Shown here one piece after another: positions 1-64,000 of a DNA stretch of 64,000 bases. Source of the DNA: Anastatus disparis (taxonomy: Eukaryota > Arthropoda > Insecta > Hymenoptera > Eupelmidae). The position numbers and the translations under genes were made by a program. The notes beneath the pieces are model-generated. The model ran no database searches. It had not been told where the DNA came from and worked only from the letters and a program-made list of their open reading frames with translations. How positions within the stretch are numbered: the first letter of the stretch is position 1; every line of letters begins with the position of its first letter. Location of the stretch: the NCBI GenBank assembly GCA_017163975.1, contig JAFFSR010000264.1:248001-312000 (forward strand). The letters run 5' to 3'.

Positions 1-321
1 ACATGGGTTTTGTTGGTAGGGCTGGCACGTCAGCCTATAAAACTTATTAAATATGAACAGCAATGTATTGTATTCTGTACTTGGAAAACTATTCATAAAC
101 ATTTTTAAGTAATAGGTGTTTTTAAGAGAAGAATCCTTATTAAGACTCATCGATTGAGTTAATGATTGCCAGGAAAATTAGAATATCTATATTATCGCAG
201 AATATTCAGCGACCGAGTTTGCTATGGTGTTGGGGATCTATAATTTGTCTGAATTTTTAAGATACATCTATAATAATGGTACTCAATGAATGGAAATTGA
301 TTTCAACTATATTCTTTATTA
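1..321. other. AT-rich stretch without a gene
   Basis: No coding region is visible. Bases about 60-190 look like a strongly diverged copy of bases about 1385-1500: both have a 'cttggaaa..attcata' stretch, then 'aaactcat(c/t)gatt(g/a)agtt(a/g)atgattg'. This suggests an old duplication. Confidence 0.35.
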
Positions 322-417
322 TTTTTTTGACACTCCGTGCGAGAAGCTCGATTTCACGCACGCTGTACAAAGTGACACGTGCGAAAATGGAGCTTCTCAC
401 ACGTCGTGTCAAAAAAT
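322..417. mobile_element. Short hairpin MITE
   Basis: The arm TTTTTTGACACTCCGTGCGA, continuing to GAGCTC-like sequence, is answered by its imperfect reverse complement ending GTCGTGTCAAAAAA. The ~96-bp unit folds almost completely on itself. No coding capacity. Confidence 0.6.
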
Positions 418-423
418 AGTGTT

Positions 424-531
424 CGATACTCGAGCGAGAAAGTGATTTCTTACTCGTGTGACCTTTTCACCCTCGCTTCGCTCGGGCGCAAACCGCCACA
501 CGAGTAAAAAATCACTTTATCGCACTAGTAC
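424..531. mobile_element. Second short hairpin MITE
   Basis: An inverted repeat: GCGAGAAAGTGATTTCTTAC on the left matches the reverse complement of the right arm, with ACTCGTGTG at the inner end. It lies directly after the preceding hairpin, and its loop is GC-rich for this region. Confidence 0.6.
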
Positions 532-695
532 CGAAATATACTATTATCGATCAAGTCGGCTTGACCATTTAGATTCACAGAAATAGCTTGCGCTGGATGC
601 AAAAAATACTGCTAACCATAATAGTCATAATTTAGCTTCAACTCTAGATATTCAATATCCGCCTGCACTTTTAAAAATATTGGAATGGGAGTTAG

Positions 696-1257
696 ATCCC
701 CAGCGGAAAAAATAAACGAGAGTAATTGAAAATTTCTGAAAGAAACTGAAATGAACGGAAAGTTCTTGTGAAAATTGGGACGAAACAAATAGTACATTTT
801 AAACTGTTTCAGGAATTATCGGAAATTTTCAGTATGTTTCATTTTCTTTCATTTTCTAACTGACGAAAAAAGAAATCAGTAATATTATAAAATTTTTAGT
901 TTATTTCAGTTTGTCTTAATCTGTTTTGATTTCTCGCAAATTGTTTCAATTTCTTTCACTTTTTTTCATTTAGTTTCTGTTTATTTCATTTTCTTTCATT
1001 TTTTTTCAGATTATTTCTGTTTGTTTCAGTTTCTTTCGGTTTCTATCGTTTTTTGTTCAGAAAGAAATGAGAGAAAATGAAACAAACTGAAATACTCTGA
1101 GTGTTTTGTCCAAATACTTAAATAAAACATTTTAACTCATTCTAAAAGTTATTGCAAGAATCTGAAAAAAAACGAGACAAACTGAAACAAACTGAAAAAA
1201 ATTGAGACGTTTTGAAAATTTTTAGAAGAATTGGGACATTTTTTTTCCGCTGGGGAT
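696..1257. mobile_element. MITE with ATCCCCAGCGGAAAA ends
   Basis: A 562-bp non-coding element bounded by ATCCCCAGCGGAAAAAA on the left and its reverse complement TTTTTTTCCGCTGGGGAT on the right. The interior is low-complexity: TTTC/TTTCAGTTTG tracts in the middle, then GAAAC/CAAACTGAAA tracts near the right end, so it folds into a long imperfect hairpin. Confidence 0.65.
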
Positions 1258-2224
1258 GATTCACAATTAGAAATCTTGTCTTGGGCTACGTAAACGAATA
1301 AGATATCGTAATCGTGATTGTGTAGATTTATACGTTATCCGGTATATGAGTGAGTAGAACTAATGAAGTCAACGACAATTAATCTTATTCTGCACCTTGG
1401 AAATGATTCATAGGTTCAATCAGTGATGGTTATTGAAAAATGCATACTCTTTAAAACTCATTGATTAAGTTGATGATTGCGAGGTGAATAAGGGTATCTT
1501 AATTACATTATACTATTATTGCTATTTGTCAGAAGACTAATGAGTCATTGTCATTTGGTCAGAAGCGTGTTAATATGTGATCTAGTCGATGGAGTCGACT
1601 TTATCTCACCATTTAACATTGGTATTGCTTGAATACAAATAACATTAGAACCTGTAGTAGTTATTATGTTGTTTCTTTACTGTACATAGAATCTCTGCTC
1701 ATGTTTCAGGATATATGAGCATATGGGCTCAAATGATATGGCAATTATTATTTTATACTATTATAGAGAAATTATAGAGAAGCGTCCTATATTGATCAGA
1801 CTTTTTAAATTTCAAACAATCAGAAATGTTCAACATTATAGTATAACTTGATCAATGAGAGAAACTTCGTATTATATCCGTATTTGATCTCATTGGTTGA
1901 GTCAACACGATACATCGACTTCGAACTGTAGGTATGCGTCCAATGTGAATAGTATTCCAGTTCATGACGATCACTTTCCATTCTCTAGGCTTTATGCTTC
2001 TCTTCTACTTATATTTAGAATATATTAAAATGAGGAGTTACGTGCTGAATCCTTGAAATTGTATTTGTAGTCTTCATGCTTCGAACGCTCTTATATAAGT
2101 CATTTTGATGAGAATATGCATTCAGAAAATTCTATCATAATGTTCTAATAAGGCGTGATGAAGTAAGCTCAAAACAGTGAACTATAGTACTATAGTATAG
2201 AAGATATCGAAGAAATTGAAATAA
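1258..2224. other. Intergenic, no gene seen
   Basis: AT-rich sequence left of the Polinton. No open frame of convincing length or family resemblance, and no clear repeat beyond the diverged match to bases 60-190. Confidence 0.5.
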
Positions 2225-2230
2225 GACGTC
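2225..2230. repeat. Polinton target-site duplication, left (GACGTC)
   Basis: The hexamer GACGTC abuts the left terminal repeat and recurs at 19950-19955 next to the right one. Polintons make 6-bp target duplications. The hexamer is its own reverse complement. Confidence 0.85.
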
Positions 2231-2340
2231 AGTAGTTATTGGGGCACCATGGACCGTCAAAACAAACCCCCACTCCACCACCCCAAAGGTTACTGACCGG
2301 AAGGTCAATGACCTCTGAGAAGGCTAAGTAGGGGTTGTTG
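2231..2340 (+). repeat. Polinton terminal inverted repeat, left
   Basis: About 109 bp match the reverse complement of 19840-19949 with roughly seven differences. The left end also holds an internal inverted repeat: GGGGCACCATGGACCGTC near 2241 is answered by GACGGAACATTGGTGCCCC ending near 2360, so the terminus can form its own hairpin. Confidence 0.9.
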
Positions 2341-2365
2341 AGACGGAACATTGGTGCCCCAAGAA

Positions 2366-2461
2366 ATAAATGCACACGCACACACACACTCACACGCACG
2401 CATGCACACACAAATAAATAAACCATATTTTATATATATATTTATATTTATATATTTATAT

Positions 2462-2504
<43 letters not shown>

Positions 2505-3277
2505 AAAATACTAATTCAAGGTCGATGACCTTAAAAATAAAGTATTATACATAGCTGTAGATAGAGTAATATACGCATACATTAACACACCCATTATATA
2601 CATACACAGGCATTCACACATTGTGTACTACAACATATAACCTTGGTCCAAAGTGCCACATAAAAATTGCTTACCACCTAACTACTGTTGGAGACATACA
2701 CAACCATTCACACATTGTATACCACAACATTTAACCTTGGTCCAAAGTGCCACATAATGATTGCTTACCAGTTGATCACCGTTGCAAACACATCGAGATC
2801 TAGACCCACATTATAGAACAACCTATCTGTGCGGAGTTTCGATGAAGACTGATAGTTAAGACGAATCTTCACCCTTAATAACCCAAACTCCCCCACCGCA
2901 AAATAAAAATATTACATACCATTCTTACACTACGAATAGCAACTTGATACTCTTTGCAAGAAAATATTAATAAGTGTATTTTGAGAAGCATATTTTAAAA
3001 TGAAGTTAAAATAATCATAATTAATAAAAAATCACATACCATTCTCACGCTAAGATTGTTAATCTGACTCTTTTTGCAATTCATTTTATGAAAAAGACGT
3101 ATTTTAGGGTGCTGACATTATAAAATTTAAAATTTCAACGTAAGAAATCTCTCTCTAAGACGTATGTACGGGTGCTGATTTTGTAAAACTTAAAATTTTT
3201 CTCTCTCTCTCTCTTTCTTTCTCTCTTTACCCTATTTTATTATTATAAAATAAATAAAAAATATGCGTTTATATAAG

Positions 3278-3322
<45 letters not shown>

Positions 3323-3705
3323 TCTCTCTTCTCTTTCTATCTTTCTAATATGTATGTCTATACATACATACATACATAATACGTGTACACAAAAATCTGT
3401 ATAAAATATATACATTCGTGTATATATATATACACAAATCGTATGCAGATGATATGCAAATGATGGACAAATAAGCCATGCATTAGAATTGGTTATTATA
3501 TTTTAAATATAATATATATTTATTTCCATTACATTACATTACCAAGGTATCGAATCAATAAATATAGAGAATTAGTGATACAAAAATGATAAAAAGTATC
3601 AGGAGCCCAAAACATAAGAAGAAGTATAACTATTCTACCTCTTGCGATTAGTTGTTTTGACATTCATTGTAAATACGCCCAAGTTGCGTATATAACTAAG
3701 AACAA

Positions 3706-3747
<42 letters not shown>

Positions 3748-4788
3748 ATACATACATATGCAAATCATATGTAAATATAAATATTTATCAAAATCGAATA
3801 TATTATATTAAAAGATATTTAATATTTAAAAATTATTATTCATAAATTATCAATCATAACGCAATAGATATCGACAATTCATGATAAAAATAAGAAAAAA
3901 GTATCAGGCTATTATAAAAACTATTCTACCTCTTGCGATTAGTTGTTTTTGACATTCATTGTAAATACGCCCAAGTTGCGTATATAACTTAGAACAACTG
4001 TATATATATATATATATATACATATGCAAATCATATGTAAATATAAATATTTATCAAAATCGAATATATTATATTGGAAGATATTTATTATAAATTATTA
4101 TTCATGAATTATCAATCATTACGCAATGAATATCGATAATTTATGATAAAAATAATAAAAAGTATCAGGCTATTATAAAAAAGAAAGAGGTATACCATCT
4201 GTTATTTTGACAGTAGATGTGTATGTAATAAAAGAATTCACAATTTATATATTAAGGATATTACCTAATATCGATATTTATTAATAGTTTAAGTACGTAT
4301 GCAAATTAGGTGCATATGCAAATTTAGTGTATGTATAAAGTATGTAAAGCACAAAGATTTAAGAAGTATAATAGCCATTACTAGGCCGATGTAGAATGGG
4401 TGTTCTTAAGAGATGCACTCAAGTCATTCGTTGTAACAGGATCAGCCCAAGTTTGATAACGCGACACGAGAGACGAATGAAATTGCATAACGCACGCCTT
4501 AAAGAAAAAAGTCCCACCTTCTTATAAGCGAAATAATGGCAACCCGAGTTTTAATTATGTACATGCTAACTAAATATCTTATATGAGATTTTTAATAAAT
4601 TGTTAATAATTATTAAAGATTATTAAGAATATTGAATTTCGTACTCACAACTCAGTGGTTCCCACAAAACTGATGTATTTCTTGCTACGTTGGAGGCTTA
4701 AATATCAAATTATTTTTACAGGTCTCGACAAGTTAAATATTATATTTTTACGCGCATGCTCACCCTAAAATTTATGATTTATTTTCGG
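2366..4788. repeat. Polinton left non-coding region with microsatellites and tandem duplications
   Basis: No gene found. Contents in order: TA/TATT-rich tract (2430-2500); two ~95-bp units with 'cattcacacattgt...aaccttggtccaaagtgccacata' (2610-2680 and 2703-2756); two diverged ~130-bp units containing 'cataccattct' (2890-3070); (CT)n tracts (3195-3230 and 3280-3340); (TA)n; and a long duplication carrying 'ctattctacctcttgcgatta' and a (TA)n core (about 3596-3902 and 3903-4170). The last units begin with 'gtatcagg' and end in the same AT-rich segment. Confidence 0.7.
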
Positions 4789-4797
4789 TATAAATAG
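4789..4797 (+). promoter_or_regulatory. Probable TATA box of the first Polinton transcript
   Basis: TATAAATAG lies about 66 bp upstream of the first ATG (4863) of the exon chain leading into the polymerase. Position and sequence suit a core promoter; an initiator would be expected near 4820. Confidence 0.55.
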
Positions 4798-4862
4798 ACA
4801 ACGATTTATGGTTCTGATATGAGTCTGAGTTTAAACATTGAAACAAGAATAACAAAAAGAGA

Positions 4863-6614
4863 ATGAATAAAAAAGACTTATATAATATCTTAATAGCTAT
4901 TTTAAATGTGGCTCTCCTTCGTGAACCACAAATAAAACTATTTTGTAATTATGCATGGCGCAAAAATTTGAAAACTTGCTCTATAAATGAGCTGTTAAAA
5001 AAGATTAAATTCATCATAGGACTTTGCGGGCTACGTACTTTAGCCTATATGTTTAAGCGAAATATTTTTACCGATAATCAGATACTTGATATAGTTGGTC
5101 GTTGTATTAAGAGCAGAGGAATGCAAGATGCACCTCAAGTCAGACATCTCATGTTACATCATCGTGTCACTACAGGTAAGTTATGCATATTTTCTATCAT
5201 GAATCGAATAACTAATCTAGAAATGTATTTTTAAATCACGAAATCGTAGCCAATAATCGTTCAATAATCTATATCTTTTTTATTTACCACCGGAGAATTT
5301 CGCGGCATAAGACTTTTATGTTGTAAATAAAACAATATATTCAAAAATATGTTTTACTAAAAAATATTGATTGCCAATATCGAACCAATACTCGATAACT
5401 TACTTATTTACGGTCAAAAAATTTTGCAAGCTAATACTTTTATGTTGTAAATACAATGATAAATCCAAAATATATTTTACAAAAAATATCGATTTTCAAT
5501 ATCGGATCAATAATCTATAGATTTTTTATTTATGGTCGGAGAATTTCGCGGGATAAGACTTTTTTGTTGAAAATAAAATAATAAATCTAAAAATATGTTT
5601 TACAAAAAATTGATTTCCAATATCGGGCCAATACTCGATAACTTACTTATTTACGGTCAAAAAATTTTGCAAGCTAATACTTTTATGTTGTAAATACAAT
5701 GATAAATCCAAAAATATGTTTCACAAAAAAATACCGATTTCCAATATCGGATCAATAATCTATAGATTTTTTATTTATGGTCGGAGAATTTCGCGGGATA
5801 AGACTTTTTTGTTGTAAATAAAATAATAAATCCAAAAATATATTTTACAAAAAAATATTGATTCCCAATATCGGACCAATACTCGATAACTTACTTATTT
5901 ACGGTCAAAAAATTTTGCAAGCTAATACTTTTATGTTGTAAATACAATGATAAATCCAAAAATATGTTTTACAAAAAAATATCGATTTCCAATATCGGAT
6001 CAATAATCTATAGATTTTTTATTTATGGTCGAAGAATTTCGCGGGATAAGACTTTTTTGTTTAAAATAGTGTAACTTTGATAGATATGATATTAAAAAAT
6101 TTTCAGACCTGCAAAACATGATGGAGGACAGTGGTGGGGATGAATTACTGATGAATCTTCTGTCAGCAGAAGAACAGCTGCTTAGTTCGAGAGATCCTGC
6201 ACTACTGCCGCCCACCGAAGAAGTACGAGAAGTTATAAATTCGTTAGATGATCACGTGATTTATGATCATAGTACTCCAAACACGATGTTGGAGGGGGTA
6301 ATTGCTGATACTACAGCGCCACCACGACCTAATGAACCGTTGCCTGGTTGTTCTCACTGGAATGACCAGGATGCACAAACGTCGAATAAAATAGTTTCAC
6401 CTGAAACTACATTATCTGCAATATCGACACCAGGTACAGAAGATCTCGACTATTGAGATGTATGTAATTTTATAATTGTATTAATTTTTATATATTACTG
6501 CTCGGTATTGTAGACGAATGTCTTCAACAGGGAGATGGTACTTCTGCTCAGGAACACATTACCATTCATGAAGAAACTTCACGATATTACAAACAGTTTA
6601 AGCTTCAAGGGTGA
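4863..6614 (+). CDS. Spliced exons upstream of polB (probable polymerase N-terminal extension)
   Basis: Three exons can be read: 4863-5175 (donor CAG|GTAAGT), 6107-6433 (acceptor TTTTCAG; donor CAG|GTACAG) and 6514-6614 (acceptor TTGTAG). The reading phase stays open across both joins. The last exon ends in TGA at 6612-6614, and this frame is exactly that of the polymerase ORF, which continues immediately after the stop. The simplest reading is one long polymerase gene broken by a single nonsense codon; a separate ~220-aa upstream protein is the alternative. Exon 1 is hydrophobic/basic with no recognised domain, exon 2 is acidic and Ser/Thr/Pro-rich. If the second splice is not used, exon 2 ends at a stop at 6456. 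Confidence 0.6.
5252..6060. repeat. Tandem satellite inside the first polB intron
   Basis: About 3.2 copies of a ~245-bp unit. The landmark 'gagaatttcgcgg(g/c)ataagac' recurs near 5293, 5537, 5783 and 6032. Each unit is made of two related halves of about 120 bp ('tttatggtcggagaatttcg' and 'tttacggtcaaaaaattttg'). Intron 5176-6106 consists almost entirely of this array. Confidence 0.8.
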
Positions 6615-9600
6615 CAATTAAGAGTGTCGATATTACCCCCACCAGCTAATGCAAATGTATATGGCTGGTTGGAGGCTGCTATAAACGATTTATATCGTCA
6701 CGTGTGTGAATATGCACAACCATCAGATTATATTGGCATGACTATAAGCTCTGAACGTTTTGTGCACGGGTCACTATGGATTTCTTTTAGACTGCTTCGT
6801 GATTTTTCACCGGTAGATTTACTAGAACTGATAGCTAGTATAGCGCAGAGTAATGATGGTTTCGAAATTGACGATGTTTTGAATGTTGAAGTCAGTACTG
6901 TGACTAAACCAGAGGGCCGGGGTCGTGTGTCTCTCACTAGCGAATCAGTTTTTAAGAAATCCATTCTAAATATTGAAAATAGCGACAGTCTTTGTCTTCC
7001 ACGCTCGCTAGTCGCTGCTCACGTATACGCCATACGTGGTCAAACGCGTAGTGGAATTTTCCATGACAGATGGAATAAAATAAGACATCATACAGCACAA
7101 TATCAGAAAGTGCAAGCATTGAAACTTGTAAGAGCTGCGAGAGTTACGATACCCGAGACGGGCTGTGGTATAGAGGAGATTAAATTATTTCAAGAATATT
7201 ATGCACTCTTTGGAGTCGCAATCGTTGTTTATTCATTTCAAAATTTTGCTCGTGGATATAGACCGCTTTTCGATGGCACACGTTTCGTACACGACGTTGG
7301 TAATGTCGTTAGATATACTCTAAATATCATGTATTATGAAAATTCCAGACATTACCAGCCAATTTTAAATTTACTCGCAGCGGCTGGGAGTCGAGGCTAC
7401 TGTATACCTTGCAATAAAAAATTTAGTCATACGAAAAATCATAAATGTGAACAAAAATGCTATAAATGTTTACAGAAGCCTCCTTGTGATATAAATCAGG
7501 AAAAAATAAAATGCTTTCAATGTAGCAGAGATTTTTACGGCACCGTTTGTTTTGAAAATCATAAAAATTCAAAATCTTTCGATAGTTCTCGGTCGGTATG
7601 CGAGAGTATAAAAATTTGTCGTGTATGTAGCAAAACAGTGCGCATCAACGATAAAGAACCACATGATTGTAATACGATATTTTGTAAAATATGTAATGGT
7701 AAAAGACCAATAGAACATCTTTGTTACATGCAACCTATTGTCGATAAAAAAGGATTCATGATGAATAAAAAAACAATTCTTTATTTATTTTATGATTTTG
7801 AGACTCAGCAATCAGAGAGCATTTTAGGCTGTGAGGCTGAAAAAGTAAGGCTGCATGTACCAAATTTATGTGTTGTTCAGCAAGTGTGTAGTTACTGTTT
7901 GAACGATGAAAATGTATCAAATTCTTGCGAAGTATGTGGGATGCGCGAGTATGTGTTTGAAATTGACCCCGTGAAACAGCTAGTCGATTTGGCCTTGGCA
8001 CCAAGAAAAAATTTCAAACAAATCGTTTGTATAGCACACAATGCGCAGGGTTTTGATGCACAATTTATTCTTAAACATTTAACAGAACGTAAAGATCTCA
8101 GAAATAAGCCAAATGTAATTTTAAACGGGTCAAAAATAATCATAATGGAAATTTTATCGGTTAAATTCATAGATAGTTTGAATTATCTACATATGGGTTT
8201 AGCTGCACTACCAAAAGCTTACGGTCTTGTTAATATCGAGAAAGGTACGTTCCCTCATCTTTTTAATACACCGGAAAATCAGAATTACGTGGGAGAAATG
8301 CCACCGATATGCACTTTTTCGCCAGATTCGATGAAGATCGAAGAGCGGCGCGAATTTATGCAGTGGTATAACGAAAAAAAAGCTGAAAATTATATATTTA
8401 ATTTTAGAAATGAAATTATAAAATACTGTAAGCAAGATGTAAAAATTTTACGTTTAGCATGTCTGGCTTTTCGCAATACCTTCATCGAATGTGGTAATAC
8501 AGATCCATTTGTAGAGTGCGCCACCATCGCATCTTCTTGCATGCGTGTGTATAGAAAAAAATTTTTACAAAAAGATACAATAGGTATTATACCTCAAGGT
8601 GGTTATAGACAAGCAAATAAACAGTCTATGAAGGCGATGCGATGGTTGTGCTGGATGGAAAATGTGCTGAATCGACAAATTCAGTATACCGTTCGTGCAA
8701 GAGAAAAGAGGCTTCCCGAAGGCCCTCTAGTGGACGGATATTGCGTACTTGAAAATGGAAAGAAAATCGTTTTACAATTTCACGGGTGTTATTGGCATGG
8801 TTGTGTCTGGTGTTACACAATAAACCGAGACTCTAGGCTCGTAAACGGTGAAAATATGGACGAACGTTTCGAGAGAACCGCGCGGATATCGGAAAAAATA
8901 CGAGCCCATGGTTATGAACTTATCGAAAAGTGGGAGTGTGATTTCGATCGAGAGTACTCGGAAAACGAGAATATGCGGTCGTACATTGAAGATAAGACAC
9001 GAAAATGGCACGCGCCGTTAAATCCTCGAGAAGCATTTTTTGGCGGGCGAACGGGCAATACAGTCAAAATTTACGATGCAAAAGAGGGTGAGAAAATAAA
9101 ATACGTGGACGTGTGTTCATTATATCCATATATCTGTAAATACGGTCGATATCCCATTGGTCACCCAACTCTCTACGTGGACGAGGATGAGTGTCGCTCT
9201 CTGGTGGGTCAAACGAATGACATAAGTCACGTTGAAGGTCTTATTAAATGTGAAGTATTGCCGCCGCGAAATTTATATCATGCTGTACTCCCCGTTAAAA
9301 TGCATAATAAGCTTTTGTTTCCACTGTGTCGAACATGTGCTGAATTAATGTATACCGCAGATTGTGACCATGAAAATCCTGATGATCGTGTTTTTATCGG
9401 TACGTGGGTTGCTGACGAGTTGAGAAAAGCTGTTCAGATGGGCTATATCATCCGAAAAATATTTGAAATATGGTCTTATAAAATTACTCAGTACAACAAA
9501 GCCACGGGTCAGGGTGGTCTATTTCCAACTTATATCGATAAATTTTTCGCTGAGAAAACGTACGCGTCGGGTTACCCTTCGGAATGTGCTGTCGGTGACG

Positions 9601-10424
9601 AAAACGCGATTGCTCGATATATTGAGGAATTTGTGCAACAAGAGGGCATAAAATTAGACAGAAATCGAATAAAATATAACGCTGGTCTGAGATCTGTAGC
9701 AAAACTCTGTTTAAACTCATTGTGGGGTAAATTTGGTCAACGAGAAAATATGCCAAAGACCGAAGTGGTGGATGATCCACAGAGGTTGTTTGAATTACTC
9801 TGTAGTGCTGAGAGCGAGGTTGACTCAATTTTACCGATCGACGATACGACAATTTACGTATGCTGGCACAACACAGAAGCGGCTGTCGAGCCATCGGCAT
9901 TATGTAACGTTGTCGTAGCCGCTTATACCACAGCCTTGGCGCGTTTAAAACTCTACGAAGAATTGCAACCGTTGGGTAAACGTGTATTGTATTACGATAC
10001 TGACTCTATTGTGTATGTAAGTCGCGTGGGTGAGTACGATGCGAAAACAGGGCCGTTCTTGGGTGACTTGACCGACGAATTGGCCTGTTATGGTCTTGGC
10101 ACAAGCATCACATCATTCGTCTCTGGTGGACCCAAATTTTACGGATATAAATATTTGACACCAGATGGCGTTGAAGGATGTGTTTGCAAAATCAAGGGTA
10201 TAAGACTTAATTCGTCGGTGAGTCAGAAAATAAACTTTGATTCCATACGAAATCTTATTACTGGTGAAATACCGCCACTTTTTGCAAACTATGACGCTAT
10301 TAGACGCACACGGTTTCACGATGTTATAACACGACCTGAATGTAAAATATGCGAGCCCGTGTACTCAAAGAGACGATTTGTAAATAACGAGATTAGCTAT
10401 CCATACGGCTATAAATCTAATTAA
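6615..10424 (+). CDS. polB: Protein-primed family B DNA polymerase (Polinton pPolB)
   Basis: Replicates the element by protein priming. The open frame runs directly from the TGA at 6612. The first possible start in the track is GTG at 6624 (1266 codons) and the first in-frame ATG is at 6738; the true N-terminus probably lies in the upstream exons. Counting from 6624: Cys/His-rich zinc-binding block at ~255-375; 3'-5' exonuclease motifs YDFET (~388), AHNAQGFDAQF (~471) and YCKQDVKIL (~600); a Vsr-like segment HGCYWHGC to WECDFD (~719-775); polymerase motif A DVCSLYP (~829), motif B KLCLNSLWGKFG (~1027) and motif C YYDTDSIVY (~1122). All catalytic acids are present and there is no internal stop. 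PolyA-like AATAAA follows the stop. Confidence 0.95.
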   Translation, partial: QLRVSILPPPANANVYGWLEAAINDLYRHVCEYAQPSDYIGMTISSERFVHGSLWISFRLLRDFSPVDLLELIASIAQSNDGFEIDDVLNVEVSTVTKPEGRGRVSLTSESVFKKSILNIENSDSLCLPRSLVAAHVYAIRGQTRSGIFHDRWNKIRHHTAQYQKVQALKLVRAARVTIPETGCGIEEIKLFQEYYALFGVAIVVYSFQNFARGYRPLFDGTRFVHDVGNVVRYTLNIMYYENSRHYQPILNLLAAAGSRGYCIPCNKKFSHTKNHKCEQKCYKCLQKPPCDINQEKIKCFQCSRDFYGTVCFENHKNSKSFDSSRSVCESIKICRVCSKTVRINDKEPHDCNTIFCKICNGKRPIEHLCYMQPIVDKKGFMMNKKTILYLFYDFETQQSESILGCEAEKVRLHVPNLCVVQQVCSYCLNDENVSNSCEVCGMREYVFEIDPVKQLVDLALAPRKNFKQIVCIAHNAQGFDAQFILKHLTERKDLRNKPNVILNGSKIIIMEILSVKFIDSLNYLHMGLAALPKAYGLVNIEKGTFPHLFNTPENQNYVGEMPPICTFSPDSMKIEERREFMQWYNEKKAENYIFNFRNEIIKYCKQDVKILRLACLAFRNTFIECGNTDPFVECATIASSCMRVYRKKFLQKDTIGIIPQGGYRQANKQSMKAMRWLCWMENVLNRQIQYTVRAREKRLPEGPLVDGYCVLENGKKIVLQFHGCYWHGCVWCYTINRDSRLVNGENMDERFERTARISEKIRAHGYELIEKWECDFDREYSENENMRSYIEDKTRKWHAPLNPREAFFGGRTGNTVKIYDAKEGEKIKYVDVCSLYPYICKYGRYPIGHPTLYVDEDECRSLVGQTNDISHVEGLIKCEVLPPRNLYHAVLPVKMHNKLLFPLCRTCAELMYTADCDHENPDDRVFIGTWVADELRKAVQMGYIIRKIFEIWSYKITQYNKATGQGGLFPTYIDKFFAEKTYASGYPSECAVGDENAIARYIEEFVQQEGIKLDRNRIKYNAGLRSVAKLCLNSLWGKFGQRENMPKTEVVDDPQRLFELLCSAESEVDSILPIDDTTIYVCWHNTEAAVEPSALCNVVVAAYTTALARLKLYEELQPLGKRVLYYDTDSIVYVSRVGEYDAKTGPFLGDLTDELACYGLGTSITSFVSGGPKFYGYKYLTPDGVEGCVCKIKGIRLNSSVSQKINFDSIRNLITGEIPPLFANYDAIRRTRFHDVITRPECKICEPVYSKRRFVNNEISYPYGYKSN

Positions 10425-10468
10425 ATAATAAATAAATGTTGATATATTATTACCGAAGTAAAATATAT

Positions 10469-10526
<58 letters not shown>

Positions 10527-10632
10527 TTATAGAATTAAGACAAAAACAATTTTGTAATAAATTTCATAATTTATTGAAATTAAAATTAATATAACAGAAT
10601 AATAAATTTATTTTCTGTTTATTAAGTGGTCG
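10425..10632. repeat. Intergenic (TA)n tract between convergent genes
   Basis: About 50 bp of perfect TA repeat (10474-10524) sits between the 3' ends of polB (+) and the PP1-adaptor-like gene (-). AATAAA-type signals face each gene: AATAAATAAATG just after the polB stop, and two AATAAA copies on the minus strand between 10596 and 10624. Confidence 0.7.
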
Positions 10633-10821
10633 TCAATTTTTCATAATTATAGGTTCCAAAATAATCTTCATTCTTTCCACTCTCATTTTAAATCTCTCTC
10701 TGTCACGAGCCGCTTGCTCCCACTCTCCACGTCGTGCTGCACGGCTCGCGTAATCCCACACGCGTATCACGTGAATATCCGGTTTACCTTCCTTGAAATG
10801 CACCTTTTTTGTTTGATTCAT
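10633..10821 (-). CDS. PPP1R15/GADD34-DP71L-like protein phosphatase 1 adaptor (62 aa)
   Basis: The first ATG on the minus strand is at 10819-10821; the frame is open a little further upstream but without an ATG. Seen: a PP1-docking RVxF-type motif KVHF (residues 6-9), a short strand leading to W22, then ARRGEWEQAARDRERF (29-44), rich in Arg, Trp and Asp. This spacing and the R-x-G-x-W...ARDRxRF pattern are those of the C-terminal core of cellular PPP1R15 (GADD34/CReP) and its viral relatives DP71L (asfarvirus) and ICP34.5 (herpesvirus), which bring PP1 to phosphorylated eIF2alpha to restore translation. The size is close to the short viral forms. It is the only minus-strand gene in the element, convergent with polB, and followed by its own AATAAA. 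A small captured host exon is possible, but the frame is intact. Confidence 0.85.
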   Translation of the reverse strand: MNQTKKVHFKEGKPDIHVIRVWDYASRAARRGEWEQAARDRERFKMRVERMKIILEPIIMKN

Positions 10822-10872
10822 TATTATTATTATTTTTTCTTCAAGATACGGATAATCACCACACTTCCTCAC

Positions 10873-11356
10873 GACAAGTCTCTATAAAATTTTATCAAAA
10901 TTTAAAAATTTGAGTCTTTAATGAATTTTCGTTAAAATTTGATTACCTTTGCTCAAATTTGTTGACTATAACTTATTTATTTTCACGATACGAAAACTTG
11001 TACAGCACTAACCTATAAATGCTGCTGCTTTTACTTTTATACTGGAAATGTGGTGGTGGTGGTGGTGGTGGTGGTGGCAGGTACAAGTAGTGATGGTGAC
11101 GAGCGCTTTTGAGTAAATAACAGGTTAATACTTGTTAAGCTTTTCCAGCCATATAGCTAAAGAGCGGAGTAATGCTGGCGTCAGCCAGCTATATGGCTAA
11201 TCAGCTAAACGATTGGCTAGCGCCAGCACGATACTGCTCGCACACGCGCGCGCCGCCGCCGCCGCCGCCGCCACCCCCCACTCTTGCTGATCGTATATGT
11301 AGAGTGGTTCGAGGATGTGATGAGGTTAGTAGTAGAAGTTTAGCAGCGGCGGTAAC
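10873..11356. other. Non-coding spacer with (GGT)n and (CCG)n runs before the ATPase gene
   Basis: Probably a divergent promoter region for the minus-strand PP1-adaptor-like gene and the + strand ATPase. It has a GGT repeat (11050-11076), an inverted pair 'agccatatagctaa'/'cagctatatggct' near 11148-11200, and GCGCG/CCG repeats (11240-11275). An open frame through this stretch (start 11172) gives poly-proline and looks spurious. Confidence 0.55.
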
Positions 11357-12034
11357 ATGGACGTTTGCAGGTGGGTGCATCCGTGGACTTTGATGATTTG
11401 TGGACCCAGCTCGTGTGGTAAAACAGTATTCGTGAAGAATTTTTTGCATCACATTGATCGCATGAGTGATACGAAATTCGAGCGTATACTCTTGTATTAT
11501 ACCGAGTGGCAGGCAATTTACAAGGAGTTGGGTGAGGGAATCGAATTTCACGAGGGTTTACCAAAGAGCGAAGACTATGCCAATGATCCACGAGCAAAAC
11601 TCTTGATTCTCGACGATCTGATGAGAGAATCGTCCAGCAGAGCTGTAGTCAATCTCTTTACCAAAGGCAGTCATCACAATAACTTGAGCGTCATCTTTAT
11701 CTCGCAAAATCTCTTTCATCAAGGACAGCGAGAAATTTCTCTAAACTCTAATTACATCGTGGTATTTAAAAATCCGCGCGATCGAGCGCAAATAAATCAT
11801 CTGGCGCGCCAAGTCTGCCCCGAGGAGCCTCGTTTTTTGCAAGAGGCATATCTCGATGCCACAGCACAACCACACGGCTATTTGTTCATAGACCTGAAGC
11901 AGGGTACGCCTGAAAATGTGAGATTTCGTACTTGTATATTTCCGTTTGACAAACATCAGTACGTTTATGTGGCTCGTTGCACACCCATAAAAGCTGGTGC
12001 TCGCTCGAATAATGTACCAGTCGTGCGATTGTAA
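11357..12034 (+). CDS. HerA/FtsK-like genome packaging ATPase
   Basis: 225 aa with ATG start. Walker A GPSSCGKT (residues 16-23) follows HPWTLMICG at the very N-terminus, and Walker B is LLILDDL (82-88). A later VIFISQNLF stretch fits the sensor strand of A32-type packaging ATPases. This is the standard packaging enzyme of Polintons and related viruses, pumping DNA into the capsid. The stop codon overlaps the next start (TAATG), suggesting one polycistronic or closely packed transcription unit. The frame is intact and length is normal for the family. Confidence 0.9.
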   Translation: MDVCRWVHPWTLMICGPSSCGKTVFVKNFLHHIDRMSDTKFERILLYYTEWQAIYKELGEGIEFHEGLPKSEDYANDPRAKLLILDDLMRESSSRAVVNLFTKGSHHNNLSVIFISQNLFHQGQREISLNSNYIVVFKNPRDRAQINHLARQVCPEEPRFLQEAYLDATAQPHGYLFIDLKQGTPENVRFRTCIFPFDKHQYVYVARCTPIKAGARSNNVPVVRL

Positions 12035-12381
12035 TGGAGCCGGTGAGACGTAGTCGTAGCAGCAGACCAATTCCAGAAAAGTACTGGACTCAGCTACATT
12101 TCTTGTGTAAAAGCGAACTCTATAAAGTTAAGGCTATAGTACGCGAAGCAAATTCTAAACTTATAACGTACATTTGCGAGTGTGCTTTGAACATTTTACG
12201 TGGAAATATTCCACTCAGCAAGTATTATAAGAGACAATTGCGAAAATTCGCACCTCTGTTGCGAAAACTCGCTAAACCGGGTAGTTTGGAGGTAAAAAGA
12301 AAATTGATGGTAAAATCAGCATATTTACTGCGGCTAATTGTGAAACCTGTTTTATCGGCATGGAGTACGCAAGAAAAATGA
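12034..12381 (+). CDS. Small basic Polinton protein, probable core/minor virion protein
   Basis: 115 aa, strongly basic. The segment 'LITYICECALNILRGNIPLS', followed by repeated KRQLRKF/LLRKLAK patterns and a hydrophobic C-terminus, is what I recall of a small ORF conserved beside the ATPase in many Polintons and adintoviruses. It is probably helical and DNA- or membrane-associated; its exact role is not established. It overlaps the ATPase stop by one base and the next gene by 22 bases, a compact viral arrangement. Frame intact. Confidence 0.6.
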   Translation: MEPVRRSRSSRPIPEKYWTQLHFLCKSELYKVKAIVREANSKLITYICECALNILRGNIPLSKYYKRQLRKFAPLLRKLAKPGSLEVKRKLMVKSAYLLRLIVKPVLSAWSTQEK

Positions 12382-13190
12382 TTTTAGTACCGCAAGAGTG
12401 CTTGGAGCAACAGCATCAGCAGCAACAGCATGACGTAGCAACTACCAATCATGCAACACCAGCATCCAGTGTCCAGACACCTGGTACAGCCACGACACGC
12501 CTCGACGAGGAAATGAGTAAAATTTTACATTCTGCGGGTGATGAGCGTCAAAAATCTTTGCAATATCAGCAAATCTTGCAGCGTTACTTGCATCTAAGAG
12601 AGGAGGAGAAGGATGAGAGTGGGGGCATAATACGTCCACACGAGACAGCATTATTAGAAACGGAAACGACAATGGATAGAGGCAATAATGACGAAATCGA
12701 CGACAAACAGATTGTCGAGTCGGTACCGCAGAAATTTCGAAGCAATGCTAGACATCTCATTAGATACTTGCGACAAGCTGGTAATATTGAATGGGACAGT
12801 CGTGGTATAATCAAACTAGATGGCGCTGTTGTCGAGGGTACTAATATTGTCGATTTGGTGAACGAGGCTATGAGAAGTAGAAAAAGACCACCACCGCGCG
12901 GATACAAACAGTTTGCACGCGTCTTGCGACAAGTTAGTATACCTCGAGAATTCATTGGTAACGATCAACTGTGGCGTAAGATTGCATCTCATAGCGCTGA
13001 CTCATCGCCGTCATCGTCGTCAGAAAACGAAGGTTATTATACTTCAACAGCTACTAGTCAGACGAGTGTAAAGGAGAAAGAAGTTGAGAGTGCGAAAAAG
13101 CGTAAAAAAGTTGGTAGCGAGTTGGCAGCTACGCCATCAACCCCTGCAAAAAAGAGTCGTCTCGAGCAGCTAAAATGGAACCGTATGTGA
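12360..13190 (+). CDS. Conserved Polinton protein of unknown function (276 aa)
   Basis: Starts at ATG 12360 inside the previous gene. The N-terminus is Gln/His-rich. At about residues 48-80 there is a helical 'LDEEMSKIL...QILQRYL' segment. The central conserved part is 'VESVPQKFRSNARHLIRYL', 'IEWDSRGIIKLDG', 'GTNIVDLVNEAMRSRK' and 'IPREFIGNDQLW'. The tail is Ser/Lys-rich with nuclear-signal-like KKRKKV. The central pattern resembles a protein found beside capsid genes in many Polintons and adintoviruses, without a proven function; a scaffold or DNA-binding role is only a guess. Overlaps the next ORF by 16 bases. Confidence 0.6.
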   Translation: MEYARKMILVPQECLEQQHQQQQHDVATTNHATPASSVQTPGTATTRLDEEMSKILHSAGDERQKSLQYQQILQRYLHLREEEKDESGGIIRPHETALLETETTMDRGNNDEIDDKQIVESVPQKFRSNARHLIRYLRQAGNIEWDSRGIIKLDGAVVEGTNIVDLVNEAMRSRKRPPPRGYKQFARVLRQVSIPREFIGNDQLWRKIASHSADSSPSSSSENEGYYTSTATSQTSVKEKEVESAKKRKKVGSELAATPSTPAKKSRLEQLKWNRM

Positions 13191-13693
13191 AAGCATGGAA
13201 GGAAGTAATGGAGGGGGTGGAGGAGGAGGAGGAGGGGGAGAAAACTGGTACTTTTATAGACCAATTGATTTCAGTTGTACCCTTTGAAATGCATCTGCCA
13301 GGCTACCAGTTTCTCGGCCCTGGCACACATCTCGAAGAGCGTCTCAGATGCGGTCAGAGAGGAAAAAACCCTCTTGACAATGCCTGTCTAGAGCACGATA
13401 TTTCATATTCAAATAAAAAAATAACGAATCATATAAAAGCCGACAGACTGCTGGCTAAACGAGCATTTTCACGCATGCTCTCGGAGACTGCGGATGGTAA
13501 TGAAAAGACTGCAGCTGGTATTACTGTTTTGTGCATGATCAGCAAAATTGCGTTTGATAAATTTTTGAAACGCATTAAAAATACATTTAAAAGACAGCAA
13601 AAGAAAGAGAGAAAGCTGATTTATAAGAGGAAGAGGAGCAATGAGAAAGAAAGAGAAAAGGAAGAAGAAGATGTCAAAGCCGGACGGCCTTGA
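13175..13693 (+). CDS. Parvovirus VP1-type phospholipase A2 protein
   Basis: 172 aa. The calcium-binding loop pattern YQFLGPG (residues 44-50) and the catalytic DNACLEHD (68-75, His-Asp pair) match the small secreted-type PLA2 domain known from parvovirus VP1, where it lets particles leave endosomes. Related domains occur in some adintoviruses and Polintons. The C-terminal third is highly basic (KRIKNTFKRQQKKERK), perhaps for DNA or nuclear targeting. The gene overlaps the integrase reading frame by 53 bases. A second catalytic Asp normally follows the HD motif; D88 in 'IKADRLLAKRAF' is a candidate. Confidence 0.75.
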   Translation: MEPYVKAWKEVMEGVEEEEEGEKTGTFIDQLISVVPFEMHLPGYQFLGPGTHLEERLRCGQRGKNPLDNACLEHDISYSNKKITNHIKADRLLAKRAFSRMLSETADGNEKTAAGITVLCMISKIAFDKFLKRIKNTFKRQQKKERKLIYKRKRSNEKEREKEEEDVKAGRP

Positions 13694-14763
13694 GCATTAT
13701 TACTATAATCTTTCTGCACCATCAGCGTACGCTGGTGCTCATCTACTGAAACACGCGAAACCCAAAAAATTTGATAACAATACCATCGCCAAGTGGCTGG
13801 AGAGTCAGGATGCACATACCTTACACAAACTCGTGAGACATCGTTTTCCTCGTCGACATTACAACGTTTTCAGCCCCTTTGAGGTGTGTGGGAAGCTGAC
13901 TTGGCAGATTTTAGATCACTTAAAACCTACAATGATGGGTACAGCTATATTCTCATTGTCATTGATGCACTTTCAAAGTTTGCCTGGGCAGAGCCTCTTC
14001 TCGACAAAACGAGCCGAAGCGTTGCTGTAGCATTGGAGAAAATTTTATCACGATGTAATGATAGACATCCTATTTACCTACAGACTGATAAAGGTAAGGA
14101 GTTTATCGGTCGAGAGGTGCAAGAGGTGCTAAAAAAGAAACACATTACCTACCGAGTCGTCAGAGACCCTGATATAAAGGCAGCCATTGCCGAACGCTTT
14201 ATTCGAACTCTCAAAGGTCGAATCTGGCGATACTTTACTCACTCGCGCACAAGACGTTATATAGATGTTTTGCCAAAAATTGTGACGTGTTACAACGAGT
14301 CGTGGCACAGTGCCATAAAAATGCCCCCTTCCAAGGTCAACTTATATAATGCTCACGTGGTACGTCGAAATTTGACGTTGCGTTACGGCGAAAAAAGCCG
14401 TTTAGAGTAGCTAAATACAGCGTTGGTGATCTGGTTCGTGTCAGTCGTGCCAAGACAGCCTTCAGGAAAGCATACGAGGGTGGCTGGACTCTGGAGCTGT
14501 TTAAAATTATAAGAGTCGACACAAGACAACAACCACCCGTTTATACTTTGGCAGATCTTGGTGGGGAGAAAATTGACGGATATTTTTACGAAGAACAGTT
14601 GAGCAGAGTGCGCAAGGATTTAGATAGCGAAGCGTTTGAGGTTGACGAGGTTTTGAAGAGTAAAGGTAGGGGGTCGAAAAAACAATATTTGGTCAGTTGG
14701 AGGGGATATCCAGAAAAATTTAATTCTTGGATAGCGGCTAAAGATTTGAAAAATTTACAATGA
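13641..14763 (+). pseudogene. Retroviral-type integrase with chromodomain, broken by two frameshifts
   Basis: Reads in three frames: 13641 (or ATG 13671) to ~13888, ~13889-14400, and ~14390-14763. N-terminal part: DNA-binding domain with 'SQDAHTLHKLVRHRFPRRHY'. Catalytic core DDE: D in WEADLADF (~13889), D in QTDKGKEF (~14080), E in AERFIRTLKG (~14190). The end carries a chromodomain, 'KKQYLVSWRGYPEKFNSW' (~14680-14735), typical of Polinton integrases. The first break lies in a GTGTGTG stretch (13884-13890); the second lies in or beside an A6 run at 14390-14395. Its stop overlaps the start of the next gene (ATGA). Both breaks sit in slippage-prone runs, so real decay, sequence error or translational slippage cannot be told apart. 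The A6G run is not phased like a canonical -1 heptamer. Confidence 0.85.
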
Positions 14764-15586
14764 ACGATGAATTTTACATGGTTTTACCGAGCAACAGCAG
14801 CAAGTTTGTCTTTCCACACAATGTGGCGACACATTTCACAACACAATTATCACAAAATTTTTATCTTCATGGCGACTGGTGTGTAGGACTCACGGAAATT
14901 CAAATACCTCTCACATTTCAGCATATATCAATAGTTGAGCGGGAGGGAGTCATTTCCGTTAAAACAGCCAAACGTGAAATGGCGAATGTTTTGCGAGAAA
15001 CAGAAGAGACTCAACAGGGGGCCGAGGTGTTTGCCAGAGTCAAACCTGGTGTTTATCGTGATATTGAAAGTCTCTTGGAAGAAATAAATAATCTCGAGAA
15101 TGTGAAAAATCATTTATATTTTGAAATCCAAGCTGGTGGCTATGTACGGGTTAGATGTCGATGTGGAGAAGATTGTACAACTTATAAGCACACGTTTACA
15201 CTATCGGAAAAATTACTTAGAATTTTAGGTCTGGAAAATGTACCAATTTTCTCTTGCAAAGGTAATAAAGAACACTACATTACCGGCAATCGTCCAGCAA
15301 ATCTTGTAAACGGGTTGCCAACCGTGCTGATGGTTTACAGCAACATTTGCCAGCCTTACGTAACAGGTGACATGCGCACGAGCTTACTACGTATAGTCTC
15401 GCTTCATTTGCGCGATTACGTTTACGGAGGTGTTGAAATTAAAACTTTTCACCACCCATGTACCTACCACTGCTGTCTTCAGCGTTTCAGTCGATCGAAA
15501 TAGATATAAGAGACGAACACGGATTTCCCATTCCATTCGACTACGGTACGTTGACTGTAACGCTTCACTTTAAGCGCATCCGATAA
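14760..15586 (+). pseudogene. Probable penton/minor capsid protein, frameshifted near its end
   Basis: The frame from ATG 14760 is open to 15503 (247 aa). It starts with 'FYMVLPSNSSKFVFPHNVA' and 'LHGDWCVGLTEIQIP', a signature I recall from a widespread Polinton/adintovirus protein thought to be the single-jelly-roll minor capsid (penton) protein. At a CCC run near 15455-15457 the frame shifts; the expected conserved tail (IEIDIRDEHGFPIPFDYG, then TLTVTLHFKRIR) is in the -1 frame and ends with TAA at 15584-15586, two bases before the next ATG. The protein identity is from pattern memory, so the penton assignment is moderate. Confidence 0.65.
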
Positions 15587-15587
15587 A

Positions 15588-16112
15588 ATGTCTGAGTTTG
15601 AAGATTTCTTCAATAACCAAATGGTTGGTGGTGGGGGTAAGTGCGTTAGAGCTGGTAAACCTTGTTTTGGTTATCACCAGTCGGGTGCAGGAGTAGGTAG
15701 TTTTTTGAAAGGTCTCTTCCGAGCAGCTATACCGAAGATCAAGCAAGGTGCAAAAGTGGTCGGTAAAGAGGCTCTCCGAGCGGGTAAAAATATCTTAGAT
15801 GATGTCACTCTAGGTGGCAGACCTGTCAAAGAGGCGGCCAAAGAGCGCATTCGCGAGAGTGGTAAAAATCTCAAAAGAAAAGCTGACGTTGTTCTGGACA
15901 AATTGCTCTTGGGTGAGTCGAGTGCAAAAGATGGGGAAGAATCTGAATATAAAAAGAAGAACGAGACATCGTCAGTTCAGTCGTCGAGTGCAGCTGGTAC
16001 TACAAACACCTCAGCAGCTAAACGCTCGAAAAGTGGTAAGGTTGCGAAAAAGAAGAAGAAGAAGAAGCAGAATAAGAAAGCACGTGTAGCTAGAGATATT
16101 TTCGAAAATTAA
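15588..16112 (+). CDS. pVI/pX-like minor virion protein
   Basis: 174 aa, ATG start one base after the preceding stop codon. It has a Gly-rich N-terminus (QMVGGGGKC), then an amphipathic stretch 'GSFLKGLFRAAIPKIKQGAK' and 'VGKEALRAGKNILDDV' (about residues 36-69), and a Lys-rich tail. This layout is like adenovirus pVI and pX and corresponds to a small protein usually found next to the capsid gene in Polintons and adintoviruses. Likely a membrane-active or DNA-condensing internal capsid component that is cut by the element's protease. Frame intact. Confidence 0.6.
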   Translation: MSEFEDFFNNQMVGGGGKCVRAGKPCFGYHQSGAGVGSFLKGLFRAAIPKIKQGAKVVGKEALRAGKNILDDVTLGGRPVKEAAKERIRESGKNLKRKADVVLDKLLLGESSAKDGEESEYKKKNETSSVQSSSAAGTTNTSAAKRSKSGKVAKKKKKKKQNKKARVARDIFEN

Positions 16113-16121
16113 AATTTCAAG

Positions 16122-17422
16122 ATGGCGTTGTTGCATACAGAATCTTGTCAGTCAATCAAGTCGGAATTATCACTCTTTGAATTACCCTCGACACAGACTG
16201 CAATTGAAGGCTCTTACTGGGTACAGTATAAACCGATATCTTCACTCAACGACCAATCATCAATTGAATTTACAATCCCTGGCAACACTGAATATCTAGA
16301 CTTGGCTCACACAATGTTAAGTGTGAGTGTAAGTGTAACATGCACTAGTGCTGAACCACCTAAGGATCCGAGCGTTGGACCAATAAATAATCTTTTGCAT
16401 TCGTTGTTTAATCAAGTCGACGTGCTATTCAATCAGAAACCTGTTTCACCGCCAAACAATGCTTATGCATACAGAGCTTACATTGAAACATTACTAAATT
16501 ATGGTCCAACAGCTAAAAAGTCTCATTTAACGAGTGGTTTGTGGTACGATGATACAGCAGGAAAATGGACGATACCACAGGTGGTAATGTAGGTCTCAAT
16601 AAACGTAAGGCACTCATGATTGGCAGGAAGATTGATTTACTCGGCCATTTACATTGTGATGTTTTTAATCAAGACAAATTATTACTGGGTGGTGTTGAAG
16701 TTAGAGTGAGGCTTGTGCGTTCTCGTGATGGATTCTGTCTCATGGATCCCGCTGGTGCTTTCACGGTAAATATTACCGAGGCTACGCTTTTTGTGCGTCG
16801 GGTAAGATTAAATCCTTCACTTGTGCTAGCACACGAAAAACTATTGTCACAGACTACTGCAAAATACCCACTGACACGTGTAGAAGTTAAGGCTGTTACG
16901 TTACATAATGGTGTGCATGGGGAAACAATCGACAATGTCATATTAGGTCAACTGCCGAAAAGAATTATACTCGGTTTTGTTGAAAATAAAGCTTACAACG
17001 GAGATAAAAGTCTTAACCCATTCAATTTCAAGAATTTTAATATAAATTTTTTGTGTCTGTACGTTGATGGAATGCAAGTGCCATCGAAGCCCTTACAGCC
17101 AGATTTCAAAAAAAGCAAAATGTACGTTGATGCTTATCATACACTTTTTTCCGGCACAGGTATTCACTTTATGAATTCAGGCAACTCGATTAGCCGTGAA
17201 GACTATCCAAACGGTTACTGCCTATTCGCTTTTGATTTGACACCTGATTTATCGGCGAGTGATGGTAGTCATTGGAATTTGATAAAAAATGGTAATGTAC
17301 GAATTGATGTTAGATTCGACGACCCACTAGAGGGCGCTGTAAATTGTATAATTTATGCTGAATACGACAATTTGCTCGAAATTGACTCGTCGAGACAGGT
17401 TGTCGTGGATTATAGCGGTTAA
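16122..17422 (+). pseudogene. Major capsid protein (double jelly-roll), single frameshift
   Basis: Two overlapping frames, 16122-16592 and 16565-17422, together about 430 aa. N-terminal 'SIKSELSLFELPSTQTAIEG' and 'YLDLAHTMLSVSVSV', then 'NLLHSLFNQVDVLFNQKPVS' and 'NAYAYRAYIETLLNYG', are characteristic of the Polinton major capsid protein. The second frame holds the downstream jelly roll ('DLLGHLHCDVFNQDKLLLGG', 'RIILGFVENKAYNG'). The break is at a short A run, 16562-16565, so one indel separates the two frames. Gene order penton, pVI-like, capsid is usual. Confidence 0.85.
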
Positions 17423-17447
17423 GTAGTGGTGGGGATATATTTCTCAC

Positions 17448-17484
17448 TATTTAAGTAAAGCAAAGCCAGCTTTATTATCTCAGT
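17448..17484 (+). promoter_or_regulatory. Core promoter: TATA-like box plus TCAGT initiator
   Basis: TATTTAAG at 17448-17455 and the arthropod initiator TCAGT at 17480-17484 are spaced as in insect core promoters (~32 bp from box to the A of TCAGT). It lies just upstream of the ORF at 17512, suggesting a separate transcript for the 3' gene block. Confidence 0.6.
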
Positions 17485-17511
17485 CGGCGAGCAACTTTCA
17501 TTGCAAACAGT

Positions 17512-18159
17512 ATGGACGTGGTAATTGATGTGCAGTTTTTAAAGGACAACAAAAATCGTTTGATTCCAAAGGAGGTGGCTGTACTCGGTATTCATAAAAA
17601 CTTTATCGCTCATTGGATTGTGGCGCCTCCTTGTAATTTAAGACGCTTACCTAAAAATGCTTTGAGACAGAACAATTGGGTGACGCTGAATCATCATGGT
17701 CTGGAGTGGTACGAAGGTGATATATCGATAAAAAGATTATACAAAAATTTGGAAGATATTTGCATGAATTGTCGTACAATTTTCGTGCGAGGTCAAGAAA
17801 AGCTTGAACTACTTTCCAAGCTCACCACCTGTAAGATTGAAAATTTAGAAAAAGAACAAGATTGTCCAGCTTTTAGAAATTTAAATTTCAGCAGTGTACA
17901 GTGCGTGCATCATTACTTAAAATCACCTTATTCAAATTACGTGTGTGCACTAAATAACGTTGCTAATCTGAAACATTGGCTACTGAAACTTAACCCCAGC
18001 GTAAAATCGCTGATTTCGGAAGAATTTTTAGAAATTCTCCGCAATGAATTCAAAAGAGATTGTTCGATATCTGATGAGGATCAAGTTTCACGCAGTAGGC
18101 GTTTATCCAGCGGATCGGATTCCTCTGATGTGGGTGAAACCTTGTGCGTTTGTACTTAA
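17512..18159 (+). CDS. RNase H-fold/DEDDh-exonuclease-like protein, possibly inactive
   Basis: 215 aa. VIDVQ near the N-terminus followed by KEVAVLG, then 'WVTLNHHGLEWYEGD', 'IFVRGQEKLELL', 'KEQDCPAF' and a C-terminal 'CVHHYLKSPYSNYVCALNNV' with 'LKHWL' resemble a family common in arthropod transposons and viruses that looks like a degenerate DEDDh exonuclease. The first motif lacks the D-x-E pair (VQ instead), so catalysis is doubtful. The last ~38 codons overlap the protease gene in another frame. Recognition is by pattern only. Confidence 0.5.
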   Translation: MDVVIDVQFLKDNKNRLIPKEVAVLGIHKNFIAHWIVAPPCNLRRLPKNALRQNNWVTLNHHGLEWYEGDISIKRLYKNLEDICMNCRTIFVRGQEKLELLSKLTTCKIENLEKEQDCPAFRNLNFSSVQCVHHYLKSPYSNYVCALNNVANLKHWLLKLNPSVKSLISEEFLEILRNEFKRDCSISDEDQVSRSRRLSSGSDSSDVGETLCVCT

Positions 18160-18487
18160 TACGCAAAATTATAACCAGCGTGGTGCGCACTGGGTTGCCA
18201 TATACGTTGATAAGTATGCCACAGGTGTGTACTTTGATAGTCTTGGTAAACCACCACAAATTCAACAACATTTACGACGTATTCAGCAAAATTGTAAAAA
18301 ATTTAGATGGAATAATAAACGCTTACAAAGCGAATATTCTAACGTTTGTGGTCATTATTGTATCATGTTTCTGTATTATATGTCTAGCGGATTGGGTTTC
18401 AAGAAATTCTTGGAAAATTTCTCACAGAACTTGCAAAAAAATGATACTATAGTCAAGAATTTTGTGGGAAAAATCTCGTACGAGTAA
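18044..18487 (+). CDS. Adenain-like cysteine protease (virion maturation)
   Basis: 147 aa from ATG 18044, which overlaps the preceding ORF by 116 bases. 'FHAVGVYPADRIP' opens the domain as in adenovirus-type proteases. The catalytic set is visible: H49 in GAHWVAIY, D65 in GVYFDSLG, Q95 and C102 in 'QSEYSNVCGHYC'. The family (C5, Ulp1 fold) cleaves capsid and core proteins during particle maturation in adenoviruses, and Polintons carry it as a hallmark gene. Frame and active site intact. Confidence 0.9.
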   Translation: MNSKEIVRYLMRIKFHAVGVYPADRIPLMWVKPCAFVLNTQNYNQRGAHWVAIYVDKYATGVYFDSLGKPPQIQQHLRRIQQNCKKFRWNNKRLQSEYSNVCGHYCIMFLYYMSSGLGFKKFLENFSQNLQKNDTIVKNFVGKISYE

Positions 18488-18557
18488 TATGATATTTGGT
18501 TGTCTCTGATTGGTCGCACAACAACTTTTTGCGGCGCCCCCACCAATTTTTTTACAG

Positions 18558-18583
18558 TATAAAAGAAGCGGCACCCACTCAGT
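18558..18583 (+). promoter_or_regulatory. Core promoter: TATAAAAG plus TCAGT
   Basis: TATAAAAG at 18558-18565 is followed by TCAGT at 18579-18583. The spacing is somewhat shorter than the usual ~30 bp. It precedes the ORF at 18638 by about 55 bp. Confidence 0.6.
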
Positions 18584-18637
18584 CTAGCCACAGTTTGACG
18601 ACAGTGATAGCAGCAGTAACAACAAAGCTCAAGCAAG

Positions 18638-19363
18638 ATGGTTGGTCAAAAGAGAAGCCTGGAGCAGACATTTGGTAATGACTTGGCATATTTAATAAAA
18701 CAAAACAGCAAGAAAAATTATTGGCAGCAGGTTCTGCCAATGGTCTACGGGCTGAACAGCTCTTTTGGAAAAATTATCCAGGTAGGCCTGGAGAATATAG
18801 GCGGCGAAGGCAAAAAGGAGTTTGCACCCGTAGTACGCTTCTGTGGAGCCAATTTTCAAGGTTTACCTCTGTCACTGGACTGTTGGGAGGCGTTGAAGCA
18901 GGAATTTGATAAAATTGAAGATTTTTTCACTTGCTATAACGAGGAATCTATGCTGGATCAGCGGCTATCTATTCCTGGATACACTATCCGTTTTATGATT
19001 AGTTTTCACGAGAGAGCTTTTGAATTGGTACCCAATGACGCACAACCAGAAGGAGAGGAGTGTGGTGGACCGCCGAAAAAATATGGTCGATTTAATCGGT
19101 CACTAGTATTTAAACGTGTCACGTTTGAACGTTTAAAAGATTTATCAAAATGTATAGATTATAGAATTAGATATTTAAATACTGTTGTAAAATCTGTTGA
19201 TTATATATTACGAGAAATGGTTATAAATATGAAAAATGTATTAGAAAATAGTCAGGAATCTCAATATGTATACTATACTTCTAGCGATATAAAAAGCACA
19301 ATGTCTAGTTTTAATGATAATTTTGTAAATGATCTCATCGAATTATTAAAAAGAATAATCTAG
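18638..19363 (+). CDS. Conserved Polinton protein with PC4-like motif
   Basis: 241 aa, last gene of the element, with its own TATA/TCAGT promoter and AATAAA-type signals about 100 bp after the stop. Residues ~63-97 (FAPVVRFCGANFQ, then GLPLSLDCWEALKQEFDKI) resemble the strand-plus-helix core of PC4, a single-stranded-DNA-binding coactivator: a G-x-x-L-x-L...W-x-x-L-K pattern. I recall related ORFs in hymenopteran Polintons but no assigned function. A single-stranded DNA-binding or transcription role is an inference. The C-terminal half is charged and helical. Confidence 0.5.
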   Translation: MVGQKRSLEQTFGNDLAYLIKQNSKKNYWQQVLPMVYGLNSSFGKIIQVGLENIGGEGKKEFAPVVRFCGANFQGLPLSLDCWEALKQEFDKIEDFFTCYNEESMLDQRLSIPGYTIRFMISFHERAFELVPNDAQPEGEECGGPPKKYGRFNRSLVFKRVTFERLKDLSKCIDYRIRYLNTVVKSVDYILREMVINMKNVLENSQESQYVYYTSSDIKSTMSSFNDNFVNDLIELLKRII

Positions 19364-19727
19364 TTTTAGGAAAAGAAGATGTGTTTATAATCATACATGA
19401 ATTTATTATTTATCATATGTACACACTAGTTAATTGTATGAATGCTACGTTGTAATGTTTTATTATTAATAATAAATGTGTTGTTAAACTTTAAAACATG
19501 AGTATTTCAATCACCTTGTCTGTTACCAACTCCTCATCCTTCATACACACAATAATTTATATGTAAATTTTGTATTTTCTGATTCAATATAAAAATTTAT
19601 AATAATTGGAAATTAAAAATCTTTTAAATTCATATTTTATAATTCAAGTTTTTATTATTTCGATAATTAAAAAGGATTATATTACAAAATTTTAAATTAA
19701 TAATTTTGAAATATCGATTAAAATATT
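19364..19727. other. 3' untranslated/AT-rich region of the Polinton
   Basis: Contains polyadenylation-type AATAAATGTG near 19470 and otherwise low-complexity AT sequence; no gene. Confidence 0.5.
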
Positions 19728-19820
19728 TTTATCCCCACTCTAAATTTTGTGGGAGGGGGTAAGTGACCCTCCAGTTCATCCCCACTCTAAATTTCTAGGA
19801 GGGGGTGAGTGACCCTCCAG
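19728..19820. repeat. Subterminal tandem repeat, two copies
   Basis: Two ~46-bp units of the type 'atccccactctaaatt...gagggggt(a/g)agtgaccctccagtt' next to the right terminal repeat. No such pair is present beside the left terminus. Confidence 0.8.
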
Positions 19821-19839
19821 TTGTTTGGGTACCATGCCT

Positions 19840-19949
19840 AACAAACCCCTACTTCGCCTTCTCAGAGGTCATTGACCTAGTGGTCAATAACCTTTGGGGT
19901 GGTGGAGTGGGGGTTTGTTGTGACGGTCCATGGTGCCCCAATAACTACT
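19840..19949 (-). repeat. Polinton terminal inverted repeat, right
   Basis: Ends CCCCAATAACTACT, the reverse complement of the left terminus. About seven mismatches or indels over 109 bp suggest moderate age or separate drift of the two ends. Confidence 0.9.
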
Positions 19950-19955
19950 GACGTC
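19950..19955. repeat. Polinton target-site duplication, right (GACGTC)
   Basis: Matches the hexamer at 2225-2230. Because it is palindromic it could formally belong to the inverted repeats, but Polintons begin with AGT, which puts the boundary inside it. Confidence 0.85.
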
Positions 19956-20360
19956 ATTAAAGCATTCAAGAATCGAAATGGATAATGCTTTTATTTTTTA
20001 TAGTGTCACGGCGCAGTTAGTACGAAAATGTACAGAACTAATACGTTTTATATTATCAGATGTATGATTCATTTGAATTCGTTAATATATGGCATTCTAG
20101 TAAAAATAAAAAACGAATCGTCAAATGTTAGTATGGAGAGAATGAAAAATATAAGTTACGGCATAGATCAGATATAACAAATAATTTCAAACATTTATCA
20201 TAATTATTGACATAAAGTTTATAAGAGACCGTCTGTATTTTAAGTTATAGTTTTCTTCCTTACATATTCATTGTAGTTTCTATGTCTTTGTATTTTTATT
20301 TTAAGAGTATCTATTATAATTAATATAATTAGAAACACTCTTCATAATTAAAAATTAAAT
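19956..20360. other. Intergenic, no gene seen
   Basis: AT-rich host flank between the Polinton and the next MITE. No open frame or repeat recognised. Confidence 0.5.
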
Positions 20361-20623
20361 AATTATAGGAAACTATCAGTGGTTAAACCATATGGTTAAA
20401 CCATGTGGCAAAACCATACGGTTTTTTTCAACAGGGGAATATCATTTCTTTAACAATAAAGTGATATTCATCATGAATTGATTTTAATTTTGCATGCCTG
20501 AAAAGGTCAGCAATAGACTGACAAAACGTTGCAACAGCATTTTTATTAAAATTAAATGAAATAACTTCAAGTTTAGTATTTTAATTTCAAGACCTTCTCT
20601 CCCAATGATAGTTTCCTATAATT
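20361..20623. mobile_element. MITE with AATTATAGGAAACTATCA ends
   Basis: 263 bp, bounded by AATTATAGGAAACTATCA and its perfect reverse complement. Inside the left part three short units of the type 'aaaccat(a/g)(t/c)gg' occur. No coding region. Confidence 0.7.
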
Positions 20624-20844
20624 GTTTACTGTTATAATTAAGTATAATAGGATTGGGAAAATAATGAGTTCAAAATAATACATCACGTAACAGTGCTGAA
20701 AGCCTTTACAAAACGAGAAGTTTACGTTAGTTTTTAGTTTCTTTTAGTGACAAGTTTCGTAAAAAAGCCTTTTTGCGTCAGTTATATATTGTATTTTTTC
20801 TCCTAAAAGCCAAAAAATAGAACCAAAGCTGCGATTATGAGGTC

Positions 20845-21161
20845 ACCCTACTAAAAAATCTCAGAGATCTCAGATGAGATCTCATGCCAAAATCTCATTA
20901 AACATTTTTTTTTTGGCATTTCTGAAATCATCGATAGGGAAACATTTTTGAAAAATTCGGACTTAAACAATTTTCTTAAGTTTTTAGACTTTGAAAAATG
21001 TAAGTGGGACCAAATTAAAAAAAAAAATTTCTAAATCCGAATTTTTTAAAAATGTTCCCCTATCGATGATTTCACACAAGCCAAAAAAAAAAAAAAAATG
21101 TAAGATGATATTTTGGCATAAGATCTCATCTCAGATCTCATCTGAGATGTTTTAGTAGGGT
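20845..21161. mobile_element. ACCCTACTAAAA-family MITE, copy 1
   Basis: Ends ACCCTACTAAAA/TTTTAGTAGGGT, subterminal AGATCTCATC palindromes, and an inner inverted pair around GGGAACATTTTTGAAAAATTCG. The whole 317-bp unit folds on itself. Confidence 0.75.
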
Positions 21162-21560
21162 AGAATGAAGTAAAAATGATTATGAGGTTAATTTATATTC
21201 ATTTTTATTATTAAAAAAAACACAATTTACAGTAATTTTGAGAAGATAACTTACATTTACATCACATATATGGATACTTTTTCTATTTATTGTACAATGT
21301 ACAAAATTATAAAATTGCTTCAAAATAATGTTCTATAAATTATTAATAACATAACATTATTAAGACTCTCCTTGTAATAATATTCATTGTTAAAATGAAC
21401 AAATCTTAAGTTTCTGCAGATTTCATAGATTAGTATGAACGCGAAAATAAAATTACAGATAAGTACAATAAAAACGAAGAACTGGATCACAATGTAGCAA
21501 ATGCAATGAAGGATGATTATTAAAAAAATATTAAATTTTTTTTTCTTCAACAATACCCAA
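21162..21560. other. AT-rich, no recognised gene
   Basis: A short minus-strand open frame (21320-21553, hydrophobic) is not supported by any family resemblance. Confidence 0.4.
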
Positions 21561-21585
21561 AATATCGTTTATTGTTCTCATGGAT

Positions 21586-21747
21586 ATATCTGAGGAAAAA
21601 CTAGGACACTCACTAGTTTCATTAGATATGTCTAGTATTGGGCTATTTAAAGAATATTTCTTCATTTGCTCCCCAGATAAGCGATCTACTATTACAATTG
21701 ATGATGATTGTTTCGGATCCTTTAATAAGCTTGAACCTGCAACATGA
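21586..21747 (-). pseudogene. Exon-like remnant, duplicated at 22430-22588
   Basis: Minus strand reads 'GSSLLKDPKQSSSIVIVDRL', then 'SGEQMKKYSLNSPILD', preceded by an acceptor-like TTGCAG. The same stretch is repeated in the second tandem unit with few changes. No family recognised; it may be an exon of a host or transposon gene captured in the repeat. Confidence 0.35.
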
Positions 21748-21975
21748 ATATTTATTATTCTTAAGAAAAACAAAACTCTTGTCTTTCCCTGGTGGAAATA
21801 TAAGATGTATATTACTTTGAAATTGTTTAAAATTATTCAAAACTGTTTAAAACAATTTAAAACTGTTCAAAACCGTTCAAAATAGTTTATAAAAGTGAAA
21901 TTTCGCGCGTTTTGAATAGTTTTAAGCAGTTTTAAACAGTTTTGAACAGTTTAGAATAATTTGAAATGCAGTCAT

Positions 21976-22398
21976 ACCCTACTAAAACAATGACGAGATC
22001 TCACGTGAGTTCTCACGATCGAAAATGAAACGAGATCTTATGTTAAATGTTATTTTCTACGAGACTCGATCTAACGTGAGATCTCAGGTGAGATCGAGGG
22101 TTGAGAATAATAAAATTTTTTGGCACATGAGATCTCATATGAGATTACATATAAGACTCACATATATTTTATTTTATTTTTTAAATTCTAAAAAATATAT
22201 GACATCTCATATGCGATCTCGTATAAGATCTCACATATATTTTATTATATTTTCAAAATAAAAAAAATATATGAGATCTCATATGCGATCGCACATGAGA
22301 TCTCACATATATTTATTTTATTTTTAAAATTCAACAAATTTATATGAGATCACATATGAGATCTCACGTGAGAGCTCATATAATAGTTTTAGTGGGGC
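21976..22398. mobile_element. ACCCTACTAAAA-family MITE, copy 2 (GATCTCATATGAGATC-rich)
   Basis: Begins ACCCTACTAAAAC and ends GTTTTAGTGGGG. The interior is a dense series of GAGATCTCATATGAGATC-type palindromes with ACATATATTTTATT spacers. Confidence 0.65.
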
Positions 22399-22817
22399 AC
22401 ACATAAATATCGTTTATTGTTCTCATGGATAAATCTGACAAACTAGGACACTCACTAGTTTCATTAGATGTGTCTAGTATTGGACTATTCAAAGAATATT
22501 TCTTCATTTGCTCCCCAGATAAGCGATCTACTATTACAATTGATGATGATTGTTTCGGATCCTTTAATAAGCTTGAACCTGCAACATGAATATTTATTAT
22601 TCTTAAGAAAAACAAAACTCTTGTCTTTCCCTGGTGGAAATATAAGATGTATATTACTTTGAAATTGTTTAAAATTATTCAAAACTGTTTAAAACAATTT
22701 AAAACTGTTCAAAACCGTTCAAAATAGTTTATAAAAGTGAAATTTCGCGCGTTTTGAATAGTTTTAAGCAGTTTTAAACAGTTTTGAACAGTTTAGAATA
22801 ATTTGAAATGCAGTCAT

Positions 22818-23228
22818 ACCCTACTAAAACAATGACGAGATCTCACGTGAGTTCTCACGATCGAAAATGAAACGAGATCTCATGTGCAAAAATTTTATTT
22901 CTTACGAGACTCGATCTCACGTGAGATCTCACGTGAGGTCTCATATGAGATCTCATGTAAGATCTCATATGAGATCTCAGGTGAGATCGAGGGTTGAGAA
23001 TAATAAAATTTTTTGATAAATAAAATATATGAGATCTCTCATATATTTTATTTTATTTTAAAAACTTTTTATCATATATGAGATCTCATATGTGATTTCA
23101 TGTGAGATCTCATATGAGTTTGTGTGCCAAAAATTCATATGAGATCTCATGTGGCATTTTATATGAGATTGTATATGAGATCACATATGAGATCTCACGT
23201 GAGAGCTCATATAATATTTTTAGTGGGG
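22818..23228. mobile_element. ACCCTACTAAAA-family MITE, copy 3
   Basis: Counterpart of copy 2 in the second tandem unit; the order and number of the palindromes inside have changed. Confidence 0.65.
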
Positions 23229-23310
23229 CACACATAAATAAAAATAATTTTTATCGATATAGTGCCTTCTCTATGAGAAAGTAAAAGTTGGTTGCCATTG
23301 AAATATGCCA

Positions 23311-23587
23311 CCCCTACTAAAAAATCACATCTTACATTTTTTTGACATGTTTGAAATTATCACTAAGGGAACATTTTTGAAAGATTCTGACTTAGAAAAT
23401 TTTCTCGAGTTTTTAGACTTTAAAAAATGTAAGTGGGTCCGAATTAAAAAAAAATTTTACAAGTCCGAATTTTTTAAAAATGTTCCCCTATCGATCATTT
23501 CACAAATGCCAAAATAAAGAAAAATGTAAGATAAGATTTTGGCATGAGATCTCTTCTAAGATCTCATCTGTGATTTTTTAGTAGGGG
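23311..23587. mobile_element. ACCCTACTAAAA-family MITE, copy 4
   Basis: Ends CCCCTACTAAAAAATCAC and GTGATTTTTTAGTAGGGG. The core (GGGAACATTTTTGAAAGATTC with its inverted partner) is the same as in copy 1, so copies 1 and 4 form a subfamily. Confidence 0.7.
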
Positions 23588-23633
23588 CTAGATTCTGAGA
23601 ATTAAATTGCGCCCTGTAAAACGATGATCAATA

Positions 23634-24163
23634 CTTAAGAGGAGGTCGGGTCTATTTTACGCTAGGTGGCGCTGCAGACGGAAGAGGAACATACAATATT
23701 TTTTATACACAGATTTACAATTTACCAAGATAATAATATACTTATAATGTTGTCAATAACTCTAGCCATATATATGTAGAATAATTATTCGTGCTAATCT
23801 CGTTCGAAAAGTCTAAAATATTTTTGTATAACGAAAAATTCTGCGCGAGATAGAGCTGATGAAAACATGTGTATTTTTTTTTTAGTGCGACAGAGAAAGA
23901 AATACTAAAGCATGATGAATATATATGTTTACGCCGGCACTATCACGCGCAGAATTTTTCGCTTTACAAAAATATTTTAGACATTTCGAACAACATTAGC
24001 ATGAATAATTATTCTACATATATATGGCTAGAGTTATTGACAACATTAGAGGTATATTATTGTCTTGGTAAATTAAAAATCGCTATATAAAAAATATTTT
24101 ATATTTTTTTCTCACCTGACTGCAGCGACCTCGTGCGGCAAATAGACCCGACCTCCTCTTAAG
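23634..24163. mobile_element. Fold-back element overlapping the SET gene end
   Basis: Two ~220-bp imperfect inverted arms. The outer end CTTAAGAGGAGGTCGGGTCT is answered by its reverse complement at 24144-24163. Further in, 'ttaccaagataataatata', 'ctagccatatatatgtagaa' and 'tttttgtataacgaaaaatt' are mirrored by the right arm. The centre lies near 23880-23900. Confidence 0.8.
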
Positions 24164-25016
24164 GGAGAGATGTTTATAATACTTACAATCTAAATTCGAT
24201 TTCCTTTTGTCGCATGTTAGGCATTTACATTCATCAATATCAAAATATTGTGGACCATAGTTCCAGGTTATTTCTTCTCCAGGAAAAATATCCTTTGTAG
24301 CTTGCAAACAATGGATCCTATTCTTTTTAAGCCAATACAATTTAGCATTTGCCATGCAATCATGGTTAACGTAGGCCGCAGGGCCTAACCATAAATAACT
24401 TTTATTATTGTTTTCTGTGACTGAGAAGTCCAAATTATTCTGAGTTAAATATTCAACTTCTTAGGTTGATAATGGTACTTTGCATCCATTTAACTCATTC
24501 AATATTGAATATTTCTCATAAAACTTTGTAGCGACAATTTTGATACCTTGATTGATATCTTGAGAATATCTTTATAATTACAAATTGAGAATTAGAAACA
24601 GGTAAAATTTTATGAATAAAAAATTGATGATCAATATGATGTGATTTACATACCTATTGCATTTTTGTATACTAAAACCAGACTTTGGATTAGCTAAATT
24701 TATGTAAGCTATTAATTGATTCCTTAATAAATTAGTTTCAATATTAAAATCTGAGAAATTATATTTTATAATGGATATCAATTCTGTGAGACCCGTATGC
24801 TTATCAACAGATTTGCTGGATACATTTATGACAATATCATTTAAAATCATTGTTATTTTATTTTTAAAATCATCAAAGTCCACCAAATTTTCCAATACAT
24901 TTTGATTTATCTTATGAGTTTTTGTTTGCACTACAAATATGTCAACTACAATTGAAGTAGCAATATCATCAGCATAAATGAATTGTAAAGTTGAGTTTTC
25001 AAAATAATCTTCATTT
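24116..25016 (-). pseudogene. SUV4-20-like SET-domain histone methyltransferase, decayed, two exons visible
   Basis: Minus-strand exons: 24654-25016 (acceptor TTTACAG, donor TAG|GTATGT) and 24116-24569 (acceptor ATAAAG, donor CAG|GTGAGA). The second exon carries the SET signature: LWLGPAAYVNHDC (the NHDC motif of the cofactor pocket), GEEITWNYG, and a post-SET Cys cluster CKCLTCDK. The residues and spacing are those of the SUV4-20 (H4K20 methyltransferase, KMT5B/C) family, of which transposon-borne copies occur in arthropods. An in-frame stop (TAG/TAA region near 24463) precedes the SET core, and the last ~18 codons are formed by the right arm of the fold-back element. Lost function is likely. 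Confidence 0.7.
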
Positions 25017-25403
25017 CTGTAAAATAAAATATTAACATCAGAATATTTATGTTAATTATATGTCAAATTATCAGATAAAAATACATTATATATGTTACAA
25101 TGTGTACGTCCAATTGTGAACGAAAAGATCTATATTTTTATAACTCAGATTTTGTTAAAAATTTTGATAATGGTTGTGTTATTTGATATTATATCAGTGC
25201 GTGCGCATGCGTTAACATTGCAGCACTGTCTTTAACTGCTATCTGTCATTGAATTCTATTTCTAATAGTTATTTATTCAGAAATTATTTTAATATAGCAA
25301 GTTTTACACACATTATCTACTTATTGTTAATTTATGATATAAATTTTATACCGTTTGGTGAATGATTCCTTTGATTTTAAGAGATTTGTATTTCTAACCT
25401 AAA

Positions 25404-26204
25404 ATGGCTCCTACTTTACAAAATAATAAGGTGTCTTGTTTTTACTGTAATAAGGACATTGCAGCAGAAAATGTTTTGTGTAAGAAATGTGATATGCCAT
25501 ACCATCCATCATGTAGTAATAAATTAGGAATTATGCAAAATGGTGCTATTGGAAAATTGCTGCGATTATACCTACAACCTAAACAGCATCTTAAAGACAA
25601 GGTTGGAAAAAATGCAAGAAGAGCTAAGGATGTTTCTATGTGACGAAATAAAAAAATCTTTTTGCCAGTTATTGATAGTATTAAAAATTACTTGGATAAT
25701 TCTGATAATACATTAATTCTTCAAGAAAATATTATACATGAAATACGAGATAGAGATAATAGAAAGAATAATGTTATGATTTTTCAGTTGGATGATAACG
25801 ACAACAGAACCCAAGATTTTGAAACATTGAAAAAAATCTTTGCTAATGCTACGTTTGGCTATAATGAGTTTACTTTTGTCAGATGCGGCAAATTTGTTAA
25901 TGGAACTAAACGACCTTTAAAGGTTATGTTCGAGAATAGTATAAATGTTGTATGGGTTTTGAAGAACTCTAAGGCTCTCTCACAAAAGATTGGATATACT
26001 ATCTACATTAATAATGATAACACAACAAATCAGAATAGATTGTACAAGATTATTAAGCATAATTTAAATAGAAGATTAGATAGTGGTAAGGATAATTTGA
26101 AATTGAAATACGTGAAAGGTATCCCAACTATTGTTAAGGTGGATAATGAGAAATTACATAGTGGTCAAAGTACTCAAGATAATAGTGATAACATGTCACA
26201 ATGA
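25404..26204 (+). pseudogene. LINE ORF1 (zinc finger plus RNA-binding-like region)
   Basis: ATG 25404. N-terminal CFYCNKDI...CKKCDMPYHPSC is a PHD-like cysteine/histidine finger common in CR1/Jockey-type ORF1 proteins. After an in-frame TGA at 25641 the same frame continues with a basic region, 'RDRDNRKNNVMIFQLDDN' and 'FVRCGKFVNGTKRPLKVMF', resembling the RRM-like segment of LINE ORF1. The next TGA (26202-26204) may be the real end, but ORF2 follows in the same frame. Confidence 0.7.
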
Positions 26205-29053
26205 GATAAGGTTGCAACTGAAGGTCAGGCTTGTGATAATGATTTGTTGAGCATTTACTATCAAAATGTTAGAGGTATAAAGAGTCACTTTAAGCTAAGT
26301 CAATTGTGTTTTAATATTTTATCTGCATCTGTCAGCTATGACGTTATTGCTTTAACTGAAACTTGGCTTGACCATAATGTTGATAATAAACTGTTTAACC
26401 TAGAGAACTATGATATCTATAGATGTGATCGAAATGGTACATGCTCTGGTAAAAATAAAGGTGGTGGTGTTGTTTTGCTTGTTAAAAAATCTATTATGTC
26501 TAAAATTGACTGTATAGTGGATAGAGGTTATGAACAGTTATGTGTTTCTTTAGTGTATGGATGTAGGAAATTTCTGATCAGCTTGGCATATCTATCACCT
26601 ACTTCCACTATTGATTATTATGATGAGCATAACAAGGTAATTAAAGATGTTTATAGAGGAGACAATTTCACTGATGTATGTATTCTTGGGGATTTTCACA
26701 TACCTGGATATTCTTGGTTGTTTGATGATACTGAAAAATTAATTTATCTATCTGATCATAATGATTTGGTTATGAAGAGAGATATTGCAAATAACTTATG
26801 CTCGTTTGTTAACATGTTTGGTGTTAAACAACTTAATACTTATAAGAATAAATCTGATAATACACTGGATCTCTTTTTTATATCATCTGAAAATAGTATA
26901 TGTCAATGTTCTATTGACCCATTATCTAAAATAGATGAGTTCCATGGTGCAGTTGATATAAGCATACTATTGAATAGTTCTAGCAAGCTGCCTTTTGATT
27001 CGTATGAGTTTGATTATAGAAAAACAAACTTTGATTTGGTTAAGGATGATCTTTCTAAAATAGATTGGGATGAACTGGCTAATAACCAGCTTGATTTAGA
27101 TAAATATATTATTGATTTCTATGATACTGTGGATAGAATAATCAAAAAGCATTCACCAAAAATGAAGAAGAAATCTAGATACTCTTATTCCTATCCAAGA
27201 TGATATTCACAAGAACTGATTGAGGCTATTAAATATAAGAAGATTTTACATAAAAAGATTAAATCACTTCCTTCTGTTGATACTGACTTAATTATAAAGT
27301 ATAAGAAGTACAGAGCTGTTTGTAAGCGATTAACTAGGTTAAATTATATAAACTATACTAAGAATATTGAAGATGGATTATGTAATGATCCAAAAAATTT
27401 TTAGAGATTTGCTGGTTTTTCTAATAAAAAAGAGATTCCCGCTGAAATGATATTTGAGGGAGACCGTTTTAATGATGGTCCTGGTATTGCTAATGCGTTT
27501 GCCAAGCATTTTGGAAGAGTGTATGAAGTGTCTAATCTTATTGATGTTTCTGTCATCCCACCATCTGGCAGGTTGTTAACTCATATGCAATTTATTGAAA
27601 AAGATGTTGAAAAAGCTATCAGTGACATTAAAATTGATTGCTCTTCTGGACCTGATTTGATAAGTCCCAAGTTTGTGAAGAGCTGTTCCTCGGTTATTGT
27701 AAAACCGCTTTTACATATAATAAATCTTTCTTTAGCACAAGGTATTTATCCTGAGGCATGGAAGAAATCATTTATTGTGCCTGTATATAAGGCTGGTAAT
27801 ATAACTGATGTTGGTAACTACAGACCGATTTCTATTATTAATGTCTTTGCCAAAATATTTGACAATGTCATTTATAATGAAGTATATAAACATTTAAAAG
27901 AGTTTATTATTGATAGACAACATGGCAGTATAAGAGACAGGTCGGTTGTCACTAATCTCACATCTTTTAATCATGATATTGCTCTTGCTTTAAATAACAA
28001 AGCGTATATTCAAGCTATATATACTGATCTAACTAAAGCTTTTGATAAGGTAAATCATAATTTACTTTTGTGTAAGTTGAGTAAATATGGAATTGGTGGT
28101 AGTCTGATGGATTGGTTTAGATCATACCTCTTTAACAGAAAGCAGATTGTAAGGATTGGTACCTTCAGATCATTTATGATCAATATGTTGTCAGGTGTTC
28201 CTTAAGGATCCAAATTGTCTTCCCTTTTATTTATAGTATTTATTAATAATATTGTTACTGTGGTGCGATCTTCAAAGGTGCTGCTATATATGGATGACAT
28301 GAAGATATATACCGAGGTATGGGATATTATCGACTTGTTAAGATTACAATGTGACCTTGATAGGATAAAAGACTGGATGACAAAAAATGGTCTAAAGTTT
28401 AATGTCAGTAAATGTAAAGCTTTGGCTTTCTCTATTTCTAATGTGCAAGATTGGTCCTTTTATTTGGATGGATTGAAGCTTGATAATGTTGAGTTTATTA
28501 AGGACCTTGGAGTAATCTTTCATAGAAACCTCACATTTGATATGCACATTGATGAGTTATTAGTAAAGCTAGAAGAATGCTATTTCTTATTAAAAGGAAA
28601 TGTATTGATTTTACTAGCCCAAAAACATGTATAACATTGTATAATATACATGTTAAGTCAGTTCTTATGTACTGTTCAATTGTACGGGCATCATATAAAC
28701 AGAAATACATTTATGAATTGGAAAAGGTGCAAAACAATTTCTTGCGTTTTTTGTCATTTAAAACTGGTAATGGTATGGATCGGTTCAATCATGATTATAC
28801 AAGCATTAGGAAGGAAGCTGGACTACCAACATTGGAGTGCTCAAGATTGCATGCTGATTTGTTGTTTTTATATAAGATAATAAATGGGTACATTGATTGT
28901 GATTTACTTTTAAATAGTTTGAACTTTTATAAGCCTTTAGTGAATATTAGAAATTCCAATAATATCATTTTTTATATTAATTCATTAGATTATTCTATTG
29001 ATAAGTTCTATATTTTGAACAGGCTGTGTAAATTGGCTAATATTAATTCATGA
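26205..29053 (+). pseudogene. LINE ORF2: APE-type endonuclease and reverse transcriptase
   Basis: Endonuclease: YYQNVRGIKS, ALTETWLDHNV and ILGDFHIPGYSW (~26250-26720). Reverse transcriptase: GPDLISPKFVKSC, VPVYKAGNITDVGNYRPIS (~27650-27830), YTDLTKAFDKVNH (~28020) and LLYMDDMKIY, the YxDD box (~28285-28310). The C-terminal region 'KVQNNFLRFLSFKTG' is typical of Jockey-superfamily elements. Breaks: TGA at 27201, TAG at 27402-27404, TAA at 28203 in the conserved GVPQG box, and a frameshift near 28600. Inactive copy. Confidence 0.85.
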
Positions 29054-29302
29054 TATAGTAATTTTGAATGTAACTCAATCTCTTTATTTAAAAGCAATAT
29101 TAGATCAGGATTATGCAATATTATCAGGATTATCAGGATCAATATTAGATCAGGGATTATGCAATAAGTTAATTGATTTGAGTACAATGTATATATTTTT
29201 TTAGAATAATCGCTTTTATTTCTTTATTTTCTTTTTCTTTAGTTTGTAAAGCCATGTTTTCTTTTCTTTGTATTTACGATTGTTTATGCAATCCCTGTTA
29301 AA

Positions 29303-29340
29303 AAAAATCAGGTGATTTGTCACCTGATTTTTTCACCAGG
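29303..29340 (+). other. LINE 3' UTR hairpin
   Basis: AAAAAATCAGGTGA, a TTTG loop, and TCACCTGATTTTTT form a perfect 14-bp stem shortly before the element's 3' end. Such structures serve in template recognition in several LINE families. Confidence 0.7.
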
Positions 29341-29415
29341 GATGTTAATTGCACACATGAAATATGTATATATGTTTAAAAGGGAGTTTTTCCCGTTAAT
29401 AAAAATAAAATAAAA

Positions 29416-29744
29416 TAAAATTACATATTGTATCTCATTAAAATAAGATGAATAAAACCTCAGCTTGCTTAGCAAAAATTTTGAAAAAATTTATTTTAAA
29501 TTTTTCATTTATTTTGGATCTTACGTAAACTACTCTAAGAATTTGCTTAAAAAACGTGTATAGAAATTATTTGCTACTGTTAAAATAATAAAAACATTTG
29601 AAAGCTGATTTTTTTGGCATACTATTAATTTTATTATTTTTCTATTTTCCAAATGAAATGGGTGGACAAGCTGATCCATTAATGGAACTACATAAGGAAG
29701 AAATCAGAAAACTGAAACATTATGCAAATTGGCTTTGTGAAATT
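29416..29744. other. AT-rich, no gene
   Basis: Nothing recognised after the LINE tail. Confidence 0.4.
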
Positions 29745-29754
29745 GATATATGAT

Positions 29755-29845
29755 TTGAAAATATTAAGGATTTTAAGAATTGAAAATATTAAGGATTTTA
29801 AGAATTGAAAATATTAAGGATTTTAAGAATTGAAAATATTAAGGT
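29755..29845. repeat. Tandem repeat, 26-bp unit, about 3.5 copies
   Basis: The unit 'gaaaatattaaggattttaa' followed by 'gaatt' repeats without change. Confidence 0.8.
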
Positions 29846-29976
29846 GTACAAATGTTTGAAATTTTATAAATCCTTTCAGAATCAATTTTTAACCATGTAT
29901 CATATTACTTTTTTATTTTTTATTCTAGTATACATTATTAAAATCACGTAAAAAATAAAATAAAATTAATCAAACT

Positions 29977-30016
29977 CAATGTGCTCTATGAGAAAGTATT
30001 GCGCCAAAGCACTTGG
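29977..30016 (+). repeat. Short copy of a repeated exon-like sequence
   Basis: 'ctctatgagaaagtattgcg', followed by 'ccaaagcacttggcagcg', is nearly the same as the minus-strand sequence at 55355-55400 (LYEKxxRQSTWQR when translated). A piece of the same gene or element lies in both places. Confidence 0.6.
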
Positions 30017-30019
30017 CAG

Positions 30020-31043
30020 CGTTTTTAAAAGTGAGTTATTTCATTGAAAAATTGTATTTGAATGCTTTTATGTACATGAAATAATAAAAGTTAAAATTTC
30101 TAATTAAATTTTGAGAAATTACAGTTTTAGTCTTGTTCTTTTTTGACAAAGATAATAATAAGTTGAATGAATTTCTACTCTATAGATGAAAAATTCACTC
30201 GGTTTCAATTCTTCCATTTAATAATTTTAATGTATAATAATTTTGAGAAAATGCAAAAGCAATAAAAATTTTCATCGCAATCAATCCAATGGATTTAAAT
30301 CACAAATATCCATATGTTAGTAGATGATTGCATAACATACGTACTATTACATAACAGAAAATTTTTATTATATTGTCTTCTAAAAAAGCTTCTTTTATAG
30401 TAAAGTTATTTCTTGTATCATATTTCAAACTTAAATCTTGTTTGAAAGTAGATCAATAATCTATTAATTTTAAAGTGACAATTTACATGATTTTCATTGA
30501 ATCTATGATTTTAAGAACATGTGTTGAATTGAGATAAAACGACATGTGTTTAATCACATGGTTTGATATGTGTTTTTAGTATGTATTTTTGGTATGTGTT
30601 TTTTCTAGAAGGAAAGATACGATTGTAATTGTAGTTATTAAGTACTTGACAAGTGCATAATTGATTTTAATACTTTCTTCCTTGATTTATTATTTATTAT
30701 TATTATTAATTGATTTATGATTTATTATTAGTTTTTTGAGCCATTCTTAGGCTATTTTTTAATACTTTCATGAATAAAATTATAATTTCTTTTAGTAACC
30801 ATAAATTATTTCCATTACTTTTATATTAAATAAAAAACAAGTAAAGTTAAAAAGTAATTGATTATTGTCAAATTGATTGTAATACCTTCACTACTCAAAA
30901 TTCAAAATAAAATGAAAAGTACTTGTTCAGTCACTCATTGTATTGGTTATTGCTATAAATAAATTTTTTTAAAAGATTAATTTGAAACATTCTTTCAACA
31001 TACCTAAATTTGTGTAAAATATGCTTTTTTAAAAGTTTCAATA
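30020..31043. other. AT-rich, no gene
   Basis: No supported open frame or repeat. Confidence 0.4.
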
Positions 31044-31125
31044 TACAGGGTGTCCCATTTTAAATAACGGATTTCCATATTTTTGAAGACATGTTCATCC
31101 GTTATTTAAAATGGGACACCCTGTA
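31044..31125. mobile_element. 82-bp hairpin MITE (TACAGGGTGTCCC ends)
   Basis: TACAGGGTGTCCCATTTTAA... and its reverse complement are separated by only ~25 bp, with long matching arms (through AAATAACGGAT) and TA at the insertion site. CAGGGTGTCCC ends are common in insect mariner-type MITEs. Confidence 0.8.
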
Positions 31126-31952
31126 TGTAAATAAATCCATTGTTTCTACCATAAGTTATTGGATTTAGAATAAATATTTTATAAAAAGCAGTATTTAAAA
31201 ATTCTATTAACTTTTTAACCAATTTATATATAAGAGCAACAATTGTTACTTCTCCAAATACAATTACTTATGGGAAAAACAAAATAATAAAGCTAAAACC
31301 CTTTACGAGAAAATACTTTTTTACTTACATAAATTATTTATAATTCTAAGACCAATTTTAAAAATATGCGACTAATTATTCATTGAATTAATTCTATGAT
31401 TCCTGTAAGCAACAAGATAATTTTTCAGGATTTTCTAGATTTATTTCACCATGATTTAAAAACTTTTAAAATTCATTTTTTAATAAATTTAGAGTATCAT
31501 TACAATTTCATGAAATTTTAATCTTAATGAAAGAGCCAAAAAAGTTTTTAAATCGTTAAATGAATTATAAAAATTGAAATTATGATAAATCTTCCTGCGA
31601 TCATCAATTCATTTTTACCAATAATATATTTTTATTGAATTAGAAAACAATTATAATTTAGGTTTTATGATTGTAATGGTGATAAATGTTTCTTTAATTA
31701 TTAATTTCTATTTAATAACCTTATATTTATTTTAATAAATCAAGTATATTTTATTTACTTCTTTATCGAGTACCTCCTTGATAAAACAATGTTCAATCAA
31801 ACTCAAATTAAATTCCAGAGTCTAGCATGAAGACATTAAGAATTATTTAGTCTACTTATTCTACTTTATACTCTACTGAATCACATTAAATTGTACATGT
31901 AATCAAGTGTAATAGTAAGTGGAAATTAGTTTTGAAAATCAAGTTCACTTAC
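31126..31952. other. AT-rich, no gene
   Basis: May hold further 3' exons of the minus-strand gene to the right, but none could be supported. Confidence 0.35.
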
Positions 31953-32852
31953 ATTGATGAATATTTGTGAATGTTTGTCTCAGGATCAATTACAGTTGGA
32001 TCTTTTCCGACATGAGAATGATTATCATTATGATTCGGAACTATGAAAAAAAAATATTTTAAATAAATTGTTATAGATGTAACATGTAAGGATATTTTAT
32101 TTTTCAACGATAAAAAATTATATTACTTGTTTCTGTTATAAACTTGTTAACACAAGTTCATAACAGAAATATAATCTTTTTTCTTACCTTCGCAGAGATC
32201 TTTGTTTATCTCATTTTTGAGTTCTTCTCTATTATTTCTAAAAAAATTATCTAATTTTTTCATCTTCCAACTTTCATAACTTGATTCATTTATTTTAAAT
32301 AAAATTCTTTTTCTTACTTCCACTAATAAGGTATAATTAAGATCGGTTGACCATTTTTCTAAATCTTCTTTTATTTTATCATCTTCAGATTTAAGATCTG
32401 TTATTGCATCAATAATTTTTTTTCTGTTAAGAATCCATGTCCTCAGCTTTGGTGCAATAACATCATTGCCATTATTTACAGACACTAAAAAATATTGAAT
32501 TTTATCAATCAACTATAACAGGAAAACGAATGAAAGAAGATAAAATGAAATAATTAGAACAGTGAGGTCAATGACTTTAGTGAGTATGAAGAAAGTAAAA
32601 GAAATACTTACATAATGAATCTTCGATTATTTGTTCTTTATATTCAAGAATGAAATCTTCCACTTTACCACAATAATGATTCCTATGACCATTTTTTGGA
32701 TAAATGTATATAGACAAGTCTTTAACCTGTTTTTTTGTCATTTTTTCTAATTTTTCAATAGAGGTTATATTATTATTTATCACATAATTTATCAGCCTAC
32801 AATATAAATCATTTTGCCAATCCAGGCCTAAACGTCTTTTAATGCTCATCAT
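31953..32852 (-). CDS. Unrecognised spliced gene, three exons visible
   Basis: Minus strand, first ATG at 32850-32852. Exons 32612-32852 (donor ATG|GTAAGT-like), 32188-32484 (acceptor TTTTTTAG, donor GAAG|GTAAGA) and 31953-32040 (acceptor CATAG, donor ATG|TAAGTG). Exon 1 encodes 'LGLDWQNDLYCRLINYV', a basic 'YPKNGHRNHYCGKVEDFIL' stretch and an acidic end. Exon 2 is charged and helical ('SWKMKKLDNFFRNNREELK'). Exon 3 reads 'NHNDNHSHVGKDPTVIDPE'. No family recognised; all three are open across the inferred splice sites, which supports a real gene or a recent transposon gene. It continues past 31953. Confidence 0.45.
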
Positions 32853-33333
32853 ATTTTAAAACTAATTTTTTATATTGTAGGATTATGCTGAAGTTAATAG
32901 GACAATCAAGAAATCGTTTACAATAAAAAATATAAACTATTAAAAAAAGTAAAATGCTGTATCTACAAAAGACTTCAGATCTTGAAATTGAACCACGATC
33001 TTATTGATTTTTAAATATTTCGCACAATGCATAAAGGATCAGAAACCTTTAATTATCATTATTAATGATCAGACTAATTATTTTTGAGGTTAACGGAGCG
33101 TCCATAAAATATTCACAATCTTGCGTAAAATACTCTCATGCCGATATTATTGAAAAATATAGAATAATATCAACCTCCGCAAACTATACGATTAAGGTAT
33201 GGAACTTTGAGGAGATCCTCAAAGTATCCGATTTAGATATGGGCAATTTGCGGAGCTCCGCAAAATGCCTCATATATCCGCAATGTAATCAATATGAGAA
33301 AAAAATATCCGCATAGTATACGCTTAGAATATA

Positions 33334-33390
<57 letters not shown>
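32853..33390. other. Intergenic with (TA)n tract
   Basis: (TA)n at 33330-33390 with a few interruptions. The region 33090-33290 holds short repeated 'tccgcaa' units; no gene. Confidence 0.45.
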
Positions 33391-33395
<5 letters not shown>

Positions 33396-33548
33396 GTCGA
33401 CAGAAACATATTCTTGGGCATTCTTTTTCTTCGATTTAAAAATTCTCTAATAAAAATGAAGGAATTAACGGAATCATCCAATCAGATTGCGTGATTTTAA
33501 AATCATCGAAAAAGAACACTCAAGAATATGTTTACGTCGAGGGTACAT
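33391..33548. mobile_element. Hairpin MITE next to (TA)n
   Basis: Left arm 'gtacagtcgacagaaacata' plus 'ttcttgggcattctttttct' is answered by the right arm ending 'aatatgtttacgtcgagggtac'. It directly follows the TA tract. Confidence 0.65.
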
Positions 33549-35121
33549 ATATAGAATTTATGTATTTCTTATATCTGTTCCCTGTTCCTTTTTAGCCTGT
33601 AACTGCCATACAACATAAAAATATTTTTCGGTTATTTGTTTCTTAGATATAATTATGGTTGACAAAATCAAACTTCGTAAAAAATTTTTCTATAATGTTC
33701 GATATTTTATTTTAACAGAGTACTATCGATACCTTCTATTAACAATAAAAAATTGAACATACAAAGATATATTAACCATCGTCATGCATTTTTTTTCAAC
33801 TTCTTCCTTGTTAAGTCACATTTTCATAAATTTTGATCTTGAATTATTAAAAAGTGTATTTAGTCTTCATAAATAATTTGTATATTTTTTATATTCAATA
33901 TCTTTTACACCATTTTTTAACAAACATACATTTTATAATAATTGTACATCACCGTTAAAAAGCTGAGAACAAATAAATTAATAATTTTAATTGGATATCA
34001 TTATTCGTTAAATTTATTTTTGCCAACAACAGTTCCATATATTACAATTTTCCGCTTGTAACAAAAATCGTACACATTAAACTCGCAGGTTCAACAATTA
34101 ATAATGGCAGAATATTTAAAAATATATTTTATTCTATACACAAAATATGCCAAACTACTTTTAAAGATTCAGAAATAGACTCTTCACACATTTCGAGGAA
34201 AATCTTAAATTTTCTTTATCTCATTTAAATAACAATCTGCAGAGTTGTATATTCTTATGCATTGAAAGCAAACCGATATTTCATGTCCATGTATTATTTT
34301 CTATTTTTTTTATTATATTTTTTTATGGATCGAATGATTCCTTTCATATTGATAAAACTTTTAATCATATTGATTATGCTGCTAAGATATTAAAAATAAT
34401 TTTGTAAATAAATTATAAACACCTTTATTATTTTAAAAATGTTATTTCTCAAATCTTTTAAATGTATTATTTATTAGATTAAATTGATTATAAAATATTA
34501 TTTATGCTGTGAATAATACCGATTCATTCATACACTAATAAAAAATTTGAAAGATACATAATTTTATAAGAAGTAAATGCAATACCTTAATATTTTCAAG
34601 GCGTTAAGCGAAAAGATAATTTAATTTCTTTAATTATTTTTTTATGCTTAACAGAATTTCAGAAATTTTTTATTAATTTGCAATTAATGAATTTTAATAC
34701 TTTTTAATAAAAATAACATGTGTATTATATCCGCAATTTCCTCATTTACCATATGCACATTCTTTATAATATGTTCGAAATATTGTTTTATTAACATGAA
34801 ATTTTAATATATTTTATAAAACATTTGGCAAGCCATCTATGTCGAGCGTCTATTATATCTGGGAATTTAAATCAAAGACAGACGGTTAGCCCAACTATCG
34901 TCATCCATACATTACAATTTCATTTTCAACAATTCATTTTTTATAACTTCCACTCTAGTATTTATCTAGTCATTAATAAGAAGCTACTCACATAACGGTT
35001 ATCTAATTCATTTAAAACTAGAGACTTAAGAAAATGTTTCAATTTATAAAACATACTGAAAAATTTACATCTTTGTCGTTGTTACATTATTTCTCTTTCT
35101 TTCAATGCATTTAAAAGTTTC
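33549..35121. other. AT-rich, no gene
   Basis: No supported open frame, domain or repeat in 1.6 kb. Confidence 0.45.
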
Positions 35122-38100
35122 TACCCTTACAGAAAAAAAACTATAATCGATGACCGTAGTGAGCTATAGTCTAGGATTGTAGTAATACTATATTCATGTA
35201 TTATAATATATTATAGTAATAAAGTATAGTTTCTTATATTATTTTCGCGTTACTATAATCGGAGAATATATTAATCACAATGTTTACATACTATAGGTCT
35301 ATAGTTGGGCGTCTTATAGTGCATTGATAGTTTTATAGTTCATAGACTCATCGTTTATGGGTTTATGGTTTATAAGTTTATGGTTTATGGGTTTATGGTT
35401 TATGGGTTTATGGTTTATGGGTTTATGGTTTATGGGTTTATGGTTTATGGGTTTATGGTTTATGGGTTTATGGTTTATGGGTTTATGGTTTATGGGTTTA
35501 TGGTTTATGGGTTTATGGTTTATGGGTTTATGGTTTTATGGGTTTATGGTTTATGGGTTTATGGTTTATGGGTTTATGGTTTATGGGTTTATGGTTTATG
35601 GGTTTATGGTTTATGGGTTTATGGTTTATGGGTTTATGGTTTATGGTTTATGGGTTTATGGTTTATGAGTTTATGGTTTATGGGTTTATGGTTTATGGGT
35701 TTATGGTTTATGGGTTTATGGTTTATGGGTTTATGGTTTATGGGTTTATGGTTTATGGGTTTATGGTTTATGGGTTTATGGTTTATGGGTTTATGGTTTA
35801 TGGGTTTATGGTTTATGGGTTTATGGTTTATGGGTTTATGGTTTATGGGTTTATGGTTTATGGGTTTATGGTTTATGGGTTTATCGTTTATGAGTTTATG
35901 GGTTCATGGGTTTATGGTCTATTGGCTTATGGTTTATGGGATTATGGGTTTACGGGTATATGGGTTTATTGTTTATGGTTTTTGGGTTTATGGTTTATAG
36001 GTTCATGGTTTATGGATTTATAGTTTATTAATTTATGTTTAATAGGTTTATGGTTTATGGTTTATTATTTATAGGTTTATGGGTCTATCAATTATAGTTC
36101 ATAGGTTTATGGTTCATGTGCTTATGTTTAATGAGTTTCTGGCTTTTGGGCTTAGGGTTTATGGGCTCATGGTTTATGGATTAAAAGGGTTTATGGTTTA
36201 TGGTGTTATAAATTATGGGCTTATGGTTCATGAGCTCATGATTTATGGGTTTATGGTGTATAAGTTTATGTATTATGGGTTTATGGGTTTATGTTTTATA
36301 GGTTGATGGATTATGGGTTTATGGGTTTATGGTTTATGGGTTTATGTTTTATAGGTTGATGGATTATGGGTTTATGGGTTTATCGATTATGGTTTTATGG
36401 TCTATGGTTTATGAGTTTATGAGTTTATAGTTTATGGTTTATAGTTTATGGTTTATAAGTTTAAGATTTATGGTTTATCGTTAATGGGTTAATAGGTTTA
36501 TCGATTATGGTTCATGGGTTTATGGTTCATGTACTTATGTTTTATGAGTATATGGTTTATAGGTTTATGGTTTATGGCCTTATGATTTATGAATAAAACG
36601 GGTTTATGATTTATGGTGTTATGGTTTATGGTGTCATGGTTTATGGGTTTATGGTTTATGACTCTATGGTTTATAGGTTTATGGGTTTATAGGTTTATGG
36701 GTTTATGGTTTATAGGTTTATGGTTTATGAGATTATCATTTATGGGTTTATGGTTTATGGGATTATGATTTATGGGTATATAGTTTATAGGTTTATGGGT
36801 TTATGATTTATGGGTTAATAGTTTATGGTTTATGATTTTATAGTTTATGGGCTTATGGTTTATGGATTTATGGTTATGGTTTATAGGTTTATGAATCATT
36901 GTTAATGGTTTTATGAATTTACCGATTACGGTTCATGGGTTGATGATTCATGTGCTTATGTTTTATGAGTAAACGATTTATATGTTTATGGTTTATGAGC
37001 TTATGGTTAAGAAATTAACAGGGTTCATGTCTTATGGTATTATGATTTATATGCCTATGGCTTACGGGCTCATGATTTATGAGTTTATGGTTTATGAGTT
37101 AACGGTTTATGGGTTCATGGATTATATGTTTATAATGTATGGGTTTATGATTAATAAGTTAATGTCTTTCGAATTTATGGTTTATGGGTTTATGAATTAT
37201 GGGTTCGTGGCTTATGCCTTATGGGTTTATAATTCATGAGTTTATGGTTCATACATTGTGAGTTTATGGTTCATTAGTTGTTGAGTTTTCGGGTAACGAG
37301 TTTTCGGTTTGTGGTTTTATAGTGTAAGCGTTGATGATTAATAGGTGTATTGTTTATGGGCTTATAATTCATAAGTTCATGTATCTATAGAATTATGGGT
37401 TTATTGTTGGTGGTCCCTGAATTCATGATTCATGAATTTACGGTTTATTGGTTCATGGTTGTATAGTTTATAGGTTCAAAGATAAACCATGAACCAGTAA
37501 AACATAAAATTCTACACTCATAACCTATAAATCATAAACCCATAAACCATAACCCATAGATCATTAATTATGAACCTATTAATCATGACCCATAAATTCA
37601 TAAACTATTAACACATAAACTGTAAACTGTAAACCATAAACGCATATACCCTAGGACAACAAACCATAAACCCATAAACCATAAACTCATAAACCAATGA
37701 ACTAAAAACCCATAAACCATAAATCCATTAACCATAAACCCATAAACCATCATCCCAGAAACCATGAACCCATTAACGATAAGCTTATGAACCATAAACT
37801 CATAAGCGATTAACCCATAAATCATAAACCATAAACACGTAAATAATAAAAACATACACCATTAATCTATGATCCATAAACTCATAAATTAGAAACGCAT
37901 AAACTAATAGACCATAAACCCATAAACCATGAACCTATAAATTATAAATTATAAACCATGATCCTATAGACCATAAACTCATAATCCATAAACACATTAA
38001 CCATAAACCTATAAATATAAACCATAAACCTATAAACCATCAATCCATTATTCATAAGTTTATTAACCATTAAATTAGGAACTATAAACCACATACCATG

Positions 38101-39314
38101 CACCCATGAACCATAAACCATAAACACATAAACCCATGAACCATTAACCCAAAATCATTAACTCATAAACTATAAACCCATAAACCATAATCCTATAAAC
38201 CATAAACCCATAAACCTTCAGCCCATAAACCATAAACCCGTTTAATGCATAAACCATAAGCCCATCAACTATGAACCTATGAACCGATAAACCCATGAAC
38301 CATAAACCCATAAACCATAAACCCATAAACTATAAACCCAAAAACCATGATCCCATAAACCCATGAACCCATAAACCATAAACCTATTAACCATAAACTC
38401 ATGGAACCATCAACCCATAAATCATAAACACATTGACTATAAATCCATAAACCATAAACCCAAAAACGATAAACCCATGAACTATAAACCCATGAACAAT
38501 AAACCCATAAACCATAAACTCATAACCCATAAACCATAAACTCATAACCCATAAACCATAAACTTATAAATCATAAACCCATTAACTTATAAACCATAAT
38601 CCCATAAAACATAAATTAATAAACTATAAACCCATAAACCATGAACCCATAAATTATAAACCATAAACCCAAAAACCATGAACAATAAACTCATAAACCC
38701 ATAGTCTCATAAACCATAAACCTATAAACCATAAACCCATGAACCCATAAACTCATAAACCCATAAACTATAAATCCATAAACCATAAACCCATCAACCA
38801 TAAACCCATAAACCATAAACCCATAAACCATAAACCCATAAACAATAAACCCATGAACCCATAAACTCATGAACCATATACCTTTTAACCATAAACTTAT
38901 GAACCCATAAATCATAAACACATTAACTATAAATCCATAAACCATAAACCCAAAAACCATAAGCCCATAAACTATGATCCCATGAACCATAAACCAATAA
39001 ACCATAAACTCATAACCCATAAAATATAAACTTATAAATCATAAACTTATAAACCATAAACTTATAAACTATAAACCCATAAACGATGAGTCTATAAACT
39101 ATAAACCTATCAGTGCACTATAAGACGACCAGCTATAGACCTATAGTATGTAAACATTATGATTAATATATTCTCTGATTATAGTAGCGCGAAAATAATA
39201 TAAGAAACTATACTGCATTACTATAATATATTATAATACATGAATATAGTATTACTGCAATCCTAGACTATAGTTCACTACGGTCATCGATTATAGTTTT
39301 TTTCTGTAAGGGTA
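35122..39314. mobile_element. Giant 4.2-kb fold-back element with inverted minisatellite arms
   Basis: Ends CCCTTACAGAAAAAAA and TTTTTTTCTGTAAGGG, flanked by TA on each side. About 230 bp of unique inverted sequence (35124-35355 and 39085-39312) encloses two arrays of a 15-16-bp unit, 'tttatggtttatggg' (left, 35355-37480), and its complement 'cccataaaccataaa' (right, 37480-39090). The units are perfect and regular near the left end (35355-35880) and degenerate toward the centre. The whole element is one imperfect palindrome. Long open frames here only translate the repeat (GLWFM...) and are not genes. Confidence 0.9.
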
Positions 39315-40333
39315 TTATTTTTAAATTTCAAAATAACAACTTGTTTATTAAATCTATTGCAATCTTTATATTTCAATGTTAACATGATATTCAATGTTTT
39401 CATCTATTTTTTTAAATAATATTAAACTTTTAGATATTAAGAAATCATTAATCTTATTATGATATTGAGGGTCGCGAGGAAGAAGGTGTCATTAAATTTT
39501 TTCTTTAAGATAGGCGACATTTTATTTGGAGAAAGCTTCTATTTGATTTTGGACTAAAAAGACGTGTCGTTTCATTTTGATTTTAAGAAATGTTACATTT
39601 CATAGTATATTTTTGAATTTGCATTTTGTACTGACAGCACTGACATTCTTTAAAAATATTTATTATTTAAAAAACTTGAATGACAAGGAAAACATTCTGG
39701 TACGTTTCAATTAACTAACATTCTAAATATAATACACACACACACACACGTATATATCTTTATGTCGTCGTACCAGGTATTCGGCGTTGTACGTGCGAAG
39801 CTAGTTAAATGGGTATTGGGGTTACATACATTTCAATTCGTAGCACAACTATATTCAGTTTGCTATACTTCACATAAAAAAATTTAGATAATTCCATACC
39901 TTACATGGTGACCTATGGAGTTATCTATACGTCACACTATTAGGTAGTAATTACCTATGAAGCGATCGTTGAAGTCGTAAAATTGGTTATTTTAATTTGC
40001 GTGTTTTGTTTTTTCTTTTGATATTTTGTTATTTAATAAATTTAAAAAATATGAAAACAATTTAAAAAATTCATTAATTATAAAAAAAAATTAGTGCAAA
40101 TAACGAAAACAATTAGTACAAATAACAACAAAATAATCATTATGGTAAAAGTCAGACAGTGAAGAAAAAAAAATTGTCAAATTTGTGACACATCAATGAC
40201 GGTTCCGCAGACGATCCACGTCTACACTGTTACCATACGTTTATTCAAATTAAAATCAAAAGAAAGAAAGATTGCGAATTTGCACATTTATAATTTTATA
40301 GTCCCTCATACCTGCTACAACGGCATAAAATCA
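39315..40333. other. Intergenic; left member of a diverged inverted pair
   Basis: Bases about 39470-39690 match, in inverse orientation, about 41955-42110 ('gcactgacattctt', 'ggtgtcattaaat', 'ggtcgcg'). Otherwise AT-rich, with (CA)n at 39733-39748. Confidence 0.5.
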
Positions 40334-40480
40334 TCTACGTCATTTGGGAGTAAGAAGGATGAATACGGGGCGAATTGGTTACTCGAACAGCAGTCAATCT
40401 CGGGCGCCCTCGACTGTCTTCTGTTCTCGCAACAAACTCGCCCCGTGTTCATCCTACTTACTCCCAAATGACGTATGTAA

Positions 40481-40530
<50 letters not shown>
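40334..40530. mobile_element. Hairpin MITE followed by (TA)n
   Basis: The arm 'acgtcatttgggagtaagaa' plus 'ggatgaatacggggcga' is mirrored by 'tcgccccgtgttcatccta' and 'cttactcccaaatgacgta'. Then comes 'taactaatatatat' and a ~45-bp TA tract. The same tail follows the next hairpin at 41320. Confidence 0.75.
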
Positions 40531-40532
<2 letters not shown>

Positions 40533-41319
40533 TGTAGTACGTATTCGTGTCAGTATGTAAAGCGCATGCTAAATTTTTTATTAGCATCGCATATATCTCA
40601 GACGCGATCCTGGACTATTTACAAGATTTATATGTCTTCCTGAGACATATTGAGACTAATGTATCACATGAGAAATTAATATAGAATCATCGATGCAATT
40701 ATGTTTCATTCAATATGTTCAAAAGCAATTATATTGAACGAAGGTTATTAAAAAAAAATGACTCGTGATTCGACAGCAGCTATACTTATTATGAAATCTG
40801 AATCGAAGAAACAAAATAATAAATCAATAGAATTAAGAGGATATCGTAGTTCTGCTCCTCCTTATAATATTTTTATTCAAAGTTTATGAGTAAACAGTGC
40901 GTCAAATCAAATTCTTTCACTTCAGTAAGAAAATTTCTAAGATCAATCCTTAGCGCGGACAAGTCAAGAAATTTATCAAAATACTATACATAACAAGTTA
41001 TAAACAAACTTTCAATGTATACTATTTTGAGGTTAGATTCATCGAGCTTGATATCTAATTTTAATTCTAAGTTTATAAAAAATTAACAAGCTTTAATGAT
41101 TTATTTATTTAACAAAAATTATTGTATTTATATAGTTTTAGCGCGGACAAGTCGTTATATTGGTTCAAATAGTAAATTTAAAAAGATATCAGTAAGATAA
41201 AAAAAAATCTATTGCAACAACTACGACATAATTAAATTAAAATAATATTATAAAAAACATTAATATTTTTAACTAATAAGTTTTAGTTTCTCATAGTGGA
41301 TGCTTACAATATTAAATTA
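40531..41319. other. AT-rich, no gene
   Basis: A short repeated phrase 'tagcgcggacaagtc' occurs near 40951 and 41139; otherwise nothing recognised. Confidence 0.4.
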
Positions 41320-41441
41320 TCTATGTCCTTTGGCCGTTTATTCGGGTGGAATTTGAATCTAGAACCCGCAATTTCAGCTCAAGTGGAAAACATTGTTCTC
41401 CATCCATATTCCATCTGAATACGGCCAAAGGACATAGATAA

Positions 41442-41495
<54 letters not shown>
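41320..41495. mobile_element. Hairpin MITE followed by (TA)n, second example
   Basis: 'atctatgtcctttggccgt' is mirrored by 'acggccaaaggacatagat', with imperfect inner arms around GGTGGAAT/ATTCCATC. It is followed by 'aactaatatatat' and (TA)n as at 40478. Confidence 0.75.
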
Positions 41496-41497
<2 letters not shown>

Positions 41498-41556
41498 ATA
41501 TTTACAATGTTCATTAAGAGCAGGCCGGATTCGCTGTCCTTGTCTAATTGGCATTT

Positions 41557-41852
41557 TTGTTATTTACTCAAGTATTAATCGGTGTATCTGCAAATTGAAG
41601 GTTAAGCGCAATAGATATTATTATTACAAATATTTATGCACAAGAAAAAAAAAATCTATCGCTTTGTTTTTGAGAAAAGTAAGGAACGCGAAAATATTAT
41701 AAACATAATCTTTTACTTCGGCGTTCCTTACTTTTCTCAAAAACAAATCGGTAGATTTTTTTTTCTTGTGCATAGATATTCATAATAATAATATCTATTG
41801 CGATCAACCTTTATTTTGAAGATACACCGATTAATACTTGAGTAAATAACAA
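41557..41852. mobile_element. Long hairpin, ~130-bp arms
   Basis: 'ttgttatttactcaagtatt' plus 'aatcggtgtatct' on the left and its reverse complement on the right. The arms continue through 'aagaaaaaaaaaatctatcg' and 'tttgagaaaagtaaggaacg' with only a short loop at ~41700. Confidence 0.8.
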
Positions 41853-42429
41853 ACAACTCAATTGTTACTCGGTCGGTATCAGGTTCTACTCCGGCCTACC
41901 GTTAATAATGTTTTTGACAATGCTCTCCTTATCATTCATGTTTTTTCTATAATAAATATATTTTAAGAATGTCAGTGCTGCCAATACAAAATTAAAAACA
42001 AAATTTATTTTCAAATGTACACCGGTGGGTATACCTTTCTTCAAATATAAATAAAATGACACGTTTCTTACACAAAATATTTAATGACACCTCCCCCGCG
42101 ACCGTGGATATTTTAATAACTATTTTACAAACTTTTTATCAATTTCAAGATATTAATAATCATCTTTGGGTTAAAACAATTTATTACATTAAATAACATT
42201 TATAAAGAAAGCAATGATAAAGGGAATGAATTTGGTTTATTTTTGGTTATATGAAATAGTATCTTTGCAGCAATTAGACAAACTTCAATTTTTTTTTATG
42301 TTATTGTCAACATAACAAGTGGTTCTTTACTATTTTTTCAGCTAAAACATTTGATTCCAATTATTACAAAAAGATCCAAAAATTTATTCAATAAATATTG
42401 AAATAAATAGTATATTGTGTAACGAGTAA

Positions 42430-42520
42430 GGTTTAGTTGACTATTGCGCACGAGGGCAAGCTGGCGCACGAGCGTAGCGAGTAGCGCCATTGCCCGAGTG
42501 GCGCAATAGTCAACTAAACC
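42430..42520. mobile_element. Short hairpin MITE
   Basis: GGTTTAGTTGACTATTGCGC and its reverse complement enclose a GC-rich loop with CGAGCGTAGCGAG. Confidence 0.7.
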
Positions 42521-42530
42521 GAACGAGATT

Positions 42531-42790
42531 CACATACTATTTTTTCTCATAAGTGCTGGGTGTAAGAGAGAGAGAGTGACATGTTAGGGCGCGGAAAGGG
42601 GGGGTTGGGGGAGGGGCGTAGCCCCCCCATTTAAAAAAATTAATATGTAAATCAAAAAAAACATTTCATATAAATCTTATTTTTTGCATCGCCAACAACT
42701 TTCATCAAGAAGCTAGCACACAAATGACTCGTACATAGAAACTCGTGCACGTTCTAGCGTATTTTGTTTCCTTTCGGTATAGCATTCTCT

Positions 42791-42849
<59 letters not shown>

Positions 42850-43636
42850 ATATCTGCCGTACGACTGACTCGTAAACACGTTCTGGCGTGTCTTGTTTTC
42901 TTTCGATAAAGCATTCTCTTTCTCTCTCTCCTATCATCTTCGCCCGCGCAACGCTACTTCTGCATATACAAACAAAATCATGGTTTTCTTTTTTTCATTA
43001 ATTAACGGATTTGCGTGACGTTATTTTTTATAACCTAACGCTTTTTACTCAAACACACGCTTCAAAGACAAAACACACGCGGCGCGCGCTATTAGCTACT
43101 TACCACCCCGAAAACGCATGCGCAATAGGCCATTTACCCAGCACGCATGAGAAAAAAATAATTATACGATTATTATATGATTATTGCAATTATCGTTACA
43201 TTACATAACCTGTATAGTTTTTCAATTATTTTAACTCAACTTTTGCAATTATTTGTACAGTTACAGATATTTATGCAATATATACCCATTAATTTATTAA
43301 TTTTTGTTATGTATACGTTACCATATAGGTCAACTCACACGTCCTGTAAACATTTTAATTTTTAATTTATCTCGATGTATCATAATATATATTGATAGTA
43401 CTAAAATGACTGTACTTTGTAACTTTGAAATAAAATAATAATTGTACAGTGAAATATTAATTATTACAAGAAACATTTTAAAGTACATATGCTAACATGT
43501 TTTCCAATAACTTCAATAAATCTGAAATAATTATTAAGTATCGTCAATTTTTTTCATAATTAACAAAGTTATTTTAGTTAAATCTACATTTCTTTTAATG
43601 CTTTTATTTAAATAGTTATTATCCTCTATTTAACAG
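42531..43636. repeat. (CT)n microsatellite within a tandemly duplicated unit, then AT-rich spacer
   Basis: Two related ~110-bp units (about 42710-42840 and 42850-42945) contain 'gactcgta...cgttct(a/g)gcgt', then 'ttttctttcg..ta(a)agcattctctt' and CT repeats. No gene recognised between 42945 and 43636. Confidence 0.6.
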
Positions 43637-45890
43637 ACGTGAAAGAAGATGGAACAATGATTCAGATGTAAGACATCAAGATACATTGACGAAAGGTAAG
43701 CTTATTGATAATGTATTGCAAAATGATTTACCTTTTATCGATAATATCGTTCCCAATAATGAAGAAATTATTGAGATTATTGAAGTAGAAACAAATTATG
43801 ACAATAGTATTGATAAAGATATCATTTATTCAATTAAAAATGTTAATAATGATAAAATGACTAATATTGATTTATTTCAAAACAAAGAATTGAATGCGAA
43901 TTTTGAATTTAATAATGACAATTATTTAGCGATAAGTAACACATTTGATTTACCATTAAATGATAAAGCGTATTTAAATATTAATGAAAAAGGTGTTAAT
44001 CAACAACATGATGTTAATCATGAATATATGTTCCATGCGCTAATAACAAAATAAATCATAAGAGTAAGGAAACTCATTTGTATAATTCAAGTCTTATCGG
44101 GAACGAAACTTTCGATGTATTCACTATTGACAATAATATTAATAATTCTGAAATATGTACAGTTTCAACAATGGAAAATAATGTTATAGACATTAATGAA
44201 AGTATATTGAACAATAATATTGCAGATAACGGTGAACCGGATAATATTAATGATCCATATAGTAATATCAGCTTTCGAAGGGATATTTCTGAGGTTGTTA
44301 TTTCTAATGCGCATGTAAACATTTATAAAGAAATTGATAGGAACATATCACAAAATAATTCGCGTGCTGATAATAATTTAATACATAACGATACATCTAA
44401 TTTACTTGGACCCAATGTTAATAGTAATTTCAATGAAAGTTCGAAGCTTTCAATGATTCAATGTGATTTCTTAAATAAATTAGACAACGAGCGAAGATGT
44501 GTTAAATTAAACGTTCTTTTAAAATCATACACTGAATTGTTCCAATTACATAATATAAATGTTTGTGCTAATGCTGATTTTAATATCATTAAAGTCATTA
44601 AAGATGGGTTAGGAACTAAAATATTAATTGCATGTAACAGTTATAAATTCAAGCATTGGATTATCAGTGAAGAAGTACTGAATAGGAATATGCTTATTAA
44701 TCCATTAGCTGCTCTATCTACAATTATAGTAGGAACTGGTTATGAAGGATTTCGCCAGTTATGTGCTGGATTAAATGTTCCTTTCATGAGTAATGTTACG
44801 AATTTACGATACAGAAGAAGTTTGATTCCAATATTTGAACAGGCAGCCTTAGATGAAATGAAAAAAGCTGCTGATTTAGAAAAAGAAATTGCTCGTAGAA
44901 AAGGAAACATATTAAAATGTGGCATTCCTTACATAGAAGTTGAAGGAGACGGTGCTTTCGGAAAGAGAACTTACAGAAGTGGCAAATTGGATTCTTTAGT
45001 TTGCGTTGCTGTCGTTATAGGTGTTGAAACCAAAAAAGTATTACACGTAGAAGTAAGAAATAAATTTTGTCTAACATGCTACAAAGCTCATAAATTTAAT
45101 AAAAGATCAAAGGCGCATCTTTGTTATAAAAACTGGAGTTACAATAGTAGTTCTAGTAGTATGGAAACTGATTGCATACTAAAGGCTTTTCAAGAAAGTA
45201 TCGATAACCATGGTTTAATTTATAAAACTTTTATTGGTGATGGTGATTGCAATACTTATAGTGCTTTGTTAGAAAACGATGTTTACGGTAAATATGGAGT
45301 TAGAGTTGCAAGACTTTATTGTTACAATCATTTATTTAGAAATATGTGTAACAAAATAGCAGAAGCTTCCAAAGGAAAGATTAACCGCATGTCAGTAAGA
45401 GGCAACGTAGGAAACTTTCGTAAATTTGTTAAAAAATCAGCTTTTAAAGTTCGTAAAGTTACAATGCATCATATCAATCTAAGGAATAAACAAGATATTT
45501 CAGAATCGGAAAAGGAAAAGGAAGTGCAACGCGATATATTAAACGCTGCTAATTATGTTTTTGGGCAGCATAAAATTGTAGAAGCCGAGGCTTAAATTGT
45601 AAAAAGAATAAAAAGCAAAAAAACTGGATCCCCATATTAAAAGCATTTAAGATGTATGAGCCTTTTGATAATGCTATTAAAAAAGTAAGTTGCTACGCAA
45701 ATAGTTTACTACGTAAAGTAACAACAAATGCTTCAGAAAGTTTTAATTCACAGGTCGCAAAAACTGTTGTCGGTTAACGTGTTAATTTTGCCTTCTCTGA
45801 CTCTTACTATTTACAATGTCTAGCTGCTGTAATCCGATTCAACTCACCAGGCTCAGCCTTTGAAAAAATTAGCGAATATTTTGACGATGA
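43637..45890 (+). pseudogene. Mutator-like transposase
   Basis: An Asn/Asp-rich N-terminus (43637-44400) precedes the catalytic region. 'PYIEVEGDGAFGKRTYRSG' (first acidic residues), 'CLTCYKAHKF' and 'HLCYKNW' cysteine motifs, 'METDCILKAFQESIDNHGL', 'TFIGDGDCNTYSALLEN' (second acidic residue) and 'LYCYNHLFRNMCNKI' match the transposase family found across arthropods and linked to YqaJ nuclease domains. Lesions: a one-base shift near 44045, an early stop at 45593-45595 with the homologous tail in another frame (from ~45620, 'SCYANSLLRKVTTNASESFN'), and TAA near 45776. Confidence 0.75.
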
Positions 45891-45909
45891 TTTTAGCGTT
45901 GCCATAAAT

Positions 45910-47989
45910 ATGGAAAAGCAGCATAAAAAGAAAGTTGCGAACAACAGATTATTAAAACAAGGCAAAGGTAAAAGAAAAAGATACGTAATACAAGATAATG
46001 AAAAAAATTACGGTGACAATCATCAAGAACCAGATCTTCCTAAAGAAACTTATGATGAATTAGTTCATAATCATTTTATGAATTTAGAACGAGATGCAGA
46101 AAACCGAGAACAAATAGAACGAGAAACAATTAAACAGAGCGATTGTGATGAATGGTATGAAAAACGTCGAACAAGATTGACCGCATCGAAATTTGGAGAA
46201 GTATGTCACGCAAGAGATAATACTTCATGTGCTCCAAAAGTTATGAATATTTTATATCATCCTGCATTAGATTTGCCACAGTTTCAATATGATCTACAAA
46301 TGGCAACAGAAGCTATAAAGCGTTTGGAAAAATTGTTAAAAATAAAAGTGGAACGTTCTGGATTGATTATTGATGTTGAAAAACCATATTTAGCTGCAAG
46401 TTTAGATGGAAAAATAGAAACAGATGGAATTGTTGAAATTAAGTCTCCTAGTTCAGTAGCAAATTTAACTCCATTACAAGCAATTGAACAAAAAAAGGAA
46501 ATCAGAAGATATTTTAGCGTTAAAGATGTAAACAAAATGAATCGAAATCATAATTATGTAACATGGCAATTTGACCCTGGTACTTAGTTATATAATATTA
46601 AGCTTAAAGACGACAGAAAGAAGCCTACGACGGTCGGCAAGATGGAAAGCAGACCACGCGAGTCAAACTCGTAAACCCATACACGAGTTCGTTGGCACAC
46701 ACACGCGCGAGTATATAAGGCTATTATAATATACGCATATAGGGCTAGCAAGCCGCTTGACTTGAATAGCTAAGTTGGGGTCCGTTAAGGATCATCTGTC
46801 TCTCTCTTGCGGCGTGTGCAGCATACCGCAAGAGCAACGAGCTTGGTCGACAGAAAGAACTCGCCATTGCTTTAATCTTTCTGTTGTCACCGTAACGTGA
46901 AGAGCATTTCAAATAGCTACCTAATACGATATCTTTGTTTTTTTGTGTGCTCGATAATTAGCTGAACTTTTGTGTGAGTGAATCCATTGGCTTTATTTTT
47001 TTTGGAAATCAAGTCTTGAGACTTGATTTTGCGAGTGCCAGCGTGCTTGGCAGAGCAGCGTAAATTCTTGGCTTTATTTGTGCGACGTGTGTGCCGGGCG
47101 ACCTCGTGCGCATTCTAGTGTACTCTCCCTTCGTGCTATTAAAATTATTTTTTTTGTGTGCTTGAGCCCTTTTTGTGCGTAATTGTTATAAACTATCTGC
47201 TTCCTTCTTGCCGATAGTTTATATCTCATTAGCGAAACTGCGTCGCGTGCGTTATACGCGGCTGGCGTCCATCTTAAGAGCGCGTGCTACAATTGTGTAC
47301 TCGTGATAATAAACTATATTTTTCTGTGATTGTTTTACCTGTAAATTCACGTGTCATTTCCTTTTTTTTTATACCTAGTGCAACCTCCTAATCCCCAAGG
47401 TTGTCACAATTATTATTATCAAATACAGGGCCAATTACACATTACCAAAAGGAAATATTGTTTATTTGTATTATGTACAAAGAAAGGTATCAAATACGTA
47501 AGAGAAGAATATGATTATACATTTTGAAAAATGATGATGGAACCAAAGTTAACAAAATTTTATATGGATTGTCTTTTGCCAGAAATTATCGATAGTCGTG
47601 TACGTCGTAATATGCCTATAAGAGAACCTGAATATATTATACAGGCTCAGCAAAAAAAAGCTGAAAAGAAAAAAAATAAAACCATTTTAGAAAATATTAA
47701 TGACTGCATCACTGGGAAGCAAGCGAAATTAACGGGTATCGACATAACGATTCCTGAAGAAATACATAATGAAATGAAAAGTGATTCAAATAGTTATACC
47801 GAACATGAAAGTAATTGTATTAACAAAAATAAAGTAATCCCAAAAAAAAAAAAATTATTAAAAAAAATTAAAAAGGAATATCAAAATGTATTTCGCAATA
47901 AGTTCTCAAGTAATACAAATAAAATAAATCAAATAAAAAAAATTACAAACGAATATAAAAATAAAGATGTTACCTACAAAAAAAAATAA
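45910..47989 (+). pseudogene. YqaJ-type (lambda exonuclease-like) nuclease domain, interrupted by a solo LTR
   Basis: 'EWYEKRRTRLTASKFGEVCH' opens the domain. The PD-(D/E)XK-type core appears as 'YLAASLDGKIETDGIVEIK' (Asp, then E-x-K). The protein is cut after MNRNHNY at 46556 by an LTR; the frame resumes at 47413 with YYQIQGQLHI, the expected continuation. A TGA near 47525-47527 is a further lesion before 'MEPKLTKFYMDCLLPEI'. The end of the frame is Lys-rich. YqaJ domains trim DNA ends in phage recombination; here it probably processed transposon ends. Confidence 0.75.
46557..47408 (+). mobile_element. Solo LTR, 852 bp
   Basis: Begins TGTAACATGGCAATTTG and ends GGTTGTCACA, flanked by the 4-bp duplication ATTA on both sides. 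Inside: TATA box GTATATAAGG near 46711, a hairpin CTTGCGG...CCGCAAG near 46807-46833, and the polyA signal AATAAA near 47308. No internal gag-pol, so it was left by LTR-LTR recombination. The type (Gypsy or BEL) is not determinable by eye; the 4-bp duplication fits either. Confidence 0.85.
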
Positions 47990-48638
47990 AATTGACAAGA
48001 CAGTGATCTTGCCCGAGAATGAAAAGGAAAATGATCGTAACTTGTTAAATGAAGAAGGTGAAGCTGTCATTAATATCGTTAATAATTCCATTGACATTAA
48101 TATTGTTATACCACGGGTACTTAATAATTCTTATAAACTTGATGATACTGATATTGAATTATTTCTAAAAATTGTTAGAAATTTGCGATCTGATTTGGAA
48201 ATACACGAACTTCAACATTTTGCTTATTTAAATTTATTGAAAAAGCCAAAAAAATTAAAACATTTACAAATTATAGGTGGCATAACAAATCAACATTGGT
48301 TTTGTATATATTATAATTCTGAGGATCTATTCATTTACGATAGTTTGAATTGTATGGAAATACAACATTTTTACGATGAAGAAATTCAATATTTAGAGCG
48401 TCGATATCCTTACATTGAGATGAACGATATAATTATTATGCCTATTACGAATCAACCAGATAATTTCAGTTGTGGAATCTATGCAGCAGCTTTTGTTACT
48501 GAAATAGCTTTAGGAGGAGATCCAAGTTTAATAAGATACAGTAAAAATGCTATTGAAATGAGACAACATTTTGTTCACTTACTTTGTAACCAACAACTAA
48601 TTCTTTTTCCACGAGAATTCAACAATAATATTACTTAA
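47967..48638 (+). CDS. Ulp1-like (C48) cysteine protease of the Mutator-like element
   Basis: 223 aa. Catalytic pattern visible: His in NQHWFCIYY, Asp in LFIYDSLN, Gln and Cys in 'QPDNFSCGIYAAAF'. This is the SUMO-protease fold often found in large Mutator-like transposons. It overlaps the Lys-rich end of the nuclease ORF by 23 bases in another frame, so a former fusion or an indel is possible. Intact frame with all catalytic residues, unlike the upstream genes. Confidence 0.8.
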   Translation: MLPTKKNKIDKTVILPENEKENDRNLLNEEGEAVINIVNNSIDINIVIPRVLNNSYKLDDTDIELFLKIVRNLRSDLEIHELQHFAYLNLLKKPKKLKHLQIIGGITNQHWFCIYYNSEDLFIYDSLNCMEIQHFYDEEIQYLERRYPYIEMNDIIIMPITNQPDNFSCGIYAAAFVTEIALGGDPSLIRYSKNAIEMRQHFVHLLCNQQLILFPREFNNNIT

Positions 48639-49365
48639 CGACATTCACTCGTTAAATAAAATGTAGATTGATGTCTAAAAAGGTTAAAGACATAAAAATA
48701 AGCATAAAGTTACGCAAGTGTTGAAAATGATGTACCTTTATTATGATTGGCCGCATAAATTCGTTATTTTGAAACATTTGCTTATATAAATATACTTTGC
48801 TGTACATTTTTTTAGTACTTCATGCGCGAACTTACATTTCCATTTTTATTATTTTATTATATTATGAAGCATTTTGCACACCTTTTCGTAAATGTCCACA
48901 CTACCTTATACATTTATTAAAATTATGATTTATCTTATTATTATATTACCATTTATTATACGCATGTGTTCATAAATCTTTGCTCATTATTTTCCATTGT
49001 TATATATATTAATATACCTCCTCCATTATAAGCAAAAACAATTGTTAACAAAATGTATATAATGCGCACAATTATTAAAAAACTAGAACGTTTTGTAAAT
49101 TTATTATTTTTTTTTGCGTTTATATGCATATTTCATTAACACAAAAGTGGTAGCATTAGAAATCTCATTTAAAAGTAAAAATAGAAAATTAATTATTTAT
49201 TATTGTGTATATACAAACTTATAAGCCTACTATAATTACATATATTATACAATTTATTTAGTATTGTTATATGATTCGGTTTTTACGAACAATGAAAATA
49301 AGTTTTTCAATAATTATTTCATTATAGTACTTCAAAGTTTTATTATATTTTTTATCATTATGCAG
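48639..49365. other. AT-rich, no gene
   Basis: 3' flank of the Mutator-like element; no terminal repeat recognised. Confidence 0.4.
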
Positions 49366-50433
49366 TCACTGCAACGGGTGTACCTATGCTACAACCAGCC
49401 ATAGTTTTAAACGGACTACAACCACCACCAAATATCAATGCGCAACAAGTACCGCATTTTGAAAATTATGTACAACTAGTACTTTCAGCTAATGGCCGTC
49501 AACCAAATTTGCACGTGCAACAACATTCTGCAAGACCTGTGCAGCAATTTGCAAATGATCCGTACCTACCAGTGCAAGTAAGTTATAAATTTAATTTATA
49601 TAAAATGTTTATAAATTTTATATTTTTTTTTTTTATTAAATTCTTTTATTATATGATTAACGCTTTTTTCGTGAAAGTTGTATATGAATAAAAAAAAAGG
49701 TCAAGGTTGTCATGTACAAATATTTAAAAAAATAGTTTCTTCATAATCGCAATGTTTTTCATTTCATGATTAAAAAGTCATAATATTTTCTTTTAACTAA
49801 TAATTTTAAATCTCTCATTCCGTTTTTACTTAGTCAATAATCTTCTTTTAAAATTATTGGTGCAACTTCAAAAAAGAAAATATTTTGAATTCATTAAAAA
49901 AAATGTATCTTAATTTTATGGAATCGACTTGTACTGAATAAGAATAATTTCGAGTAGCACTGGATAAATTTGTCGAAAAATTAAAAAATCCATGTAATTT
50001 TAAAAATTTTAAACTGTTTTATATTATTTTTTTTTATATAGTCACTTATAATAAAAATGCTTTGAGATATCTGCTATTAGTTAATATCGTATCATACATT
50101 TAATATTCAATATAATAAAGTTTTTAAACATTAAAAATCAATTATAAAATATATTTTACTATTTATGAATTCGCACATAACGATAATTTAAATAAATATA
50201 TATAAAATTTGTATTTGTATAATTTAATTGTAGAGTCATGATTAGTTGAATAAAAAATTGAAAATATAATTGAATGTAATACACTATAATTATAAGTAAT
50301 TTTGAAATTAATAATATACAACATTTTTAATGTTACATTTAATTTTCTCTCGAATATTAACGTGAAGGCACAGATTATTTTCCGCAAATTTATGCTTTAT
50401 TAAAACCTCATTATCTTTCCTCTAAATTAACTT

Positions 50434-50489
<56 letters not shown>

Positions 50490-52798
50490 ATTAATTATAT
50501 AAAGGATATTGTTATCCTCTATATAATTAACCTTTTTCAATGGAGATGTCGACGGAGTCCAGCCCGGAACCGTTTAACACATTACATCAGACTAGACTGT
50601 CAAACACCACCATACCGAAAACTTTGACTATACCGATGGATAGTCAGCCACTTTTGTGACCAACAATCAACCGATACCCAATGAGGTCGGATTCTTGAAA
50701 AGTCGCGATATAAATGGCACATACACTAATTTTCTTTGAAAAAAAGTTTAGAGGTACCTGGTCAGGATTCGAACCCATGCCCTCCGCGTTGAAGGCAAGA
50801 GCTCTATCCATTACACCACCGCGCTCTCTAAATTAACTTTATGATGGTGAAGTTAATATTATAATACCTTTTACTTTAACATCACCGCCAATCAATCTTC
50901 CTTAAATTTTGATATTCTCTCCCTATAGCATTATTAAATAAAATCGCTGATGTTTTGATAATTTTAATTTTTTTATTTTATTATTTATTAAATTCGATGT
51001 ACGAAAGGTTAAATATTATATTTTTACAATTTTTTTTATGATAAATATTGAACATGTAGCTTTTAAGAAGGGGCCGAACTATCTGTCTTTGTCTAATAGC
51101 GTTTTTCATCATTTATGTAAACACTATCCGGTATACTAAGAAAAAAATAGCAGCCGCCGCTAGATATTAGTATATTAAGTAAATTTTGTAATAACAACCA
51201 AATTTTTTCACTGCGTAGTTTTTGAATAATTAGAGACCTACCAAAAAAAGATAGGTTATATTCTAGATTGCTAGTAGGTCTCTAATTAGTCAAAAACTAT
51301 GCGGTGAAAAATTTGGTTGTTATTACAAAATTTACTTATTATGCTAATATCTAGCGGGGGCTGCTATTTTTTTCTTGTTATACCGGATAGTGTTTACATA
51401 AATGATGAAAAACGCTACTAGACAAAGACAGATAGTTCGGCCCCTTCTTAATGTATTGGAAAAACGATCGAAAATTGAAATAGTCTAATACAGTTAGTTG
51501 TTAAATATAATAGTTAAATGAAAAATTGCAAATATCATATATTGAAATGTAATTCACTATATATAGAACTCGATGAAAGATAAATCTTTTTAATATCTAG
51601 CGTGTAATTCATTGAGATATTTGCTAAAAGATAATTAATATTGTATCATACATTTTATATTTAAGTTTGTAAATATTCAAAAGAAATTATAAAATATATT
51701 TCATAACTTATTAAGTTGCACACATAGATAATTTGAAAAAATGTATATAAAATGTAGTTTCCTTTTTTTAGGTAATTTTAACATAAAATTATACTTGAAA
51801 AATATTTAATACAATCGTATCAGTACGGGCTGTTGTCGTAGTATAAATACAATATTATTATGATAAAATGTACTTTCTTGTATATTATGTATTTGCTAAA
51901 ATATTTAAAAAAGAAACACTTAAAATTTGATCGTTATGAAAATTAATTCATATATAATTTAATTATAGAATTATGATTACATATATAAACTGTATGTTAC
52001 ATTTGACATGTTCGCTTATGTTATTTTTCCTATTAGCACAATAAAATAATTTAACATTTTAGGCACAATCGCTAATTTAAAAATATAAAAATTTCTATTG
52101 TCATTTGTTACTGTTTGAATATTTATCGAGAATATTTTTTTACCAAAATATTAAAAACATCTAATATCATATAAACAATATATTTCCAATGAATTAAATG
52201 TATTCAATAATCATTAAAATTTTTTAATATTCTTATATCTGCATAAATCCTTATCTAATATAAAAATGTCTTAATAAAACAATTTAATTTCAGAATGATC
52301 GTCGTAACGAGTATTATAATAGGGGTCCGAGGTATTGGCGCGATAATTGGAAATCGAATTTCAGAGGACAAGGATACGATGATGGAAACTACATGTACTC
52401 CAAGATAAAGAAAGTCGAAAATGTAAAGATTGTATTCTAATGATTATTTAAATTGTGAATTATTGTGCGACTAAATATTAAAATGTGTCGTACCGCCACA
52501 GGGAGCACCATTACCTGTGCCGCAGGTAGTACCTGTACCACAGGTATTACCTGTGCAACAGGCATTACCTGTGCAACTGGCATTTCCTGTGCAACAGGCA
52601 TTACCTATGCAACAGGCATTACCTGTGCAGCAGGCATTACCTGTGCAACAGGCATTACCTATGCAACAGGTATAACCTGTGCAACAGGCATTACCTATGC
52701 AACAAGCAACGCCTGCTTATAACCCTCCCCAATACCAAATTTTTACGCCGCACCACCAGCCAGCCTCATGCAATGGTCAAACTCATCAGCCATTACTA
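49366..52798 (+). CDS. Unrecognised P/Q-rich gene, exons visible
   Basis: Exon 49366-49577 (acceptor TTATGCAG, donor CAA|GTAAGT) reads '[20 protein letters not shown]' and further Q-rich sequence. Exon 52294-52440 (acceptor TTTCAG) reads '[20 protein letters not shown]' and ends at TAA 52438, in the phase left by the first exon. A third block (52485-52798) would encode a PVQQAL-type 8-residue repeat with one internal TAA near 52673. RG/RY and Q/P content suggest a disordered, RNA-binding-like protein. No family recognised; upstream exons not found. It could belong to the transposon on its left. Confidence 0.4.
49578..50420. other. AT-rich intron-like sequence
   Basis: No gene; a minus-strand open frame at 50163-50387 is low-complexity and unsupported. 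Confidence 0.4.
50440..50826 (-). mobile_element. tRNA-derived SINE, copy 1
   Basis: Read on the minus strand it starts AGAGAGCGCGGTGGTGTAATGG (A-box region), has GGGTTCGAATCC (B box, 50765-50776) and ends in poly(A) (poly-T at 50440-50480 on +). The target duplication 'tctaaattaactttatgat' (19 bp) is perfect at 50421-50439 and 50827-50845. The anticodon-like loop reads CTTCAAC, so a tRNA-Glu(TTC) ancestor is possible. Confidence 0.9.
50846..51062. other. AT-rich spacer
   Basis: Nothing recognised. Confidence 0.4.
51063..51451. mobile_element. TTAA-flanked hairpin MITE, 389 bp
   Basis: TTAA|GAAGGGGCCGAACTATCTGT...ACAGATAGTTCGGCCCCTTC|TTAA. Arms of ~170 bp match with few changes; the loop is near 51250. 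The TTAA site suggests mobilisation by a piggyBac-type transposase. Confidence 0.85.
51452..52293. other. AT-rich intron-like sequence
   Basis: Bases about 51500-51760 resemble about 50030-50230 ('gagatatctgctattagtta', 'atcatacattt..atat', 'cacataacgata'), an old duplication. Confidence 0.45.
52505..52716 (+). repeat. 24-bp coding-type minisatellite (PVQQAL repeat)
   Basis: About nine copies of 'cctgtgcaacaggcatta' plus variants. One frame gives P-V-Q-Q-A-L repeats; another gives the ITCATG series and is a shadow. Confidence 0.8.
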
Positions 52799-54239
52799 TT
52801 GTCATAACTAAAATTCAATTTTAAAAAATTTTCAAATTTCTATTTCTATGAAATTGTATTTTTCAAATTGGTTAAACTTAATGTATGTATCTTTAAAAAA
52901 TTTTTTATTGATCTAAAAAAGAAATTTTTTAATAAATGCAATCTTTCTTAAAACTTTTGTGTCTTTGTATGGGACAAATGACCTCGCTCCATATAGTATA
53001 TAACTGTTTTATAATAACGCGTTTTGATGCTTAGAGTTCCCAAAATTCACTCTCTTCAAAGAAATTGTCGTTTAGTGTAAAACATCTGAAAATATTATTA
53101 TTCATTGCTGGTGTCAGTAAGCCGCTATTGGCAATTGCACTCACTGACGTTAATAACCTTAATTTAATAAACATTTACTTTTGTTCGAGTATAAATTGAA
53201 GTGACTTACTTTTATTGAAATTTGTGCTCCAGTTATATATTTTCTTTGTTAAAAAAATATACATAGTTACTTAAAAAGTAACATTATTTTCTTACACAAT
53301 CACTTGACTGTAAAAATTTTTAAATTTGATTTATAATAGAATTAATTAAAATTGTTTGTTTTTTCAATATGACCATAAATTATAAATATGGCACATAAGT
53401 TTTATAAAAATTTAAATTTATTTAGAAATATATATATGTATATATATTATTTTGAATAGCATCAGATGTGTTCGAAATGTTTTTCAATATGAGCTTCATT
53501 GACATGATCAATTGCTAAACCACACAAAACCTTCAACTGAGTATTGATATGAGTTTTTATTATTACAAGTAACTTGTAGTGATCAAACGTACAAATAATT
53601 TCCATTATAATTGTTAAATGTTATTCGACATAAAATTTGAATCAAATACAAATTTTTTTCTTAAGTTTAGGATTCTTTCGTTAACTAACAAAACTTTGTT
53701 CACTTCCTGATGCACTTTCGAATGCTCGCCTACCGGCACCATCTACTACTGATAAATTTGAAGGAGTTGTAGGTGATTACGTCATTGGCGGTGGTACGTA
53801 TGAAGGTAAAGAAGTGGTCTACCGGTAAATGTAATCATTTGATGTTGTCCAGCAACGTTAAACATAATATAGTTTCTTATGAATATATTATTGAATAATT
53901 AGTTAAATAATTAAAAACATTGTAATAATTTATTAGTTTAATTAACTAACCTGCCTTGCATTAACTGGTATGTTTGCATAAGGTGTAACAAATAAAAATC
54001 AATTGCTTTCAGATATTTTTTCTTTAATTGCAGCATAAACTTTTTATTAATAAATAATAAATTATTGACAATGTACAAGCTGTAAGAAAACATCACTTAA
54101 CGTTATCATGAGGATTATTGCAATGAGCTACTTTATTCAAGTGAGGTGGGCCGTTGATGGCAGTGGTAGAACTATTAATATAAAAAAAGGATTTATATTA
54201 AAAAAAAATTATTCCTCCCAAAGAAATTAATAACAAACA
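52799..54239. other. No firmly supported gene
   Basis: 53700-53830 has a GC-richer stretch that may be an exon of one of the neighbouring P/Q-rich genes, but no confident frame and splice sites could be chosen. Confidence 0.35.
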
Positions 54240-55430
54240 CTTGGAACAATCATATTACTGGCAGTGCGTATATCTTGTTGTTGTAAATGGGCATTATGAT
54301 CTACACATGATTGCGTACGCTAACTACCATCATTCGCGGGGTTTTCACCAGAAGTACCGTTAAGATTCGTATTTGAACTTGGTAGTTGATAAGATTGTAG
54401 TCTTGCTTCTGGTTGTTGTTGCTGTTGCTCATAATATTCAGCATATATTTACAATAATCAAATGTATGAATATTGTAAAAGTATGTGAAGTTAATTTTTT
54501 ATTTCGGCATGATTTTTGTACCATTGCGTCTGAAAGGAACAGTATTTTCAAAACTTGATGATCTTGCGGGAACAGATCGGTGTTTTATTACTAGGATGCA
54601 TCATAAAGTGTTCATCCTGTTATTGAGTTGGTTGTGGTTGCATACCATGATAATGGTGTTGATGCTGCTGTCGTTGCTGTTGCATATACATTTGCAAAAC
54701 TTCTTTTTGTGGTTGAAAATCAGATGGTGACCTTGCAAGTCCTGAATTTTCAATATTACTTTCCGAATCATTGTGTTCTTCGTCTCGTTGTGAAACTTGG
54801 TGTTGTCTTTGGTTTTTAAGTATATACTTTCAGCTCGTTTGATATCAGCAGCAGATGCTAAAAAATAATGTTAAATATTAAAGAATAAATCGATTTAAAA
54901 TTAATATTTAATAATTATAACTTACTTCTACGAAGCCTATAACTTAACATATGATGTAAACCATAAGATTTACTAGTAGCTGGAACATTTTGTGAAGTAT
55001 CAGCACTTTTAATAGGAGAGCCCGAGCTAAAAACAAAAAATGATTTTAAATAAAAAAATAGATACCTTATCTTTTTGTATGATACATAACAATTATTCAT
55101 CTTTAAATTACGTATTCATCGATGATTCGTGATCATCGTAATTTCCATTCATTTCATCTCGTGGAACTTTTAGCGGACTATCGATGAATCTTTGTCGCTC
55201 TTATTTTCGTTAACGTTCTTCTGTAATCCTTTGCACCTCTTTACGCTTGCGTTCTTCAAGACGCGCTCTTTCAACACGTTCTTTCTCAGCTTGTCGCGCT
55301 GCCATTTCAGTTTCAAATTGTTTCTGGAAGGCTTTCTCTAGCCGATAAAAAAAAACGCTGCCAAGTGCTCTGGCGGAATGCTTTCTCATAGAGCTCTTTG
55401 GGTTTCATTATTTTTTGTATATTTATTTAA
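54240..55430 (-). pseudogene. Unrecognised Q-rich gene, minus strand, several exons, with breaks
   Basis: Minus-strand ATG near 55408 opens MKPKELYEKAFRQSTWQRF. After a frame slip in an A/T run (~55350) the sequence goes on as 'EKAFQKQFETEMAARQAEKE' and 'RVERARLEERKRKEVQRITE', a charged coiled-coil-like segment. Further exons: 54928-55027 ('GSPIKSADTSQNVPATSKSY', acceptor TTTTTAG, donor GAA|GTAAGT), 54580-54858 ('DSESNIENSGLARSPSDFQP', then Q/H-rich) and 54240-54440 (Q-rich, with an internal stop). The same first-exon words occur at 29977-30016. It may be a repeat-borne gene; no family named. Confidence 0.45.
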
Positions 55431-55559
55431 ATATGATTTTCATATAAAAAAATTGTCTAACATTAATATTTATTAATAAATTTGTACTTTAAAAGAACGA
55501 AGTCAACATCTAAATCAGTAGTACTATTATAAATTTTCAAGAGTTACTCAGAAATCAAA

Positions 55560-56735
55560 AGAAGTGATCAAAAAGCTTCGCTAAGAAAATTATTTTTTTT
55601 AAACTTGGTTCATAAAGACAGTAGCAAATAACTTGTATACACATTTTAGAGCAAATCTATCGAGTACTTTACGTAAAATGGAAAAAAATTGAAATATGAA
55701 AATTTTTTAAGAAAATTTTTTTAATTTTCTAAAATGAAAACTACGCTAAGAAGATCGGTTTATAAAAGTTATCCTTCTTTTGGCAGATGCAAATTATTCT
55801 CATGGAAATCTCAAAGCAAATTCATCAAGTAACTTACGTAAAATACAAAAAAAATAAAAAATCGAAAATTTTTTCAAATTCTTAAAATGGCTCTATAAAA
55901 AAAAACTACACTATGAATACCAATTTTCAATAGCTTCTTGTCTAGTTATACAAAAACATAGATGGTATACAAAATTTGAAGCGAATCCATCGAGTAATTT
56001 TCGAGATCTAACTGGTTAAATAAATAACATTTTCTTTTCAAAATTTCTTTTTCTAAATTTTAAAAATGCTCTAAAATTAAAACTACGCTATGAAAATCAA
56101 TTTTTGAAAATTTCCCTTCTTTTGGCAGTCGCAAATAATTTCCCTGCAATTTTTAGAACAAATCTATCGAGTACTTTACGTAGAATAAAAAAAAATAAGA
56201 AAAGAAGAATCGAAATTTTTTTTTAAATCTTCAAAATTCTCTAAAATTGTAACCACGCTAAGAAAATTCGTTTTCAAAAGCTTATTTTTTTCAGACAATA
56301 GCGAATTAATTGTATAAAAATTTTGGAGAAAATTCATAGTATGGTTTACGCAAAATAGAAAATAAATGAAAAATAAAAATTTTTTTGAAAATTTTCAAAG
56401 TGCTTGAAAATTAAAACTGCGCTAAAAAAATTAGTTTTCCGAAGCTTGTTTTCTTCAGATAGTAGCGAATAAATTGCGTACAAATTTTGGAGCAAATCTA
56501 TCAAATGGTTTTCGTGAAATAGAAAAAAATTAAAAATAAAAATTTTTAAAAAAAATTTAAAAATGCTCTTAAATTAAAAGTGCGCTAAGGAAATTAGTTT
56601 ACAAAATTTTTTATACTTTTGGCAGTCGAAATTAAGTTCCATACAAATTTTTGAACAAATTCTTCGAGTAGTTTACGTAAAATACAAAAAAAATGAAAAA
56701 TCGAAATTTTTTACTCGCATAATACTCGCATTAGT
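55560..56735. repeat. Diverged satellite, ~165-bp period, about seven units
   Basis: Recurring landmarks: 'aaaactacgctaagaa(a/g)at', 'ttttggcag(t/a)', 'gcaaat(c/t)(t/c)atcgagta', 'tttacgtaaaat(g/a)(g/c)aaaaaaa'. Units are strongly diverged from each other. Confidence 0.75.
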
Positions 56736-57190
56736 TATTTTCGTTACTTCAGTCGCTGAAAAAATGAAAATTCTAAAATGAATAAATGAACAGTCTCGAT
56801 ATGCACATAATTTATATGAACTTCTAAATAAATGTTAATTAAATAAAAAACATTCTAATGTTCGAGCCCCACCCAGACTTCCTACAATATATTTTCCTTT
56901 TATACTTTAAACCTGGAAATCGTTAAAAATTATCACAAAATATTCATTTCTCATTTTTCAAGTTGTTAATTCTCAACCTTAAAAAACATATTATTTATCT
57001 GATAATAAAAAGTAGCAATACTTTTGCTCCTGGATTTTAATAATGCAGTATGTTTCCACTTACTATAATTTTTTACTTAACAAAATTAAACAAATTAAGA
57101 AACATTAAAAATTTTAAATATATACATATTTTTGATCAGGAGAATCGTACTCCCAAAATTATAAATTAATAACCTCTATCCTTTGTATCC
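56736..57190. other. AT-rich, no gene
   Basis: Nothing recognised. Confidence 0.4.
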
Positions 57191-57574
57191 TTAAGGAGAT
57201 GTAAAACGGACACTACACCTGTACTTATAGATATTAGCTTCTTTTCCATTTTATTGCTGAATTTCCAGAAAAGAAATGCATTAGCTTGTAGTATGTACCA
57301 TGATGATTATTTAGATAAATTTTCAAATAAATTCATTAATTAGTTTTTAAGATATTTGGATTCCTGTACAAAATTGAAAAATGTTAATAAATAATTTTGG
57401 AACCCAAAATTCTCAATAACTAATGAATGAATTTATTTAAAAAATTTAACCGAATAATCTTCATGGAACATACTACAAGCTAATGCATTTTTTTTATTAA
57501 AAATTTTACAATAAAATGTAAAGATAGTGAATATTTATGATTACAGGTGTAGTGTCCATTTTACATCCCCTTAA
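57191..57574. mobile_element. TTAA-flanked hairpin MITE, TTAAGG(A/G)GATGTAAAA family, copy 1
   Basis: The left end TTAAGGAGATGTAAAACGGA CACTACACCTGTA is mirrored by the right end ending CATCCCCTTAA. Inner arms 'gcattagcttgtagtatgt' and 'taattcattaattag' also pair. Confidence 0.8.
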
Positions 57575-57766
57575 TGATTGATAAACACGACTTTTCCTCA
57601 TTTCGATATGTTACATTTTAAATATAATATAATATAAGATTTCAAAGACTATTTTTAAAATGGAATTAGTAACGTAACAAATATTTGTAATTATAATAAC
57701 TATTATTACAATAAAGGAATATAAGAAATGACACGAAATGTGTTATAATTTTTCAAGGCTTGATAT

Positions 57767-57981
57767 TTAAGGGGATGTAATAAGTTATATGTTTATACAT
57801 AGTTATTGACATTGCAGTTTTCCAAATTTTTAATCTTTATTCAAAACATTTCAAAATATCTCTATATTAGACTTTTTATCAGTAAAAATGGAAGGCTGTA
57901 ATATAGAGATATTCTTAAAATTTTTGGATGATGGATAAAATATTTGGAAAATTGTAATGTCGGTATTTTACATTCCCTTAA
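57767..57981. mobile_element. TTAA-flanked hairpin MITE, same end family, copy 2
   Basis: TTAAGGGGATGTAA...TTACATTCCCTTAA, with inner arms 'attgacattgcagttttcca' and 'aaatatctctatatta' pairing to the right half. Its interior is unrelated to copy 1, so one transposase source may have mobilised different fillers. Confidence 0.75.
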
Positions 57982-59068
57982 TGTTTGATTATTTGAATCA
58001 ATTTAATATCTCAATTTAACAATAATAATTGAAAATTTATAATAAATCTTAATTAATTGAAAAGTTGATATATTATAAATTGTTATTTTACTAATTTATG
58101 TCAAATGTTAGGGTCATAATTATTTCATTCAAATTTATAAACTCAATAATGTTGTCAAACAATTTATTTATATGTATACATTATGTCAATTATCATAAAC
58201 TTTCAAAATAGTTACGTATCATGAACTTCTATAAAAAATCTTTAAATCATATAATTTAGCAAAAGAAACTCTCAGTTTTATTGAAATGGAGCCTTCAATT
58301 GAAAAGCCGGGACACTTTTCAGAATATTTTATGTAAAAAAATAATCTGAAAGTTAAAGAAAATTTATAAACACAAAATATTTCTATCAATCACTGAAATT
58401 ACATATCAGATGTGATGCACTACATTTTTATGATGCATTATATAATATACTTGTTTATTTGTAAATACTTTACTAATTTTAAAACATTCAAAATTTAATT
58501 CTACTTTATGTATTTCAGTAAACTTCAAGGCATACACATTTTCTTTGCAATTTATGTATTAATTTGTAATTTTCACAAAAAAGGTATTATTTTTAAATTT
58601 AACAGTAAAAGTTGAGACAAACTTTGCACAATCTTTATTTCAAGTTTATGTAAAGCAATAGAATCAATTCAAGGTAGTTGTTCACCCCTTACATAATAAA
58701 AAACTGTTTAGTAAAAAATAATTTAAAATTTGTTTTACAACTTCAATATAATTTCACAAATAAATAGTTAAAATCTTATAACGTCTAGTGGTTTCGAAAG
58801 TAAAATATAAAACTTAAAAATTTTCATTTCATAAAATAAATATCATTAAAATTACAATTTAAAAACATTATATTATAATCTTGAAACCGTTAATTGTTCC
58901 AAAAATTTAAATATTTATTTTTAAAGTTATATTGAAGTTGTTAACCAAATGTTAATGTATTTTATAAAATAAATATTTTTTCTATGATATAATGGGTAAA
59001 GAACTACTTTAATAAGAGTTTACTGTTAATGAAAGAAAATTTTAATTATTGTAAATTTATTTATGTAG
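57982..59068. other. AT-rich, no gene
   Basis: No supported open frame. Confidence 0.4.
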
Positions 59069-61422
59069 GTATTATTCTTGTCTTAATGACATTCATAAAT
59101 GCCCTGGCTCATTGACAGTCACATGTGATCCAGAGACAAAAAAAAAATAAAAAAATTGGTCCGCGAGCATGACAAGACGATTTGCTCCATCGATCCCATT
59201 GCCGTCAAACAAAGAGAATTCAAAAAAGAATTTTATAGTATTGTCAAAATACCTGGTGTTAAAGACATACGATCAATCTATATCGAATTATGCAGGAAGT
59301 AAATAAAATATTTTTATTACCTATTAAGAAAAGGTTGATATTACTGGACTTATTAGGAAAAACTAATATTTTAAAATAGTCATGTTATTTTTTTATTTTT
59401 AAAAATAGTTCACATAATATTTAATTAATTTAAAAGAATTATTGAGTATGACATAATAACAAATTGTTTTTATTAAAAAAATCATATCTTTATTTTCCTG
59501 TGCTAATAATAACTTTATATGTTTCAATACTTCTAATTTGTAAATAGTTAATTATTTAAACAAAATGTTATAATTTAATTGAAATTTTTCATTTTATTTA
59601 TATTTTTTTAATATTTTCCAAAAAAAAAATTTATTCTGAAGTCATACATTCTTTTTAATATGATGACGTTTTAAAGAAAAATTAAAAATTACATGAATTA
59701 ACTTGTAAATAAAAACAAAAAATATAAAAAAATGTTAACTTTCACGTTTAGTTAAAACATGAATAATTATAATTATTATATAGTATTTCAATTAAGGGAA
59801 TGCTTTATCGATTGCTCCAAAAATGGCCTATTTTCTTTATTTATTAATACAATTAAATATTGCAAAAATTTTCATGTGTGTAACTGAAGTTAACATAATT
59901 TTCTTTTAGATATCCTGCTGAGGTAACATCTGGTATAACGTATGATTCTATTGCGAGAAATGCCCGATCGTGGCAACAAAAGAATCGGCAGAAAAATGTA
60001 AATATAGGAGATTTAAAAGGAGTTGAAAAAGTTAAAGATTTAGGAGAAAGACTCCTTGAAAATGAAAAATCTTTATCCTATATATGAAATAATCAGGAGC
60101 ATCGGATAACCACAACGTTGTTGTCTGTTTCATCAAAAGATGAACTAACGTACTCAACGTTGTGGTACAATGATGCATTTGTTAATAAATTTACAGAAAC
60201 TACTCTAAGTTTCGATGGGACTTATAGGGCAAGGCCCAACTTGCATCTCCCACGGTTGTCCCAATTTTTGACTATAATGGCTGATTTTAAGGGGAAAGTA
60301 TGTAATAAAAATTTTTTAACTCATGGAAATACTGCTTTTCTTCATAAATCATTGTGCAATATTAATATCTTTCAGATGATCCCCGTTGCCTGGGTCCTTA
60401 TGGAAAATAAAAAAAAAGATACTTACCATGATTTAATTAATCATTTCAAAGTACATTTTCCAAATTTAAGGCCAAATGTTATTACAACAGATTTTGAAGC
60501 TGCATTGCGAGCATGTTTGAAGGAGCAATATCCGGAGGCCGATTTAATTGGGTGTTATTTTCACTATGCTCAGGTAATCTTTTTATCATGATTTATTTAT
60601 ATTATAATTAAAAATATTTTCTAATAGAAAGGAAATTTGAGCGTAGTCATTAAATAATGATATAAGTGTAAATGAAAGTTCTTAAATTTGTTTCAACTGT
60701 GTCCCTATTAGAAGAAAGCTTTGGTACATGGGCATAATATGACATATTTTCTGGGTTACAACCATAATATAGCCACGAATTCAGTGTTATATCGACAAAA
60801 TATGGGTAGTGTATGGCCTTGACATATAATTAAAAATGCTTTCTCTATGAGAAAGCAAAAATTTAATTTAGAAATACATTAAAAAATAATTTTTTTTTAT
60901 AATTGATAATAACATTTTTAAGTTTTATTTATAAAGTTATAGTTAATTATTTCACATTATTTCGATTTATAACAATTACTTGTTCACTCAAATAGACAAA
61001 GGTTATAATAAAGGTTATGATTGAAGTCAAAAATAAATTTTTTATTAATATAAAACAATCAGATATTAATATTGTTTGATATTATTTGTATTCACAGTCA
61101 TAAAAAATATAAATGATTAAAGAACTGAAGGTATGGGGGCTGAGTTAAAACGTAGAACGTTAATCAAATTGAAATGTTATAATAATTATTATTTATTGTA
61201 ATATTAATTTATGAAACTTTTTTTTGTACCTTTATTATATATAAATACAAGATTTTGCGTCATGAATAATTTTAAGTAATCTCATTCGATTGAAATACAT
61301 TCCTTTATTCGAGCACTTGATTTTGGTGATTACCACAAGCTTTCTCTGCCCATTTTCAACGAATCAACTTCAAAATTTCCAGAGATCTTCAATGTAATAT
61401 CTTTACAAAAAACACTTAAAGT

Positions 61423-61491
<69 letters not shown>

Positions 61492-62424
61492 AGACTAAAA
61501 ATGAAACATTTTACCTTTAACATAAAATTTTTTATCTTTCGTAGTTGTATGAGATAATCATGATTGAAAAAAAAGGTCTTTTTTGTCGAAATATCATCAT
61601 AACTGCGGTAAAAAAAAGCCATATAAACATTTTACTTAGATCATTTACAAGAGGACTATTAGAGTTTTAAAACACATTTGGTTTTTTTAGATATCATAAT
61701 TTCCATAAAAATGGCATCCGTTTTTAAGTGGGCAAAAAAATTAGTAAAAAATTTTTTTTTATATCGCTATAAGCAATTAGATAATGACTTTTTTATACCA
61801 GACTTACTTTATTTTAAAGATTTTTGACCAATCTTTTAAACTCTGTTTGGATTTTAAAGATGCGATCATTTATTTTGAAGATATAAAACTTTTTATTTTG
61901 ATAAATTTTACTCTAGGGTGGTCTAAAGCAATTGACCGGTAGTATATAAATAGAACATCTCTGTAAATTTCAAAGTTCATTTGTTGAAAATTAATTGACG
62001 AAGCTTACAACAACCAGCACAACAGAAAAAACCAAGTCTTGGACTAATGAAAATGATTTTAAGCATAGGATGACATATTGAAATTATTCATGGATCAAAG
62101 TCTTGTCCTTAATATCAATTCAAGGTAAAACAAAATTTCATGAGTTCATGTTACAAGAAAAAATATTTTTCATTACATTTCAATTTTTTTTTCAATCTTG
62201 AAATAAGTTATGATATCTTCAGAAACAGAGTTAACTATGATAAAGATTCAAATATGATAATAATGCTACAAAATATTTAAATTATTTTAAAAACGAATGG
62301 CTTGCTGAACCTCAAAGATTTTCTGTCTACCGTAAAGTACGGCGCACCAACAATGCTATCGAGTCCTACCATCGAACCATTAATGCCATGCTACAAAAAC
62401 GGCCGACAGTAACAAAATTTTTTG
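59069..62424 (+). pseudogene. FLYWCH/MULE transposase-derived gene with introns
   Basis: Exon 59069-59298 (acceptor TATGTAG, donor GGAA|GTAAAT) begins with the end of a FLYWCH-type zinc finger, YYSCLNDIHKCPGSLTVT, with a frame slip in an A run near 59145. Exon 59911-60573 (acceptor TTTTAG, donor CAG|GTAATC) holds the MULE transposase core: 'LSFDGTYRARPNLHLPRLSQ', 'PVAWVLMENKKKDTYHDLI', 'VITTDFEAALRACLKEQYP', 'LIGCYFHYAQ'. It has an in-frame TGA at 60085-60087. A last exon ends at 62424 ('FSVYRKVRRTNNAIESYHRT', donor TTG|GTGAGT). Similar FLYWCH-MULE genes are widespread in insects. One stop and one shift suggest decay. Confidence 0.7.
60574..62280. other. Intron-like AT-rich sequence with long (TA)n
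   Basis: A (TA)n tract at 61427-61489; otherwise no gene or clear repeat. Confidence 0.5.
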
Positions 62425-62454
62425 GTGAGTTCATTATATAATTTATCTTTCTTC

Positions 62455-62463
<9 letters not shown>

Positions 62464-62486
<23 letters not shown>

Positions 62487-62841
62487 ATTAATATATAAAG
62501 GATATTGTCCTCTATATGATTAACCTTTATTATATGGGGAAGTCGAGGGAGTCCCCGCCCGGTATCCGTTTAACACATTACATCAGGCTACACTGTCAGA
62601 CCCACCATACCGAAAACTTTGACTACCGATAGATGGTCAGCCACTTTTGTGACCAACAATCAACCGTTACCCAATGAGGTCGGATTTTTTAAGAGTCGCG
62701 ATATAAATGACACATATTCATATATATATACACTAATTTTCTTTCGAAAAAAAAGTTAGAGGTACCTGGCCAGGATTCGAACTCATGTCCTCCGCGTTGA
62801 AGGCAAGAGCTCTATCCATTACGCCACCGCGCTCTCTATTG
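62464..62841 (-). mobile_element. tRNA-derived SINE, copy 2
   Basis: Same family as the copy at 50440, same orientation, with poly-T at 62461-62482 and a target duplication 'ttcaagtacttt' at 62452-62463 and 62842-62853. It sits 28 bp past the last visible MULE-gene donor, so it lies in that gene's intron. Confidence 0.9.
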
Positions 62842-62853
62842 TTCAAGTACTTT

Positions 62854-63119
62854 AAGGATACAAATATTGAAATTAACAAGCATTAATAAACAATTATATG
62901 AATTAATAAAAATATTATTTACATGAATTTAGAACTGAATCAATTGAAATTAATTCAGCATAATTAGCATTTTGCATGAAAAAATGTATTATATCCGTCA
63001 GATAGAATACGAAAAAATAAGACGTATTATTTTTTTTTCAAAATATGATGAATTGCAAAAGTTGCAGCCGATATAATTTATAACAACTTTGATATATATA
63101 GATATAGCGCTATGATAAA
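62854..63119. other. AT-rich upstream region
   Basis: No gene recognised. Confidence 0.4.
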
Positions 63120-63170
63120 TGACGTCACGATTGCTATTGGCAAAATGACAATCGTGACGTCAAACCAATT
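63120..63170. promoter_or_regulatory. Palindromic double CRE with CCAAT box
   Basis: TGACGTCACGATTG (63120-63133) and its exact reverse complement CAATCGTGACGTCA (63149-63162) flank a 15-bp loop containing ATTGG (a reverse CCAAT box). Another CCAAT is at 63165. TGACGTCA is the full cAMP-response/ATF site. It lies ~180 bp before an ATG. Confidence 0.6.
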
Positions 63171-63340
63171 TCAACTGCCTCTATCTCTTCAAGTTTTCAT
63201 TTTCATGAAAAAAGAAAAAATACGTGTCCTTTATTTTTTCCATTTTATTAATAACGGATGTAATAGATTGAAAAAAAAATTTCATGCAACATCCGAATTG
63301 TTGATTATGTTTTAAAGGGGAATTATTGAAAATCCAAATA

Positions 63341-64000
63341 ATGGCGCAAGTCGATTTTTCTCGACTGGAGAACCAAAATATTGATATTGAGCCAGCGACC
63401 AAGAAGAGAAGGTCCCAAATGGACCGTGACCGAGAAATCGAGGAGGGCTGGGACCATCTTGACGGGCTCAAAGAACCACAATGGTCGATTTTAGAATTTA
63501 TAAATAATTTGTCTCATTTTGAGGAAGAAGAAGAGGCAAAATCAGAGGAAGCAGAAAGCGAAGTAGTTGACTTTTATTTTTGATTGTATGCTTACATAAG
63601 AGCAACATTATTGAAATCACAAAGCATAATTTTTATAAATATATTTATAGGAAGTAGAAGCTCACGAGGTAGTAGGACGATCAGATGAGAATCAAGAAAG
63701 TGAAGTATGTTACATATTCTTTAATTAACATTCTAAGCAAAGCAACATTATTGGAATGACAACCTAAAATTTTTATAAATATATTTATAGGAAGTGGAAA
63801 GTCAGGAGGTAGCACAGTCCCCCGAAAATCAGGAAAGAGAAGTATGTAACATATTCTTTAATTTATATTTTAATAAAACAATATTATTGCAATGACAAAC
63901 TATAATTTTTATAAATATGTTTATAGGAAGTACAAGGCCACGAGACAGTACTACAATCATCCAAGAATCAGAAAAGTAAAGTATGTAACATATTCTTTAA
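63341..64000 (+). CDS. Unrecognised acidic gene with tandem microexons, runs off the window
   Basis: ATG 63341. Exon 1 (63341-63562) reads 'MAQVDFSRLENQNIDIEPAT', a basic KKRR, 'EEGWDHLDGLKEPQWSILEF' and an acidic end EEEEEAKSEEAESE, then a weak donor GAA|GTAGTT. Three short exons follow: 63651-63704 (54 nt), 63791-63841 (51 nt) and 63927-63980 (54 nt), each after TTTATAG and before GTATGT. All are in phase 0 and each begins with Glu-Val and resembles EVEAHEVVGRSDENQESE. No family recognised. If splicing fails, exon 1 ends at TGA 63581. Confidence 0.5.
63563..64000. repeat. Tandem ~138-bp repeat carrying one microexon per unit
   Basis: Units share 'gcaacattattg(a/g)aat', 'aatttttataaatatatttatag', a GAAGT-starting exon and 'gtatgt(t/a)acatattctttaat'. 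Three units are visible and the array continues beyond the window. Confidence 0.85.

What the first reader, a model, noticed from the sequence alone, without database searches (positions are those of the whole stretch)
10633..10821. A Polinton carries a miniature PPP1R15/GADD34-DP71L-like eIF2alpha phosphatase adaptor
Seen: a 62-aa minus-strand ORF with KVHF (PP1-docking RVxF type) followed, at the right distance, by W22 and ARRGEWEQAARDRERF, the hallmark of the eIF2alpha-directed PP1 subunit family. Known: asfarvirus DP71L and herpesvirus ICP34.5 use this core to reverse eIF2alpha phosphorylation. I do not know of one described in a Polinton or adintovirus. Inference: the element, or the virus it derives from, counteracts PERK/PKR-like shut-off of translation in its insect host. 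Its lone antisense position next to polB looks like a captured accessory gene.
Basis: partly seen in the sequence, partly recalled or inferred. Interest (0 to 1): 0.95.

Follow-up and report, generated by a model that had tools for sequence, protein, structure and literature searches.

The report
Polinton gene mimicking GADD34 phosphatase adaptor
A virus-like mobile element (a Polinton) carries a small, conserved gene, found at least 150 times in this genome, whose protein matches the core of the cell's GADD34-type adaptors and would likely let the element undo the cell's emergency stop on protein synthesis, a trick so far described for larger DNA viruses such as African swine fever virus.

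Summary
Confirmed and extended. The 62-codon minus-strand ORF at 10633-10821 lies inside a 17.7-kb Polinton (PolB, packaging ATPase, integrase, chromodomain, adenain-like protease, 6-bp target-site duplication). Its protein is a PPP1R15-core homologue: phmmer against PDB finds PPP1R15A at 4.7e-8 and ASFV DP71L at 9.6e-5. The published eIF2alpha-binding motif occurs nowhere else in six frames of the window. The genome gave 150 scored matches; all 90 that I read lie antisense beside PolB and/or the ATPase. 67 of 90 have 71 codons, the length of DP71L; the window copy ends early. Two subfamilies differ with dN/dS about 0.1. The same genome holds a cellular-type PPP1R15 core exon with the long C-terminal tail that the Polinton proteins lack, and a second element lineage with the gene in another slot and orientation (a capsid domain upstream at the one place read). 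A homologue without function stands in nr under Megastigmus wasp adintovirus (Eupolintoviridae). So this is a viral mini-PPP1R15, new as a recognised Polinton gene; the kind is known from asfar-, herpes-, avipox- and an insect virus. Activity on eIF2alpha is inferred. Pfam PF10488 is not passed (14.6 of 26.1 bits), but this genome's own PPP1R15 exon misses it too (26.0).

The parts
10633..10821 (-). Mini-PPP1R15 ORF (62 codons and stop in this copy; 71 codons in 67 of 90 sister copies)
10795..10806 (-). RVxF-type PP1 docking motif, residues 6-9 (KVHF)
   Evidence: role of the motif from PMC5346070 and PMC8500838 (passages)
10678..10734 (-). Residues 30-48 (RRGEWEQAARDRERFKMRV), full match to the published eIF2alpha-binding motif
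2231..19949 (.). Polinton carrying the ORF (extent read from terminal inverted repeats and target-site duplication)
   Evidence: inverted repeat 2225-2336 / 19844-19955, 95% over 112 nt, hexamer included; ends read
2225..2230 (.). Target-site duplication GACGTC, left
19950..19955 (.). Target-site duplication GACGTC, right
6624..10424 (+). DNA polymerase type B, organellar and viral (PF03175, E 8.6e-41), convergent neighbour
11357..12034 (+). Packaging-type ATPase (Pox_A32, E 1.2e-5), divergent neighbour
13175..13693 (+). Phospholipase A2-like protein (PF08398)
13886..14410 (+). Integrase core (rve, PF00665)
14548..14763 (+). Chromodomain (PF00385)
17512..18159 (+). Polinton gene of unknown function; its homologue (29% identity) lies directly before the mini-PPP1R15 in the second element lineage
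18044..18487 (+). Adenain-like / Ulp1-like cysteine protease (PF00770, PF02902)

Best explanation
The ORF encodes a short PPP1R15-core protein, conserved under purifying selection among Polinton copies of this genome, that is predicted to dock the host phosphatase PP1 through its KVHF motif and to steer it with its C-terminal helix (likely together with G-actin) onto phosphorylated eIF2alpha, which would keep translation running while the element is expressed. Shown here: homology to the PPP1R15 core, the docking and substrate motifs, an ORF without intron and with its own ATG, an antisense place beside PolB and/or ATPase in all 90 copies read, selection on the protein, presence in a second lineage (capsid domain upstream at the one place read), and a homologue filed under a named eupolintovirus. 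Inferred: binding of PP1, actin and eIF2alpha, and the benefit to the element (probably against PERK/GCN2-type shut-off during a virus-like replication phase).
For: PDB sequence search: PPP1R15A 4.7e-8, DP71L 9.6e-5; five-row profile (four rows from this genome, one from elsewhere): PPP1R15A 6.3e-10, DP71L 2e-7, PPP1R15B 2.7e-3; the genome's own cellular exon scores hardly better against PPP1R15A (5.7e-9). Human PPP1R15A residues (PMC8500838) by alignment: W582=W34, R587=R39, R591=R43, F592=F44, R595=R47 are kept. The motif occurs in 67 of 90 copies, RVxF-type in 87 of 90. A-B subfamily dS 0.557, dN 0.054 (69 A and 19 B copies without indels), ratio 0.10, against 0.27 for the PolB end (51 A, 12 B) and 0.18 for the ATPase (57 A, 10 B); 22 nucleotide differences between one A and one B copy give 6 amino-acid changes where 5000 random placements gave 14.6 on average and never fewer than 7. 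49 homologues at E<=0.1, among them a Megastigmus wasp adintovirus protein. C lineage: double jelly-roll domain upstream at one place (PF21738, 6.2e-38).
Against: No experiment and no transcript. Pfam PF10488 cut-off not reached by the window protein (14.6 of 26.1 bits). R594, an eIF2alpha contact of human PPP1R15A, is M46 here (it is S in the genome's own PPP1R15 exon). The R612 tail that binds actin is absent (the matching RARA segment is absent from DP71L too, PMC5346070). 23 of 90 copies miss the strict motif, 13 of them by a shared T at the R589 position (read). 8 of 90 copies have stops, 17 of 150. Fold searches with the model gave nothing (pLDDT 70).
Confidence: 0.82

Rival explanations
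1. The protein binds PP1 (and perhaps actin) but serves another end: it titrates PP1 or directs it to a different phosphoprotein, for instance one of the element's own replication or capsid proteins.
For: RVxF motifs are generic PP1 handles (PMC8500838); the R612 actin tail is missing and R594 is replaced.
Against: The substrate helix is the most constant part: 15 columns from A29 to R47 are invariant in the 8 rows of A3 (four from this genome, four from elsewhere; one row, P0004, lacks the RVxF part). DP71L lacks the RARA segment and is active (PMC5346070).
Confidence: 0.1
2. It is a recently captured piece of this host's own PPP1R15, not an old element gene.
For: Same core, and a tree with A+B beside the host exon is not rejected (p-AU 0.42; only 52 columns).
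Against: 71% identity to the C-lineage element protein against 54% to the host exon; the host exon groups with a long-tailed protein (96/87); the host exon starts after a splice-acceptor-like TTTTCAG right at the motif and ends in HRMRIWHERFED, the ORF has its own ATG and no such tail; A-B dS 0.56.
Confidence: 0.08
3. The gene acts for the host: copies have been retained because the extra eIF2alpha-phosphatase activity helps the host, i.e. domestication.
For: Many intact copies.
Against: Each of the 90 copies read is still beside Polinton genes, and the selection is seen between element subfamilies, as expected of element fitness.
Confidence: 0.04
4. Chance ORF with a look-alike motif.
For: Short, antisense, in an AT-rich spacer; Pfam below cut-off.
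Against: dN/dS 0.10, third-position bias, homologues elsewhere, E-values.
Confidence: 0.01

Closest known systems
African swine fever virus DP71L (short form)
   Same: 70-72 aa (PMC5346070) against 71 codons in 67 of 90 Polinton copies; RVxF, the eIF2alpha-binding motif, a Leu-rich end (LSAVL there, LEPVL in subfamily B), no RARA/R612 tail; second-best molecule in the PDB searches
   Different: Carried by a large cytoplasmic virus; here by an integrated Polinton. Activity of DP71L is tested, of this protein not
Cellular PPP1R15 (GADD34, CReP, dPPP1R15) and the exon found in this genome (L097)
   Same: Core from RVxF to PVL, 54% identity to the genome's own exon
   Different: Cellular proteins are long, the core is encoded by a separate exon (PMC4394352) and goes on into an actin-binding tail (HRxxI...RF in the exon here); the Polinton protein is the core alone in one ORF
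Herpesvirus ICP34.5, canarypox protein 231, insect virus coGV-gp036
   Same: Viral PPP1R15 cores; the insect virus member is named in an alignment legend of PMC4394352, avipox in PMC8301327, ICP34.5 in PMC5346070
   Different: Not compared letter by letter here; no Polinton among those that I saw. That CoGV is a Choristoneura granulovirus is recalled
Megastigmus wasp adintovirus hypothetical protein (P0013, nr)
   Same: 85 aa, 58% identity over 90% of the query, virus placed in Eupolintoviridae
   Different: Deposited without a function; the one paper in the library that holds the virus's name (PMC8541124, listing only) was not read

Membership tests
Viral short PPP1R15-core adaptors (DP71L kind) | RVxF PP1-docking motif near the N-terminus | tested here: met
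   KKVHF in P0001; 87 of 90 copies by the loose pattern used
Viral short PPP1R15-core adaptors (DP71L kind) | eIF2alpha-binding motif R-x-[GNL]-x(1,2)-W-x3-[ARLV]-x-[DN]-[RG]-x-RF-x2-[RLVK]-[IVC] | tested here: met
   Window copy and 67 of 90 copies; motif as quoted in PMC5346070
Viral short PPP1R15-core adaptors (DP71L kind) | Significant sequence similarity to a solved member | tested here: met
Viral short PPP1R15-core adaptors (DP71L kind) | Contact residues W582, R587, R591, F592, R595 | tested here: met
   Alignment, residues from PMC8500838
Viral short PPP1R15-core adaptors (DP71L kind) | Contact residue R594 (human PPP1R15A) | tested here: not met
   M46; but S in the genome's own PPP1R15 exon and not a fixed position of the motif, so not taken as defining
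Viral short PPP1R15-core adaptors (DP71L kind) | PP1 binding and eIF2alpha dephosphorylation | not testable with these tools
   needs experiment
Cellular PPP1R15 | C-terminal actin-binding tail with R612 | tested here: not met
   Protein ends before it; host exon L097 has HRMRIWHERFED. Not filed as a cellular PPP1R15
Pfam PF10488 (formal membership) | Gathering score 26.1 bits | tested here: not met
   14.6, 14.8 and 14.1 for 71-codon A and B copies; host exon 26.0, C 20.2, D 22.7, P0013 21.3, P0034 26.7, P0043 34.2
Polinton / Eupolintoviridae | Family B polymerase, rve integrase, A32-like ATPase, adenain-like protease | tested here: met
Polinton / Eupolintoviridae | Terminal inverted repeats with 6-bp target-site duplication | tested here: met
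Polinton / Eupolintoviridae | Double jelly-roll major capsid protein | tested here: inconclusive
   Window 16565-17422 has no Pfam family, 16122-16589 only PF04769 at 0.075; met at one C-lineage place (PF21738)

The most novel reading that the evidence does not exclude
Animal Polintons (Eupolintoviridae) possess a widespread family of their own mini-PPP1R15 proteins, which has entered at least two element lineages in one genome at different slots and orientations and moves as a cassette with a history of its own; this would mean that these 'transposons' go through a virus-like phase in which they must defeat the host's eIF2alpha stress response.
Probability: 0.5. Interest if true: 0.82.

Novelty: new member of a known kind. 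Interest (0 to 1): 0.7.

Why it matters
Whether animal Polintons still live as viruses is open: for vertebrate Mavericks, particles had not been observed (abstract of PMC8097293 in the listing). A conserved gene whose only known use is to undo a stress-induced stop of translation speaks for such a phase and gives it a test. It adds a further group of DNA viruses that use the PPP1R15 core, in a form as short as DP71L (which PMC5346070 calls the shortest known with this function), and well over a hundred natural copies in one genome that show which residues tolerate change.

Tried and rejected
Pfam as sole yardstick: rejected because the genome's own PPP1R15 exon fails the cut-off too. Viral contigs (IMG/VR): four scans with mini-PPP1R15 queries and one with the C-lineage capsid piece, none with a relative. 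Phage records: none. Fold searches: nothing at E 0.001 or below. Trees of 52-53 rows by 52 columns are too short to settle origins: the tail label needed 7 changes in the first tree and 2 in the second (P0049 and P0050, long branches, dropped before it), P0013 grouped with A+B in the first and elsewhere in the second; AU tests reject neither A+B with the host exon (p 0.42) nor all long-tailed rows as one side (p 0.32). Recent cassette swap between backbones: not supported, the nearest neighbours by PolB, ORF and ATPase are of the same subfamily for all 66 copies that hold all three; what remains is a cassette dS 3.5 times that of its neighbours. Papers (all 10 searches used): 0 papers hold both 'eIF2alpha phosphatase' and 'polinton' (29) or GADD34, Maverick and transposon (36); in the listed parts (20 of 733; 40 of 662) no paper has both a Polinton/adintovirus term and GADD34/PPP1R15; PMC11071296 holds none of eIF2, GADD34, PP1, phosphatase; an adintovirus paper sought by a recalled DOI is not held. 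Only open-licence papers are in the library, so 'not described' means not found there. Context of family D: not read.

Full report
WHAT IS THERE. It lies in the spacer between a family B DNA polymerase (6624-10424, PF03175, E 8.6e-41) and an A32-like ATPase (11357-12034), both on the plus strand, in an element with a phospholipase A2-like protein, rve integrase, chromodomain and adenain-like protease. Terminal inverted repeats (112 nt with the hexamer, 95%) at 2225-2336 and 19844-19955 and the hexamer GACGTC on both sides (read) put the element at 2231-19949. It is a Polinton and the ORF is well inside it.

IS IT A PPP1R15 CORE. phmmer of the 62 aa against PDB sequences gives PPP1R15A (7nzm, 4.7e-8; 4xpn, 6.1e-7), ASFV DP71L (9nb9, 9.6e-5) and PPP1R15B (4v0x, 0.048) as the best hits. 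A five-row profile (four rows from this genome, P0002 from elsewhere) gives 6.3e-10, 2e-7 and 2.7e-3. Pfam PF10488 scores 14.6 bits (E 0.027), below its cut-off of 26.1, behind an unrelated family at 0.025. That failure says little: the core exon of this genome's own PPP1R15 scores 26.0 and would be left out as well.

RESIDUES. PMC5346070 (passages) quotes the eIF2alpha-binding motif of Rojas et al. 2015; it matches RRGEWEQAARDRERFKMRV and nothing else in six frames of the window. In 90 copies the motif is kept in 67, an RVxF-type motif in 87, both in 65, and 8 have a stop. 13 of the 23 misses share a T in place of the R that corresponds to human R589 (my reading); the C lineage has H there. 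PMC8500838 (passages) names W582, R587, R591, F592, R594, R595 and R612 of human PPP1R15A. By the alignments, W582, R587, R591, F592 and R595 are kept; R594 is M46 (S in the host exon); R612 lies beyond the end. DP71L lacks the matching RARA segment too, and two leucines of its LSAVL end matter (PMC5346070); the Polinton end is LEPII (A) or LEPVL (B), set against it by eye.

COPIES. The genome (939 Mb, 399 contigs, unnamed) gave 1128 candidates, of which the tool scored 150, 84-100% identical; 133 of 150 have no stop in the match. I read 90 of the 150: the first 30 as cut out by the search and 60 of the next 70 by hand; left out were 10 rows of ranks 31-100, four of them with stops, and ranks 101-150. 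In 75 of 90 the ORF is antisense to both PolB and ATPase within the 3 kb held, in 8 beside the ATPase alone, in 7 beside PolB alone, in none otherwise. 83 of 90 have ATG in register and 67 of 90 read 71 codons; the window copy ends at 62. AATAAA follows within 80 nt of the stop in 66 of 90, against 20% in shuffled stretches.

SELECTION. The copies fall into subfamily A (72, with the window) and B (18; L070 counted as A and as B). Between them dS is 0.56 and dN 0.066 over all 90, median ratio 0.12; with indel-free copies only, 69 A and 19 B, dS 0.557, dN 0.054, ratio 0.10, against 0.27 for the PolB end (51 A, 12 B) and 0.18 for the ATPase (57 A, 10 B). One A-B pair differs at 22 sites, 16 at third positions; 6 amino-acid changes against a mean of 14.6 and a minimum of 7 in 5000 random placements. 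So the frame is under constraint at least as strong as its neighbours'. Its dS, from about 35 synonymous sites, is 3.5 times theirs (0.158 and 0.158). In the three A-B pairs the 200 bp on each side of the ORF are 71-85% identical per 100-bp step (gaps left out), where the steps in the genes beyond are 92-100%. The cassette thus has its own, older or faster history; but backbones and cassettes sort together in 66 of 66 copies, so a recent swap is not shown.

RELATIVES ELSEWHERE. Three protein searches reached 49 proteins at E<=0.1. One is an unnamed protein of Megastigmus wasp adintovirus in nr (P0013), which the taxonomy puts in Polintoviricetes, Eupolintoviridae; one is Nasonia 'PPP1R15A-like' / 'Protein DP71L' (P0034), one a Cotesia fragment (P0039); the rest are shown without organism. 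By eye two kinds stand out in the alignment: mini proteins that stop soon after a P-V-L-x-K-K-like end, and proteins that go on into HRxxI...RF. The genomic context of these proteins cannot be read with the tools at hand.

THE HOST'S OWN GENE AND A SECOND LINEAGE. One of the 20, L097 (C254:2967579-2967698), is the cellular core: TTTTCAG directly before VRF and HRMRIWHERFED before the stop. The other 19 are one B copy (L107), 13 of a family C (MKKVHFKEQPEIHV... and like) and 5 of a family D (MNKKVHFNP...). Before 25 of the 38 matches, same strand, lies the end of one gene (positions compared; one search scored 150 of 181 candidates, so 25 is a lower bound). At the one C copy whose upstream 0.9 kb I read (L112), that gene is 29% identical (E 7e-19 for the pair) to the window's 17512-18159 and is preceded by the end of a double jelly-roll domain (PF21738, 6.2e-38), which BLASTP does not relate to the window's 16565-17422 (E 0.095). 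So a second Polinton-type lineage carries the gene, in sense orientation, after capsid-side genes. The 1.2 kb behind one C copy (L111) showed no Polinton gene. The context of D was not read.

TREE. A is 71% identical to C, 62% to P0013 and 54% to the host exon over 52-53 columns; the host exon groups with long-tailed P0043 (96/87), A and B with four unnamed mini proteins (98/88) and, less surely, C (94/72); the tail label needs 2 changes against 11.8 in shuffles, 0 of 500 as low. In an earlier tree without L097, C and D it needed 7. An AU test does not reject A+B with the host exon (p 0.42), and holding A+B+C together gives a better tree than the free search. Hence: an element-borne family is favoured; recent capture from this host is disfavoured but not excluded.

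MECHANISM. By PMC8500838 (passages) the N-terminal half of the core binds PP1, and the helix after it binds G-actin on one face and eIF2alpha on the other. The predicted model (pLDDT 70) has strands at 3-20 and a helix at 23-61. I commit to the same work here: PP1 brought to eIF2alpha-P, translation kept on. The kinase that is countered is inference; that insects have PERK and GCN2 and lack PKR is recalled.

NOVELTY. Viral PPP1R15 cores are known in asfar-, herpes- and avipoxviruses, and an insect virus member is named in an alignment legend of PMC4394352 (passages). I found none described for a Polinton, Maverick or adintovirus in ten searches of an open-licence library, with the limits told under Tried and rejected. 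It is a new member of a known kind, in a kind of carrier where I found it not yet recognised.

Noticed in passing
L091, L092, L094, L096, L098, L100, L103-L106, L108-L110, L112 (family C): A second mini-PPP1R15 family in the same genome, in most places in sense orientation after a gene related to window 17512-18159 (not at L098); at the one place read further (L112), a double jelly-roll capsid domain lies upstream.
   Followed up: partly
L093, L095, L099, L101, L102 (family D): A third, more divergent mini-PPP1R15 family (40% identity of L101 to the window's), repeated in the genome; its neighbourhood was not read.
   Followed up: no
window 10425-11356: The spacer that holds the ORF is far more diverged between subfamilies A and B (71-85% in the 200 bp on each side) than the genes around it (92-100%), and the ORF's dS is 3.5 times that of PolB and ATPase.
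   Followed up: partly
window 16122-17422: Two overlapping frames in the expected place of the major capsid protein suggest that this gene is split in the window copy; no convincing Pfam match to either piece.
   Followed up: no
window 5250-6104: Five direct repeat copies, spaced 243 and then 124 nt, inside the Polinton, left of PolB.
   Followed up: no
window 43686-48638: Series of plus-strand ORFs (505, 225, 223 aa and others) that by eye hold YqaJ-like nuclease and Ulp1-like protease pieces, possibly another large DNA element.
   Followed up: no
window 35365-36023: Long simple-repeat ORFs (GFMVY-type units) in two frames.
   Followed up: no
window 26244-29053: Endonuclease and reverse-transcriptase ORFs of a non-LTR retrotransposon, read by eye.
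   Followed up: no
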